Shown: positions 1-64,000 of the stretch, one piece after another
Layout: the number at the start of each line of letters is the position of its first letter
Position numbering within the stretch: position 1 is the first letter of the stretch
Source of the DNA: Flectonema sp. DT1601
Taxonomy: Eukaryota > Euglenozoa > Diplonemea > Diplonemida > Diplonemidae
DNA: 64,000 nucleotides
NCBI GenBank assembly: GCA_964019425.1
Contig: OZ025850.1
Span: 496,001-560,000 of the forward strand
Direction: 5' to 3'
Position numbers and translations under genes: made by a program
Notes under the pieces: generated by a model
Seen by the model: only the letters and a program-made list of their open reading frames with translations
What the model was told of the DNA's origin: nothing
The model's database searches: none

Positions 1-3000
1 AGTTGGAGAGGGTACATACGGAACAGTGTACAAGGCAAAGGATAAAATGACTAACGATTTGGTAGCGTTGAAATGCATCCGTCTCGACAACGAAGAAGAA
101 GGAGTTACATGCACTGCTATCCGTGAGGTATCTATCTATGTAATTTTAATAAAAAAAAAAAAGAATAAAAGAAAGGATTCCAATTCATTTCCTAACAAAC
201 AACAACACAAAAGGTATCACTACTAAAAGAGCTAAAGCACCCTAACATCGTTAAACTCCACACTGTTGATTTAAATGAGAAGAAGTTAACACTAGTGTTC
301 GAATACTTAGACATGGATTTAAAACATTATTTAGACACCAATAAGGGACACGTTACACTTGACCAGGTGAGATCATTTATGAAACAATTATTGTTGTCGA
401 TTCAATATTGTCATCACAGAAATGTTCTTCACAGGGATTTGAAGCCGCAGAATTTGTTAATCAGACAATCGACTGGGGAGTTGAAATTGGCAGATTTTGG
501 ACTCGGAAAGTCTTGTGGAATTCCAGTAAACAAACTAACAAGTGAAGTAGTAACTCTTTGGTACAGAGCTCCTGATGTTTTACTTGGATCAAACCACTAT
601 GGACCTGGTGTCGACCTTTGGGCGATCGGATGCATTTTCTGTGAGATGGTTACTGGAAAAGCCCTCGTAACAGGTCGTACTGACTCTGATCAGTTAGGTA
701 GAATATTTAAATTCTTAGGTACCCCTGACACTACTGTATGGCCAAGCATGCGTTCTTATCCGAACTCTAAGATGCTTGATGAGAAGGAATTCCCTACTTT
801 CAAGGTTTGCTGTTCTTCTTTTTATTATTCAATTTTTTTAGTAATCATTTTGTGCAGTCAGCGTGATGATCTACATAAGCAGTCTCCCTCTTCCGAATGG
901 TTTTGACGAATACCTGCTTTATCGAACCTAATAACTAAGCCCTGATTGTGTCTTTTATTCATGTTTTTGTGTGTTTCTCATTCTCTCTCTCTCTCCTTCC
1001 ATCCGATGAAGATAAAAAAGCACCCTCTCCGGTCTCAAGGAAACCATGCGAGACACTTGTACAGCTTTTAAAACCCCGTTACCCGGCTGAGGACGTGTTT
1101 CTGTTTCTTCTGTTTCTTCTACAAATATGATGATCTACATAAGCAGTCTCCCTCTTCCGAATGGTTTTGACGAATACCTGCTTTATCGAACCTAATAACT
1201 AAGCCCTGATTGTGTCTTTTATTCTTGTTTTTGTGTGTTTCTCGTTCTCATTCTCTCTCTCTCTCCTTCTATCCAATGAAGATAAAAAAGCACCCTCTCC
1301 GGTCTCAAGGAAACCATGCGAGACACTTGTACAGCTTTTAAAACCCCGTTACCCGGCTGAGGACGTGTTTCTGTTTCTTCTGTTTCTTCTACAAATATGA
1401 TGATCTACATAAGCAGTCTCCCTCTTCCGAATGGTTTTGACGAATACCTGCTTTATCGAACCTAATAACTAAGCCCTGATTGTGTCTTTTATTCATGTTT
1501 TTATGTGTTTCTCTTTCTCATTCTCATTCTCTCTCTCTCCTTCCATCCAATGAAGATAAAAAAGCACCCTCTCCGGTCTCAAGGAAACCATGCGAGACAC
1601 TTGTACAGCTTTTAAAACCCCGTTACCCGGCTGAGGACGTGTTGTCGTTTCTTCTGTTTCTTCTACAAATATGATGATCTACATAAGCAGTCTCCCTCTT
1701 CCGAATGGTTTTGACGAGTACCTGCTTTATCGAACCTAATAACTAAGCCCTGATTGTGTCTTTTATTCTTGTTTTGTGTGTTTCTCGTTCTCATTCTCTC
1801 TCTCTCTCTCCTTCCATCCAATGAAGATAAAAAAGCACCCTCTCCGGTCTCAAGGAAACCATGCGAGACACTTGTACAGCTTTTAAAACCCCGTTACCCG
1901 GCTGAGGACGTGTTTCTGTTTCTTCTGTTTCTTCTACAAATATGATGATCTACATAAGCAGTCTCCCTCTTCCGAATGGTTTTGACGAATACCTGCTTTA
2001 TCGAACCTAATAACTAAGCCCTGATTGTGTCTTTTATTCTTGTTTTGTGTGTTTCTCGTTCTCATTCTCTCTCTCTCTCTCCTTCCATCCAATGAAGATA
2101 AAAAAGCACCCTCTCCGGTCTCAAGGAAACCATGCGAGACACTTGTACAGCTTTTAAAACCCCGTTACCCGGCTGAGGACGTGTTTCTGTTTCTTCTGTT
2201 TCTTCTACAAATATGATGATCTACATAAGCAGTCTCCCTCTTCCGAATGGTTTTGACGAATACCTGCTTTATCGAACCTAATAACTAAGCCCTGATTGTG
2301 TCTTTTATTCTTGTTTTTGTGTGTTTCTCGTTCTCATTCTCTCTCTCTCTCTCCTTCTATCCAATGAAGATAAAAAAGCACCCTCTCCGGTCTCAAGGAA
2401 ACCATGCGAGACACTTGTACAGCTTTTAAAACCCCGTTACCCGGCTGAGGACGTGTTGTCGTTTCTTCTGTTTCTTCCACAAATATGATGATCTACATAA
2501 GCAGTCTCCCTCTTCCGAATGGTTTTGACGAATACCTGCTTTATCGAACCTAATAACTAAGCCCTGATTGTGTCTTTTATTCATGTTTTTATGTGTTTCT
2601 CTTTCTCATTCTCATTCTCTCTCTCTCCTTCCATCCAATGAAGATAAAAAAGCACCCTCTCCGGTGTCAAGGAAACCATGCGAGACACTTGTACAGCTTT
2701 TAAAACCCCGTTACCCGGCTGAGGACGTGTTTCTGTTTCTTCTGTTTCTTCCACAAATATGATGATCTACATAAGCAGTCTCCCTCTTCCGAATGGTTTT
2801 GACGAATACCTGCTTTATCGAACCTAATAACTAAGCCCTGATTGTGTCTTTTATTCATGTTTTTATGTGTTTCTCTTTCTCATTCTCATTCTCTCTCTCT
2901 CCTTCCATCCAATGAAGATAAAAAAGCACCCTCTCCGGTCTCAAGGAAACCATGCGAGACACTTGTACAGCTTTTAAAACCCCGTTACCCGGCTGAGGAC

Positions 3001-4655
3001 GTGTTGTCGTTTCTTCTGTTTCTTCCACAAATATGATGATCTACATAAGCAGTCTCCCTCTTCCGAATGGTTTTGACGAATACCTGCTTTATCGAACCTA
3101 ATAACTAAGCCCTGATTGTGTCTTTTATTCTTGTTTTGTGTGTTTCTCGTTCTCATTCTCTCTCTCTCTCTCCTTCCATCCAATGAAGATAAAAAAGCAC
3201 CCTCTCCGGTCTCAAGGAAACCATGCGAGACACTTGTACAGCTTTTAAAACCCCGTTACCCGGCTGAGGACGTGTTTCTGTTTCTTCTGTTTCTTCCACA
3301 AATATGATGATCTACATAAGCAGTCTCCCTCTTCCGAATGGTTTTGACGAATACCTGCTTTATCGAACCTAATAACTAAGCCCTGATTGTGTCTTTTATT
3401 CATGTTTTTATGTGTTTCTCTTTCTCATTCTCATTCTCTCTCTCTCCTTCCATCCAATGAAGATAAAAAAGCACCCTCTCCGGTCTCAAGGAAACCATGC
3501 GAGACACTTGTACAGCTTTTAAAACCCCGTTACCCGGCTGAGGACGTGTTGTCGTTTCTTCTGTTTCTTCCACAAATATGATGATCTACATAAGCAGTCT
3601 CCCTCTTCCGAATGGTTTTGACGAATACCTGCTTTATCGAACCTAATAACTAAGCCCTGATTGTGTCTTTTATTCTTGTTTTGTGTGTTTCTCGTTCTCA
3701 TTCTCTCTCTCTCTCTCCTTCCATCCAATGAAGATAAAAAAGCACCCTCTCCGGTCTCAAGGAAACCATGCGAGACACTTGTACAGCTTTTAAAACCCCG
3801 TTACCCGGCTGAGGACGTGTTTCTGTTTCTTCTGTTTCTTCTACAAATATGATGATCTACATAAGCAGTCTCCCTCTTCCGAATGGTTTTGACGAATACC
3901 TGCTTTATCGAACCTAATAACTAAGCCCTGATTGTGTCTTTTATTCTTGTTTTTGTGTGTTTCTCTTTCTCATTCTCATTCTCTCTCTCTTTCTCTCCTT
4001 CCATCCAATGAAGATAAAAAAAGCACCCTCTCCGGTCTCAAGGAAACCATGCGAGACACTTGTACAGCTTTTAAAACCCCGTTACCCGGCTGAGGACGTG
4101 TTGTCGTTTCTTCTGTTTCTTCCACAAATATGATGATCTACATAAGCAGTCTCCCTCTTCCGAATGGTTTTGACGAATACCTGCTTTATCGAACCTAATA
4201 ACTAAGCCCTGATTGTGTCTTTTATTCTTGTTTTTATGTGTTTCTCATTCTTGTTCTCTCTCCTTCTATCCAATGAAGATAAAAAAGCACTCAAGGAAAC
4301 CATGCGAGACACTTGTACAGCTTTTAAAACCCCGTTACCCGGCTGAGGACGTGTTTCTGTTTCGTAATAACTGCTATTCTTGTTAGTGATGAATGTAGTT
4401 TATTTTAGTTCTTGACCTCAATAAACAAAACAAACAGCCGGGTTCACACGCTGAGTACTTCGCTTCGGTTCCATTCAAGACTTTAGGTGTTGATGGTGTC
4501 GATTTGATAAAGAGATTTTTAAGGTTTGTATATATTCTTTTATAGTACGGCATACATGACTGAAGAAATTGTTAACAATAACCAAATACAGGTACGAACC
4601 TAGCCAGCGTATTACTGCTGTTGACGCCTTAGCATCATCATTCTTCAATGCTTAG
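1..4655 (+). CDS. Cyclin-dependent kinase (TCTAIRE type), 5' partial, four visible exons
   Basis: This is a CMGC-family Ser/Thr kinase that would act with a cyclin. The window opens inside the glycine loop ([12 protein letters not shown]). Exons I infer are 1-127, 214-804, 4438-4523 and 4592-4655, all joined at GT-AG sites in frame. Visible motifs are the VALK lysine, a TCTAIRE cyclin-binding helix, [11 protein letters not shown], the T-loop segment ending [10 protein letters not shown], and a C-lobe end reading [21 protein letters not shown]. The last two exons complete the kinase fold, so the 3.6 kb intron between FPTFK and PGSHAEYF is spliced out although it carries a tandem repeat. Two oddities are APE changed to APD and DFGLG in place of the usual DFGLA. 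The PCTAIRE/CDK5/Pho85 group is the nearest guess; family is sure, subfamily is not. Confidence 0.9.
863..4212 (+). ncRNA. Box C/D snoRNA-like gene A, 13 tandem copies
   Basis: Each copy is 83 nt from box C to box D. Copies run 863-945, 1127-1209, 1397-1479, 1671-1753, 1942-2024, 2213-2295, 2485-2567, 2759-2841, 3033-3115, 3304-3386, 3578-3660, 3849-3931 and 4130-4212. Box C is ATGATGA (GTGATGA in copy 1) and box D is CTGA. Internal D' (CCGA) and C' (TGACGA) are one or two bases off consensus. Flanks (C/T)ACAA upstream and TTGTG downstream form a 5-bp terminal stem, and the C/T difference only swaps a C-G for a U-G pair. Copy 1 lacks this stem on its 5' side. The element CTCCCTCTT just before D' fits 18S rRNA AGAGGGAG plus one wobble. 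The canonical guide before box D has no target I recognise. Expression is unproven. Confidence 0.78.
1006..4346 (+). ncRNA. Box C/D snoRNA-like gene B, 13 tandem copies, two 18S guides
   Basis: Copies of 85-86 nt alternate with snoRNA A: 1006-1090, 1276-1360, 1550-1634, 1821-1905, 2092-2176, 2364-2448, 2638-2722, 2912-2996, 3183-3267, 3457-3541, 3728-3812, 4008-4093, and a shortened 4272-4346. Box C is ATGAAGA (one mismatch), box D is CTGA, D' is CTCA and C' is ATGCGAG. A short stem TCC/GGA brackets the boxes. Directly upstream of D lies CCCCGTTACCCG, an exact 12-nt complement of the conserved 18S segment CGGGTAACGGGG as I recall it from yeast. Directly upstream of D' lies CCCTCTCCGG, an exact complement of 18S CCGGAGAGGG. 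Two exact guides in the two canonical positions make 2'-O-methylation guidance of 18S the likely role. The last copy has lost the D' guide. Confidence 0.82.
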
Positions 4656-4914
4656 GTGGAGAACTATTCTCAACTTGTTTATATATACGACGGAATTGAG
4701 GCTCGACATTGAGATTTGCTTGTGAGGGGAAACTTGGAGTTGACTGATATATTGTTATTTGCTTTTTTTTTTTAATTTCTATTTTTTATTTCTTTTTTTT
4801 TTTTTTTTTTAAAAAAGGATTAGTACGGATGACAGAGAGGGAATAATAATCAAGAATTAAAAAAAAAACAAAAAAAAAAAAAAAACAAATGAAATGCTTA
4901 CTCACAGAGAAGAG

Positions 4915-4945
<31 letters not shown>

Positions 4946-5596
4946 ACGACACCTGACTGTGGATTTATTGTTTTCACCCTACCTCTTTTTTTCCCCCTAA
5001 ATACAAAATCGATCTACTAGTAATTTTATCACAACAGTACTGATTACGTAACCTTTGCAAAGCGTGATAAGTAAGGCAATATCGTGTGGTTATATCGAAT
5101 TGAGGTATACTTTTGTAATGAGCTCATTGGTTACGCAAAGTAAGATAGCAGGTTTTTTTTTCCACCCCTTTTTTTTCTCTTTTTTTTTTTTTTTCAAGAC
5201 AAATCAAATTAGTGTTCTTAACGAACTGTTTTAAACTTTGTTTACTCGTGAAAGTCAATTTTTCTTTTTTTATTTTTTCCATTCTTCGTGCGATGGTAAC
5301 AGACTGGTTTTTTCCCCCCCATTTTTTTTTTCTTTTTCTTCTTGTTGTTGTTTTTGTTGTTTTTGTTCTTGAAACCTGATTCTTTTTTAAGTTTAGTGCC
5401 ATCTGCGTACTCTATATCTGAGTGCCCACTTTGTGTTCTCTGCCCTCAAAAGAAAGTTGCAATCTACATCACATCAAAAAGAGGGTAAAAAGAAGAACAC
5501 CCGTGCGATAGGTCGTCCCTCTTTCCCCATTCTTCCTTTTTCTTAAAAAGGCGCGCACTTACCTGACAAGAAATCAATGTAGTTTTCTGTTGATTT

Positions 5597-5629
<33 letters not shown>

Positions 5630-6045
5630 ATTGTTGAGGAGCCGTTGTTTTCAGTTGCAGTACGATAATGTGGGATTTTTGTTTTATTTAAAAAGAAAAA
5701 AAAACTTTTTCGTTCTTTATTTTTCTCCGTTTATGCGATTTACTGATTTGCCCTATTCCCCTTCAAGAATAGAAAGGAGAAAAAAAAAAAAAAAAAAAAA
5801 AAAAAAACAATAACGACAAGAAACCAAAACGATAGGTTGCTTTGTGCGTCTGGTCGTCTGAAATTTGCTTTTCTTTTGAGGAGGATTTGTGCCTGTAGTT
5901 TTTTTTTACTTAACTTCAGGAGTTTAAAAAATCTATTCTTTTTTTCACGAACACTAAATGATATGATTTGGCTGATCAGTTTTTTTTTTTTTTTTAATAA
6001 ATCTAATTTCACAATATTGTTAACAAAAAAAGTAAACAAATAAGA
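4656..6045. other. Intergenic spacer with homopolymer tracts
   Basis: No gene is supported here. The stretch holds many A or T runs of 10-27 bases (for example near 4790, 4920, 5600, 5780 and 5980). A pyrimidine run ending ACTTCAG at about 5909-5920 could be an acceptor for a leader or 5'UTR intron of the next gene. Short open frames here run through homopolymers and have no family resemblance. Confidence 0.7.
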
Positions 6046-7902
6046 ATGAGTCGTGACAGAGTACTAAGTGCTCTCAGGGGACAGTTCGCATCCGCAGGCG
6101 TGAACGCATATTTCATCCCATCATGTGATGCCCACAGCAGTGAATACTGTCCTGACTTTGTTAACAGAGTATCCGCGTCGAGTAATTTCACTGGTTCTTC
6201 AGCTAACATTTTCGTACTTGAAAAAGAAGCTTTGCTTTGGACAGACAGTCGGTACTGGTTACAAGCTGAGAATGAATTATCAAAAAGCTGGACTTTAATG
6301 AAATCGAGCGCTCCAGGTGTTCCTTGTAAAAAATTAGAATGGTTGAAAACGCTCAGCAAGGGAACTAAAATTGGATACGATCCTCAACTGATGTCAGAAA
6401 CTCTTCTCCAACAATATCAAAAATCACTCGATTTTGTTGAAGATTCAGCGCTGGTTCCAATTGAACGTAATTTAGTTGACATGGTCTGGGGAGACTCCAG
6501 ACCTTCACCGTCGTCTAAACCAGTTATGATTCATCCAACAAAATACTCAGGAATGTCTGCGTCTGACAAGGTACAGTTCGTCCAGGAACACATGGAAAAA
6601 AACAACGCTGCCCTCGCTATCTTCTCTCAATTAGATGAAATTGCTTACCTGTTAAACTTGAGAGGGGGTGACACCAAGTTCACACCGATCTTCACTGCTT
6701 ATTGTGTCGTATCAAAGAAATCAAATTCTTCAGGAAAAAATGTTTTCCTATTTACGGATGCTGAATTTGAACCTGCCGCGCGTCAAGAAACACTCAAACT
6801 GTGTGAGATTCGTCCGTACCTCGACATCACAAAAGGGATTGAGGAACTTACTGAGTCGGTTGAGACTGGTTTTAAAAGATTTCTACACAGCGAACAGACT
6901 TCTGTTGCCATCCTTTCAGCAATAAAAAAATCTGATTGCGTCCCAACAAAAGAAGAGCTCAGCTGCATCATGAAGAAGAAGATTATTAAAAATGAAGTTG
7001 AAAGACAAGGGTTCATCGACTGCCATAAGAGAGACGGTTTAGCTTTGACTCAATTCTTAAAATGGATTGAGGAAGGAGTTGCTTCTGGGAAAGCAATTAC
7101 GGAATTAGAAGCCTCGGATAAGTTAGCTACCTTCAGATCTGCACAGCCGTTATTTCACTCTTTGTCATTCGAAACCATCAGTGGTTATAAAGAAAATGCT
7201 GCAATCATCCATTATCGACCAACTGAAAAAAACTCTAAAGTACTTGGCCGTGATGGAACCTATCTTTTAGACTCTGGAGGTCAATACCTCGATGGGACCA
7301 CTGATGTCACCAGAACTACTCATTTTGGAAACCCGACTGAAAGAGAAATTGAATCTTACACTTTAGTGTTAAAGGCAAATTTAAATGTACAGCACTCAAT
7401 CTTTCCTCACAATACCAGGGGATGTTATCTCGAAGGCATCTGTAGGCAATCTCTTTGGAATTATGGTCTTAATTATGGTCATGGAACAAGTCATGGTGTT
7501 GGTCATTTTCTAGGAGTTCACGATGGTCCCTGTGGAATTGGAAGTTTAAAGGCTGTTCTAAACGAAGGTTCTGTAGTTTCTAACGAGCCAGGATTCTATG
7601 TTGATGGTGAGTTCGGTATTCGTATTGAGAACTTGGAGCTCGTTGTTCCTGTGAAAACAAAATATCAATTCAACGGAGTTCAGTACTTCACTTTTCAAAC
7701 TCTAACGATGGTTCCGTTAGAGAAGAAGTTAATAGATATTTCTCTACTCACTTCAACTGAAGTTGATTGGATTAACAGTTACCACGCTACTGTTTTGAAA
7801 GAGTTGTTAGCCCTTAGCTCTGATCCAATATTTGATGATTGGTTGAAAAATAAATGCTCACCACTTGTTACTGAAGAAACTAAGAGAAGAAAAATTGACT
7901 AA
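6046..7902 (+). CDS. Cytosolic Xaa-Pro aminopeptidase (aminopeptidase P1)
   Basis: This single-exon protein has 618 residues, close to the 623 of human XPNPEP1. It should remove N-terminal residues preceding proline using a two-metal centre. The order is creatinase-like N-terminal domain (about 1-150), a second linker domain (150-310) and the catalytic pita-bread domain (310-600). The five metal ligands can be placed: D409, D420 (in DGTTDVTRT), H483 (in HGTSHGVGHF), E514 (in NEPGFY) and E528 (in GIRIENLEL). Their spacing of 11, 63, 31 and 14 residues closely follows the human enzyme. The start is the first ATG after an in-frame AT-rich leader. There is no signal peptide, so a cytosolic location is likely. 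The C-terminus is basic (EETKRRKID). Confidence 0.96.
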   Translation: MSRDRVLSALRGQFASAGVNAYFIPSCDAHSSEYCPDFVNRVSASSNFTGSSANIFVLEKEALLWTDSRYWLQAENELSKSWTLMKSSAPGVPCKKLEWLKTLSKGTKIGYDPQLMSETLLQQYQKSLDFVEDSALVPIERNLVDMVWGDSRPSPSSKPVMIHPTKYSGMSASDKVQFVQEHMEKNNAALAIFSQLDEIAYLLNLRGGDTKFTPIFTAYCVVSKKSNSSGKNVFLFTDAEFEPAARQETLKLCEIRPYLDITKGIEELTESVETGFKRFLHSEQTSVAILSAIKKSDCVPTKEELSCIMKKKIIKNEVERQGFIDCHKRDGLALTQFLKWIEEGVASGKAITELEASDKLATFRSAQPLFHSLSFETISGYKENAAIIHYRPTEKNSKVLGRDGTYLLDSGGQYLDGTTDVTRTTHFGNPTEREIESYTLVLKANLNVQHSIFPHNTRGCYLEGICRQSLWNYGLNYGHGTSHGVGHFLGVHDGPCGIGSLKAVLNEGSVVSNEPGFYVDGEFGIRIENLELVVPVKTKYQFNGVQYFTFQTLTMVPLEKKLIDISLLTSTEVDWINSYHATVLKELLALSSDPIFDDWLKNKCSPLVTEETKRRKID

Positions 7903-8643
7903 ACAGGTCAGCAATATCTCCTTTAGAGTTGTTTTTTTTTTTATTTGAGTTGTGTTTCATTTTTTTAAAGGATACTTTTGCACAGTGTTTTTTTTTCCCT
8001 CTTTTTTTCTTTATCTTTTCCATTCTTTTCCTTTTCTTTTTTTTTTCTTTTTTTTTTTTAAACAAAACATAGTAATTATCGACAGCATGTGGTTCTGGCC
8101 CTCATAGTCTAACTGGGATTGCAATTTTTTTTTATTTTTATTTTTTCTTTATTCTTATTTCACTGTTGTACACAACGGTTGTGTGGTGCTGAAGTGTTCA
8201 TATGAAGAATGCATCCACCAACCTGTAGCCACTCTACTTCCAGACTGCCAGCTTGCATATTTTCCCCTTTTTTTTTTTTTTTTTTTTTTTTTTTCAACAA
8301 CAAGAGCGCAACACAACTTCGGACAGTTGCAAAAAGACATTATTAAGGGGGGAAAAACTAATAATGAAAAAAAAAAAACAAAAAAAAAAAAAAAATTAAT
8401 TTTTCTTTTTTTCTTTTGATCGCTTGTCTTATTTGCCCATTGTGCAGAACATAATTTTTTAACATAAATACCGTTGAGAACACACAACAAAACTCGTGTG
8501 ATGAATTCTATTTTTATAAATATATTTCTTTTTTTTCACCCCCCTTCTGAAAAAATAGATATATGACAATACACAATCTTATGCAGATTTGAAGTTTGGA
8601 TTCATCGAATCTTCTTATTAATAAAACAAGTTGGAGGTGATCT
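7903..8643. other. Intergenic spacer
   Basis: The spacer consists of T-rich and A-rich homopolymers (near 8010-8060, 8265-8294 and 8370-8395) with no coding signal. CTTATGCAG ending at 8586 is an acceptor-like site 57 bases before the next start codon. Confidence 0.7.
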
Positions 8644-10035
8644 ATGTCATTCCGAAATAGCTTATCAAATATAATTTCAAAACTAAAACGTGATGATGTC
8701 GTTAAAGCATATCGAGGAGAAGACGGCTACGGAATCGTATTCCGGGATATGATATTACAGAATACTGAACTTGATTTGAACTTTGACTTAAAAAAGTATT
8801 GTGGTAAACGAGTAATAAAAGTTGGAAAAACAGAAGTTAACAATTTAAAAGAAGTAGTCAAAGCGATGAATGAAGTAGCAGTTGGAGGATTTGTTTTACT
8901 TCAGTTTGAAGGGAATGACAATTTTGCTTCAACTCCGCTGACTCCTCAGTCGTCACCTCCGGAAACTGTTGCTTCAAAACAGGAAAGTAGAAGCGATCCT
9001 TTTCAGGATTCGCTCAACGCAAAGTGTGTGGAATTAGGAGAGACTCGTGACTGTGGTCTTCGATCACTCGCTTGGAATGGTGTCCCTGACCAGTATCGAT
9101 ATGATTGTTGGAAAATAATAACAGGGTGTACTCCTTGTGAAAAATTTAGACGTCCTCAAGAAGCGGAATTCAAATTATCCGAATACAAACATTTGTTATC
9201 AAAATATTGGTCGAATGACATCGATAGCGACGATGGAAATCCTCAAATTGACGACTCCATACTCCGTCAGGTAAAAGTAGACGTAAAAAGAATGCAACCT
9301 GGTGTAGCATTATTCAGAACAAAACCAATCTTTGACATCTGTGTTAGAATATTATATTGCTGGGGAGTTCGTCATCCGGCAAGTGGATACGTTCAGGGAA
9401 TGGACGCTTTACTGTCACCGTTTATCGTAGTTGCGTTTTCTGAAGAACTCGGATTCGATGCGTTGCTTTGCGAATCAACAGCTGACTTAGAATCTAATTT
9501 ATTAAATATTTGTCCTGAAGAACTACTCATACTCGAGTGTGAGTGTTATGCGTGTTTGTCTGTATTGCTTGAACATGTTCAGGATTTTTATATACCGAGT
9601 CAACCTGGTGTGCAGATCACATCACAAAAAGTAAGTTTACTTTGTGAAAAGATTGATAAGCAACTTTACGATCACATCATAGGTCTTGGCGCTGATATAA
9701 TGAGAGATTTTATTTGGAGGTGGTCGACTTGTTTTCTTGTTAGAGAAGTTCCCTTGAGACTCGCCAAACGACTTTGGGATTGCTTCTTAGCTGAAGGGGC
9801 TGATTGTGGTGAGTTTTTGATATTTATTTGTTTGAGATTTCTGTTTCAGTGGAGGACCGCAATTCTTGAAAAGGATTTTTCTGAATTAAAAGTATTCCTC
9901 AGAGCCCTTCCTACAGAACAATTGACTGAAGAGGAAGTCGGTATTTGGATATCTGAGGCTTACGTACTTCAGAAAACATACGATCATATTTTAACTGGCG
10001 CTTCTCCTCAACGATCTCACGAAGATGGATTTTAG
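8644..10035 (+). CDS. TBC-domain Rab GTPase-activating protein (TBC1D22/Gyp1-like) with PDZ-like N-terminus
   Basis: This 463-residue single-exon protein would stimulate GTP hydrolysis by a Rab in membrane traffic. Residues about 15-95 look like a PDZ-type fold (GYGIVFRDM, then GKRVIKVG, VVKAM and FVLLQF). A low-complexity link follows, then a TBC domain from about 135 to 430. The arginine finger motif VKVDVKR (V210 to R216, with D213) and the glutamine finger YVQG (Q251) are both intact. The surrounding words RHPASGYVQGMDALLSPF and VREVPLRLAKRLWD match the TBC1D22/Gyp1 branch as I remember it. The PDZ-like assignment rests on pattern only. The start ATG follows TGATCT with no nearer in-frame choice. 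Confidence 0.88.
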   Translation: MSFRNSLSNIISKLKRDDVVKAYRGEDGYGIVFRDMILQNTELDLNFDLKKYCGKRVIKVGKTEVNNLKEVVKAMNEVAVGGFVLLQFEGNDNFASTPLTPQSSPPETVASKQESRSDPFQDSLNAKCVELGETRDCGLRSLAWNGVPDQYRYDCWKIITGCTPCEKFRRPQEAEFKLSEYKHLLSKYWSNDIDSDDGNPQIDDSILRQVKVDVKRMQPGVALFRTKPIFDICVRILYCWGVRHPASGYVQGMDALLSPFIVVAFSEELGFDALLCESTADLESNLLNICPEELLILECECYACLSVLLEHVQDFYIPSQPGVQITSQKVSLLCEKIDKQLYDHIIGLGADIMRDFIWRWSTCFLVREVPLRLAKRLWDCFLAEGADCGEFLIFICLRFLFQWRTAILEKDFSELKVFLRALPTEQLTEEEVGIWISEAYVLQKTYDHILTGASPQRSHEDGF

Positions 10036-10742
10036 CACATACACTTTTCAATGACTTTGTCAGGGACCCTTTTTTTTTTTTTTTTTTTTTATATATATCT
10101 GAATTGTTTTATATAAGATAAAAATCAAAATCAAAATAGAACTTTGACCTATTACATCCCTTACCTTATTTCTGGTTTTGGTTTTTTTTTTTTTTTTTTT
10201 TTTTTTTTTGCACATAGCACTGTTTTTAGCTACCTGACAAGTTTTCCGTAGCCCAGTTATGGGCCGCAAGGTATTTGTGATACCTGCTTTTCATATTGAA
10301 GAATGATCCATTAAGATTCTGCTTGTTGTTGTTTTTTATTATTAAAAATCTTTATTTTACAGGTATTCAACACCATTCAACAAATGAAAGAATTTTTTTT
10401 TTTTAAATTTCAAGTCCGAAACTAACCATCTAAATACTAACATTACAAGAGCTAGCCCTATCTTGGCGAGCTCCGATGAATTTTTATCTTAGAACGATAG
10501 CAACTTCAACACAGAATGAAGTCCCTTAGAACTAACTGATGAAGGCCTAAAAAGGGACAAGTAGTATGAGATTAAGGCTCCTGAAAACTACATATTCTAT
10601 TACCCTTTTGATGTTAGTAAACTGTGGAAATGAATACTTTTATTTTACTAATCTCTACTTTTTCTTATTCTCACCTTTTCAGTTCTAAAATTAATGATAC
10701 CATCTAAAATACTAACATTACATTATACAACAATAGGTTATA
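10036..10742. other. Intergenic spacer with two short repeats
   Basis: No gene is seen. The spacer holds T runs at 10070-10090 and 10183-10209, a repeated phrase CATCTAA(A)ATACTAACATTACA near 10428 and again near 10703, and one copy of a dispersed repeat (annotated separately). A pyrimidine tract ending CCTTTTCAG at 10682 lies 60 bases before the next start. Confidence 0.65.
10519..10596 (+). repeat. Dispersed repeat, copy 1
   Basis: These 78 bases recur, by eye roughly 80 per cent identical, at 19091-19170. Shared words include AAGTCCCT, TGAAG.CCTAA, ACAAGTAGTAT and AGATTAAGGCTCCTGAAAAC. The two copies lie in separate spacers on the same strand. They could be an old SINE fragment or a small structured RNA; I do not recognise the family. 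Confidence 0.7.
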
Positions 10743-12116
10743 ATGAAAAATGGCACCGATGAAGCGATGGGTCAGCTTCTTGAGCTGCTCCCGAAGTTGC
10801 AAACCCAATTAAATAGCGGAGAACTCGATAACGTTCTCAGCTCCATAGAAGCTCGAAAGAACTTCTTGAAATGGAAATCCCTACCCGAAAGGATAATACT
10901 ACTTCGGCATGGTGAGTCTCAAGGTAATGTTGATCACACATTATACAGCAGTAGGGGAGACAGTCAACTTGAATTAACAAATAAGGGATTTCAGCAAGCT
11001 AGAGAAGCAGGTGCTCGTTTGGCTCAATTAGTAGGTCCTGACGACAAAATATTTGTAGCCGTATCTCCCTTTGAGAGAACTATTCAAACGTTGTATGGAT
11101 TGTATGCCGGGGGGTTTCCAAGAGAAAAGGTTGGTAAGGTTCATCACGATCCTCGGATTCGCGAACAGGAATTTGGAAATTTTCAAAGCATCGGTCTGAC
11201 GGCTGCTGTCAGAGCTGAAGAGAAAGCCGTCGGCAGATTCTACTATCGAAGACCAAATGCTGAGTCTTCTGCTGACGTCTATGACAGAGTATCTGGGTTT
11301 TGGGACTCTTTGTTGTCAGAACAGGGTGGGCCAACATCAATATTATCTGGTAGAGAAAGTTACACTACAGGGTTACTCGTTACGCATGGATTGACTATCA
11401 GACTCTTACTGATGGCAATCTACCACTGGTCAGTTGAAACTTTTGAAACTGTTTATAATCTTGAAAACTGTAACACAATTGTTCTCAGGAAGAACATGAC
11501 AACTTTTGGATATGAATTGTGCACGACTGAATCATATCCAGCGAGACTACCTTGGGCTACACGTAAGGTTTGGATTAGATTTTTTGGAGAAAAAGAAGAT
11601 CCAGAAACCAAACGGAAATTGGAAAACGCGAAAATCCTCCGAACTCAATTGGAAGATGACAGTTGTTGTGAAATGGATAAGATTGTTGATAAGTTAGAAT
11701 TAGAACACCATTTTAAATGTGCCAAGTGTTACACTGTAATCGACTACTTATCTATTAAACCACCTCGAACTATGAACAGAACACAACTTCTTAATCAACT
11801 AGTCGAAGGTCATCACAGCAAAGGAACACCTGAATCTCTCCGAGAACGATGTGTTAAAATAGACGTCGGGAACATCTCGTTAATTGACTGGAAAGGAGAC
11901 AGGGGTTCTTGGACTAATAAAGTACTCCACTACGAGATGGATGATCGCAGTAAAACTTCCAAAGGATTGGATTTAAAACCAGGTTCGGGATGCAACTTTC
12001 TCAGAGCTTCATCTACCCTATTTTCTGTAAAAGACGAGGAGGAGTTTGATGACATGTTTGAAAGCACAACCGACAGAACTCCTACCCAAGACCAACCATC
12101 CTTCTGCTCCTCTTGA
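10743..12116 (+). CDS. Histidine phosphatase superfamily protein (phosphoglycerate mutase-like)
   Basis: This 457-residue single-exon protein has a branch-1 histidine phosphatase core at about 48-260. The catalytic motif LLRHGES gives R55 and the phospho-accepting H56. The second histidine is H215 in LLVTHGL, and SPFERT supplies another pocket arginine. This set fits a phosphatase or mutase acting through a phosphohistidine; the substrate cannot be read from sequence. The C-terminal 190 residues hold a C-x2-C pair (CAKC) and are not a domain I recognise. The length exceeds plain PGAM (about 250). The ATG lies just after AACAATAGGTTATA, and an upstream polypyrimidine-AG suggests a spliced leader or 5'UTR intron. 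Confidence 0.85.
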   Translation: MKNGTDEAMGQLLELLPKLQTQLNSGELDNVLSSIEARKNFLKWKSLPERIILLRHGESQGNVDHTLYSSRGDSQLELTNKGFQQAREAGARLAQLVGPDDKIFVAVSPFERTIQTLYGLYAGGFPREKVGKVHHDPRIREQEFGNFQSIGLTAAVRAEEKAVGRFYYRRPNAESSADVYDRVSGFWDSLLSEQGGPTSILSGRESYTTGLLVTHGLTIRLLLMAIYHWSVETFETVYNLENCNTIVLRKNMTTFGYELCTTESYPARLPWATRKVWIRFFGEKEDPETKRKLENAKILRTQLEDDSCCEMDKIVDKLELEHHFKCAKCYTVIDYLSIKPPRTMNRTQLLNQLVEGHHSKGTPESLRERCVKIDVGNISLIDWKGDRGSWTNKVLHYEMDDRSKTSKGLDLKPGSGCNFLRASSTLFSVKDEEEFDDMFESTTDRTPTQDQPSFCSS

Positions 12117-12424
12117 AGAGAAGAGCGGGGAAAAAAAAAAAAAAAAAAAAAAAAAAAGAAATTTCTTGTTGCTGAACCTTTTGTGTCGCTATTTGATATG
12201 TGATTGCTTTAATCTTTCGGTTACCGAAATAATATTAAAACTGATTCGTAAATTTGATAAATGACAAAATATAAAAGGTTAACACCGACAGAATTAATTA
12301 TTTACGGGAAGAACTCATTCAGATAAAAAAAAAAAAAACCTTTTTAATTTATTGACATCACGACCAGTGGTGCTATTGATGGATCTCTTTTTCTCTGAAT
12401 GGTGTTCTTCTTCAACTTCGATAA

Positions 12425-12462
<38 letters not shown>

Positions 12463-12960
12463 TTTTAATCTGATTGACAGTTCGAGTCGATCATTTGTTT
12501 GCTCTAACTCTTTCCGTGTATTTCTTAACTTGTCGCAAATATTACAGTTTCGGATGAACCTTTGCCGTATTGTCTTTATGTGATGCTGCTTTAATGAAAA
12601 AAAAAATATGTTTAGTCTTTTTTTATGTATCTTACAAAGTGAGTGCCCATCTTGGGTTCAGCAAGGGGATTGTTGTTTGTAGCTTGCCTTCTTGATATTA
12701 TTTATGTGATTATTATTGTAAAACACTATACAAGTCCTCCGAGTCACTTGTTAGTGTTTTCACGAGTATTCTTTTATGAAGTTGTTGGTTGTGGCTCATG
12801 AGTTCACTTTTTTTTATATATATTTTTTTTTGTTCATCAATCTCAACAGTACATTACCCAAGCTATCGATCAGAACTATATTCAGATTTCAAGTTGCTTT
12901 ATATTTTAATTACGGTATTTAACTTTCAGTGTGGTCCAACTTAATAATATAACAAAAAAC
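12117..12960. other. Intergenic spacer and 5' leader
   Basis: A-runs lie at 12130-12157 and 12431-12459, followed by unremarkable AT-rich sequence. No gene is supported. AACTTTCAG ending at 12929 is an acceptor-like site 31 bases upstream of the next ATG. An open frame extends from a GTG at 12931, but GTG is not expected to start a nuclear gene. Confidence 0.65.
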
Positions 12961-15373
12961 ATGGACAACACGACTATCAGTGATCTCCACATTCTTGCTA
13001 AAGAGCATGGCGTCACTTTATCACATGATTGTAGCAGAGATGAAGCTGCTTCAATGTTGTCTCCGGTCGTGGAAGCAGCAAAAGTAAAAGAAGAGTCGGG
13101 AAGAGCAGTCGTTGTCGGATCGATATCGATATTAGTTCAAATCGCAAAAATATTATCAAATAACGACCCAGAAGGACTCTATGCTGCTTTACAACTTGGA
13201 CCTGATGCTACAGCAGCTGAAGTGAAAGACGCTCACAGAAAGATGAGTTTATTACTACACGAAGATCGTCATTCAAGTTCAGGACACGAACAGGTAAACC
13301 TCGCTAAGGAACTTCAGCAGAAAGTAAATGCTGCAAAGGAAGTACTTATCGATCCAAAACTAACTGCGGCATACTCAAAACAGGGAATGACTGGTGTTGG
13401 AAGGGCTGAATTAGTACCTGCGAATATCGGAGTGAAGGAATTTTTAAACGTTTTGGATTTGATTGATAAAAGAGAAAAACTTCTTCAAACTCAACAACAA
13501 CTGCAGTCGACCGGATCGGTGGTTGTGAACTTTGACTTTAGAGAGAAGATGCTGCCAGTGACTGACAAGATCCACTCCATGTTATCAACCGTCGGTTACA
13601 CTCCTCCAGACTACGATTACGACTACGAAGAAGAGGAAGAAGAAGAAGAGGAAGAACAACAAGAACTTGACGAAGAAGAACAGGAAACCGATGCCAACCA
13701 ACAAGACTCCGAAACTGAAGACTCATCAACAGGAGGAGGTATTAATAACCAATTCAGCGTCGCGAAGGTAAACCTTAATGGAAAAGAAACGTATGTCTTA
13801 GTCCCTAAAGGTGCAGTAGCAGAACAGATAAAGGCCAGAGTTGAATCGGCATCGGCGAAGGCAGCTTCACCATCATCTGTACAAACAGAAGTTAAATATA
13901 ACACTTATCAACGGTTAATGAATTCTATTGAAGCTTTGTCAATGATACCGAGATCTAGTGGTGTTATGTTGAGACACTCTTTCTCATATCCTATTGCTTC
14001 TGGGCAGGTTTTGAAATTCTCAGGAGGAGGGTCATCATCTCACTCTTGGACAAAACTAGCATGGGAATACACTCAAAGTAGTTTACAAGAATGGAAGGCG
14101 TTCATAAAATGGAGATCAAGTCAGGCAATTGTTTCTTTCAGTTGGCTTCGTCAGATCACCTCTAACTTGACGTGGAATATGAAATGTTATTTAGCATCGA
14201 CAGGAACAGCTTATGGAACACAACTCACGAATACATTTACTCGTTCACTTGGTGGTGGGAGATCTCTGACTTCAAAACTGTGTTGTGGTCCTGGAGATAG
14301 GAATAATAACTTAGAATGGGGATACACTACTGCTAGTGAAGCAATGTTTACAAAGGTTGCCATCACTTTAGGGTTTTTAACATTATCATCACAAGTATTA
14401 AATAAGATGACAATTCCAAGAAGGAATCCAGTACTCGAAACGTTAGAAGACGAAGATGAAGTTGAAGCATCCAAGACACTTGGAAGCCTCACGACAGTAA
14501 TTGATAAAAGTCTTTTAGATGGAACAACAAGTTTATCATGGAAGGCAATGTTCAATACATCTAAGAAATCAACGAGTACTCAAATTGGATTTGGTGTCTC
14601 ATCTTCATTACCATTTGCGTTATCACCGTTTGGGATGTTGGAAGCCACAGAGCCATCCAGTCAAACAATATTGCAGTTGGTCTTTCAGAGGAATAGTTTT
14701 GCTGTTCAAGTTCCCATTCTCATCTCAACAGTAGAAGATTTCCCGACGATAATGACATTGATGTCTGCTCCTATTTTATTGTATAAACTGGCTCAAGAGA
14801 TCGCAATAAAACCTTACAATAGAATGCGCCGTCGTCGAGAAAATGTCAAACGTCGAATCTCCCAAAAAGAACAACTTTGGGAAGAACAAAGAAGGACTAA
14901 TGAAGTTACCAACTTGTTGAGATCTGAAGCAAAGAAACGATTAGACGAGGAATTGCAAACAAGTGGATTGGTAATTCAAAATGCAAAGTATGGAGTCTTG
15001 CATCCTATTTTTGATGATGAGACTCCAGAAGAAAAAACTGCTCTTCCCCCTCGTGTCATCGACGTTACCATTGCAATTCAGTCGATGGTTCAACAGCATC
15101 ATCTTATATTGCAGGCAGGTCCTAAGCATACCTACAACGGGTTTTGTGACGTTGATCCAAATGGAGAAGAGAAATATCTTCGTGTCAGATATTTGTTTAG
15201 AGACGAACCCCATGAGGTATGTATCTTATAGAAGAGGAGATCTTTGTTGTAATAATTACAATTAACTTATGAAACAACTCCAACAGGTTGAGATTCTCGA
15301 AGGTATGGAGTTAGCACTTCCTCTTCAGCATCACCGTGTCGAAGTTCGTGCGGAGTCACCCGGCAGACCGTGA
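12961..15373 (+). CDS. DNAJC11-like J-domain protein, two exons
   Basis: Exon 1 is 12961-15216 and exon 2 is 15287-15373, joined in phase 0 across a 70-base GT-AG intron, giving about 780 residues. The J-like region (about 75-140) reads LYAALQLGPDATAAEVKDAHRKMSLLLHEDRH. The obligatory HPD is HED, so stimulation of an Hsp70 ATPase is doubtful. An acidic low-complexity block (poly-E, about 220-250) follows. The C-terminal region (RVIDVTIAIQ to the end, completed by exon 2) matches the C-terminal domain of DNAJC11, a MICOS/SAM-associated mitochondrial outer-membrane protein of cristae organisation. I chose ATG 12961 because upstream in-frame codons reach only a GTG. Mitochondrial membrane organisation is the likely role. 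Confidence 0.82.
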
Positions 15374-15757
15374 GAAGTAATACAGTTGAATCAGAATTAA
15401 GAAAAAAAAAAAAAAAAAAAAAAAAAATCTGTACGGGCAAAACGTTCGAACCCCACGAAGAGGAAAGCAACTCGTTTTTCTAGACTACAAACGGGATGTC
15501 GATAACTGTATCAGTAATCTTCTTCTTTTTTTTTTTTTTTTTCTCTTCCCAGTGTTTTTTTCTTCTTCTTCCCCTTTTCTTTTTTTCGGGAAAAGAGAAA
15601 AAGAAGAAGGAAGAAATATTTTTTGTAAAGAAAACAACTTTTCGTGACTCAGTCAGGTGTCCCTTCAAAAAAAGATGAAATCCCACGAGAGATAACAAAA
15701 ATGATCTTTAATACGAATTAATGTCGTAAATTTATTTTAACTTCCATCCTGCAGGTG
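15374..15757. other. Short intergenic spacer
   Basis: The spacer is homopolymer-rich, with an A run at 15401-15427 and a T run at 15525-15542. CTTCCATCCTGCAG ending at 15754 sits only three bases before the next ATG. This is a strong acceptor-like sequence with no visible donor, consistent with trans-splicing or a 5'UTR intron. Confidence 0.65.
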
Positions 15758-18253
15758 ATGTTGTCGTCGAATAAACTCCGAGACCGGGTATCCGGCAGCA
15801 GTGGACATCTTAGTATAAACGATGATGAGTTGAGTGGTGAAGATAGAGAGTGGGGATCAAGTGGTAGTTTTATGCTCTCAAAGAGAAATGAAAGTCAACG
15901 ACTTCTTCGTGAAAGTGTGTCAGCTAACAGATTGAAATGGGTGAGCGATTCTAATTTTTCTTATGAAAGTCTTGATTTTCAAGAAGTTGAAAACGATCTC
16001 TTGAAAGAGCAACGAGCCAAACGTGCCCTCGGTAAGGCCACCTCAACAACAGCAACACGTTGGCTTCTTCTCTTCGTCATCGGGCTTCTCACTGGAACAA
16101 CAGCTTTTATTATAGACGAAGGCATCAACTTCATTACAAAAAAGAAATGGAAATGGGTCGGTGACCAAATGAAAACCGACCCCCTCAACCCCGGACAGGT
16201 CCCTTTCACTACTCCATACCTGATGTTTGTATCTATGAATATTGTATTGGCTGCTATTGCTTGTTTCTTCGTAGTCTATATTGAACCATTAGCAGCTGGA
16301 AGTGGTATTCCTGAAGTAAAATGTTACTTAAACGGCGTTAAAATCTACCGAGTGGTCAGACTACGAACGTTAGTGGCAAAGGCAACTGGAATCTTATTTT
16401 CAGTTGCCTCAGGTCTTCCTTGTGGTAAGGAAGGTCCGATGATTCACTCTGGTGCTATCATAGGAGGAGGTGTCGCTACTGGTAAATCATCAAAGTTTCA
16501 TTTTGACACTGGATTCTTTAAAGAGTATCGTGGTGACAGTGACAAAAGACTATTTGTTACTGCTGGAGCTGCCGCAGGTGTAGCAGCGGCATTCGGAGCC
16601 CCTGTCGGAGGCGTTCTGTTCGCAGTTGAAGAAGTCGGCTCATTCTGGAATTTAGAAATGTCTGTTCAGGTATTCTTCTGCGCTGCATGCTCTTCTCTCG
16701 CTATCAATATGTATACAAAATTTAAAGACCCACTGTCACCTGCATCCGGCCAAGCTAATTTTGGTCAAGTTGACCTACCATATAAAATCTGGGAGCTTCC
16801 TTTGTGCGTCATATTGGGTGCTTTGGGAGGATTGTTGGGGGCATTCTTCAACGCCGCTAATCTAAGAATTACTAAAATAAGAAGGAAAATAGTAAAAGGA
16901 AGACCATTAAGAAGAATGACTGAAGTTTGTGTAATAAACTTATTGGTTTCAACGGTACTGTTTGTGCTCACATCGAGACTTTATAATTGTGAACCAGTCA
17001 CTCAACTTGCTGGTAACGGAACTTCTTCAGACGGGTTCTCATCGTATGGATGCAGAACTGATAATTCAACTGGTGCTGTACCACAGTTTAATGACATGGC
17101 AACGTTCTTTTTTGCGCAATCGGAAGCAAACATTCGACACATGTTTCACGGTCCTTCTGACTTCAGCTATGCTTCTTTAGCAATGCATTTTGTACCCTAC
17201 TACTTTTTAACAATTGTAACGTATGGAATTGCTGTACCATCAGGATTGTTCTTACCTTGTTTGGCGTTGGGTAGTTCTCTTGGAAGGTTTTATGGACAAA
17301 GTATTCACGACGTGACTGGTTTTGACCTCAGTCTTGGAACTTATGCGTGTTTTGGAGCTGCTGCTGTTCTGGGAGGGGTCATCCGAATGACAGTTTCACT
17401 GTCGGTAATTATGATGGAAGCTACTGGAAATGCAACGTACGTCATTCCACTGATGCTTATAACTTGTACAGCTAAATGGGTTGGTGATTTGTTTAATCAT
17501 GGGATATACGATGAGCATATTATGCTGTCAAAAGTTCCTTTATTGGAACATAAATTAGGACATCACGACGCAGATAAACTCGCTTGTGCAACAGCACAAG
17601 ATGTTATGAACGAAGTTGATGTTGCTGTTGTTGAAGTTCGTCCAACTGTGAGGGATCTTTTGGAATTGCTAAGGGACAAGCCTCATCATCAAGCTTTTAT
17701 TATTACTCAGCATGGAACTCGATCGGAACCGCTGCTTGGATTGATTCTCAGAAGGTATTTATTAATATTAATCAGATCAAGGGCTTGGGGAGCTGCTTCG
17801 AACTCACTCGATTTCTCGAATTTCGTTAAATCTGCTCATGAGCGTGAGATTTTAAAAATTCAAAAATACGCCTTGGAACTGAACCCCCACGACATGTCTC
17901 AGAAGTTATGCTTATCACGTTATATGGATGCTCATCCGTTTATTGTCAGGACGACGAGTCCACTTCCCAGGGTTTATCGGATATTTAGGGATTTGGGATT
18001 ACGACACCTGGTAGTTGTTAATGAGAATTTCTTCCCCGCTGGAATCATCGCTCGTAAATGTCTCGTCCACTTAGAAGATTGCGCCTCCGTCAGCTGGGAT
18101 GAATCTCGTCCAGCTGAAAATAAAAAATTTCACATCGAACGTCATCCTTCTGCTCAAAGACTTCCAACATCGTTATTTCTACATAGTGATGGAGCTTATT
18201 TAAATCCATCTTTCGATAGTGTTGCTGCTCTCTCTGATGATTCAGTTTTGTAG
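15758..18253 (+). CDS. ClC-7-like chloride/proton exchanger
   Basis: This 831-residue single-exon membrane protein is a CLC transporter. The chloride-selectivity motifs are present in order: GSGIPEV, GKEGPMIHSGA (gating glutamate E225), and GAAAGVAAAFGAPVGGVLFAVEE. GALGGLLGAFFNA and a late RMTVSLSVIMMEAT follow. Two CBS domains fill the C-terminal 230 residues, ending with LPRVYRIFRDLGLRHLVVVNE. Word-for-word similarity to human CLC-7 through both the membrane and CBS parts favours the endolysosomal ClC-6/7 branch, which exchanges two chlorides for one proton. The gating glutamate fits an exchanger rather than a channel. ATG 15758 is preferred over the overlapping GTG at 15755. Confidence 0.95.
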   Translation: MLSSNKLRDRVSGSSGHLSINDDELSGEDREWGSSGSFMLSKRNESQRLLRESVSANRLKWVSDSNFSYESLDFQEVENDLLKEQRAKRALGKATSTTATRWLLLFVIGLLTGTTAFIIDEGINFITKKKWKWVGDQMKTDPLNPGQVPFTTPYLMFVSMNIVLAAIACFFVVYIEPLAAGSGIPEVKCYLNGVKIYRVVRLRTLVAKATGILFSVASGLPCGKEGPMIHSGAIIGGGVATGKSSKFHFDTGFFKEYRGDSDKRLFVTAGAAAGVAAAFGAPVGGVLFAVEEVGSFWNLEMSVQVFFCAACSSLAINMYTKFKDPLSPASGQANFGQVDLPYKIWELPLCVILGALGGLLGAFFNAANLRITKIRRKIVKGRPLRRMTEVCVINLLVSTVLFVLTSRLYNCEPVTQLAGNGTSSDGFSSYGCRTDNSTGAVPQFNDMATFFFAQSEANIRHMFHGPSDFSYASLAMHFVPYYFLTIVTYGIAVPSGLFLPCLALGSSLGRFYGQSIHDVTGFDLSLGTYACFGAAAVLGGVIRMTVSLSVIMMEATGNATYVIPLMLITCTAKWVGDLFNHGIYDEHIMLSKVPLLEHKLGHHDADKLACATAQDVMNEVDVAVVEVRPTVRDLLELLRDKPHHQAFIITQHGTRSEPLLGLILRRYLLILIRSRAWGAASNSLDFSNFVKSAHEREILKIQKYALELNPHDMSQKLCLSRYMDAHPFIVRTTSPLPRVYRIFRDLGLRHLVVVNENFFPAGIIARKCLVHLEDCASVSWDESRPAENKKFHIERHPSAQRLPTSLFLHSDGAYLNPSFDSVAALSDDSVL

Positions 18254-20157
18254 GTAAACTCGTCATACTCACTTAACGAAATGGAATAGCCTTCATCACG
18301 TACTCTGTTCCTTTTGACAATAATATTCGATTAAACTACTTCAGAACTTAATGAAACGTTCCGTTTTTTTTTTTGTTTTTTTTTTTTAAAAAAACATCTT
18401 CGATAGATATGTCTCATCAAATGTGTTGTTTTGTTGTTTTTGTTAAAATTCAATTTTTATTCTCGTTCATTTACTACAAGCCTACCATTTTTGCGTCGGT
18501 ATTTCGTTGTTTCACTCCTTATCATTGTTATGGTTCCCTCTATCCTTTAATCGAGATTACGATTTCCCCCTTCCCCCTCCCTTTTTTTTTTTTTTGTTTT
18601 CCTTTCCACCTCCTCTGCTGTGGATAGTAGTTATGAATTAATTTCATTTCTTTCTTTTCCTCTGCATCGCAAATGGCTTGGTATTGGTCTTGAATAGTAA
18701 CGCAATCTGAATTGTGAACAGTTTTGTTAAGAACCATGTTGTGGTTCTTAAATATAGAACACCGTAGATAATATCCTGCTCTGATTCTGTTGCGGATCAC
18801 AAGACAGGAACGCTCAATCTGTGCGTAGTCCCCCCAAAAACTTTTTTATATTCGGCTGCGAGTCCCCTTTTAGTTTTTTAGCCTCGAAATGTGCGTGGAC
18901 AGCATTTTCATTGCGCAGGAAAAGAAAGAATGAAAGAAAGGAAAAATAATAATAATAAAAAAAGCGTATGTAGTTCCTTCCAAACAAAAGGAAGATGTAA
19001 TTCCTGCATCCTTCTCTCGTTTTGTGTGGTTTTTCTTTTTGAAATGGAACCGTTTGATAAAATCCGAACTATCAAAAAAAAGCTGGAATTAAGTCCCTGA
19101 AAACTTATTAATGAAGACCTAAGAGGGGAAACAAGTAGTATAAGATTAAGGCTCCTGAAAACTACGTATTTCCACTGGCAGGACAATTCACTTTTTTTTT
19201 TTTTTTTTAATAGTTGTACTTCTTATGGTGCACTATTTTATAACAAACCTTGTTAACTCGTTTTTGTGTGATATGTATTTTTTTTCTTAATTTCTTTTTT
19301 TAATTATCATGTTTTATACACCGAGGTTTGTAGGTATCATTCTTGGCTTTTTATTCATAATTGGATTCAAGGTTCGGAATTCTCTTTTTTTTTATCTCCA
19401 TTTTTTTTTTTTTTTTTTTTTTTGCTACTTTTATTCTCTTTCATGCGTACCCAGAAAGCTGAGAAACAAAAGACAAAAAAAAAAAAAAACGCTAACGTTA
19501 CATAATTTTTTTTTTTTTTCCCCCCCATTTTTCAGTTTTTTCGTTCTTGTGCGAAGGTTAGTTAGACTGGTTGAAGGCCATATTCCAAACATGTTGTTTG
19601 TACCTTAAAATCTACAGTCTAAAAGTATAAGGCTCTGTTTCTCGAAAGGTGTTGACAGGGATACGTTGACTTTCCTTAAATGCATATTAGAATGTTGTAC
19701 ATTTATATTATTTTGAAAAAAAAAAAAAAAAAAAAAAAACTCCCAACTGCCAGTCCAACCCCCTTATATATATAACCCACGGGAGTAGTTTGAGTTGAGG
19801 CTGTCGGCTTTCGAATTTTTATGACTACTGCGAGTCATGTGCAAATAGTCATTTTCGTTGTGATGAAATAATATTTTTGCACAAAAACTAATACGTTATG
19901 TGTGTGTGTTGTAAAAATAACATTTTCCGATTGTGCGTTAAATTAACCCTTTTTTGAGGATGTGGATATTTCTGGTCGCGGATTTCTCCTCTTCTTTTTT
20001 TTTTATTTTTTTTTTTTAATTTATCTTTTATCCCATATTTTTTTGCTAACGAAAACCCTTTTTTTCATTACACAGCATCACATAATTAATATCCAAACAA
20101 CAAAACGAATTGACGCATACCATTACCCAACTTTACACAGTACTGTACACTAACATA
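18254..20157. other. Long intergenic spacer
   Basis: These 1.9 kb hold A/T homopolymers (18363-18390, 19194-19208, 19403-19422, 19715-19739), one copy of the dispersed repeat (19091-19170), and no coding region I can support. A pyrimidine-rich stretch ending ATTACACAG at 20075 precedes the next start by 82 bases. The frames of 60-110 codons here are driven by homopolymers. Confidence 0.65.
19091..19170 (+). repeat. Dispersed repeat, copy 2
   Basis: This is the partner of 10519-10596 on the same strand. It differs by substitutions and small indels, so the pair is not a recent copy. Confidence 0.7.
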
Positions 20158-21523
20158 ATGACATTAGAACAGCTTAAACACCTCGACCCTGACATTGAAA
20201 GTGTCGAGGGGACTTTCGGAATAGCATCTGTCTACGAATATATCAATGAGTATTGGGTATGTCGATTTGTGTCTGAAAAAAAAACAATTGGTTTGTAGGT
20301 ACAGAAAAAAAAAACAACAATTATTAATAACACAGAAACCAAGAAACATTGAAGGTCTCGCAATCGCAATCAGAAAACGTAGTGATCCGGGTCCTGTACT
20401 TTGTATATTCAGTAAGGATATGAAGCAAAAATTTTGGGAAATTGGAGTTGGAGAAAAGGAAATACAAGTATGAATAATTTTTTTTTTTTTTTTTTTCACT
20501 AAAAAAAAAAAAAGTAAATAAAAACATTATTATAAAGCAAACCAACACAAACACAAACCCAGTTAAGTGAAGCGAGGATAGTCATCCTAATCCGAGAAGC
20601 AGACTCACTCTCACTTGTGTCTTTACTATTTGATTCAGAGCTTCAAGCAATGAAGTGCAGGGAAACAATAGTTCATTTAAAGAACACTAAACGAGTATTA
20701 CACCAACAACAACAATCTCATAATGCTCCAGGACACGCTAATACTGGAGGACCACTACCACCCCCACCAGTTGCTACATCAGGTAGTAAACCGCCTGGAT
20801 CTGTTGTTGTATTGAGTCCTGTGAAGGAACAACAAAAAGTGACTGATATTCCTCCTCCACCTATTGCAACATCAGGAAGTAGACCAGCTGGTAGTGTTGT
20901 GATGACTCCTATTGGAAGCGGGAATACTGTAAAGTCGAGAAGTGGATCTGAACAGCGAAGACAATCATCAGCTCCGCCTCCAATTCCAACACCAACCAGT
21001 GCGACGATTAATCCAACTGGGGGAGTTAATTCAGGATTTCCATCATCTCCGAATGGTGTTGGAGTTGATTCAATTTTTAATGTTTCAAATTCTACAGCTG
21101 GCGTACAACAACATCAACAACCTGCTTCCCTCAATACACTTAATCACAATAAGGAAATCAGCTCTCCACCTCCTAAAGCACAACCTCAACAAAATCACTC
21201 AACTTCTCAACAAGCTAGTCAGAATGAGATCTTTAGTCACAGAGCTCTTAGTAGAGGAGTAACAGTTGAACCCCCTATCTTTGAACCATCCACAGGTGGG
21301 TGGAGATGTGGACCAGATATCAACGAATTGCGACTGGCAGTTGTTAAGGTATGCCTCTTTAGTTCAAATGTCGTTTATTTTATTTTATTTTATTTTCAGT
21401 TTTTAACGTTAAAACACCGCAATAATCAAAAAAAAAAAAAAAAAAAAAAAACAGGTTGCAATGTCTGAAGGAACTTCAGTAAGTACGTTAAAAGCTATGT
21501 TACAAGCATATCAAAATCATTGA
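20158..21523 (+). CDS. Dcp1-like mRNA decapping subunit (EVH1 domain), four exons
   Basis: Exons 20158-20256, 20336-20467, 20563-21348 and 21455-21523 join in frame to 361 residues, all with GT-AG introns of 79-106 bases. The first three exons build an EVH1-type domain. DPDIESV near the N-terminus, W-K-x-x-x-I-E-G across the first exon junction (compare W-E-K-x-D-V-E-G in human DCP1) and an expected internal strand-helix order suggest Dcp1, the activator of the Dcp2 decapping enzyme in the cytoplasm. The middle is a long Pro/Gln/Ser-rich disordered region with two PPPPIATSG-like repeats, usual for P-body scaffolds. The C-terminus (MSEGTSVSTLKAMLQAYQNH) could be a short oligomerising helix. 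Another EVH1 protein is the main alternative. Confidence 0.68.
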
Positions 21524-22274
21524 GAGGAGAATGAATACTGAATTGGTTAAAAAATGTTAACAAAAAAAAAACTAGAAAGGGAGAAATCGCATTACCTCCG
21601 TCGTCCAATTCCTTTTCCCTCCTTTTCATAATTGTATATCTGCCTAGCTCAATAATATACCTAACGGCCAACCCTTTTGGTTTTGTTGATTGTTTGTTAC
21701 TGTTATGATTTTTTTTTTTTTTTTTCCCCGTTCGATTCTCGTCTGTAATTAGATGTACGTAATCCGGGAATCTTTTTTTTTTTTTAAAAAAAAAAAATAC
21801 ATAAAAATGTGACCAGAGGGTCACTTGAAGCAGGTGATCGTAACTTTATATTTCTGAAGTTTGAGTATAAAACAAAAAAAAATATCTGTAAGAAGAGCTC
21901 GCCCAAAATAATCACAGGAAATGGGGAGAGAAGGAAAAAAAAAAAAAAAAAAAACTAAGAACAGATAAGAATATGAGGGGGAGAAAAAAAAAACAAAAAA
22001 AATTGAAAAAAAAAACAAACGCAAGCCAAGTGTCCTGCCCCTTCATTCTATCGCAACAGCTGCGGCAAATCGGACTGTAAATTCTTTTTTTTTTTTTAAA
22101 ATTCAATTTACTGCTACTAATCTTAATTTATTTAATCATCCAACCAATTGGATGCCAGCTGCTGTAAAGAACGATCGGGATATTCTCTCCCTTAGAAGTG
22201 TATCAAAATTATTATTAACAATCTCTTCTTCTTACATCATACTCTTTTAACAGTGAGATGCCTGTCTACAAGCA
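21524..22274. other. Intergenic spacer
   Basis: The spacer is homopolymer-rich and has no gene I can support. ACTCTTTTAACAG ending at 22253 is an acceptor-like site 21 bases before the next gene's ATG. An ATG at 22257 opens a short out-of-frame uORF that overlaps the start. Confidence 0.6.
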
Positions 22275-25200
22275 ATGTTGCGCAGGTGTTTATCACTTCA
22301 CGAGACTGGGAAGTCACTGATACTGAATTTTACTCCTCGTTTCAAGAGGGAGTTGATATTGTGGGATAGAAATGTCGGTCGGATTGAAACTGTTTTGAAA
22401 TATTGTAAAGAACGACCAGTTGAAGAAGTCATCAATGTATTGTTAGAACACTCCAACAGGTTCAGACTTCACCCTGTCGTTCATCTTGTTCTTGAGTACT
22501 ACCACAGTGATAGTATTGGCCTGACGTCATCGACGGTCTGTTCTAAACAACAAATCTCACAATTGAGAAAAATAATTAAAAAATTTTCGAAGAGCATTCC
22601 AACACACATTATTAGCCGATGCTATGACGGAATTATATCCTCAATGGGTCGTTGTGATTCACCGTATTCAAATGTTGAAATCGATTGTTTAGTCAAAGAA
22701 ATGCACCAAAGTGGAATCATTCCATCTTCTAAGTCACTCTTGTGGTTTTCAAAAGTGATCTCTCAAACTATTTTCATGTCTTATTGTCTTGAATATAAGT
22801 GGGTTCTTACAAACAAAATATATCCACTGCTGATTAACAAAGCATACCAAACTGGTGATGTGAAAAGTTGTTTTGATATTATCAAACACGCATTGGATGT
22901 TAAAAAAATTGATTTCTCGTATGTTCTTGTTGAGATGATTAAAACAAAAGAAGAACTCACGTTGTGGATTTCAAACCAAAACTCCAATGAAATTAATAAC
23001 AAAGCCGTTCGAATTGCAATGAGAATAGCACTTCAAATAAGTGATTACGAATCGGCTACGAAATTATTTTATTTGTCGAGTAAAAAATCTGTTGAAATTA
23101 TTTCAAATTACTTAATAATCAGCGCAGTTGTTGGTAAGGATCCCAATCACGTTATAAAGGAATACTACGATGACCTTACTGAAATATCAAAAAAACAAAT
23201 TACTAAAAACCTTTCAACGAATACCAACAAAACTGTCAAGGCATTGGCTTCAACACTAACGTCTTCAGAAGACGTAAATCTATCACCTGCTGTGGTAGAA
23301 TCAGCGATGGAAAATCAGTCTGCGGAGATCGTTTGTAAAAACGAGGACGTTCTCAGAATAGAAAATGCTCTCCAAACTAGTCCAATGGATAAAAAATACC
23401 TAAAAAACATTCAACTTCAGCTATTGAGTGATAAAAACTCGCAGCCTCTTCCAGTTGCCATCTGTATCAAGTTATCATCGGCTGGAATTCTTCTCAAAGA
23501 AACGGTTTTGAAAGTCGCAACACAACTATGCCACGGTAATCAAATTATTGATATTTGTGAACTATTGTTGGGAACTAATCATGAAAACAGGTCTCATGTT
23601 CCTCTTTCGTTGTGTATTTGCACCATCTGTGATGCCGCCGTCAGCGGAATCACGTTGAAAGTGTTGTTCAAAATTTTGAAAAGCATCTCACTATTTACAA
23701 GTCGATTGCCAATCAAGAGTGATGCATACGATAAGGTGGTGTTCTTATTACAATCTGATGGAGTGTTGCAGCTGTTTAAAAAAGGAATTAAAAATTCTGA
23801 CGAGGCATCGGAGATAGTGAGAATTTTAGTTGTTTTAAAAAACGATGTGAAACGTGAGAATGTTGGAAGGATTATTTTTGAATGTCTTTATGGAATTGTT
23901 GATGGAAATGACGACGACAACAAACTCTCACCAGACGATATGATTATTCTTCTCGAAGCTGCGATGTTTCATTCAGCCCAAAGATTAGTAATCTGTCGAT
24001 TGTTAGTAGATCTGATCAGCAAAACCCTACTCGAGTCTGACACAATATTCCTAAAGGACGTATCAAGCCATCTACTCTACGTCCTCGGTAAGACGATGCT
24101 ACTAACAAATTCAAACAATACTCAACGAAGGACTGTAAACTCTGTTGTTGAAACATTCACTTCTGATAAACAATTGTTACATAACGTTAGTGCAGTTAGT
24201 TTGTTGTTTTTACAGTCAACTAGTTGTGTAAAGGGGGCGGAATCATCGAAAACTGCGTCTTATCTTTTGAAATTTTTTTTTGCAGATTCGATTTCTCACC
24301 ACGTTCAGGAACAGGCTGTGATGTTGTTTGCGAGTTTACGATTGGCTCAGGATGGAATAATTACATCATCTGACATGAAAGAAGCCATCAAAATAACTGA
24401 ACACACCTCCCTAGAGTACCTTGAAAGAACAACCGTATCTATATCACACATTGCAATGCTTTGTTGTGTGTTTGCGGTTGGAAAACATTTGCCGTCTCCG
24501 TTTTTATTTTCAGCTGTAGAACACCAATTGAGGGACGTCAGTCTACAAAATGACAGCAGGGCAGTTGCGGCCTACACGAAGCATGTTGTTGGTATCTTTG
24601 TCGCTTGTGCTTCTTTTTGTCAACCGATGCCGAGATTTGCTAATAACGCTGTTTTTGATGTTATAAAAAAAGCATTTTCAAAAGCCCTACCAGTACAGGG
24701 ATCCTTCGACGTCCAGTTGGTAGGGATGGTTATGACAGCTTTGAATTATCTTCCAATAAGTCGGTGTAGAGATGAGTTTTCAGCGGTCATGTCTGAAATT
24801 ATAAACAACACAATTCTACGAAGTCCATCAGAATTTCAAGACACCCATGATCACCAATCGCTATTACCTATTTTGGTGGCTCTTCGAAAATTACAAAAAA
24901 AAAATTCAAACATCGTGTTGTTCGGTGATCAGTTGATAGAAGTTATTTTGTCTTTTGCAAGCACTCTGTCATTTAATGATTTTGTAATCTGTCTTTATTG
25001 TGTTAGAGAAGATGTATCTATGAAAGCTGTTACTGTTTTGATGACCAAATTGAGTGACGTTCATACAATTAGTGGGAGTTTATTTAAAATGTGTTGTCAG
25101 ATTCTATCGGAAGTAAACTCAACAGAAGTTGTTGTAGTCAAATGTTACAATGCAATTGTTGACTTATCAGCGACGTTATCGATGGATGATTTCGCAAAAT

Positions 25201-25715
25201 CGGTCGTTATTATGACAACAGTCGGAATGGAACAGCACGTCAGCTGTAAACTAACAACTTTAATATCTGAAAAACTTCGGAACATATCAAAAGGAGATAC
25301 TTGCACAGAAGAAACAATATGCATCTTGTTGTGGTGTTTGTCAACTCTGGATCCTAAGAAGGGAAATAAATACTGCTCGGTGCTTATAAACGAAGTGAGA
25401 TTCTTAAGTTTAAATCCGTCAAATCAAGTTTTGTTGTTATTGTCATCAGTGATTTCGTCTGCATTTGTTGTTGGAAAGAAATCACTTTATGATGTTCGGG
25501 GAAAGGCACATCATCTGACTCCAATTTATAAATATGTGTTATCATGGTGTTTCACACAATTAAAAGTTGAAAAATTTATTTGGAGTGGTGTTGGTGCATT
25601 TAAAGGTATCGATCCGACTTCACACAAGATCGGATTGAAACTGTTTGTTTTTGACGATGAACCGATCTCAGTACCAGATCCTTGTCAGACCTACATAGAC
25701 AAATATTCATACTGA
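22275..25715 (+). CDS. Large helical protein of unknown function
   Basis: This is a 1146-residue single-exon protein that I do not recognise. The N-terminus (MLRRCLSLHETGKSLILNFTPRFKR) is basic and amphipathic, compatible with a mitochondrial targeting signal. The rest is almost wholly helix-forming, with leucine- and isoleucine-rich segments of 30-40 residues separated by polar turns. No catalytic motif, transmembrane stretch or cysteine cluster stands out. The texture recalls organellar RNA-binding solenoids (PPR, OPR or FASTK-type), but I cannot align a defined repeat. Codon use and base composition match the neighbouring host genes. A short uORF from 22257 overlaps the start. Confidence 0.75.
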   Translation: MLRRCLSLHETGKSLILNFTPRFKRELILWDRNVGRIETVLKYCKERPVEEVINVLLEHSNRFRLHPVVHLVLEYYHSDSIGLTSSTVCSKQQISQLRKIIKKFSKSIPTHIISRCYDGIISSMGRCDSPYSNVEIDCLVKEMHQSGIIPSSKSLLWFSKVISQTIFMSYCLEYKWVLTNKIYPLLINKAYQTGDVKSCFDIIKHALDVKKIDFSYVLVEMIKTKEELTLWISNQNSNEINNKAVRIAMRIALQISDYESATKLFYLSSKKSVEIISNYLIISAVVGKDPNHVIKEYYDDLTEISKKQITKNLSTNTNKTVKALASTLTSSEDVNLSPAVVESAMENQSAEIVCKNEDVLRIENALQTSPMDKKYLKNIQLQLLSDKNSQPLPVAICIKLSSAGILLKETVLKVATQLCHGNQIIDICELLLGTNHENRSHVPLSLCICTICDAAVSGITLKVLFKILKSISLFTSRLPIKSDAYDKVVFLLQSDGVLQLFKKGIKNSDEASEIVRILVVLKNDVKRENVGRIIFECLYGIVDGNDDDNKLSPDDMIILLEAAMFHSAQRLVICRLLVDLISKTLLESDTIFLKDVSSHLLYVLGKTMLLTNSNNTQRRTVNSVVETFTSDKQLLHNVSAVSLLFLQSTSCVKGAESSKTASYLLKFFFADSISHHVQEQAVMLFASLRLAQDGIITSSDMKEAIKITEHTSLEYLERTTVSISHIAMLCCVFAVGKHLPSPFLFSAVEHQLRDVSLQNDSRAVAAYTKHVVGIFVACASFCQPMPRFANNAVFDVIKKAFSKALPVQGSFDVQLVGMVMTALNYLPISRCRDEFSAVMSEIINNTILRSPSEFQDTHDHQSLLPILVALRKLQKKNSNIVLFGDQLIEVILSFASTLSFNDFVICLYCVREDVSMKAVTVLMTKLSDVHTISGSLFKMCCQILSEVNSTEVVVVKCYNAIVDLSATLSMDDFAKSVVIMTTVGMEQHVSCKLTTLISEKLRNISKGDTCTEETICILLWCLSTLDPKKGNKYCSVLINEVRFLSLNPSNQVLLLLSSVISSAFVVGKKSLYDVRGKAHHLTPIYKYVLSWCFTQLKVEKFIWSGVGAFKGIDPTSHKIGLKLFVFDDEPISVPDPCQTYIDKYSY

Positions 25716-25933
25716 TTGATTGTTGTACAGAAAACCTTCTCAATTGTGATGGTGGTCTTTGTTTTATCACTGAGTGTGTTATCTAAATTTTTTTTTTTTA
25801 TATTGTATCAGGTATCACCATCATCTATGTGTGCAGTTCACAGCTTATGAATGAGGATAGTGTTTGATTTCGTTTGTCTGTTTAAAAAAAAACAACAACA
25901 ATCACTTTTTTACGGTTCTCTCAGTTGATTAAA

Positions 25934-27481
25934 ATGATGAAAGTCGACAACATCACAAATGATATCCTTCGGGAGATTGGAGCTGCAGCTGGAGCCAGTC
26001 GAGCCTACACCATGCATTTTAGAGGAGAGAGATTGTTAAATACTCATGAGTGGACTAATAAGGGAGTCGTTGGGTTTCGTGACAAACTCTCCGACATATC
26101 AGTCGATGAATTACCTGAGTTCTCCACTGTCATCAGAGCTGGTGAGAGTATTAATGTAAAGAATAAATCAGAGATTGAGAGCTCAATGCCAAACGAGTTC
26201 GCAGAGATGTCCGAAGAAGACATCAATTCACTGATCCTAATGCCGATATGTGATCCAGTAAAGCAATCTTGTGTGTCTGGATTTGTGGGCTTTGACTTCA
26301 ACACAACAGAAGCTAAAACTACCTTCACGGAAGGCGACGTTCATATGTTGAATGAAGCTTGTACCTTCATGGCGTCACTCACTCGAATAGCCGAACTCAT
26401 CACTGGAGTCCCTTTGTTAAAACAAGATGTCTTCAATGCCACGATGAAATACAGAACTGAAACAGTTGCCAGTCTTTACAATGGTTGCAAAACTGTTTTT
26501 AGCTCATCGAAGTGGTGGACGTTACCCTCTTTAGAAGGCTTTAACAATCGTGTTGTGAACTTTGTTATCGCTAATACTCCATTGTTGGGTATTAGACAAC
26601 AGTTGAGTGACAACTTTGAAGTTGTTTTGAATGACGCGACTCCGGAACTAAATTCCTGTTCAGAATCATTTCGTCAGAGAGACTATTCCGTAATAAAACC
26701 ATCTGTTTGGATTGAAGGAGGGATTTCTGAGTCTGATTTGAAAGACTTTCACGAAAAGTGTAAGTCTGCCTGGTCAAGAGTGATCCCAGACATAGCCCCT
26801 TACACATCATTTAGAAATGTTGCGTACGCCAGATTCATGTACAGGAATGGTAGTGTACATGGTCTTAAATACAAACCATTCTTTCAAGTGAAGCCTGAGT
26901 ACAATGTTATCGTTGGATCTACTCCAAGACCATTTGATAGAATTGACGACTGTATTAGAGATTCTCCAGTTTTAACAAAAATGCTTCAAATTTTACTCGA
27001 AGATGTCTGGGGAGGTGAACTCGGACCTGAAGTTCACATCGGAGTTCATCCCACACTAGTCAGGAATTACCATGAGGGAATGATTCACAATAAATTACAC
27101 GCAACCTTGGAGGGAACACACGTTGACAGTACTGAAAAGGTTGCAGTCATGTTAATCGAGCGTTCGAACATTGGAGGGGGAGGAACAACAAGTCTTTACT
27201 CTGCAGACTGTCCGATGGGTCTTCTTCGTGATGATCCAGATGATGAAAAAATTCTGAAGAAGTACCGACTGGTAAGTCACACACTTAAAGAACCTTTTGA
27301 AGCAATCACATTCTCTGATACAAAGTTTAAACACGACGCTTCTGACTTCATTGCTGCTGATAAATCAAAAAAAGCTTGGAGATCATTAGTTCTTATTATG
27401 TGTAGACGTCCTAATAATTCAAAGTCTCCAGTTGACAAGCGAGTCCTCGATGGGTACACTCCGCGTACCCCAAGGGAGTAG
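25934..27481 (+). CDS. GAF domain fused to 2-oxoglutarate/Fe(II) dioxygenase
   Basis: This 515-residue single-exon protein has two parts. Residues about 1-160 form a GAF sensor domain of the kind found before bacterial kinases and cyclases, with words such as ASRAYTMHF, EWTNKGVVGF, INSLILMPI and VSGFVGFDF. Residues about 245-500 resemble the 2OG-Fe dioxygenase family that includes bacterial L-isoleucine 4-hydroxylase (PF10014-like). The metal triad can be placed at H396 and D398 (HVD) and at H467 (KHD). NIGGGGTTSLY follows the first ligands, and a late arginine (WRSLVL) could bind 2-oxoglutarate. Hydroxylation of a free amino acid or peptide under ligand control by GAF is an inference. The first ATG (25934) is taken as start because the longer frame begins at TTG. 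Confidence 0.75.
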   Translation: MMKVDNITNDILREIGAAAGASRAYTMHFRGERLLNTHEWTNKGVVGFRDKLSDISVDELPEFSTVIRAGESINVKNKSEIESSMPNEFAEMSEEDINSLILMPICDPVKQSCVSGFVGFDFNTTEAKTTFTEGDVHMLNEACTFMASLTRIAELITGVPLLKQDVFNATMKYRTETVASLYNGCKTVFSSSKWWTLPSLEGFNNRVVNFVIANTPLLGIRQQLSDNFEVVLNDATPELNSCSESFRQRDYSVIKPSVWIEGGISESDLKDFHEKCKSAWSRVIPDIAPYTSFRNVAYARFMYRNGSVHGLKYKPFFQVKPEYNVIVGSTPRPFDRIDDCIRDSPVLTKMLQILLEDVWGGELGPEVHIGVHPTLVRNYHEGMIHNKLHATLEGTHVDSTEKVAVMLIERSNIGGGGTTSLYSADCPMGLLRDDPDDEKILKKYRLVSHTLKEPFEAITFSDTKFKHDASDFIAADKSKKAWRSLVLIMCRRPNNSKSPVDKRVLDGYTPRTPRE

Positions 27482-28477
27482 ATCATGATTGTTTCATATG
27501 TGAGGTGTAATTTACGTGGCCTGTTGTGAAGTGAGTGAGCCTGCGGCTGACTTGTTTTTTTTTTGTTATTGTTTCACAACAAGTACTGATGTCGTGCTGA
27601 CCCCCGAGTATGTTTTATTTTGCGACAACTATCATTTCATCACTTTTTCTGTCGCCTAGTTTTCTTCTTGCATATAACGTAGTGGTAGTACCAATTACAT
27701 GCCTGTTGCCACCACACGGAGTATGTTTTTGTAACGAACGAACATTATTTTTTATTTCGAACGACGTGTTTTCGATAGTCATGTGACATCAGGTCAAGTG
27801 ACTTCGAGACATTAATATTTAAAAAAAAAAAAAAAAAAAACCTTCTCGAACTAAAAAAAAAAAATCTTCTCGCCTAACTCCTTATTGTCATGTGTATCGT
27901 AAACAAAATAGAGCAACTCTGAGATGACCTTTCAAAGCAGACGGTAGCCTTATAAGTCGTGGTTTGCTTAGATAGGTTTTTCATCTGAATGGGTTGCTTC
28001 CTTGATAAAGTCAGGACAAAAAAAAAAAAAAAAAAAAAAAATCTAGCTTCTCACAATAATAATATTATAACGTTCTCAAAAAAAAAAAAAAATATCGAAA
28101 ACAAAACAAGTTTTATTGCGCAAACGGGAAAACAAACAAACAAAAAAAAAAAACCTAAAAAAGGAAAATATGCTGCCAAAATTATCTTTTACTCATTTTG
28201 AAGAAGAAGGAGTATTGCTTTTCTACACGCAGCGAGCACACACGCAGATACTGACCTTGAACATATTCAAATCGTTGTGAAGGTTTGTAAGGCGGTGTTT
28301 TTATTTACCATTTTCACAACAGGTGTGTTTACGAGAAAAAAAAAGAATATTTAGAACAAAACGCAATTAAAATATTAATGTGATAGTGTAGTGCCGTCGT
28401 CTTGTTTCTGTCTTGTTGTTAATACTTTATGTTCTCAGGGGTTTTATTATACCCAAAGGGAGAAAAAAAAAGAGAAA
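27482..28477. other. Intergenic spacer
   Basis: No gene is supported. A-runs occur near 27822-27840, 28019-28042, 28079-28092 and 28143-28152. GTTCTCAG ending at 28438 is an acceptor-like site 40 bases upstream of the next start. Confidence 0.6.
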
Positions 28478-31400
28478 ATGAGCCTTCGGGTCGCATTGAT
28501 GCTCCTCACAACTTGCTGTTGTCACGCATACAGATATTTCCCGACTAAGATGGGGTTCGCAGCTGCGTCAAACTCCAGAGAGCACATTCTGCTTAAAGCT
28601 TCGTATGAGAACAATTATGGCAAAGTTGTCAGCTGGACGAGAAATGGCACCACAGGTATGTGTTGCCTTGATTTATTTTTTGCATAGTTTTTCCACGTAA
28701 TTAAAGCATAATTTCACCTACCTTTTTTTTTGTATTTGTGTGGTAAAAACTAACGAAGGATACCGACAGAAATAGGATTCGTAAAAGATCATCTCCCCCA
28801 AAAAAAGTATCTCAAAAAAGTGTGAGTCCTCTTTGAATTAAATCCAGCTAAATCCTGCTAAGTCAAATTACTTGAATGTAAATAAGACAAACAGTCTCTC
28901 GTTCAGCAGGTCTTCTCTGTTGCTGTTGAGATGTCAATTTCAAGTCATGATATCTAATTCTTATGATTTTTTTTTGGATGTGTCCCCCCGCACAATGTTT
29001 TATAAAATACAAGATTTCAAACCGCAATTTTCGAAAAAACCCGCTCAATACAAAAATCATATTCTTAACGTCTTCCTTACTCGGGAAGGGGAATGGTCCA
29101 AGGAAATATTTCTTAATTTTAGCACCTTCGCAAGCCTGTGTCTTCTGCAAGATTCCCTTGTTGCTGGTCCTTGCAGCATTCTTAACATACCATCATTTCG
29201 GGGGTAACCAACTCCAATTTTGTGAATAACGGCGTGCGGGTTGTTATCTGCCTTCCGAAGGCCTTGAGATCAACACAAGCCTGCTTTGGTCCGCAGATCG
29301 AGGAATTGACGACCGCTCTTCATGCACCCTCTGCTAATCCGTTGGATCCTCGATACTCCTCAAGCACCGAGACAAAACAAAACACAAACAGAGGAGATGA
29401 ATCTTTTTGGTGTAGAACCACTACTCAGCTACACTACAGTCTCTGTGTGTAACATATTAGATACGGAATACTTTTATATGATTGCGCAAACGTCATATGG
29501 AGAGATGATGATGCGGGTCTACGGCAAGGACCCCACATCATTCAGCATAGCACTAAGTGAACCTCGTCTAAGAAATTGGATCAAAGTTGCTTCCTCGGAA
29601 AAACAGAGTGCAGTCTCTGTCTACACCAAGCACTCTCTCCCTGGAGAACAGCCGTCCCCAGGTGGTATGTGTTGTCTTTGTTATGTCTTCCGTAGTCTGA
29701 AGAGTGTGAATATAACACTAATAAACAGGTATTTTTATTCAATTTCATCGACCACTACACGTGCATATCAGTGAGACAAACTCTAACAGGAAATTTGATG
29801 CGGAAAATCATGAGTTTGCGTACCAACCAAATATATGTGGGATAGGCGCTGCGAGATATATTGTTCTTTGGGGTCAATTAGGAATGACAGGAATCTATGC
29901 CAGCATTACTGACGTTTGGGGGAATGTAATGTACTCTAAGAAACCATATAAAATTGATTCTGAAGGTACTGGTTCATCAACTCCAGCCTGTGCATATTTA
30001 CATGATAAAGATAGAGTTATTATTAGTTATGTTATCAAAGAAACTGGAGTAGCAGAAGCTGGTATGTACCTCAGGGCAAGAATGTACAGCGGGTTTGAAA
30101 CCAATGAAGCTTTTGACCATTTCATTCCTCGTGGTGACTACTATCCGATGGCAGACAATCAATTCCAACCTTACGAAACTTCATTCTCAGCTTATACTAA
30201 GCGAACAGTGCACGGTGTGCAGAATATTGTGCCATCGCTTATTGCCTGTGGTAATGGTTTTGCGATTTCTTGGGTTACTAACTTCGGAGTATTTGTTCAA
30301 AGTTATGGAATATTAGAAGAGAGGATTATCTTCGATAGTTTTGACGTCGAACTCTCTTGGGCAAGAGTCATTGACGCCAAACGAGATCATCAAGGCTACC
30401 TGATACCTTCAGCTCTTGTTGACCTCTCTCAGTCACCTCCACCCGTTGGTATGTGTTATACTAGATAATGTTAAAAGTTATTATTTCTATTAAATGAAAA
30501 CAGGACCACCACGAAAAGGTCAGGTAAATCTGATGTGGGCAGTGACCTACTGGGATGCCCACAGTTATTGGAATCTTCCAGGGGAGTGGTATGCAGGAGG
30601 ATGGGTAGCTGTGGAGTGGCCTGAAAACGCTGACTATACAGTCCCAGGACTATTTGAGACTATTGAAGTACCTTCTCCAGATGGTCCACGAGGGGTGCGT
30701 GTTGATGTTGGTGTCACAACTGGTGAGAATTCAATTGTTGTCTACTGGAAAGAAATATTCACAAACAGAGATGGAGAAGAAGACTATGAATTTTACTGGC
30801 AGCTGTTTGATGAACATATGGTACCTCGAAAAGTTGAAACTCAAAAAGTCCGTTTTCAAATGAAGGGTGCTGACTACGAATTCATAAGTCCATTTTTTCC
30901 TTGTCGCAAACTTTACGGAGGTCGATGCCAAGGTAAAGCAGACTTCAAATGGTACAAACCAGAAACTTTAACTGTTGGTAAATGCCACAATGGGTTTATT
31001 CTTGCAGGTCGTACTACACGATTCAATACCTTAGGGAGGAGTGTACTCTGGTATCAAGGTTATGAATGGACAGGCAGAATGATGAACCAAGATCTTAACT
31101 TCGATCTTTCAGACTACTACTGGCACCCTTGGAATGTTCGAATTGTAATGCCTGCTCATTCCTATCCGGAAACTCATATTTACTACCTTCAAAACACTAC
31201 ACTAGACAGTTGGATGAGCAACTGGCTCACTGTGAGGATGTTTCAAGTTAGGTTGGATGGTGACCTTTATAGGTTTGTTGTTTTTATTTTTTTTGTGATC
31301 ATTAAATTGAAACCGTCTTTCCCCACAAGCAAAAAATTTTAACTTTAGTAAACTCCTGCACCAGAATTAATACAAAAAAACAGAAACCCAGTTTTAAGCA

Positions 31401-32443
31401 AACCATTTGTAGCAGCAACTGACATTCGAGGATTTGATGTTGCCACACACCCTAAAGACATTGATTTGGTGTTTGCATGCATCACAGTACAGTACGGTTG
31501 GGCATTTAGATATAACCCAGTTCTTGATTCAAAAAAACACATCGGCATGATTGGTGACACACGAATAGAAGATATCCGTGTTGAATTTCAATATGAAAAA
31601 CTGTTAGTGTACTCCATGAAGCTTGACTCATCTCTGTTTGACGTCGCTTGGTGGTTACCAAAGGGAAAACTGCAATATGTTGGACGTTCTAAAGATTCAC
31701 GTGAGATGCGATCGCCTCGGTTTTCGGATATAAGATACACATCAAAGAATGCAGTTTACCCATTAGTCCCACTTTATCCTGATCAAACTGCTTTGTTCAC
31801 AGAATTCAATGGAAGTTGTTGCGCAGATGATTTTTCAATTTATGACAACCCAAACGGGTTTCATGCTACTTGGAAAGCTGCAGTAGTTAACCTTGCACAT
31901 GACAAGTTCAATCCCGATGCCACAATAGTCGGAAAATATACAGGAGTGTGGCTTTCTAAGCATAGACAACCAAATAATGATACATTCCCTCCATCATATA
32001 ATATGTACCCAGCTTCTACAAAAAATTCTCAGTTGGGGCTTATTTGTGCTTGGACAGAGCCAGTTCCTGGGGGTAATTCGATTTTCTTGCATGCAGTTGG
32101 AGCAGACCCAAATCACATATCCGGGTTGAACTTAAGTTCATATGGCAGAGCAACACCAGTTCCTCCTGTAGTTATCACAGAGTCGCCTGATATACTAGTT
32201 ATAGGCGACTCGGGTACCTATGTTCTTTCAGCTCCTCCTGGTGAAGATTGGTGGTCGAAATTTACTGATGTTCCTGGCTTTCCTACACGTCCCCCTGATG
32301 TCCCTTGGCTTCCAGCTGAAATTCTTCGCGGTGTTTACTATGATTATGCGAGACCGGGGTCAGGCCTATTACTCACACCTGGCTACCCTGCTCCACAAAC
32401 GGCTCCACCACCTCTCAGTGCTCCTGTTCCAGGTTCGCCTTAA
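28478..32443 (+). CDS. Large secreted protein of unknown family, five exons
   Basis: Exons 28478-28655, 29392-29664, 29729-30448, 30504-31272 and 31384-32443 sum to exactly 3000 nt (999 residues plus stop). The first three introns are phase 1, and all three start GTATGTGTT. The N-terminus MSLRVALMLLTTCCCHA is a signal peptide and no membrane anchor is visible, so export or lumenal location is likely. The body is rich in W, Y and short beta-type segments (AISWVTNFGVFVQSYG, LGLICAWTEPVPGG), which could be a beta-propeller or beta-sandwich ectodomain. The C-terminus is proline-rich. I do not recognise the family. The first intron (736 bases) is unusually long and partly GC-rich, so an unseen exon there cannot be excluded. 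Confidence 0.72.
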
Positions 32444-32789
32444 GCACCATGTTCTCTTTTTTTTGATTTCCCTTATCTTTTCCTCTCTTGGAAGCTGCCG
32501 CTTTCCTTTTATTTCTTGGTTTATTTACCGAACGTTTTACTTGTAAGAGTACAAAAGTCTATGCTCTTGCCACTGTTGAAAGAAGGAAAGAAGAAAGTTC
32601 CACAATTCTCACTCTGAAAATCCCTCAACTTATTAGTATGCTTGTTGAGGGTATTTTTAAACTTCCTCTCAAAATTTTGTTATTGGGCAGTTTGTGATAT
32701 CCTGACAACATGTGTAGTAATTGATTTCAATTTTCTTTGAAACATTTTTTTTTTGTTGACAGTTGACAACACAACATGCATGCATGAGT

Positions 32790-32794
32790 AAAAA
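32790..32794 (-). terminator. RNA polymerase III terminator of tRNA-Ser
   Basis: Read on the minus strand, five T residues begin one base after the tRNA 3' end, which is a standard Pol III stop. Confidence 0.75.
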
Positions 32795-32795
32795 T

Positions 32796-32877
32796 CGCAG
32801 TCGGCAGGATTTGAACCTGCGCGGGCAGAGCCCAATGGATTTCTAGTCCAACCCCGTAACCGCTTGGGTACGACTGC
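32796..32877 (-). tRNA. tRNA-Ser (anticodon AGA)
   Basis: The reverse complement folds as an 82-nt tRNA with a long variable arm. The acceptor stem pairs GCAGTCG with CGACTGC and has a G discriminator. The anticodon arm reads GGACTAGAAATCC, giving anticodon AGA. The variable stem is GGGCTCTGCCC and the T arm is GCAGGTTCAAATCCTGC. A- and B-box promoters are internal (AAGCGGTTACGGG and GGTTCAAATCC). It is the only host gene found on the minus strand. A 107-base T tract and then a LINE lie just upstream of its 5' end. Confidence 0.96.
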
Positions 32878-32889
32878 TTTCAAAAAGAA

Positions 32890-33001
<112 letters not shown>

Positions 33002-33036
33002 GAGAAGAAAAGAGAAGGAGGGTTTTGACTCTCACG

Positions 33037-34356
33037 ATGAGAGTGCTGGAGCAGCTGACGGAGGACTCCGGAGAGAAACAAGGAGAGTCGTCAAAGAGAA
33101 AGACGACAGAGCAAGAGAGGAAGGGGAAGGAGTCCGGGGGACAACGACAGGAAGCGGCGAGCACGGTGAGGGATGGAAATGATGGAGGCCCGACGCCAAC
33201 TACCAACAACAAGAAACCCACTCTGCCAGAGTGGTACATTCACGCAGCGTGGGCTAAAGCAACACCTACGCTTAAATTCTCAGAAGCAATCGATGCCTCC
33301 AAAAACAACGCGGACGGACTCGTGCTCATCAGCTCAAAGGCTGATTATGAAGCACTGAAGCAAACACGAACGAAGGGCGACTGGACTGCCATCTCAAAGT
33401 CTAAACTGTTTAAAACAACAGTCCCAGTCGCACTTCCAGTCGTAAAGAAGTGCGGAACCTGCGTCATTCGTAGGGTATTTGTCACCCCGATTTGTGGCAA
33501 AGATTTCACTGCCGCAAGAGAAGACGCCATCGAGCCACCACAGCCGGACCCAGTTCTATTCGTACAAGACTGGAGTAAATCAGCAGAGAGCACTCTCACC
33601 ACTAAGGTGAAAGAATTAATTAAAAAGTGGGAGCTGAAGACATCGCCCTTCGGATTTAAAAAATGCGATATGCACACATCTATGGCGATCCGTGTGCCAA
33701 ACTTCAGAATTTCTGAAATTCTGGAATACAACAACAGCGACACCTCCAGTGAGAAGAGAGATCTATTCATCAGAAACCCATCTTGGTCTAATGGCCAAGA
33801 CTCTTGGAACACAGTTCAGTTCGTTAAGGACTTGGGCTTCAAAGCGGTGCTGGGCAAACTTTCAGTTCTTTCAGCAATCAAAGGTAGCTTCTACATCACG
33901 AAGTTCCGAGAGTGCTTTGGGCTGAAAGTTCAACCCGGGTTTACTCAAAAAGTGAGAGAATCACTCGGGGATTCTCTGAAACCCGCACTGCCGACTGGTC
34001 AGCGTTTTATAATTAAATCACTGGCTATTAAGAAGTTCACGACGCAACAGATCAGCGATCACCTGTTGCACGCATACAAGTGGAGTCACACAATTGTGGC
34101 TAGTTTTCATAAGGGAGGCAACAAAACGTTAATTGCAATCTCTGAATCGGTTCCATCACCAAGCTTCGTCGACATGGGTAAAGATGCGTACCTTGTAATC
34201 AACATGGAAACTAAAAGAGAAAAGCCGGTCAAATTGGGGCCGACCTTCAACCCGGGCAAGGGTCCAGTTATATCTGGTGATCTGAAGCGACACTGTGCTG
34301 AAGAACCAACCGATACTACTGAAACGACTGATGTGGAAATGGATAATTCAAACTGA
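33037..34356 (+). CDS. LINE 1 ORF1 protein
   Basis: The protein has 439 residues from the first ATG (upstream in-frame codons reach only a TTG). The first 60 residues are charged and disordered. The remainder is a mixed alpha/beta protein without a zinc knuckle or recognisable RRM, presumably the RNA-binding partner of the ORF2 protein. It ends at UGA (34354-34356) in the context AAC-UGA-CUU. The reading frame continues open past the stop into ORF2 without another stop, so limited read-through would fuse the two. Confidence 0.82.
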   Translation: MRVLEQLTEDSGEKQGESSKRKTTEQERKGKESGGQRQEAASTVRDGNDGGPTPTTNNKKPTLPEWYIHAAWAKATPTLKFSEAIDASKNNADGLVLISSKADYEALKQTRTKGDWTAISKSKLFKTTVPVALPVVKKCGTCVIRRVFVTPICGKDFTAAREDAIEPPQPDPVLFVQDWSKSAESTLTTKVKELIKKWELKTSPFGFKKCDMHTSMAIRVPNFRISEILEYNNSDTSSEKRDLFIRNPSWSNGQDSWNTVQFVKDLGFKAVLGKLSVLSAIKGSFYITKFRECFGLKVQPGFTQKVRESLGDSLKPALPTGQRFIIKSLAIKKFTTQQISDHLLHAYKWSHTIVASFHKGGNKTLIAISESVPSPSFVDMGKDAYLVINMETKREKPVKLGPTFNPGKGPVISGDLKRHCAEEPTDTTETTDVEMDNSN

Positions 34357-34524
34357 CTTGACAAACGAACACCGTCAACTTCAAATTCTAAAAATGACTC
34401 ACATCATAGTAAAGTTCTGGTGAAGCCGACTACTGTAACAGCACCGACTATCTCTCAAACTGAAAAAGAACTGACCCGAAGTTTATTACTGCTGGCAGGC
34501 GACGTTGAACGCAACCCTGGACCT
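34354..34524 (+). promoter_or_regulatory. In-frame UGA junction followed by a 2A ribosome-skipping site
   Basis: ORF1 ends at UGA 34354-34356. The same frame stays open through 21 codons to the 2A motif GDVERNPGP (34498-34524), which satisfies the D-V/I-E-x-N-P-G-P consensus. If some ribosomes read through, the 2A would still separate an extended ORF1 product from the enzyme polypeptide. Confidence 0.75.
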
Positions 34525-37500
34525 GAAAATTCGTTACTCTCAGTGTTGAGCTGGAACTGTAGATCGATAAGTCAGAAGGGGTCTTATATTCAAAGACTCC
34601 TTTCTCACTACTCGCCGGATGTACTGTGCTTACAGGAAACCTGGTCGAAGGAACACATTTCGCACCCTGGCTATTATACATATAGGAAGGACAGAAATAC
34701 AAAAGGTGGTGGCATTATAATAATGGCAAAGAGATGCTTCTCACAAGGAATCAGTGATGAAGAATTGTTTTCGAGAACAAGCGGTATCGAAGCTATGATG
34801 CTGAATGTTGGTGGTGTCAATGTTATTAACGTTTACGCTCCCCCTGGGTGTATCATTAGAGAAGATGATCTTCCGATCACAACGAAGTCTATTATTGCGG
34901 GCGACTTCAACGCACACAACCTCGTCTGGTCTACCAGGACAACCAAATCTGGTAAAGAATTATTTAATTGGGCGGATCGCAATGACGTTCTCGTAGCAAA
35001 CAGACCTGGTCAAATAACTCGGCCCAAACACGACATTCCTGGCGGTGGTACCTCACCTGACGTTATATTCTTTAAAGGATCAATTGTATTAGAAGAATTT
35101 TCAATCATAAATGAAGACAGTAAACATAACTCGGATCATCGACCTCTACTCGCTATCTTCGACACAATGGCTCACCTCTCTCAAGCAACAGTTGGAGCAA
35201 GGAAACGAACTGTCTGGGATTTCAAATCTACAAACTGGAGTGCTTTCAGACAGCAACTTGATAGAAGAATTGATAGGGCTAAGTTCTCGGATGATGCCAC
35301 TGGTAATGTTGGATTATTAAATAACATAATACATGAAGTAGCTGCGAGGAACGTGCGGAGGAGAATCTTATTTAAGGGCAAGCGCCGACGTAAGTGGAAG
35401 ACCTCTTCACCTGAATCTATAAAATCAAAAGGTAGTCACCTGAAAGACCAACTGAGGAAGGGGAACAACTTTAACTTCGCCTTCAAGAAGATTAAAGAAC
35501 TCCAACAGGACGCTGGTAAGGACATCAGCGTATCAAATATATCTGAGAACGATTTACCTGCAGCATTTCTGGACCTCTTTGTGGCCGATGGGGATGCTGC
35601 TAAACTCGAAGCCCCTTCATTGAAGAAAGAAGACTTGGAATTGGACATCTGTTGTGACTTCACAGATACCGAGATATCAGCAGCAATTAAAAACCTGAAG
35701 CCTCGCAAAGCAGCAGGCCCTGACGGTATTCACAACGAAATGCTTAAGAACTTATCTCAGAAGGCAGTTGACTGTTTATTAAAGGTGATCAATTCTTCGT
35801 GGAGATCCTCCAATGTTCCATATCTTTGGAAACAGGGGTTAATCAAACCGATGTTCAAGTCGGGCAAACCGCGGAACGATATTAAAAGCTACAGACCAAT
35901 CACACTCACTTCGGTTGTTGGCAAACTGGCTGAGAGGTTGGTGTACGACAGGCTCATGCATTGGCTTACCGAAAACTCAGCACTCAGTCCGATTCAAGCT
36001 GGCTTCAGACGGGGCAGAAATACCTGCGAACAAATCACAATTCTGGTGGACGCCATGGTAAACAACCACACGAAGGGGAGGAGGTCAGTCTTCTTGTCAT
36101 TCGATTTCACAGCAGCCTTCGATAGGATTAACCATCGAATTTTACTTTCAAAACTACAAAGAATGGGCATCCCAACCTTCATCGTTCGATGGATAACGGA
36201 CTTTCTAACCAATAGGAAGGTCAGAGTTGATGCAAATGGACATTTCAGTAAGTTTCGTACGCTGTCAAAAGGAGTGCCTCAAGGATCAATCTTAGGCCCA
36301 CTACTCTATTTAATATATGTTGACGATCTGTGTAAGATTCTCTCACAAGAGAAGGAAACGACTTTGACCGCACTGTATGCAGACGACACCGCTTGTGCAG
36401 TATTTGGCTCGACCATGGACGAAGCAATCTCAAACGCTCAACGAATACTTGACATCGTTGACAAGTGGTGCCGTGATAATGACATGGCACTTTCAGTCTC
36501 CAAGACTTGCGCTCTGAAAATGGATATTCAATCGAAAGAAGTAACCCTGACTGATACTAGCGACCGCGAACTCTTATTCTCAAAATCACTGGAAGTACGT
36601 TCGTTAGATATTGACTATTTTGATCTAGACAGCGTGATCAACACGACGACGACAAGGCCCACTTTACTGAGTGGTGAAACGATCCTCGAAGTAGAGGGGA
36701 AACCCATCAGGACTCAACAAGAATTAGAAGATTTACTGATGTTGAACATCCACGACGAGATGAATGTCAAAGCGAAAATTAAAATTGCCTTCCTACTGCC
36801 GATCACGGACTCAGTGAAATATCTGGGTGTTTACATTGATAACAGGCTCAGGTTTGATAAACAGTTAGAGAAAATACACGACGAACTGAAGAAAGGGATC
36901 TCCCTTCTGCAGTGCCTCCAGCCATATGAATTGGACTACAAGACCCTAAAGATGGTTAAAAACTTGTACGTGACAGCGAGGATTTCCTATGCACTGGACA
37001 GCTTTGGTTGGTTGCTCAACCAGCATAAAACGGATGCTATCGACTTCGAGATGAGAAAAATAGCGAGACTCGTAACAGGATGCAGCAGATGTACTCCGAG
37101 GGAGTTGCTCCTTTGGGAAGCCGACATCTTACCGTTTAAAAGACAAATCGAAAAGCAGACTAAAATTGCCTATTTCAGGTACAAAGCCATGACCTGGGTG
37201 CCGGACACCAACTCACTCGCATCGCCTCGAAGCTTCTGGGGTGGCCTCATTCCCCGTTCTGAAGGTCAACTAGAAAGTGTGGGGATCGTTCAACCTGACT
37301 CTATCAAACCTTGGATTGCTTCGGACAATGTTCAAATCAGCAACAGCTGCGGTTTTACAAAATCCCCTGATCCCGCAGTGGACAGGGAGAAATTCCTTAC
37401 CTACAACGCGACACTTCCTCCGGTGGACATGGTGATCAACTGTGACGGTTCATACTCTTCGAATGCGTCAGGCGCGGCTCTCATTGCTAGGTCACGAGAC

Positions 37501-38337
37501 GGAAAGAAACGTGCTCATGCGACCAGATTAGTGCGTGCGGATTGCAGCTACAGAACTGAGCAACATGCCTTGAAAAATGCGGCAAACTACTTAAACTGGA
37601 AGGTACAGAAAGACGGGCTAACTAAGTCAGTCAGAATCTATACCGACTCAAAATCATTGTTGGACGAGTTGAAGGGTGGCAGGTGTAAACAGAGAAACAC
37701 CAGATCCCTCGGCATCCTCGAGAACCTACGGAACTGCGGTATGAAAGTACATCTTCAATTCATCCCTTCTCATATGGGGATAGAAGCACACGACGAAGTT
37801 GATGAACTTGCTAAGAAATCGGCTCACAACAGATACCTCCCTCAAATCCCAATCCGAGGATCCTTCTTCTATCACAAATCCCGAGTGAGGAGGGGGATCA
37901 CGAAGGACATTTGGAACAGAATTGGTTACACTTGCTATAAAAACACCGTCAAAGGTGCCGCGATAAAATATCCTCCCGACATGAAAAGGAGCGATGAAAT
38001 CAGAATTGCGAATTTTAGAACGGGGTGTCATCCACTGATGCAAAACTGGCGGAAAGCCATCAAATGTCCATTCTGCCATAGCGCTCCATCCAACCAACTC
38101 CACCTACTCGTAGGCTGTCCATCACAGAAACTCGATGCAGCCAGATATGAAATCCTTGGCTTTTCTACATTGACAGGCAAATGGGACCGATCAAGTGATC
38201 TAATCCTCATCAACGGCATTCCTGCCAGTCTTGGCTCAATCTTTGCCACCAGCTGGCTTCCTTCAGTAGCGATGTTGATCAGGTGGATGGAACAAGCATC
38301 CAACCTGAGACTTTGGAATTGTGTAGGTGACACGTAG
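34420..38337 (+). CDS. LINE 1 ORF2: EEP endonuclease, reverse transcriptase, RNase H, CCHC
   Basis: The open frame reaches back to the ORF1 stop and lacks an early ATG (34420 is GTG), so translation probably depends on read-through or re-initiation. Near residue 20-35 is the 2A sequence LLLLAGDVERNPGP, predicted to release a peptide between G and P (34519-34522). The EEP endonuclease follows (LSWNCRS, LQETW, AGDFNAHN, SDHR). RT motifs are AAGPDGI, YRPITLTS, DFTAAFDRINH, GVPQGSILGP and catalytic YADD. The RNase H has D (NCDGSY), E (TEQHA), D (YTDSKS) and a late HMG/D segment. A C-terminal knuckle CPFC-x7-H-x4-C closes the protein. All catalytic residues are present. Confidence 0.92.
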   Translation: MKPTTVTAPTISQTEKELTRSLLLLAGDVERNPGPENSLLSVLSWNCRSISQKGSYIQRLLSHYSPDVLCLQETWSKEHISHPGYYTYRKDRNTKGGGIIIMAKRCFSQGISDEELFSRTSGIEAMMLNVGGVNVINVYAPPGCIIREDDLPITTKSIIAGDFNAHNLVWSTRTTKSGKELFNWADRNDVLVANRPGQITRPKHDIPGGGTSPDVIFFKGSIVLEEFSIINEDSKHNSDHRPLLAIFDTMAHLSQATVGARKRTVWDFKSTNWSAFRQQLDRRIDRAKFSDDATGNVGLLNNIIHEVAARNVRRRILFKGKRRRKWKTSSPESIKSKGSHLKDQLRKGNNFNFAFKKIKELQQDAGKDISVSNISENDLPAAFLDLFVADGDAAKLEAPSLKKEDLELDICCDFTDTEISAAIKNLKPRKAAGPDGIHNEMLKNLSQKAVDCLLKVINSSWRSSNVPYLWKQGLIKPMFKSGKPRNDIKSYRPITLTSVVGKLAERLVYDRLMHWLTENSALSPIQAGFRRGRNTCEQITILVDAMVNNHTKGRRSVFLSFDFTAAFDRINHRILLSKLQRMGIPTFIVRWITDFLTNRKVRVDANGHFSKFRTLSKGVPQGSILGPLLYLIYVDDLCKILSQEKETTLTALYADDTACAVFGSTMDEAISNAQRILDIVDKWCRDNDMALSVSKTCALKMDIQSKEVTLTDTSDRELLFSKSLEVRSLDIDYFDLDSVINTTTTRPTLLSGETILEVEGKPIRTQQELEDLLMLNIHDEMNVKAKIKIAFLLPITDSVKYLGVYIDNRLRFDKQLEKIHDELKKGISLLQCLQPYELDYKTLKMVKNLYVTARISYALDSFGWLLNQHKTDAIDFEMRKIARLVTGCSRCTPRELLLWEADILPFKRQIEKQTKIAYFRYKAMTWVPDTNSLASPRSFWGGLIPRSEGQLESVGIVQPDSIKPWIASDNVQISNSCGFTKSPDPAVDREKFLTYNATLPPVDMVINCDGSYSSNASGAALIARSRDGKKRAHATRLVRADCSYRTEQHALKNAANYLNWKVQKDGLTKSVRIYTDSKSLLDELKGGRCKQRNTRSLGILENLRNCGMKVHLQFIPSHMGIEAHDEVDELAKKSAHNRYLPQIPIRGSFFYHKSRVRRGITKDIWNRIGYTCYKNTVKGAAIKYPPDMKRSDEIRIANFRTGCHPLMQNWRKAIKCPFCHSAPSNQLHLLVGCPSQKLDAARYEILGFSTLTGKWDRSSDLILINGIPASLGSIFATSWLPSVAMLIRWMEQASNLRLWNCVGDT

Positions 38338-38829
38338 TCGCCATTTAAGTGTTTTATCAATATTTAGTATTTTCATCATTATCAATCATCTCCTGGTTGG
38401 GTAACTGCACATCACCTTCGGTGTTGTCGCAGTGTCTCTTCCAACACTCCTGTCTCCTTTTTCTCCTATTCTCCTTATAAATTTCTCTTGAGGGCAGGCC
38501 TTCGGGCTGTTCAAGTGGTCTTTGACCACCGCTCTAGTTATATGCTCGATTCTTTGTTTTTCCTTATCGATGGTAGGAATGGTAACCGAATTAGCTTCGT
38601 GTGTCCAATTTCAAGGACGCGTGACCATTTATTTTTTCCCGTTGCCGCTCTTCTTACGTCCTCAGGCGGAGCCTACCTATGTTTCCCGTGTTTTCCAATT
38701 TGTCAGACTTAAACCAAAAGAAAGTATAAAAGAAAGACAAAACAAAGAAGTGAAAAGAACAAAAACAAAGAGTCTGGAAGCACAGACGAGTGTAACCAAA
38801 AAAAAAAAAAAAAAAAAATTTTTTTTTTT

Positions 38830-39138
38830 TTAGGCCAGTTATGGCGCAGTGGTGAGTGGGTTGGCCCTCCACTCGGACGATCTTCGGTTCGATTCCGCCA
38901 CTGAGCTAATTTGGGACAGCCACAGGCGAAAGCCGCCGGTACCGAACTGGTCATTGGCCAGGCCCCTCTTCACGGACTGGAAGTCCCTCCAGGGTATGTT
39001 GAAAATCTAAAGACCACACCTATAAGGCGTCCACTGTAGCGGGTGGGTGAAAGGTCTGCTAAGGGGGTTGATTAAAAAAAAAAAAAAAAAAAAAAAATTT
39101 ATAATAAATAAATAAATAAAAAAAACTTATTTATTTAG
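38830..39138 (+). mobile_element. tRNA-derived SINE
   Basis: The head carries a Pol III A box (TGGCGCAGTGG, near 38840) and B box (GGTTCGATTCC, near 38886) at tRNA-like spacing, in a tRNA-like sequence that no longer folds as a functional tRNA. A roughly 170-base unrelated body follows. The tail is an A run plus an AAAT/AAATA repeat (39075-39124). It abuts the LINE 1 poly-A tail, separated by 11-12 T residues, so it probably inserted into that tail. Confidence 0.85.
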
Positions 39139-39173
39139 TCACATCCCGGTCGTGGTGCACACAAAAAAAACCG

Positions 39174-40835
39174 ACGGAGGAGGCTGAAAAAGCGGTGAAG
39201 GAGGGCTCGACCTCAGTGACGGAAGCCGTGATGAAGGTTTTCACAGAGGGGGCAAAGAACTGCCTGGGACACGGGACACAGACGGGTCCCTTCACGGTGC
39301 GGTGGGAGGGAAGACAACTGCGTCTGGAACCCCAGTACACAGAAGAGGGGACGGGATCGTCAGGCGGCCGAGAGTCGGTGGAAGGAGAAGACGCGAGGGT
39401 AGAGGGCCGAGACGAGCAGAGCCCGGTCCCAACCCCGAAGGGGGCCGTGCAAAGGGTAGAGGCGGGAGTCCTGGAGTTGAGCTCGGAAGGGTCGGAGGGA
39501 GATGACGATAGATCATCCTCCCCAGCGACAGGGCAGGACGAAGGGAACGGTTCCATGTCGGGAGGCTCCTTGGGGAGTCCAGGGACGTCGGACATGGAAG
39601 CAGAAGAACAGACGGACGAAAGGGACCAGTCAGTAGACCCGTCGGCAGCAGAGACCTCAGGCGAAAACCATCACCTGGCCGAGGACCTGCAAGCCGAGAA
39701 GGGGGACGAGCTGGACGAGACGTCCCACCACTCAGGAGAGCCACCGTCGTCAGACGGCATGGACGGAGTGGAGGGGTTGGAGGACCTGGAAGACTCACAG
39801 TCGGAGATGGAAGTCGACGGAGAAAATGTGACGGAAGGGTCAGTAGTCCAGTACGTCGAGGAGACGTCAGAGGACGTGGTCCAGGTGGCAGAGTCAGACA
39901 CAGAGGAGGAGGGATCGTCAGACTCCCAAATGACCATGACGGTCGATGAACAGGAATGGGAAGAGGGAGCGGCGCCCGAGGGGAACGCAGGTCAGATGGC
40001 CTGGATGCTGGGACTACACCCAGAAGGGGGGAACGCGGAAACACGACGGGAGGGCCAATCGGAGCCCCTTTCAAAGCTGGTGAACTCAGGCGAAACAAAA
40101 CCAATGGCCGAGAGATCCAGTTTGGGGGCGAAGATGGGACCACGCGCAGTGGGTAGTGACGGGAGCGGGGAAGACGCAGAGAGATCGCCGGGCACGGTGT
40201 CGACACCGAGCACGAGAGGGAGGACGAAGTACAGAAAGGGAATGGAGGAGGAGAGGGAGGAGTGTGTGTCGCCGAAGACAAACACGGGAAGGGGACGCAC
40301 GAGAGGCCGGAAGGCAAAGACGGGGGCAAAGGGGGCCGGAAAGGAGGACCCAAGTCCGCAGGTGTTGCAGGCGGAAATGGGAGAGTCCACCCCGAGCTCA
40401 GGTGAACGGCAGGCGAGGAGGAGGTACAGGAAGGGAGAAGAGAGGGAGAGGATAGAGGTTCTCTCCCCAGACCCGAGCAGGAAAGCGAAGAGGAAGAGAC
40501 GCAAGCAGAAGGAACCGGAGCCAGTGGAGGGCACCACGAGGGAACAGGCGCCGCGGAGTTACAACAGGAAACCCACACTGCGTCGGGTAGGTAAGGGAGA
40601 CACACCCGACACAATGGGGTACGCACACGGGCCCCCGGGCTCCCTGACCTCGTTCACGGACGCGGGCGTACGCCCGGAGCCGGCGGAGCGAGACGGACAA
40701 GGTGTGGCAGGAGTAGAGTTGGTCACAAGGTCGTCGTCACAGAGTGAGAGAAGCACCCAAGGAGAGATGAGGGAGAGAGAAGGGGATCCAACACGAAGGG
40801 TCCTGGACTTCTCGTCGAAAGGGGGAAGGTGCTAG
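39174..40835 (+). pseudogene. C-terminal remnant of the retroelement ORF
   Basis: The open frame equals residues of about 2288-2840 of the complete ORF: the acidic, Ser/Glu-rich tail followed by basic RKGEERER and KRKRRKQKE clusters. It lacks every enzymatic domain and is an ordinary 5'-truncation product of target-primed reverse transcription. Confidence 0.88.
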
Positions 40836-41010
40836 GGACTCCACGAAGGAGGTCTCAAGAGTCGAGGAAAAGACAGAGCCAAGACCCCAGAGCCAACCCA
40901 AAACACATGGTAGAGGACGAAGGAGAACAAGAGCGGGAGCGAGGTTAGAAACGTGACCAAAGCCCCCGCGAAGCAGGAGACACAACCTGCAACCAGACCC
41001 CCCCAAAAAA

Positions 41011-41370
41011 CATGTTAAAAGAAAAATGAAAAAAAAAAAAAAAAGAAGAGTGAAAAGGAAGACAGAGTTGTATGTAAACTGTATGTAAATGTAAGAAGAA
41101 AGAAAAAACACGCAGGAAGTGGGAGTGCAACCATCAGCGCAAACACAACCACAAATATTGTTTTTTTTTTTTTTTTCCTTTTTCTTTTCTTCGCTTCGGC
41201 GACAGATATGGTAGGACCTAGAAAACCGGCCCAAAACTTGTGTTGCAGTTTATCTTTTTAGCGCACACTCATGTAACATAAGGATCGCTGGTTCCGAGGG
41301 TTTGCTCTCCTGCCATACTTGCCTCTCACCTCCCTCAATAAAAAAATAAAAAAAAAAAAAAAAAAAAAAA
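41011..41370 (+). mobile_element. Insertion in the truncated copy's 3'UTR, partly tRNA-like
   Basis: This block is present only in the upstream copy, placed in an A-run that in the complete copy reads straight into CCCCGGTCAACG. It ends in a long A tail. Near 41261-41318 it reads TAGCGCACACTCATG, then AAGGATCGCTGGTTCCGAGG, a degraded resemblance to the anticodon and T arms of elongator tRNA-Met. A SINE is plausible; the family is unknown. Confidence 0.5.
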
Positions 41371-41918
41371 CCCCGGTCAACGAGGCAAACTCGGACCAAA
41401 ACATGCTTTTCACCCCCCCCAGGAAGCACCGACCAGTGGAGCCAAAGGCCACACACATATTATAAAAATCAAAGGCCGCCCCCCAACCCAAGAAAAGGAT
41501 GAAAAACTTTCAAGCGAAAAAACTTGACGTCCGTACGCCCCAGAGATCAAAGGACGGACGACTCACACCCCCTTCTTTCGCCCCATTTTATTTACTGGTA
41601 CAGCGACAAATGTAAAGCTGGGTAGACGACGAATTATTTTTTGTGCACAGAGACAAGGGATCCATGAGAACAAAGGATCAAGAGAAGAAGTGCACATTCC
41701 CCATCCCAAACCCAGAAACATGAGAACTCATTAAATTGAAGGGTCATGTCTTTTCAAGTCGAAAAATGCTTAAATGCTAAAGAAGACTGTCGTCCCCAGC
41801 TCGCGGGTTTTCCCTGTCACTGTATGTCGAGACAACGATCAGAGTCAGTAGAAAGATTGTACTAATTAACAGTATAATGAAAAAGGACAAAGAGAGTAGT
41901 TTCCATTTTATCTTCCCG

Positions 41919-41970
<52 letters not shown>

Positions 41971-41974
<4 letters not shown>

Positions 41975-42084
41975 ACTCCACACACACGTACGGGCTAACA
42001 AGGAGAAGAGCAGGTAAGTCGATTGTCTTTTTTCGGGTTCCATACACAAATCATCCACAGCGAAGGGAACGGAAAAGGAAGAGT

Positions 42085-42120
<36 letters not shown>

Positions 42121-45100
42121 AGAATGGAGAAAACAATGTTACTGTGTGGGTATGTGCTGCTGTGGGCACTACTAAGTGGAACGAGGGCGCAACAGACGTC
42201 CGGAGTGGGTAAGCAGAGGTTAGCCCCAGTGCCAGGCGGATGGCACACCCCTCTTTTCACAACGCTGGACAAAGGCCCACTGTTTTCATCGAGCATCAGC
42301 CGACGCGTAACACGCCCGATCCCCCCGCACCCATTTGTAACCCCCAACAGCTCAAACAGCCCTAACAATACGGCAAGCGGACGCGCTTCCCAACATGGAC
42401 GAGAGGGGGTGTGGGTCCCGCGGAGGGGAACGGAAACGGCCGGGAACCGGGTGAGGCGAGACCACCCAAAGCCACCTCCAGACAAGGGAGGAAGGGTGCT
42501 CCTGAAGAGGGCGTCCCCGATAGTGGCGTCCAAGGCGGCAAGGCGGCTGGAAAGGAGGAGGAGGAAGCTGCTGAAGGAACGGCAGGAGAGGTGGGAGCGG
42601 TGGGCGGGAGAGTTGGAGAAGTTCCACGCCAGGCGAGAGAGGTTCCGCGCGGATACAGAGAGGCCAAGGAAGAACAGGGCGGAGACACCGAAGAAGCGAC
42701 GGGCAGGGCCCGAAAGGGACCGGGCAAAGCCAGGAGGGCACAAGGCGGAGCCCAGACCATGGTATGCGAGGCCGTCAGACCTGGCAGGAGGAGGGCAAAG
42801 CAAGGAGAGGACGAAGTGCCCGGTGGTGGGGTGCAGCGTCTGGGTGAGGGGTGACCTAGAGTACCACTTCAAACAACACCTGAAGGGAGTGGTACCGGGG
42901 GAGGTAACGGCCCAGATGGCTTCCGACAGACTCGGAAAGCAGATCTGCAAGGCCTGCGGGGAGCTGAGTACCGGATTGGTGCACCAGACAGTGAGGTGTC
43001 GGGAGATGTTGGACCTCAAAGGACGGCTGGGGGTAGCGACGGGACCCGCGCCGGAACTGGCAAGCCTGAAGTGCGAGGGAGCAAAAGTATTTCGGGTGAT
43101 TGGGGATGGGAATTGCCTGTTCAGGAGTGTGTGCCAACTCCTAGAGACGCCAGAGGGGTGGAAGGGCAGACATGGAGAGCTCCGCAGGAGAACGGCAGGG
43201 TACCTGACCAAGAACAGGGAAAGGTTCGAGGTCTTCTTCCAGGACGCGGACGCATTCGGAGTATATGCGAGGGCGTTAGAAGAAGATGGATGCTGGGGCG
43301 ATGCGTTGGCCCTACAGGTCATGGCAGAGGACCTACAGTGCCGCTTCGTCGTCGTGGTGAGGACGGAAACGCTGGTGGTGGAAGGGCCATCGGACCCGAA
43401 GCAGACGCTGGTCTTGACCCTGCAAAACGGGTGTCACTACGACCCAGTGGAGGCATCCGAGGACTGCGTCGCGCGGCTGCTACAGAGCGCCCGGAGGTTG
43501 GAGTTAGTGTCGCCAGGCCCGCTGTCGCAAGCAGCAGGAGGCGAGCCGGCAGTGCTGCAGACAGCCTCCCGACAGGCCCAGCTGCACGAGTGCCCCCAAG
43601 CGGAGTGCCCGAAACACAAGGGAGGCTTCGAGGAGTGGGCGGAGCTCCTAAGACACGTGGACGAGCACGCATTCAGTGGCAACCCGCTGACGCATGGACA
43701 GTTGGCGAGGCTAGGCCTGCGGGAATGTCCGGTGTGCTGTGGGATCATCGGGCAGGACCAGCCGATGCATCCGGGGTGCAGTGAGAAACTGCAGAAGGTC
43801 CAACTGGGGGACGTGTACACGGCGTTCCGGAAGCGGGTGCTGGAGAGCCAGAGCTTCCCCTCTTTGGAGGAAATAGCCAGCAGGAGGAGGCCGATAGCGA
43901 AGAAGCTGCCGGTGCCCCTGTTGCACCATTTGGGGCGAGCACTCAAGCTGGCGCTTGACCTAGTCGTGGAGCGGAACGATGAGTGGGCATGGAAGCTGCT
44001 CTTGATGCTCCCGACTTGTACACTGCGGAGGATACGGAGGGGGGGTAGGAGGTTGTCGACCAGCAATCTGACAGGGGCTGTCGACGACCTGCAAGCATGG
44101 ATTCGGGGGGATTTTGAAGGACTGTGGAAAGCGGCGGCCCCCCGCAAGGCGACGGGAAGGCCAGCAGTGAAAGAGGCGGGGCAAAAAGGAAGGAACGACA
44201 GGGCCACGTCGCTAGCGAGGGAGGGTTGCCTGTCACAGGCGATCTCGGCCCTAGACGCGCCGCCGCCAGCAGAACGAACCGAGAAGGTGCTGGAGCAGAT
44301 GCGCACCCTACACCCGAGGGCGAGCGGACCCCCATCGGCCACGGCAGGGCAGGAGGTGCAGATAGCAGAGGTGGAGCTGCTAGCATGCCTACGCTCCTTC
44401 CACAGGGGGTCGAGTGGAGGGCCTTCGGGCCTCGCGCCGCAACACCTGAAGGACGTGGTGGAGCGGGGTGAGGTGCCGGGGCTGGTAGCCTCGATCACGG
44501 AGGTGGTGAGGATTCTGGCGAACGGGAGGGCGCCGCGGGAAGTAGCGCCGCTGCTGGCGGGGGCGAACCTGACGGCGCTGGAGAAAGAAGGGAAGCCGGG
44601 GGAGCACCGGCCAGTCGCGGTGGGGGAAACATGGAGGCGGCTGGTGGCGAAGATCCTGTGCGGGGCATACAGGTCCCAGGCGAGGAGCTCGTTGCTAGAA
44701 GTGAGACAGCTGGGAGTAGCGGTGTCGGGGGGAGTGGAGGCGGCGGTGCACACCCTGCATGAGTTCCGCGCGGAGCACGCGCTCTCGTCACAGAAAGTGT
44801 TCGTGAAGATAGACTTCTCGAACGCCTTCAACTGCGTGAAGAGGGGGGCGTTCCTGGATTCGACGAGGGATACCCTGCTGGAGAGCTGGGTCAGCTGGTG
44901 TTACGGAGCGCCGACGTGGTTGCTGTTTGGGGACGAGAGGCTGAGCTCGGAGGAGGGCGCGCAGCAGGGGGATCCGTTGGGTCCCTTGCTGTTCTCGTTG
45001 GCAATCAAGCCGGCGCTGCAGAAGGTGTTAGAGGCGAAGCCGGAGTTGGCGTGCTTCTACCTGGACGATGGGCTGGTGGCGGGCACCCTGGAACAGGTGG

Positions 45101-48100
45101 ACAAGGCCCTCCAAATCCTGCAGAAGGAGACGGCGGAGCTGGGGCTGACGCTGAGGCCGGACAAGTGCCAGACGCACGTGCTCGACTCAGCCCAGAACAC
45201 CCTGCCCTTGGGGTGGGGGTTGGAGGGGATGAGACCCCCACTGTACAACGGGGACTTCCTGGGGGCACCGTTCGGGACGGATGAACACTGCCAGGAGTTC
45301 GTCGACAGGAAGGTGGCGCAGCTGGAGAAGAAAGCGGAGCTGCTAGCTGACCTGCAGGACCGGCAGGTGGCCATGGTGCTCCTAAGGCAATGCATGGGCT
45401 TCTGCAAGGTGACCCACCTGATGCGATGCTGCACGCATGGGAAAATGGACACCTCGATGCGGAAGGTGGACGAGCTGATGAGGTCCACGGCGAGCCGAGT
45501 GTTGGGCCTGACACTGGAGGGGCCAAAGTGGATGCAAGCACAACTGCCGACCCGGATGGGGGGATTGGGGCTGCGGTCATGTGCAGAGCACAGGGGAGCA
45601 GCACTATTGGGATCCCTGGAATTAGTCCAAGGGGTGAGCAAGTCACTGTGGGAGGGGTTCAAGGGGGTGCTGATGCCAGCACTGAAGAAGGGGTTGAACC
45701 TCGCCCTCCCGGAGGAGCTAAGGATAGAAGAAGACGGGCCGGGGCCGAACCCCCAGAGGCTGTCCTCGGCGAAACTGGACCAGGTCAAGAGAGACTGCCT
45801 GCTGGCGGGGGCGAATGACCCGCGCGATAAAGGGAGGCTGCTCTCCCTGCGCATGGATAAGGCGAGCGCATGGCTGCAACAAGCAGATGAAGAGTGCGCG
45901 ATGGACCCAGAGACGTTCAGGATCGCATGTGGGATGCGATTGGGCGCAGCGCTGTTCGCGGAAGGGGCAGTATGCAGGATATGCTCAGGCCCACAGGATA
46001 GGCAGGGATACCATGCCTCAATCTGTATCAAAAACGGCCACGTGCACCAGCGACACGAGAGGGTGAAGGAGGAGTTCATCTCCATCTTTAAGCAGGCGGG
46101 ATTGCCGCTGCTGAGAGAACCCAGCCACCTACTGGGACCCAACAAGCAGAGACCGGGGGACTGGTACTGCCAAGAGGGGCTGAGGGAGGGGAGAGGCAGA
46201 GCCTTCGACATCACAGTGGTAAACCCGGGGAAAATTAAATTGTATAAAACCCCGGGGCAAGCCGCGAGAGAAGCAGAGTCCCTGAAAGGGAACAAGTACG
46301 CGGAGCAGTGCACGAAACACGGGATTAATTTCTCGACAATTGCGCTGGAAGCGTACGGAGGGATGGGACGGGAAGCAGTGGGGACCCTGAAGAAGTTGGT
46401 GCAGATCTGCGCAACGAACTCGACGGTGCCACACCGGGAGATCGCGGGGGAGATGGCGAGGAGGATCTCGACATCGGTGGTAGTGGCGACGGCGGAAGCA
46501 CTGAGAGCGAGGGAGGCGTCGGTGGCGATGGACTCAGTGAACCCATTGCCAAGGACGAAACCGCCGCCCGAGATGACGGAGAAGCCGACATCACAAGAGA
46601 GAGAACCAAGACCGAGAGCGGAAACGGAAGAGATCCAGCAGCCGGAAGTAATGCGACAGTCGGCAGGACCGCCCCCGACGATGAGGGGTTTGCCGAACAT
46701 CGGGAACTCCTGCTACCTCAACGCGTCCGTACAGTGCCTGCTGAAGGGCACGGCACTGACACAAGTGCTGACGGGGAAGGAGGAAGTGGGGATGTCGGGC
46801 CTCCTGAGTGGAGTGGTCAAAGGGAGTGGGGAGTGCCTGGAGAAGCTGTCCGAGATGTTCGACCCGCTACAAGACAGGCGGCAGGGGGAGGTAGTAGGAA
46901 CCCTGACGTCCATAGTAGACGCCCTGTTGGAGGAGAAGAAAGAGGTGTGCGAACCGTTGTTCTCGGCAGTACAGCTGAAACAGCTGGTCTGCACGGGATG
47001 TGCGGACGCCTCCGGATCAACGGATGAGTTGACGCTGATCCCACTGTGTGGCCGTACACCACAAGTGAGGCTTCAGCCGACGAAGGAGAGAGTCGAGCGG
47101 TCCTGCGAGAAGCTGTGCGGCAGCAATGAGGCCACGCTGGAAGAGAGTTTCGCCTCGCTCCCAAGCTCCTTGATCTTCCAGAGAGACAAGCAGGACACGC
47201 AAGGGTCCTTGGGATGGGAAGAGCGCTTCCAGGTGCAGGTCGGGGAGAGGGTGATGACGTACCAGCAAACGGGAGCGATCGCACACCTCGGGAGTGACAA
47301 CGCGGGGCATTACGTGTCATACACGTGGGACGGAGTAGGCTGGCAGAAGCAAGACGACAAGGCAATAAGCCAAGTGTCGACAGAGGAGATCCACGGGACG
47401 AAACCAGTAGTAGTGGTCTACTCGAGGGTGGAGGGATCGACCCAAGAGGACGTCGGGGTGCCGGTGAGATGGATTCCGGTGGCGAACAAGGACCGGATGG
47501 AGGTACGCGAGGCACCGCCGTCGGAGGAGGACACCGCGGGGTACACGTCCAGGGAAGAGGCGGAGTGTGTCCTCCGGACGCGAGTAGTAGGGGGGCAGAC
47601 GCAGCGCAAGCTGCTCTTACTGGTATCGAGCGTCTGGAACGCGGAGATGGAGAAGCTGGGGGCGGCAGCATGCCTGATACACATGGGAACGCTCGACAGG
47701 AGGTTCACGTGGTCGGGCTGCCTACCGACATGGGACGAAGCGACTGCGGAGTACGTGGCAGCGCTGCTAGGGCTCAACGCGATCAGGGAGAGATCGCAAC
47801 TGCTGGGGGGTGAGACACAGATCGAGGTGGTCACACCGCAGCAGGGGTGGGGAGCCGAGCAGCAGGAGGCGCTGAAGTTGGTAGCGCTCCCGTCGGTGAT
47901 AGAACACCAGGTGACGGAAAGCTCACGAGGGGTGGAGAACCTGGCCCTCTGGGAAGCGGAATCGGCGGCATGGGACGAGCCGGTGGAACTCTCGGAGGAC
48001 GGGCTCGACTACTTGGTGATCGAGCTGGAGATGAATCTGGGGCTGTCCCAATTGAGGGGAAAGGCGGCGGAACCGGATGAATCCCAGTCGCTCCCAGGAG

Positions 48101-51100
48101 GGTCGACGGCATCAGGCGAAGACAGACCACGAGCCGAAGCGCCAGCCCAGGTGGAAGCGCAGACGACGGAAGCACAAGGAGCGGAAGCAGTAGGGCTGAG
48201 AGACGAGCCAGCACAGGAAGTGGGACAACCCGAGGAAAAAGAGCCCCCATCCCCCGACCCCCCGTCGAAGGAGGAGAAGTTGTATGCGGTGGCGGTGGGA
48301 TGGAAACCGGGAGTGTATGCATCGTGGGAGGAGGCGAAGGCACAGACGGAAGGGTGCCCGAATGCGACACACCAGAGTTTCTCCTCCAGGAAGGAGGCGG
48401 ACAGGTTCGTAGAGAGGTGGCAGCCGGAGACCAGGGAACCGACCCGGGCCACGGAGGGAGTCAGCCCACGCAAGTGGTACGCAGTGGCGAGGGGCAGGGC
48501 GGTAGGCCTGTTCCAATGCTGGAACGAGGCGAACTCGATGGTGTCAGGCTACGCGGCGGCGAGACACAAGAGTTTCGCAAGCAAGGGGGAGGCGGAGGGA
48601 TACCTCCGAACCCACCTGCTGGGGGAGGTGGTTGGCGAAGTAGGGACGAGGTACACCTTGGTGTACGCATGCGAGGAAGACCCGGTAACGGGCCGTCTGG
48701 GGGCGGCGGCGAGCTGGTTGGACACACACCGTTTCGAGGTGTTGGGCACATGGTCAGCTGGCCTGCCAGCGGGAGACACACACTGGGGGCGATACTTCGC
48801 AGCCCTGGTGGGGCTGGTAGCGGCCAAGGCGTGTGGAGGCCTCGTCCCAGCGGAGGCATCCCTGCTGCTGCGAGGAAGCACGACACACTGGTCGACGGAC
48901 CAGAGAGAGGTGCTGGAGGAGGCGGAGTTGATGGGGAGGCGTACGACGCTGGTGGAGATGCCAGAGAGGATGAGAACACACGCGACGGAGGAGGCTGAAA
49001 AAGCGGCGAAGGAGGGCTCGACCTCAGTGACGGAAGCCGTGATGAAGGTTTTCACAGAGGGGGCAAAGAACTGCCTGGGACACGGGACACAGACGGGTCC
49101 CTTCACGGTGCGGTGGGAGGGAAGACAACTGCGTCTGGAACCCCAGTACACAGAAGAGGGGACGGGATCGTCAGGCGGCCGAGAGTCGGTGGAAGGAGAA
49201 GACGCGAGGGTAGAGGGCCGAGACGAGCAGAGCCCGGTCCCAACCCCGAAGGGGGCCGTGCAAAGGGTAGAGGCGGGAGTCCTGGAGTTGAGCTCGGAAG
49301 GGTCGGAGGGAGATGACGATAGATCATCCTCCCCAGCGACAGGGCAGGACGAAGGGAACGGTTCCATGTCGGGAGGCTCCTTGGGGAGTCCAGGGACGTC
49401 GGACATGGAAGCGGAAGAACAGACAGACGAAAGGGACCAGTCAGTAGACCCGTCGGCAGCAGAGACCTCAGGCGAAAACCATCACCTGGCCGAGGACCTG
49501 CAAGCCGAGAAGGGGGACGAGCTGGACGAGACGTCCCACCACTCAGGAGAGCCACCGTCGTCAGACGGCATGGACGGAGTGGAGGGGTTGGAGGACCTGG
49601 AAGACTCACAGTCGGAGATGGAAGTCGACGGAGAAAATGTGACGGAAGGGTCAGTAGTCCAGTACGTCGAGGAGACGTCAGAGGACGTGGTCCAGGTGGC
49701 AGAGTCGGACACAGAGGAGGAGGGATCGTCAGACTCCCAAATGACCATGACGGTCGATGAACAGGAATGGGAAGAGGGAGCGGCGCCCGAGGGGAACGCA
49801 GGTCAGATGGCCTGGATGCTGGGACTACACCCAGAAGGGGGGAACGCGGAAACACGACGGGAGGGCCAATCGGAGCCCCTTTCAAAGCTGGTGAACTCAG
49901 GCGAAACAAAACCAATGGCCGAGAGATCCAGTTTGGGGGCGAAGATGGGACCACGCGCAGTGGGTAGTGACGGGAGCGGGGAAGACGCAGAGAGATCGCC
50001 GGGCACGGTGTCGACACCGAGCACGAGAGGGAGGACGAAGTACAGAAAGGGAATGGAGGAGGAGAGGGAGGAGTGTGTGTCGCCGAAGACAAATACGGGA
50101 AGGGGACGCACGAGAGGCCGGAAGGCAAAGACGGGGGCAAAGGGGGCCGGAAAGGAGGACCCAAGTCCGCAGGTGTTGCAGGCGGAAATGGGAGAGTCCA
50201 CCCCGAGCTCAGGTGAACGGCAGGCGAGGAGGAGGTACAGGAAGGGAGAAGAGAGGGAGAGGATAGAGGTTCTCTCCCCAGACCCGAGCAGGAAAGCGAA
50301 GAGGAAGAGACGCAAGCAGAAGGAACCGGAGCCAGTGGAGGGCACCACGAGGGAACAGGCGCCGCGGAGTTACAACAGGAAACCCACACTGCGTCGGGTA
50401 GGTAAGGGAGACACACCCGACACAATGGGGTACGCACACGGGCCCCCGGGCTCCCTGACCTCGTTCACGGACGCGGGCGTACGCCCGGAGCCGGCGGAAC
50501 GAGATGGACAAGGTGTGGCAGGAGCAGAGTTGGTCACAAGGTCGTCGTCACAGAGTGAGAAAAGCACCCAAGGAGAGATGAGGGAGAGAGAAGGGGATCC
50601 AACGCGAAGGGTCCTGGACTTCTCGTCGAAAGGGGGAAGGCGCTAGGGACTCCACGAAGGAGGTCTCAAGAGTCGAGGAAAAGACAGAGCCAAGACCCCA
50701 GAGCCAACCCAAAACACATGGTAGAGGACGAGGGAGAACAAGAGCGGGAGCGAGGTTAGAAACGTGACCAAAGCCCCTGCGAAGCAGGAGACACAACCTG
50801 CAACCAGACCCCCCCAAAAGAAAAAAAACCCCGGTCAACGAGGCAAACTCGGACCAAAACATGCTTTTCACCCCCCCCAGGAAACACCGACCAGTGGAGC
50901 CAAAGGCCGCACACATATTATAAAAATCAAAGGCCGCCCCCCAACCCAAGAAAAGGATGAAAAACTTTCAAGCGAAAAAACTTGACGTCCGTACGCCCCA
51001 GAGATCAAAGGACGGACGACTCACACCCCCTTCTTTCGCCCCATTTTATTTACTGGTACAGCGACAAATGTAAAGCTGGGTAGACGACGAATTATCTTTT

Positions 51101-51376
51101 GTGCACAGAGACAAGGGATCCATGAGAACAAAGGATCAAGAGAAGAAGGGCACATTCCCCATCCCAAACCCAGAAACATGAGAACTCATTAAATTGAAGG
51201 GTCATGTCTTTTCAAGTCGAAAAATGCTTAAATGCTGAAGAAGACTGTCGTCCCCAGCTCGCGGGTTTTCCCTGTCGCTGTATGTCGAGACAACGATCAG
51301 AGTCAGTAGAAAGATTGTACAAATTTGTTGTATAATGAGAAAGGACAAAGAAAGTAGTTTCCATTTTATCTTCCCG

Positions 51377-51407
<31 letters not shown>
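41971..51407 (+). mobile_element. Complete 9.4 kb non-LTR retroelement with OTU, RT, RLE, USP and RNase H-like domains
   Basis: The element lies between the poly-A of the truncated copy (ending 41970) and its own poly-A (51378-51407), and the two copies share the same 3' junction TTCCCG before the A tail. It has a leader of about 150 bases with its own A-run, one ORF of 2840 codons and 760 bases of 3'UTR. The body is conspicuously GC-rich against the AT-rich host. The RT plus PD-(D/E)XK restriction-like endonuclease places it with early-branching R2/NeSL/CRE/Dualen-type LINEs. OTU proteases are known in Dualen and some other LINEs and Ulp-type proteases in NeSL/Utopia. A USP domain in such an element is new to me. 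The uninterrupted ORF and near-identical neighbour suggest recent activity. Confidence 0.88.
42124..50646 (+). CDS. Retroelement polyprotein: OTU protease, RT, RLE endonuclease, USP protease, RNase H-like and hybrid-binding domains
   Basis: The order along 2840 residues is as follows. A signal-peptide-like N-terminus (1-23) is followed by a C2H2 finger (about 232-254). The OTU protease (about 322-445) has D328-G-N-C331 and H438. Zinc fingers lie near 490-513 and 535-550. The reverse transcriptase (about 750-1010) has D897 in KIDFSNAF, GAQQGDPLGP and Y979-L-D981-D982. A CCHC knuckle at C1284 precedes the restriction-like endonuclease (about 1335-1440) with RPGD1346 and FD1362ITVV. The USP (about 1520-1765) has Cys box GNSC1530YLN and His box GH1729YVSY. 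An RNase H-like fold (1828-1960), two RNase H1-type hybrid-binding domains (2053-2100 and 2117-2163, each YAVA...G...W.EA) and a second RNase H-like fold (2175-2290) follow. The tail is long, acidic then basic. Both RNase H-like folds seem to lack catalytic aspartates. The proteases may strip ubiquitin from the complex or process host targets; that is inference. Confidence 0.88.
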   Translation: MEKTMLLCGYVLLWALLSGTRAQQTSGVGKQRLAPVPGGWHTPLFTTLDKGPLFSSSISRRVTRPIPPHPFVTPNSSNSPNNTASGRASQHGREGVWVPRRGTETAGNRVRRDHPKPPPDKGGRVLLKRASPIVASKAARRLERRRRKLLKERQERWERWAGELEKFHARRERFRADTERPRKNRAETPKKRRAGPERDRAKPGGHKAEPRPWYARPSDLAGGGQSKERTKCPVVGCSVWVRGDLEYHFKQHLKGVVPGEVTAQMASDRLGKQICKACGELSTGLVHQTVRCREMLDLKGRLGVATGPAPELASLKCEGAKVFRVIGDGNCLFRSVCQLLETPEGWKGRHGELRRRTAGYLTKNRERFEVFFQDADAFGVYARALEEDGCWGDALALQVMAEDLQCRFVVVVRTETLVVEGPSDPKQTLVLTLQNGCHYDPVEASEDCVARLLQSARRLELVSPGPLSQAAGGEPAVLQTASRQAQLHECPQAECPKHKGGFEEWAELLRHVDEHAFSGNPLTHGQLARLGLRECPVCCGIIGQDQPMHPGCSEKLQKVQLGDVYTAFRKRVLESQSFPSLEEIASRRRPIAKKLPVPLLHHLGRALKLALDLVVERNDEWAWKLLLMLPTCTLRRIRRGGRRLSTSNLTGAVDDLQAWIRGDFEGLWKAAAPRKATGRPAVKEAGQKGRNDRATSLAREGCLSQAISALDAPPPAERTEKVLEQMRTLHPRASGPPSATAGQEVQIAEVELLACLRSFHRGSSGGPSGLAPQHLKDVVERGEVPGLVASITEVVRILANGRAPREVAPLLAGANLTALEKEGKPGEHRPVAVGETWRRLVAKILCGAYRSQARSSLLEVRQLGVAVSGGVEAAVHTLHEFRAEHALSSQKVFVKIDFSNAFNCVKRGAFLDSTRDTLLESWVSWCYGAPTWLLFGDERLSSEEGAQQGDPLGPLLFSLAIKPALQKVLEAKPELACFYLDDGLVAGTLEQVDKALQILQKETAELGLTLRPDKCQTHVLDSAQNTLPLGWGLEGMRPPLYNGDFLGAPFGTDEHCQEFVDRKVAQLEKKAELLADLQDRQVAMVLLRQCMGFCKVTHLMRCCTHGKMDTSMRKVDELMRSTASRVLGLTLEGPKWMQAQLPTRMGGLGLRSCAEHRGAALLGSLELVQGVSKSLWEGFKGVLMPALKKGLNLALPEELRIEEDGPGPNPQRLSSAKLDQVKRDCLLAGANDPRDKGRLLSLRMDKASAWLQQADEECAMDPETFRIACGMRLGAALFAEGAVCRICSGPQDRQGYHASICIKNGHVHQRHERVKEEFISIFKQAGLPLLREPSHLLGPNKQRPGDWYCQEGLREGRGRAFDITVVNPGKIKLYKTPGQAAREAESLKGNKYAEQCTKHGINFSTIALEAYGGMGREAVGTLKKLVQICATNSTVPHREIAGEMARRISTSVVVATAEALRAREASVAMDSVNPLPRTKPPPEMTEKPTSQEREPRPRAETEEIQQPEVMRQSAGPPPTMRGLPNIGNSCYLNASVQCLLKGTALTQVLTGKEEVGMSGLLSGVVKGSGECLEKLSEMFDPLQDRRQGEVVGTLTSIVDALLEEKKEVCEPLFSAVQLKQLVCTGCADASGSTDELTLIPLCGRTPQVRLQPTKERVERSCEKLCGSNEATLEESFASLPSSLIFQRDKQDTQGSLGWEERFQVQVGERVMTYQQTGAIAHLGSDNAGHYVSYTWDGVGWQKQDDKAISQVSTEEIHGTKPVVVVYSRVEGSTQEDVGVPVRWIPVANKDRMEVREAPPSEEDTAGYTSREEAECVLRTRVVGGQTQRKLLLLVSSVWNAEMEKLGAAACLIHMGTLDRRFTWSGCLPTWDEATAEYVAALLGLNAIRERSQLLGGETQIEVVTPQQGWGAEQQEALKLVALPSVIEHQVTESSRGVENLALWEAESAAWDEPVELSEDGLDYLVIELEMNLGLSQLRGKAAEPDESQSLPGGSTASGEDRPRAEAPAQVEAQTTEAQGAEAVGLRDEPAQEVGQPEEKEPPSPDPPSKEEKLYAVAVGWKPGVYASWEEAKAQTEGCPNATHQSFSSRKEADRFVERWQPETREPTRATEGVSPRKWYAVARGRAVGLFQCWNEANSMVSGYAAARHKSFASKGEAEGYLRTHLLGEVVGEVGTRYTLVYACEEDPVTGRLGAAASWLDTHRFEVLGTWSAGLPAGDTHWGRYFAALVGLVAAKACGGLVPAEASLLLRGSTTHWSTDQREVLEEAELMGRRTTLVEMPERMRTHATEEAEKAAKEGSTSVTEAVMKVFTEGAKNCLGHGTQTGPFTVRWEGRQLRLEPQYTEEGTGSSGGRESVEGEDARVEGRDEQSPVPTPKGAVQRVEAGVLELSSEGSEGDDDRSSSPATGQDEGNGSMSGGSLGSPGTSDMEAEEQTDERDQSVDPSAAETSGENHHLAEDLQAEKGDELDETSHHSGEPPSSDGMDGVEGLEDLEDSQSEMEVDGENVTEGSVVQYVEETSEDVVQVAESDTEEEGSSDSQMTMTVDEQEWEEGAAPEGNAGQMAWMLGLHPEGGNAETRREGQSEPLSKLVNSGETKPMAERSSLGAKMGPRAVGSDGSGEDAERSPGTVSTPSTRGRTKYRKGMEEEREECVSPKTNTGRGRTRGRKAKTGAKGAGKEDPSPQVLQAEMGESTPSSGERQARRRYRKGEERERIEVLSPDPSRKAKRKRRKQKEPEPVEGTTREQAPRSYNRKPTLRRVGKGDTPDTMGYAHGPPGSLTSFTDAGVRPEPAERDGQGVAGAELVTRSSSQSEKSTQGEMREREGDPTRRVLDFSSKGGRR

Positions 51408-51408
<1 letters not shown>

Positions 51409-51459
51409 ATCCCCCCTGTCTTTCCACTTTACTTTTCTTCATTCTGAGCATTCTTGCCC

Positions 51460-52382
51460 TTCTTATTTTTTGATAAAATAAACAAGTAAAAACAAGCGCA
51501 ACTGTCCTGAGTCCGTTGGAGGACTTCCCCGGATAGGAATCTCAAGACACAGTTAATATAAAGCGAAGGATCAGTACAGAGACGGTGGCCAAAGACCACT
51601 GGGTTACCTACGAGCCATGAAGCTCTGTGGATGTCCTCAGAGAAATTAGGAGGTGATTAAGGAGTGTGATAAGGGAGAATGATACTAATGAATTAGCAAC
51701 TACCAATCAGTTAACAGTTTGATAAGCCTGTTCGTTGTTCCAAATGCCATAAGTAGCCAGCTAGGGCGTGAAGATTTCTCGTCGCAAACATTATTGAAAG
51801 ATTTAGCTTGGTCTCGGAGATTCTCGCTTCCTGAATGTTTGATCTAATTGTTCCTTCTCTAATGCGGACCACGTCACCATCCTCGCGATCAAATATTAGA
51901 TGTCGGGCAGAAGAGTCTGTTCTTTTGCAGAAGGGGCACTTTATCGGTAGTTCATTTACCCTGAGCAGGGGGTGAGAGCCCGTTCTGAACCTGGCTATCC
52001 TTATCTCTGATTCTCTCAGCATGTCCTTGGGGTATCTAGCCGCTCTCAGGCCTCCGGAAGCATCAAGATATTGCCTAAGCATCACCCGTTTGATCGGTGG
52101 TTTCGCCCTTGTTGAACCCTCCATAATCTTACCAAACAGCTTTCTGTTAGCTTCCCTCACTATCCTTGACTTATGTGCGAGGAAGTCCATAGTCGTTGAC
52201 ACCGGCTTGCTCTTAACATCTTTTGAAATCTTTTTCGCCAGTTCATCTGCCTTGTCATGCGGTTCAATTCCCACGTGAGCTGGGATGAATTGAAGGTGTA
52301 CGAATGAGTCTAATTTTCTTATCCCTTCTAGTATTGAGAGAGAGTATTGAAAGAAAAAACTTTTTTTTCTTTTTGAAAGCAC
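51460..52382 (-). mobile_element. 5'-truncated LINE remnant (RNase H and CCHC end only)
   Basis: On the minus strand an open frame at 51711-52382 gives the end of an ORF2. It contains an RNase H tail (HLQFIPAHVGIEPHDKADELAKK), then a connector and a zinc knuckle CPFC-x8-H. The order and wording parallel LINE 1 ORF2 (HLQFIPSHMGIEAHDEVDELAKK), but at a distance that makes it a different family in the same clade. About 250 bases of 3'UTR follow. It lacks RT and endonuclease and is a dead fragment. The outer boundaries are approximate. Confidence 0.78.
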
Positions 52383-52436
52383 CGTTTGTGCCGTGAGGCA
52401 TCTGAGGACGTCATCCCAATTCCAAGCGAAAAAAAA

Positions 52437-52473
52437 AGCTCCAGAATAAATAAAATCCGGAATTTCTGGAGCT
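52437..52473. repeat. Perfect 10-bp inverted repeat
   Basis: AGCTCCAGAA and TTCTGGAGCT flank a 17-base loop. The hairpin directly precedes the tRNA-like head at 52474, and its right arm runs into CCGG. Confidence 0.85.
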
Positions 52474-52540
52474 CCGGTGGTTTATGGCCGCCGAACCATG
52501 ACCTGGAGGTCTCGGGTTCAACCCCATGACACCCTTTTTT
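52474..52540 (+). mobile_element. tRNA-like SINE head
   Basis: The phrase TGGTTTATGGCCG resembles a Pol III A box, and CGGGTTCAACCCC is a good B box at tRNA-like spacing. The outer ends do not pair as an acceptor stem, so this is a tRNA-derived element or relic and not a tRNA gene. A related start, GCTCCGGTGGTGTAAGGGTTA, recurs at 52926-52946 without a B box. Confidence 0.5.
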
Positions 52541-52658
52541 CTCTTTCTCGTAAGACTGCCAAGCATGTCAAATTTTCTTTTTTTTGGTTTTCTGCGTCAA
52601 AATACTTGTGCGTCCCCGTCAATTTCAGCTGTCTTATAGTAATAAAAAAGGTAAAAAA

Positions 52659-52728
52659 AGCGCCCTCCAAAATAATATTTATATTAAAAGCGCCCTACAA
52701 GCGCCCTACACGCCCTCCAAATTGTAGG
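52659..52728 (+). repeat. Degenerate GCGCCCT(A/C)CAA repeat cluster
   Basis: The phrase (G)CGCCCTNCA occurs four times in 70 bases, and its complement TGTAGGG ends the cluster. No function is recognised. Confidence 0.6.
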
Positions 52729-53081
52729 GTACTTCTATCTATGATATTCCCAAGTTGATTTTTGCCAGCTTTAGCAAATGGAAAATTTACCATTTAATAA
52801 AAAGTATTGCGGCGCAACACGTAAGGAACATAAAAGACATTGCAATACCTCTCCCGTGAAATCGTTGTACTCAGAAATGCAAAATTTTCACTTAGCATTT
52901 TTTTTTTCAGACTGATATATCTGCTCCGGTGGTGTAAGGGTTAATAGTATTTATAGTATTGACCGAAGTGGATTCCTATTTAAAGTGACTAGTTATGTGA
53001 AACAACCCTATTTATAGTTGTATGTTGCCTTAGTTCTTCCTTGAGTATCTTTTTACCTCCTGATGACAGTAAATAAATAAG

Positions 53082-54098
53082 ATGAAGACTTTTGTTGTTG
53101 TTATCGGTTTGTTTGCGTCTTCGGTATGTTTATTATTTCATCGTTCCCTTCCTTATTGAAATGATTTGTTATTGTGTGGAAGGGTTACTTAGTAAGTTTG
53201 TACAACAAGAATTTCGTACCAACTAACAGTCTGAATTTAGTATCGGTATTTGTTATTAAAATACAAACAGACTGCTATTGATTGCAGCTCACTGAGTATC
53301 GTCAGGCAATCATCGAGCTGTAATTCGGGAATGAAACCAGCAGACACGGAAACAATGATGAATTGTGCTACAACAATTTGTAATATGATGAACACCTGGG
53401 ATTTGGCAAGAGGTGCTGACGGTACCAAAATGTTGGTGGGATCTGGTTACGGATGCTATGTTGAGGATGGTACTGGTGCCGGAGACATGATCTGTATGCC
53501 AAACAACACAACTCCAGTTCCAGCACCAACTCCACCACCACCAGCACCTACTCCACCACCATCGGTACCTTGCTCTTCGCTGTCAATCGTCAGGCAATCA
53601 TCGAGGTGCAATTCGGGGATGAAACCAGCAGACACGGAAACAATGAATAATTGTGCTACAACAATTTGTAATATGATGAACACCTGGGATTTGGCGAGAG
53701 GTGCTGACGGTACCAAAATGTTGGTGGGATCTGGTTACGGATGCTATGTTGAGGATGGTACTGGTGCCGGAGACATGATCTGTATGCCAAACAACACAAC
53801 TCCAGTTCCAGCACCTACTCCACCACCACCAGCACCTACTCCACCACCATCGGTACCTTGCTCTTCGCTGTCAATCATCAGGCAATCATCGAGGTGCCAT
53901 TCGGGGATGAAACCAGCAGACACGGAAACAATGAATAATTGTGCTACAACAATTTGTAATATGATGGACACCTGGGATTTGGCAAGAGGTGCTGACGGTA
54001 CCAAAATGTTGGTGGGATCTGGTTACGGATGCTATGTTGAGAATAGAAGTGGTGCTGGAGACATGATCTGTATGCCAAGCCACCTGATTTCCAAGTAA
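53082..54098 (+). CDS. Secreted protein of three near-identical six-cysteine repeats, two exons
   Basis: Exon 1 (53082-53123) encodes MKTFVVVIGLFASS, and a GT-AG intron of 147 bases joins it in phase 0 to exon 2 (53271-54098), giving 289 residues. The start plus TAID form a signal peptide, so the product is secreted. Three 96-residue units follow, each with six cysteines (CSSL, RCNSG, NNCAT, TIC, YGC and MIC), enough for three disulfides. The first two are followed by a proline-rich linker of TPPPPAPTPPP type. The 288-bp units are almost identical in DNA, so the duplication is recent or kept uniform by conversion. The six-cysteine spacing loosely recalls elicitin-like secreted proteins, but I do not recognise the family. 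Confidence 0.82.
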
Positions 54099-54106
54099 GA
54101 AAACTT

Positions 54107-54190
54107 CACTGTTGTGGCATTCCGATGAAATCAATTTAATGTCTTAGTAGCGTACCTTTCCTCTCTATTCCTCTCATTATTGTTGCGATA
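54107..54190 (+). repeat. Duplicated spacer block, copy 1
   Basis: This block immediately follows the secreted-protein stop codon and matches 55697-55778 at roughly 80 per cent. Shared words include TAGCGTACCTTTC and CTCTATTCCTCTCATTATT. It may be the 3'UTR of a lost second gene copy. Confidence 0.7.
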
Positions 54191-54687
54191 ATAGCGATAC
54201 GTTTAATTAGGTCACAGTGAATCACTGAAGCACGATCATAGTTTCTAGTTTAAATTTATTAACCAATTATTATCTGTTTTGAATGTTTTTGCGGATATCT
54301 TCATACTTGTTTTGGGGGACTCGTTTAAAGGAATTCGAAAATAAAGCGGAAACTTTTAAGAATAAAGGGCATTGTTGTCTTATGAGTATAATTTGTTTCG
54401 CACACTTTCAAAAATTAATTTCACAAGATTTTCCTCCCACAAGAATAATTCCTGATCAAGGAGAAATTTTTACTTTGGTAATCTTGTGAGCTGCAAATAT
54501 TTGATAATTTATTTTTGCATTTAGCAAATATTGTAAGAACGAAAAAAGAATGTTAGCAGCACACCTTAACCTCCTTTAGCTTTATCAGTTTAAGTCGGTT
54601 TCGTGCACAATAGTATATAATATATAACACTTATATGTGTTTTGTTTTTTTTGTTTACTTTTAAGTTAAAGCCAAGTTCAATTTTGC

Positions 54688-54765
54688 GGCCCAAGTTGTC
54701 GACAATACTTTCCTGTCGATAATTTGGGATGCTAAGTTGGCAGAATCGGTCTTCGCTGTTTTTTT
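54688..54765 (+). repeat. Duplicated spacer block, second pair, copy 1
   Basis: This block matches 55986-56065 at roughly 75 per cent (GC[GA]GCCCAAGTT, TTTCCTG, GAGTTGGCA-like words). The order relative to the first pair is the same, so a segment of about 1.4 kb was probably duplicated and then diverged. Confidence 0.6.
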
Positions 54766-54901
54766 TTCGATATGAGTAAATCTCGTGTTAGACGCTTTCG
54801 GTTGTAGTAATCCATTATTGTTTTTCCCCTTGAAGCGTTCAAACATGTAATACTTATTTTTTTTAGAGTGCAAACTATTTTAATTCATACCTACTGGAGA
54901 A

Positions 54902-54975
54902 GATTATGTCTTCTGAAGTTACTCGGAACGATCCAGTGTGGTTCGATTAATTTTTAATGCTCTAAGAATTTTTTT
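54902..54975 (+). mobile_element. Fragment of the LINE 2 3' end
   Basis: The phrases TCTTCT, TTACTCGGA-CGATCCAGTG, TGGTTCGATT and TTAATGCTCTA repeat the end of LINE 2 ORF2 and its 3'UTR (63773-63865), with an internal deletion. It is an old, very short 5'-truncated copy. Confidence 0.7.
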
Positions 54976-55696
54976 TGTGTCACATGTGTGTATTTGTTCC
55001 AGGCCAATTTTTTTTTTTTTTTTTTTGCTGTCTATGTCGGAGACTCTTGCGTGTACTGGCCGTTACGAAAATGTTTGTGTTGAATTCCGACATTTAAGTT
55101 CCAAATGTTGTTTGTACTCCGTGTCAGAAAGAAAATGGTAAAGAGTCTCCTTTTGACAATGAAAGTGTTGATGTTGACAGATTGAGAATTCTTTCTCGAT
55201 CCGTTGTGTAGTAGTGGAAGGGCCGCTCCTGGTTGGCGGAGTGATTTTGTGTGGTTGATTCCGTTAGCAAACGAGAGGTCGACCCTTCAGTAGGGGCGCT
55301 CGTCACTTAGGTCTTGGACTTTTCTTTACGTCCTTTTCCCAAGACAGTGCCGCCCTTCTTGAGTTTCTTTTTTTTTCCCTTTGGAAAGAAACTTTTGCTT
55401 TCGCATTTCAACTCTCCACGTATCGTTGAAAACAAGGTAGACTCTTCTAATCATGACATCGGCAAGCGTTTTTATGATAATTAATGATGTTCTCATTGTT
55501 TAGTAAATTTGGAATCCCAGAAACCTATTATTTTGTCCTCTCTCTCTCTCTCTCTCTGCTCTTCCCTTCCGTTTTTCCTGCCTTTTCACATGTAGCTGTC
55601 CGGCTGTCGTATCAACGTCACAGTTTAGTCACTGTATCTAGAACATGTTCAGAACTAATGTTAAATTATCGTTATGTTGCTTTACAAAAAAAACAA

Positions 55697-55778
55697 TGTT
55701 CTGTGTTGCAGTTCTAACGAAATTAATTTAATATCTTAATAGCGTACCTTTCTTCTCTATTCCTCTCATTATTTTGAT
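55697..55778 (+). repeat. Duplicated spacer block, copy 2
   Basis: This is the partner of 54107-54190. It runs directly into a LINE 2 fragment at its 3' edge. Confidence 0.7.
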
Positions 55779-55918
55779 CGATACCGTTGAGCTGCCAACC
55801 TAGCGTTAGTATTTAATGCTCTACGAGTGCTTTAGTATATTATTAGGGTAACTATTTTATCCTGTTTTAATTTTATTGATTTTTTGTTTATTTATTTTTT
55901 ATTTATTTATTTTGTTCG
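55776..55918 (+). mobile_element. Fragment of the LINE 2 3' end
   Basis: The sequence from GCTGCCAACCTAGCGTTA through CTCTACGAGTGCTTTAGTATATTAT and CCTGTTTTAATTTT to a TTTATT-rich tail matches 63828-63960 at about 85-90 per cent. It is a 5'-truncated copy of about 140 bases. Confidence 0.85.
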
Positions 55919-55985
55919 ATAGTCTAATAAGCCAGGCGAGGCGGAAAACTCGGACTTGTACCTCTTTAAACTTCTCTTTTTTTTT

Positions 55986-56065
55986 GCAGCCCAAGTTCTC
56001 GATAATAATTTCCTGACAAGAATTAGGGATTTTGAGTTGGCACAATCTGTTGAAAACGGGAGTTT
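55986..56065 (+). repeat. Duplicated spacer block, second pair, copy 2
   Basis: This is the partner of 54688-54765. It lies 60 bases upstream of the LRR gene's start. Confidence 0.6.
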
Positions 56066-56123
56066 CGAAAAAAAAGTTTTTCCTGCAACACTTCACTAAC
56101 TTCAGGCATTGCTTAAAAATAAA

Positions 56124-57185
56124 ATGCTGTTTTCTGTAACATTCCCAGATTTGGGATTTCCTACTGTGTCGTTTACGGCTGGTGCCGATTCCCTTGTAAG
56201 TGATGTATTGAATGCGGCAGCTGAAGAGTGGGATATCGATCCGGCAGAAGTTGAGCTGTCGCTCGCTGGTAAGCTTCTTTGCGAAACCAGGCGGCTGTTA
56301 CTTCTTGGAGTGGGTCCAAACACCGAGTTGGAGATGTGGAAGAAGCGATTTCGATTATTCAGTAGGCGTTGGTTTATCGATGCGGAGATGCGGGAGAAGC
56401 TGCTCAGTTGGCTGAACAGCAGCAAGGAGGAATACCTTTTCTTGGACACGCCAACATTCCTGGAGGGCGGTTGCCTCAGCCTTGACAGTGATTTGCTTCC
56501 TCGGGTGGCCGAACGGATTTCGTTCCGCAATTCAAATTCTGAAGTCACTGCCATCGCGGACAACTTCTTGTGTGACTGCTTATCGGTTACTTCGATCGAG
56601 TTCTCAGATCTTACGAGTGTTACAAATATCGGTAATGCATTCTTATCCGACTGCACTTCAATCACTGCGCTTAACCTCGGTCTTGAGGGTGTAACCACAG
56701 TTGGAAACTGGTTTTTGCAAAACTGTTCATCAATCACTTCACTTGACCTTAATAGTCTTGGTAGTGTGACTACAATTGGAGATGCGTTCTTGGAAAGCTG
56801 TGCATCAATCACTTCGCTTAACCTCAACAATCTTAGTAGTGTGACTACAATTGGAGATGGATTCTTGCAAAACTGTTTGTCAATCACTTCGCTTGACCTC
56901 AATGGTCTTGGTGTGATTATTGTTGGAAATGAATTTTTAGAAAACTGCTCGTCAATCACCTCGCTTGACCTCAATGGTCTTGGTGGTGTGACTACTGTTG
57001 GGGATGGGTTTTTACAAAGCTGTGTGTCAGTCACTTCGCTTGACCTCAATGGTTTAAGAAATATAACAAGTGTTGGGAAATTGTTCCTTGATAGATGTGA
57101 TGGACTTCAATCTGTTGAGCTTCCTGCGAGTTGTAGTTCTCTCCTTGTAGAGAAGTCAGAAGTTTTAAGAAGACTTGTGCAGTAG
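56124..57185 (+). CDS. Beta-grasp (ubiquitin-like) plus leucine-rich repeat protein
   Basis: The protein has 353 residues from the first ATG; the longer open frame begins at TTG. Residues about 1-75 (MLFSVTFPDLGFPTVSFTAG, then a helix and LAGKLL) look like a ubiquitin-type beta-grasp fold. A basic WKKRFRLFSRRWF segment follows. From about 150 to 340 there are seven or so repeats of 22-24 residues with the pattern SITSLDLNGLGGVTTVGDGFL, a BspA-like/treponemal-type LRR in which each unit contains FL..C. Such repeats usually make a protein-binding solenoid. There is no signal peptide or membrane segment, so it is probably intracellular. Neighbouring repeat DNA is also alike, so repeat number may vary. 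ACTTCAG at 56105 is an acceptor-like site 18 bases before the ATG. Confidence 0.8.
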   Translation: MLFSVTFPDLGFPTVSFTAGADSLVSDVLNAAAEEWDIDPAEVELSLAGKLLCETRRLLLLGVGPNTELEMWKKRFRLFSRRWFIDAEMREKLLSWLNSSKEEYLFLDTPTFLEGGCLSLDSDLLPRVAERISFRNSNSEVTAIADNFLCDCLSVTSIEFSDLTSVTNIGNAFLSDCTSITALNLGLEGVTTVGNWFLQNCSSITSLDLNSLGSVTTIGDAFLESCASITSLNLNNLSSVTTIGDGFLQNCLSITSLDLNGLGVIIVGNEFLENCSSITSLDLNGLGGVTTVGDGFLQSCVSVTSLDLNGLRNITSVGKLFLDRCDGLQSVELPASCSSLLVEKSEVLRRLVQ

Positions 57186-58005
57186 TTTATTGATTCGTAT
57201 TTTTATTTGTTCTCGTGAAAAGTATGACTTCGTGTTATGAAAAGTCTCTCTTGTTTGATAGTTTGCATAAAAGGAAGATAATCGTATCACAAGACCTACA
57301 TTCGCTCTGACCCTTCCTTTTTTTTTTTCGGTTTTGTGTAAACACAAACAGCTTAGTTTTTCCAGCTGGTGGTGTTAACAAGGCTCACCTGTCACTATTT
57401 TGTATGTGTAAAGAAGTAGGTCAAGTCGTAGTACACTTATTAAGTAGATGGTGCATAATCTGTCATTTGGTAACATAGTCGGAGAAGAAAATAAAGCCGT
57501 TATTTTTTTATGATCATGATTTATATTCTTCTCGAATCTTATACGGAGACAAATATATTTTCATGTCTGTGGTTGAACCGTTTTGTGCTTCTGCACAAGT
57601 GTATTTTTTTTGCTTCCCTCTTCTAATTGTGTCGCTCTGAGAAAAAAAACTACCGACTAAGTAGGCAATATGTTCTGTTGGTCAGCTGCTCAATTTACAA
57701 AGTGTAACATTGTCTACTTTATAGGCTTGTTTCCGGTTGCGCACAAACAAAAATATAGTGTGATCGTTATTTAATGAGGTGCCGATTCTTTCCTCCCGGT
57801 GCTACAAGATTCTATCTGTGTTCAACGAAATATAAGGTTAATCCGAATGGTTTATTCTTGTGAGTCTTGTCCTAAGCGACAAGCTGTGTTGTAGTTTCAA
57901 AAATAAAAAGTTTGATTAGATGAATATTGTTTGAGTATTTCTTATGTTTGTTTTCTTTTTTATTGTAACGGTACCCTTTATTGATTTCCCAACACAACCC
58001 CTAAA
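57186..58005. other. Intergenic spacer and presumed LINE 2 leader
   Basis: No gene is seen. The left part is AT-rich spacer with a possible LRR-gene 3'UTR. The 5' boundary of LINE 2 must lie somewhere before 58006, but I cannot place it. Confidence 0.5.
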
Positions 58006-59715
58006 ATGAAAGTACAGCCGGTCGGGTCTCTTGATGAGGCCCGATTGTTGTCCCTCTTCAGGAAATTCCTGAGTGAGGAACTGAGTGTTGAGAAGAAGAG
58101 AACGAAGAAGAAGAAGGGAGAGGCGGAAAAAACAGAAGCCAAGTGGCAAAAAGTTAGAGGTCCGCAAAAAATAGAAAGCTCAGCGAAGAGAACAGCCATT
58201 GCTCCGGGTAAGAAGGACGGATACTATGGCGCCTTACTGAATATGGCGAAGAAGCCTGATACGAAGTCGACCCAGCAGATTAAGACCCCGCTGATTAAGA
58301 CACCTCCGTTAAAAACTCTGCCACCTTCATGGCAGAACATCACTTTACGACCAGAAGACTGGGTTTTACCGGTTGTCACTGCTACGACAGCCTTCTCAAG
58401 TATTAGCAATACCTCTGGTATTTTTATTTGTAACCCAGCAGACGCAGTCCTGGCGTCTCGCAAACAAGGTGACTTTTCAGTCATCACTCACAAACAGTTG
58501 GAAGGTAGCACTCGGCTGACTTTTCCAATAATCATCAACGGAAAAACGTCGTCGCGTACTGGTTGGATCTCGTCCTACGGCAGCACGAAAGCCCCTCTCA
58601 GAACCCAACAGAAGTCTGAGAGAAACGTTAAAAATTGCGTAGTGTTATTTCACGCGCATAAATCTTATTTTGCTGAGAAGGTGGAAGTCACTCCGGACTT
58701 TCTGATGACACGCGCACGAGCAGCATACCTCAGTGCGTTCGGCGAAGAGATCGACAGTCACCTGGTGTGGCCATCAAAACAGAGGGAAACCTCTAATAAA
58801 ATTAGAACGGTGAACATGCGAATTCCGTGTACGCGCGTTCACAAGCTGTCGTTGGAGGTCACAGTCAACGGCCCAGACGGGTATTTTGTCACATTGCCGA
58901 AATTTACCCAGGACAGTATAGATGCAAAATTAAGCATCATCATGCTACAGACAAACGATCTTCAGCAGGCGAAAAACATCGGGAAGTCCCTCAACTCTCC
59001 GGTGACTTTCTTACGTGGTACAAACAAACTAGGAATAATCTGTTCGGCATCAATGACTGACCAAACACGTTCATCGCTTGGAGAGCTTGCATGTCCTGCT
59101 CCACCGGTAGGAGATAAATACAGAATCTCTGGTGATCATGTGGGCCGCCTTTCTCGGAGCCAACTATGGCAAATCTGTAATAGCCATGGTTGGGAAATTT
59201 CGACCTGTACCCACTTCAGCAGGAAAAATTCGAAGACGAACATGAGGTCTAGTCATTGTATAGTAGTGGCACGGACGTCGCCTCCCAGCTCGGTCCTGTG
59301 GGCTGATGACTTCTTCATCACAGTGAATGCGGTGTCTTCAACACTTCCAACGCAGAAAGATTTCCCGGCCTTGGGAAAGTCGGATGGGGATGTGGCAATG
59401 GATAATAACAGCCAGTGTTACAAAACACCTATTGACACGCCGATTGGAACCCCTTTACAACTCCCTAGTCAGCCCTCTGAGCCTTCCAATGCTGAGATCA
59501 TGCAGCAACTGCAGACGCTCAACCTTACCATAGATGGATTACGAAGGGAACTGGCCGCGGAGAAAGAAGCAAATCAGAAACTTAGAGATAAACTGGGTAA
59601 ATCCAACAAAGATCGCGAACGCCGCAGCGGTAGAGATTCCACCGACCAGCGCCCTCGGGCCAACTCTCACGCTGATATGGCGGCTCAACTGAAGCACAAC
59701 CAGTCAGCCCAGTAG
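58006..59715 (+). CDS. LINE 2 ORF1 protein
   Basis: The protein has 569 residues. A lysine-rich stretch (KKRTKKKKGEAEK) near 30-45 suggests nucleic-acid binding. The middle is a globular region without a known knuckle. The C-terminus (about 508-550, EIMQQLQTLNLTIDGLRREL and on) is a heptad-bearing coiled coil followed by an Arg/Lys/Asp tail, as in ORF1 proteins that trimerise. It ends at UAG 59713-59715. Confidence 0.82.
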   Translation: MKVQPVGSLDEARLLSLFRKFLSEELSVEKKRTKKKKGEAEKTEAKWQKVRGPQKIESSAKRTAIAPGKKDGYYGALLNMAKKPDTKSTQQIKTPLIKTPPLKTLPPSWQNITLRPEDWVLPVVTATTAFSSISNTSGIFICNPADAVLASRKQGDFSVITHKQLEGSTRLTFPIIINGKTSSRTGWISSYGSTKAPLRTQQKSERNVKNCVVLFHAHKSYFAEKVEVTPDFLMTRARAAYLSAFGEEIDSHLVWPSKQRETSNKIRTVNMRIPCTRVHKLSLEVTVNGPDGYFVTLPKFTQDSIDAKLSIIMLQTNDLQQAKNIGKSLNSPVTFLRGTNKLGIICSASMTDQTRSSLGELACPAPPVGDKYRISGDHVGRLSRSQLWQICNSHGWEISTCTHFSRKNSKTNMRSSHCIVVARTSPPSSVLWADDFFITVNAVSSTLPTQKDFPALGKSDGDVAMDNNSQCYKTPIDTPIGTPLQLPSQPSEPSNAEIMQQLQTLNLTIDGLRRELAAEKEANQKLRDKLGKSNKDRERRSGRDSTDQRPRANSHADMAAQLKHNQSAQ

Positions 59716-59811
59716 CAATCAATCGCTCCCATTCCTGACAACATATTTCATGAAACAGTAACAGCCCGTATTAACCTCTTACGCTCAGGGATCCACCCTA
59801 ATCCTGGGCCT
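59713..59811 (+). promoter_or_regulatory. UAG-CAA-UCA read-through motif leading to a 2A-like site
   Basis: The ORF1 stop reads CAG-UAG-CAA-UCA. This fits the UAG-CAR-YYA rule of tobacco-mosaic-type stop read-through exactly. The same frame then stays open through 28 codons to IHPNPGP (59791-59811), which keeps the essential NPGP of 2A peptides but lacks the D-x-E part. Confidence 0.72.
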
Positions 59812-59832
59812 CTTAGGGTACTCTCATGGAAT

Positions 59833-62800
59833 ATGAGAGCTTATAAAACATCGCGTTCACATCTCGATGCTATTATCGAAGCTCACGACCCTGATATTAT
59901 CCACCTCCAGGAAACTTGGTTGAAAGCAGACGTAACCGATGATCAACTTGGTATTACAGGATATTCATTATTCCGCCGTGATAGGTGCGACTCTTCTAAA
60001 ATGGGAGGCGGTGGACTTCTTTCTTATTTCAAAAAGTCTCTTGGTACGGTCCAATTAGAAGTAGGTAAGCATCCATCCGCTGTTGAGGTTATCCATTGCA
60101 GTTTCTCGACTTCCATGGGCATATTTAGAACTTTTAATATTTACATCCCACCGAAGGTGTGCCAGCTGCCCTCTTCTATGTTTTTGGGGGATCTAGCAGT
60201 AGGTGATTTCAATGCACATCATGAATCTTGGTCGCGTCGAATTCCTAAGGGGTGCGTCTCTTCAGGAAGGATAGTAAATGAATGGATTATAAATAATGGA
60301 TTAGCTATTGAACCTCTGGCTCCTTCTATTCCTGCTCATGGTACAACGCCCGATTTATTATTGCACTCGCCGCAGTTCAAGTGTCTGCGTTCGCTGCAGA
60401 TTGATGCTGGGCAAGTTAATTCCGATCATACCCCAATTGTTGCAGATTTTAATGTGACTCCCCTCACTGTACCGGTAGCTATTCCGGCTCATCGTATATG
60501 GTTCAAAAACAGTTTTACGGAATCTCATTGGTCCTCCTTCTCCGCACAACTTGACTCCCATTGTTTTAGACTTAAAAGGATACGATCTTTAAATAAACTC
60601 TGTGACAGTTTTGTTCGAACAATAGAATCTGTTGCGATTGATACTCTTCCAAATAAGTGGCACAAAGAATCTTTCCGGGTTAAACGCAAACATCGCCATT
60701 TGGACCCTGAACTTATTCTAATCGACGGTTGTAAGAAGGGCTTTAGCTGGACTTATAAGAAATTACGAGAACTGAAAGGAGAGTCAACGGTTATTGAGAC
60801 CCCGCAGGTGAACGTCGGAGCGCTCAAACGTCGCTTTTTCCCTGATTCTTCTGACAATCGTCCCTTGCTTATTCCGCATACTTCAAAGGTGGATTTTTCA
60901 GAACCCAGTTGCTCTCCTTTTACAATGGCAGAGGCCCAAGCAGTTTTTAATTCTTTGAAAAAGTCTGACGGCTCCGGTCCGGATTCTATAAGTAACAACA
61001 TGATTTATCATTTTGGAGATATGGCTAAGGAAGTTCTCCTACGTATTGCAAACTGGTCTTTCCAGAGAGGAACCTTCCCGAAATGTTTGAAAGTAGCACA
61101 TGTTCTCCCTATTCTAAAAGGTAGCAAAAAGGACCCGACTGATGCCGCCTCCTATCGTCCTATCTCATTGACCTCAGTAGTTGCTAAATTCATTGAATCC
61201 CTTGTCCATTTTAGATTAGAACATCTGCTGATTTCTAAACTAGACCCTAAACAATCTGGGTTTGTTCCTGGTAGGTCAGCGGAGGAAAATATAGCCGTTA
61301 TGATCGAAGCTGCAGCTGAAGTTAAAAACAATTATGAGAAATGTGCAACGATGATTTTCTTCGATATCTCGGGTGCGTTTGATAATGTGGATCACCATAT
61401 TCTAATGAGTAGGCTTACAACACTCATCCCAGTCCCTTATGTAAGGTGGATTGGTAATTTCCTCTCGGACCGAGTAGCGCATCTTCTCCACGGCCATAAC
61501 CGTACAGGCCCGATTTCTTGCAAAAAGGGGGTCCCACAAGGCAGTATTCTAGGACCGCTCTTATTCCGTGTGTACGTGAACTCCCTACCGGATGCCATCA
61601 CAGCCGATTTAAAGCTGTTATACGCGGATGACTTGACAGTGTTTGTTAGTGGCTCTTCGGTTAGTGATTTGGAATCCAAGGCGAACAATGCCATAGGACA
61701 AGTGGAGAACTGGCTCGCTGATTCAGCAATGTCCCTCTCTCTGAACAAGACTGAATTTTTGGCATTCGGAGGACGTTTCTCAGACAGAAGTATTTGTAGA
61801 CTTCCAAGACTTTATTTTCCCTCTACGGTGGACGATATCGACCTTCCCCGTGGCTCTGCCGACTTCATCAGGATACATCAGGATGATGGTGCCGCAGCTC
61901 TGCTCAATTTCAAAACAGGACCGGTATACCCACTTGCAATTAATGGTAACTACCTTGAGACCCGCTCTCAACTTTCACAAAGGACGCCAAAGGGTTCTTT
62001 CGTTCTAAAGGCTGCAATCCCTCTAAGGCGTGTGTCGCAGTCGCGGTATCTAGGCATAATTATCGACGATGATTTATCTTTTACATCGCAGTTAGCTCAC
62101 CTATCAAATACCCTAAAGCGGGGAATCGGCTTGATTTCGATAGTTTCATCTTTTAAAATCAAAACGGAAGTTCTCCGACAAACAATCTATGGGCTGATCC
62201 TCTCTAGGGCCTATTACGGACTAGCTTCTTATGCACCCTATATCAAGCAGAATTCTTTGAAACTTATTGAGAATACACTTCGTTCACTTCAACTAAGACT
62301 GACGGGATGCTCCAAATCGACCTCCTCAACTGCATTATCGGTAGAATCTAGTATTCCCCCGTTCAAACTACACGTGGCTAAAGTCGTGGCTTTATCCTAC
62401 GAACGTTTCCTGAGGCTCCCAGACGATTGCCCGACTCGGTCGTTGGTTCACCCTGAAAAGTCTAGCTCGTGGAAACTCTACGCAGAACCCCATGCCAAGA
62501 CTTATGTGACCCCTAATGAAAGATCAATGCTCTGCCTACCGCATCACCAGACTCCTTGGGGACCACCCCCGGATGTTATTATCAATTCCTGGGCAGATTT
62601 CCGTAAGTCCATGGACCCATGCAAGAATTTGTTAGCTGCACTTGGAAAAATTAAGACCCTCCCAAAGTCAGTGGCCTCGCTGTATACAGATGCATCCTAC
62701 TTCCAAGATAAAGAAAGTAACTACCATTGTGGTAATGCAGCAGTTTTAATCTTTGGAAAGAGATGCATCAAAGAAATACATCGTTACGACCCATCTCTGA

Positions 62801-63840
62801 TGATTTATAATGCCGAGCAACAGGCTCTGTTATCAGCAGTGAATTTGATTGAAAAGTATTCGTCTTGCCTGCCAAGTGGGAGGATTAATATAATCACGGA
62901 TAGTCAGTCAGCACTTCGAAGTCTTGAGCGTGGACATCTGAAGCAACATTCAGCGACTAATGCCGAATTATTTAGGAGAATATCGCTGCTCCAGCGTCCG
63001 ATCACCCTACAATTTGTCCCCTCACACTGTGGGATCATCGGAAATGAAATGGCCGATTCTCTCGCCAACAAAGCAGCGGCTTCTGCTATTCCCTTAACAG
63101 TGGTCAAGTTTGACTACAGGATGACCCAATGTTCAGTGAATAATAAAATCCGAAGAAACTGGTACGAGCAGCGCAGTACATCACATGTGCACTCTTTATC
63201 GACAATGGGCAGAGGTGCTCAACGCTTCCACCCGGATCTTAACCGTGAGGGAGAAATGCAAATCGCCCGCCTCAGGACTGGACACCATCCGCTTGTGAAG
63301 CAACCAAGAAAGGGATTATCAAACTGTCTCTTCTGTAATAAAAGAGATACAGATACTCACCATTTACTATCGAAATGTCCGGAGACTAAGATGTTTGTTC
63401 AAATTCACTTCCCACAGATGGTATTTAATGATCAAGATGAGGATGTGGGTCAACATCTACACAAGTTTTTTGCTACTGAAAACCAATTGGCTCTCATATC
63501 GCTCTTGAATGACCTCAGGAGCCTACACGACAGCTTCCCGTTACGTCGAGCGGTCCCTCGACAACGTCTTGTCAAATATTTGTCCGTTCATTCCACTGTT
63601 ACCACACTTGATTCGAAGTGTAAGGAGGAAGTCAGAAAACTGATCTCAGAAGTTTATAACGCAAATGAAATCGAAAAAGTCTACGACCATTTGTGGGACT
63701 TGGAGTTATACTGTTTCTTGAATTCGGATAAAAACAAAAACCAACATTTTAACTCATTCCTGGAGAAGATAAGGTCTTCTAAATTTACTCGGATCGATCC
63801 AGTGTGGTTCGATTCAAATAAATGGCTGCTGCCAACCTAG
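59833..63840 (+). CDS. LINE 2 ORF2: EEP endonuclease, reverse transcriptase, RNase H, CCHC
   Basis: The first in-frame ATG (59833) lies inside the first EEP strand (VLSWNMRAY), so real translation must begin upstream, through the read-through frame open from 59716. The EEP motifs are LQETW, GDFNAHH and NSDHTPI. RT motifs are SDGSGPDSI, YRPISLTSVV, FFDISGAFDNVDH, GVPQGSILGP and YADD. RNase H shows D (YTDASY), E (AEQQA), D (ITDSQS) and the late HCGI/GNEMADSLA segment. The knuckle is CLFC-x7-H-x4-C. A region of about 170 residues continues after the knuckle, longer than in LINE 1. All catalytic residues are intact. Confidence 0.92.
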   Translation: MRAYKTSRSHLDAIIEAHDPDIIHLQETWLKADVTDDQLGITGYSLFRRDRCDSSKMGGGGLLSYFKKSLGTVQLEVGKHPSAVEVIHCSFSTSMGIFRTFNIYIPPKVCQLPSSMFLGDLAVGDFNAHHESWSRRIPKGCVSSGRIVNEWIINNGLAIEPLAPSIPAHGTTPDLLLHSPQFKCLRSLQIDAGQVNSDHTPIVADFNVTPLTVPVAIPAHRIWFKNSFTESHWSSFSAQLDSHCFRLKRIRSLNKLCDSFVRTIESVAIDTLPNKWHKESFRVKRKHRHLDPELILIDGCKKGFSWTYKKLRELKGESTVIETPQVNVGALKRRFFPDSSDNRPLLIPHTSKVDFSEPSCSPFTMAEAQAVFNSLKKSDGSGPDSISNNMIYHFGDMAKEVLLRIANWSFQRGTFPKCLKVAHVLPILKGSKKDPTDAASYRPISLTSVVAKFIESLVHFRLEHLLISKLDPKQSGFVPGRSAEENIAVMIEAAAEVKNNYEKCATMIFFDISGAFDNVDHHILMSRLTTLIPVPYVRWIGNFLSDRVAHLLHGHNRTGPISCKKGVPQGSILGPLLFRVYVNSLPDAITADLKLLYADDLTVFVSGSSVSDLESKANNAIGQVENWLADSAMSLSLNKTEFLAFGGRFSDRSICRLPRLYFPSTVDDIDLPRGSADFIRIHQDDGAAALLNFKTGPVYPLAINGNYLETRSQLSQRTPKGSFVLKAAIPLRRVSQSRYLGIIIDDDLSFTSQLAHLSNTLKRGIGLISIVSSFKIKTEVLRQTIYGLILSRAYYGLASYAPYIKQNSLKLIENTLRSLQLRLTGCSKSTSSTALSVESSIPPFKLHVAKVVALSYERFLRLPDDCPTRSLVHPEKSSSWKLYAEPHAKTYVTPNERSMLCLPHHQTPWGPPPDVIINSWADFRKSMDPCKNLLAALGKIKTLPKSVASLYTDASYFQDKESNYHCGNAAVLIFGKRCIKEIHRYDPSLMIYNAEQQALLSAVNLIEKYSSCLPSGRINIITDSQSALRSLERGHLKQHSATNAELFRRISLLQRPITLQFVPSHCGIIGNEMADSLANKAAASAIPLTVVKFDYRMTQCSVNNKIRRNWYEQRSTSHVHSLSTMGRGAQRFHPDLNREGEMQIARLRTGHHPLVKQPRKGLSNCLFCNKRDTDTHHLLSKCPETKMFVQIHFPQMVFNDQDEDVGQHLHKFFATENQLALISLLNDLRSLHDSFPLRRAVPRQRLVKYLSVHSTVTTLDSKCKEEVRKLISEVYNANEIEKVYDHLWDLELYCFLNSDKNKNQHFNSFLEKIRSSKFTRIDPVWFDSNKWLLPT

Positions 63841-64000
63841 CGTTAATTGTTAATGCTCTACGAGTGCTTTAGTATATTATCAGTGTAATTGTTCTATCCC
63901 GTTTTAATTTTGATGATTTTTATTTATTTATTATTAATTTTTTTTTTGTTTATTTTATTTTATTTTATTTTATATTTTTTTTATTTTTTATTTTTTTTTT

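Follow-up and report, generated by a model that had tools for sequence, protein, structure and literature searches.

A LINE-like retrotransposon of Flectonema sp. DT1601 with predicted OTU and USP deubiquitinase domains in a single open reading frame

A 64,000-nucleotide stretch of the Flectonema sp. DT1601 genome (the window) contains one long open reading frame (ORF) in which a reverse transcriptase (RT) and a restriction-like endonuclease (RLE) are accompanied by two predicted deubiquitinase (DUB) domains of unrelated fold. What kind of element encodes such a protein, and what might two DUBs do for it? The features of the locus were as follows.

39172..41971, +, older 5'-truncated family-A copy, with foreign DNA inserted at about 41011-41359
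41972..51407, +, element copy of family A, starting at CCTACTCC past a foreign A-run and ending with its own poly(A) end
42124..50646, +, single ORF with an ATG start, 2840 codons (2840 aa)
42817..42879, +, zinc-finger-like motif CPVVGC...HFKQH upstream of the OTU, a motif reading only
43102..43365, +, OTU cysteine protease domain (Pfam match, aa 327-414)
43726..43779, +, Cys/His cluster CPVCCG...HPGC in the OTU-RT interval, a motif reading only
44584..45180, +, RT (RVT_1 match), FYLDD at 45055
45973..46473, +, RLE; CCHC cluster from 45973, PGD near 46150, conserved D and K
46684..47421, +, USP (UCH, peptidase C19) domain; C1530 at 46711, H1729 at 47308, DD1744-1745, Cys pairs
48277..48408, +, RNase H1 N-terminal hybrid-binding domain 1 (Cauli_VI)
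48472..48609, +, RNase H1 N-terminal hybrid-binding domain 2 (second Cauli_VI stretch; match to RNase H1 3bsu)
48625..49008, +, conserved segment 3' of the hybrid-binding domains
51377..51407, +, 3' poly(A) of the window copy

The domain order in the ORF was OTU, RT, RLE, USP and two RNase H1-type hybrid-binding domains, within a stop-to-stop frame of 41881-50646. A sequence-only reading had placed a retroelement ORF with RT and RLE at 42124..50646, and the range was right. The Pfam RVT_1 match covered aa 821-1019 (E 7.5e-17), with the (F/Y)xDD box of LINE-type RTs present as FYLDD at aa 978. Against solved structures, the RT profile matched R2 proteins best (E 1.1e-17), and the match was confined to the RT. 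The endonuclease segment had no Pfam match. Its columns C, C, H, C, PxD, D and K were invariant in 7/7 aligned sequences, and we take this CCHC plus PD-D-K motif to be an RLE by its likeness to R2-type enzymes. No Exo_endo_phos match, the mark of an APE endonuclease, was found at E<=1 in the Pfam scan of the ORF. The CCHC cluster behind the RT, the PD-D-K endonuclease and the lack of APE are those of an RLE-type non-LTR element. By its sequence, the locus is almost certainly a copy of a multi-copy LINE-like (non-LTR) retrotransposon with an RLE. The N-terminus of the ORF resembled a signal peptide, which is odd in a nuclear enzyme. In family E, a weak zf-C2H2_4 match lay upstream of the OTU, below the Pfam cut-off.

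The OTU had been predicted ahead of the RT with D328, C331 and H438, and these residues were correct (D328 at 43105, C331 at 43114, H438 at 43435). The Pfam OTU match reached E 1.8e-12 and 48.3 bits (cut-off 23.3); H438 lies beyond its end. The best relatives of the element OTU profile were OTUD3 (3.8e-15) and OTUD5. The catalytic Cys and His were intact in five aligned OTUs, one per family A-E (families described below). The OTU of family E scored 21.2 bits in the frame scan, below the cut-off, versus a passing 27.7 in the genome scan. With its profile match and its Asp, Cys and His, the OTU is a predicted deubiquitinase domain recognisable by profile.

The USP residues C1530 and H1729, expected after the endonuclease, were also confirmed. 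The Pfam UCH match (aa 1521-1766, E 2.7e-11, 44.0 bits, cut-off 23.9) covered positions 1-254 of the 254-position profile. The Cys box, the GHY box and an Asp/Asn were present; we take this Asp/Asn to hold the third catalytic residue of the triad. The Cys and His were intact in five aligned main USPs (one per family A-E), as was the following DD or ND. At E<=0.001, the element USP profile had 103 distinct sequences of solved structure among its matches; the best 60 of the 103 were all USP-class, including USP15 (6.7e-25) and USP36 (1.2e-24). An AlphaFold model of the USP from 5 sequences was of low confidence (mean pLDDT 52.5, pTM 0.49). Foldseek with this model gave only USP-class chains in its best 50 rows (E down to 4.1e-10), at TM-scores of only 0.22-0.33 and rmsd of 12-17 A. 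Like the OTU, the USP is a predicted deubiquitinase domain recognisable by profile. Families D and E contained an extra second USP-like domain, which was divergent and had lost the GHY context (RHAM, KHAV).

Between families, the USPs shared 74% identity (B-C), 27-39% (A-B, A-D, B-D, D-E) or 19% (A-E), and on these comparisons the USP part is evolving fast. Derivation from a USP gene of the same genome found no support: the best BLAST match of each element USP was another element. This BLAST included 12 of 20 cellular UCH loci; the other 8 were left out, as the motif cut did not locate both boxes. The family E USP matched one cellular USP at 7e-12, rivalling its match to family A (8e-11).

Behind the USP, Pfam Cauli_VI matched two stretches above its cut-off (E 2.5e-27). 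The conserved segment at 48625..49008 is suspected, from reading by eye, to be a degenerate RNase H fold; a search for solved relatives gave 0 at E<=1. The profile search proposed in the sequence-only reading placed OTU, UCH, RVT_1 and Cauli_VI (hybrid-binding) all above their Pfam cut-offs.

Do both DUBs belong to one protein? We paired 67 OTU matches by hand with 134 UCH matches by contig and frame length. In the 89.5-Mb genome, 29 loci carried OTU and USP on a single unbroken frame, forming five families or subfamilies: A (16 loci, window copy included), B (3), C (2), D (6) and E (2). Long low-complexity linkers preceded the USP in families B-E, and stop-to-stop frames reached 5423 aa in family D. 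A genome search with the USP segment gave 84 matches, 22 of which (window copy included) spanned its residues 1-281 at 98-100% identity and were stop-free. Two adjacent genes, or chance read-through, might mimic such a protein, and the public protein P0002 (2040 aa) does start mid-frame and omit part of the C-terminus. We rejected both readings, which are very improbable, because OTU and USP shared a frame at 29 loci across families A-E; in addition, both halves were copied jointly within the same ends. The claim that both DUB types lie in one polypeptide was borne out, the same order recurring in the sister families. Failure of the folds, or separate genes, had been named as grounds for dropping it. 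Neither was seen: the profiles gave OTU and USP, and many copies keep both in one frame, but the structural model of the USP is poor. Another two groups of OTU matches were distinct from the OTU+USP element, one being a Helitron with a C-terminal OTU and the other an ORF whose RT-like box reads YIDD.

In 10/10 fetched copies, the 3' end was CTTCCCG followed by A's; 8 A-runs were of at least 47 (one broken by a T), 1 was interrupted, and 1 was just A6. Two kinds of 5' start were found among the fetched copies. A constant 3' end with variable 5' ends is typical of RLE-type non-LTR elements. Some copies began with the mature spliced-leader (SL) exon and finished in poly(A), and these ends imply that the RNA template of the element would be a trans-spliced mRNA. 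A copy traced to its end opened with the complete SL exon; A's and unrelated DNA lay upstream of this exon, and TTTTTTCCC lay downstream in place of the GTACAG of the SL gene. The SL at the 5' end is a retrocopied leader, and SL-exon-targeted insertion of the SLACS/CRE type was therefore ruled out for family A. The window copy lacks the 5' leader present in most other fetched copies and lies directly 3' of the poly(A) of the older truncated copy. No SL match was found within the 64-kb window with <=3 mismatches allowed, and no target-site duplication was established. SL arrays were present in the genome and, with the Diplonema relatives described below, point to a euglenozoan host.

Codon differences were counted in family A at 17 OTU loci including the window copy, which was the reference. 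The summed differences, which share ancestry, were 84 synonymous to 20 replacement in the OTU and 83 to 182 in aa 1-300. Between families B and C, dN/dS was 0.11 for the OTU, 0.04 for the RT and 0.35 for the USP, the last taken from a domain-wise alignment. The USP value was closer to that of an adjacent 84-codon linker (0.55) than to that of the RT. These codon comparisons indicate that the OTU is under purifying selection.

Single fusions of a DUB or Ulp1 are already known in transposons (Ginger, Helitron, NeSL/Utopia). Of the LINE precedents named in the sequence-only reading, the Ulp protease is in print: NeSL of nematodes and one Utopia contain an N-terminal Ulp1-like protease (PMC4640811). 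They are RLE-type LINEs like the element, but have a single Ulp1-type protease instead of OTU and USP. No Pfam match to Ulp1 was found in the element ORF at E<=1. Because some Utopia have no Ulp1 (PMC4640811), this absence is compatible with RT kinship to NeSL/Utopia. Proteins of mobilisation also carry fused DUB or Ulp1 domains in other transposons, among them OTU in Ginger1 and Helitrons and peptidase C19 in a Trichomonas transposase (PMC2836005). These are DNA transposons, whereas the element is a retrotransposon, and a single Ginger1 is reported to have OTU or Ulp1 but not both (PMC2836005). PMC11943222 gives an OTU gene and non-LTR elements no more than a passing mention.

The closest named relatives were SLACS-annotated elements of Diplonema papillatum, with P0003 at 37% identity across 68% of the query region. 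Past their RT/RLE part, P0003 and P0008 contain an NSCYL box resembling the start of a USP. P0003 differs from the element in giving no Pfam DUB match at E<=0.5, and public gene models may be partial. The Diplonema USP-like pieces scored 7.8 and 9.1 bits versus a shuffle maximum of 8.3, which is suggestive only. Among ENA proteins, the RT protein P0021 has an OTU ahead of the RT (Pfam 3.5e-11), and the RT protein P0005 has an OTU-like stretch after the RT, read by eye; a motif scan found no USP box in either. The element OTU profile also matched full viral L proteins (3945-3990 aa) at about residues 30-174. By analogy only, viral RNA polymerase L is likewise a giant polymerase with an N-terminal OTU, but it belongs to an RNA virus and has no USP. 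The sequence-only reading had called a USP, and two DUBs together, an unfamiliar layout; among the matches listed in text searches of open-access literature, we likewise found no LINE with a USP and no retroelement protein with both OTU and USP.

Ubiquitin pressure on LINE proteins has precedent, because human L1 ORF2p undergoes ubiquitination by TRIM41 and degradation (PMC10716122), as does mouse L1 ORF1p through a TEX19.1/UBR2 route (PMC5570191). Taken as a whole, the locus is probably best explained as an RLE-type LINE whose OTU and USP shield its own protein or RNP from host ubiquitin. In this scheme, the element RNA would be trans-spliced and polyadenylated, and the element protein would bind its own RNA in cis. 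The RLE would nick A-rich DNA, and the poly(A) would pair at the nick to prime reverse transcription, with the RNA:DNA hybrid held by the hybrid-binding domains. The OTU and USP, if active in cis, would strip host-added ubiquitin off the giant protein and the RNP before or at the nick, which may allow escape from proteasome destruction or from extraction from the target. The two unrelated DUB folds could cover different ubiquitin linkages or stages. On the sequence evidence, we hold it slightly less likely than not that the specific role of the OTU and USP is to clear ubiquitin in cis from the RNP of the element.

The DUBs may instead act at the target site, on ubiquitinated chromatin (e.g. 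histone ubiquitin) or on repair proteins at the nick, either opening the target or steering repair towards joining of the cDNA. The element USP profile aligned end to end with SAGA Ubp8 (4fip_A, profile 9-265, E 4.1e-19), and a Ubp8 chain was the first Foldseek row for the low-confidence model. The best solved match of the second USP-like domain of families D and E was 6tbm_Q, which we take to be a SAGA subunit. A repair role during transposition has been proposed by the Ginger authors (PMC2836005). However, USP15 and USP36 outscored Ubp8, a substrate cannot be deduced from fold likeness, and OTUD3 and OTUD5 alone give no pointer to chromatin. We regard this role as unlikely, though worth keeping in view. 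Two cysteine proteases in one protein, very long frames and the linkers of families B-E would also fit cleavage of the long product, by analogy with viral papain-like proteases, but the likeness of both domains is to ubiquitin-specific families and not to processing proteases, making this improbable.

It is quite improbable that the DUB domains are non-catalytic, serving as mere ubiquitin-binding or passenger modules. The fast divergence of the USP and the loss of the GHY context in the second USP-like domain of families D and E would agree with this. Against it, Cys, His and DD/ND are kept in all five main USPs aligned, the OTU is under purifying selection, and 22/22 family-A matches to residues 1-281 of the USP segment are free of stops.

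Self-protection by the OTU and USP would set the element against its host: the sequences suggest that a genomic parasite opposes the protein-tagging system of the host. More tentatively, and with the balance against it, this may be a euglenozoan LINE lineage with a modular anti-ubiquitin arsenal (OTU and main USP, with a second USP-type domain in families D and E), kept through deep divergence, in which the fast-evolving USP reflects an arms race against host ubiquitin control. C331 and C1530 offer single-residue test points for whether transposable element proteins must escape ubiquitination, and the diverged families A-E are a natural set for learning the substrate of each DUB. An element that joins two unrelated DUB folds to RT and endonuclease would be a transposon-side counterpart of mammalian LINE-protein ubiquitination and, if the reading is true, the mirror image of cellular restriction of the TRIM41 or UBR2 type.

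The ORF at 42124–50646 (forward strand) encodes 2840 aa. It lies among the following features of the window.

6046–18253 and 25925–27481, same strand: host genes (M24 peptidase, TBC RabGAP, histidine phosphatase, DnaJC11-like protein, CLC channel and 2OG-Fe dioxygenase)
34420–38337: LINE ORF of the APE type
59833–63840: LINE ORF of the APE type with RNase H

The ORF was scanned with Pfam. OTU, RVT_1 and UCH scored above their cut-offs, as did Cauli_VI (RNase H1 N-terminal) in two stretches. OTU precedes the RT and UCH follows the restriction-like endonuclease (RLE) in one frame, as the sequence-only reading had claimed. The residues it had named were found again in the translation (D328, C331 and H438 of the OTU; C1530 and H1729 of the USP), and DD1744–1745 of the USP were added to them. 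APE endonuclease and Ulp1 had no Pfam match in the 2840-aa ORF at E ≤ 1. No profile of the Pfam library covers the RLE segment, which sits between RT and USP; an alignment of seven relatives showed no variation at the C, C, H, C, PxD, D and K positions of this segment. A signal-peptide-like stretch, MEKTMLLCGYVLLWALLSGTRA, opens the protein (window 42124–42190), which is odd for a nuclear retroelement. Hydrophobic stretches were also present near the N-terminus of a family B protein. Because aa 1–300 are poorly constrained, the true start may lie farther downstream.

Profiles of the domains were compared with solved structures. The RT profile matched R2 proteins (E = 1.1e-17), and the OTU profile matched OTUD3 (3.8e-15) and OTUD5 (3.4e-12). 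The USP profile matched 103 distinct sequences, and all 60 of those listed were USP-class. The proteins used for structure alignments came from profile searches, 4 found with the USP alignment and 9 with the OTU alignment. The AlphaFold model of the USP, built from a 5-sequence alignment, had a mean pLDDT of 52.5 and a pTM of 0.49. Foldseek returned 107 matches to it at E ≤ 0.001; the 50 listed were all USP-class, SAGA Ubp8 included, with TM-scores ≤ 0.33. The predicted structure is consistent with a USP fold, short of proof.

The genome (89.5 Mb, 92 contigs) was searched for further copies. OTU matches (67) were paired by hand with UCH matches (134) by contig and frame length. Both domains occurred in one frame at 29 loci, assigned to families A (16, window copy included), B (3), C (2), D (6) and E (2). 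The USP segment had 84 genome matches, 22 of which span residues 1–281 with 98–100% identity and no stop. Over 9478 alignment columns, a second A copy and the window copy share 99.0% identity. The window element is present in multiple copies and has sister families. Families B and C are close, with RTs 96% identical, and may be subfamilies. The domain order OTU, RT, RLE, USP and hybrid-binding domains, read by motif and by eye, recurred in all five sequences of this genome that were read (the second A copy and one example each of B, C, D and E). In Pfam scans of one frame each of B, D and E, all three passed for RVT_1, UCH and Cauli_VI. OTU passed in the B and D frames; the E frame scored 21.2 bits, under the cut-off of 23.3, although its locus had reached 27.7 bits, a pass, when the genome was scanned. 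RVT_1 matches were abundant across the genome (150 of 759 candidates scored). Two other ORFs were noticed. One is Helitron-like by eye, with 2593 aa within its stretch and an OTU-like C-terminus. The other (L086, 243–1940) has an RT-like box, YIDD, with an OTU-like domain behind it, and is possibly another retroelement class with OTU.

Families B–E have long linkers between RLE and main USP, and stop-to-stop frames of family D reach 5423 aa. In D (aa 1883–2115 of the frame read) and E (aa 1758–1991 of its frame), a second Cys-box segment with a later His lies in this interval. The boxes read GFENTRGTCY and GFSNGGGTCY, and the two segments are 41% identical. A profile of five main USPs scored 32.0 bits in E and 18.5 bits in D, against a maximum of 8.9 in 4000 shuffles. 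The segment's own two-sequence profile placed solved USPs on top (E = 0.0034; 6 of 7 matches at E ≤ 1). On this segment, Pfam gave at most a faint UCH_1 trace in D (0.009, under the cut-off). This second USP-like domain may be inactive because its GHY box is altered. Tandem repeats of ~21 residues (GEGTAP..YAEAGPGA) stand at the start of the family D stretch.

Between the window copy and the second A copy, the USP had 2 synonymous and 0 replacement differences, and the OTU had 6 and 1. Codon differences from the window copy, summed over 17 family-A OTU loci of which it is one, were 84:20 (synonymous:replacement) in the OTU and 83:182 in aa 1–300; these counts share ancestry. GDGNCLFR was kept at 17/17 loci and the HYDPV box at 16/17, the exception being a 313-aa fragment. 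The B–C dN/dS was 0.04 for RT, 0.05 for RLE, 0.11 for OTU, 0.35 for USP and 0.55 for the linker after RLE (84 codons). These substitution patterns indicated that the OTU is clearly constrained, and that the USP is fast-evolving with its catalytic and Cys-pair positions kept.

Protein relatives were searched with aa 800–1780, scoring being confined to the 7999 candidates with the most words in common. The 26 proteins found were a near-identical one, Diplonema papillatum proteins and unnamed ones. The near-identical protein, from an ENA record, carries UCH and RVT_1. In one relative (P0021), OTU precedes RT. Behind the RLE, two Diplonema proteins (P0003 and P0008) have a stretch resembling the start of a USP, with scores at the noise edge. 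The Diplonema genome paper mentions retroelement types, SLACS among them, with ~2500 gene models, and the word 'ubiquitin' has no match in the paper's main text (PMC10161547).

The ends of the copies were then compared. The 3' ends read CTTCCCG then A's in 10/10. The 5' side was fetched for 11 family-A copies besides the window copy. A leader upstream of an internal A-run is common to nine of them. The copy at C22 resembles the window copy in starting at CCTACTCC behind another element's tail, and one copy starts outside its stretch. In the sole copy traced to its end (C6), the leader opens with a complete spliced leader (SL) exon right behind genomic A's and continues with TTTTTTCCC, where SL genes read GTACAG. 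The same junction was found in stretches at C2, C30 and C17. The 19-base SL core, which we take to be euglenozoan, had 733 genome matches with ≤ 1 mismatch, and a reversed control pattern had 0. Tandem arrays of SL RNA genes among the matches listed had units of 623 bases (C16, with a 5S rRNA gene inside, Rfam 98.7 bits) and 610 bases (C20). The SL exon and the CTTCCCG–poly(A) ends suggested that the template would be a trans-spliced, polyadenylated mRNA. A-rich DNA, often another element's tail, would receive the new copy. No target-site duplication was established for the element's copies. At C22, nearly the same ~230-base A-bounded sequence flanks the copy on both sides (C22:1211313–1212313 and 1221313–1222013), and would be either a duplication of great length or a pair of tails from another element. 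Upstream of a D copy (L083, position 391), the SL is joined to MPKRIGKYELGKTLGAGTFSKV, protein-kinase-like coding sequence by eye. It is apparently a retrocopied host mRNA adjoining the D element, which suggests that the SL-starting copying machinery also copies host mRNA.

Two papers report related fusions. Ginger1 transposases carry OTU or Ulp1, but not both; OTU is also present in some Helitrons, and peptidase C19 in a Trichomonas transposase (PMC2836005). Ulp1 occurs in nematode NeSL and one Utopia (PMC4640811), in agreement with the single Ulp proteases named for these LINEs in the sequence-only reading. Fusion of a transposition protein with a deubiquitinase or related protease is therefore of a known kind. 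Among the matches listed in an open-access literature search, there was no LINE with USP and no retroelement protein with OTU and USP, and this variant, called unfamiliar in the sequence-only reading, is new to us.

Several roles for the two domains may be considered. They might edit chromatin or repair proteins, they might process a polyprotein as cysteine proteases, or they might bind without catalysis. L1 proteins are under host ubiquitin attack, as documented in PMC10716122 and PMC5570191. For this reason, self-deubiquitination is the most economical reading, and the deubiquitinases would most likely act in cis on the element's own RNP.
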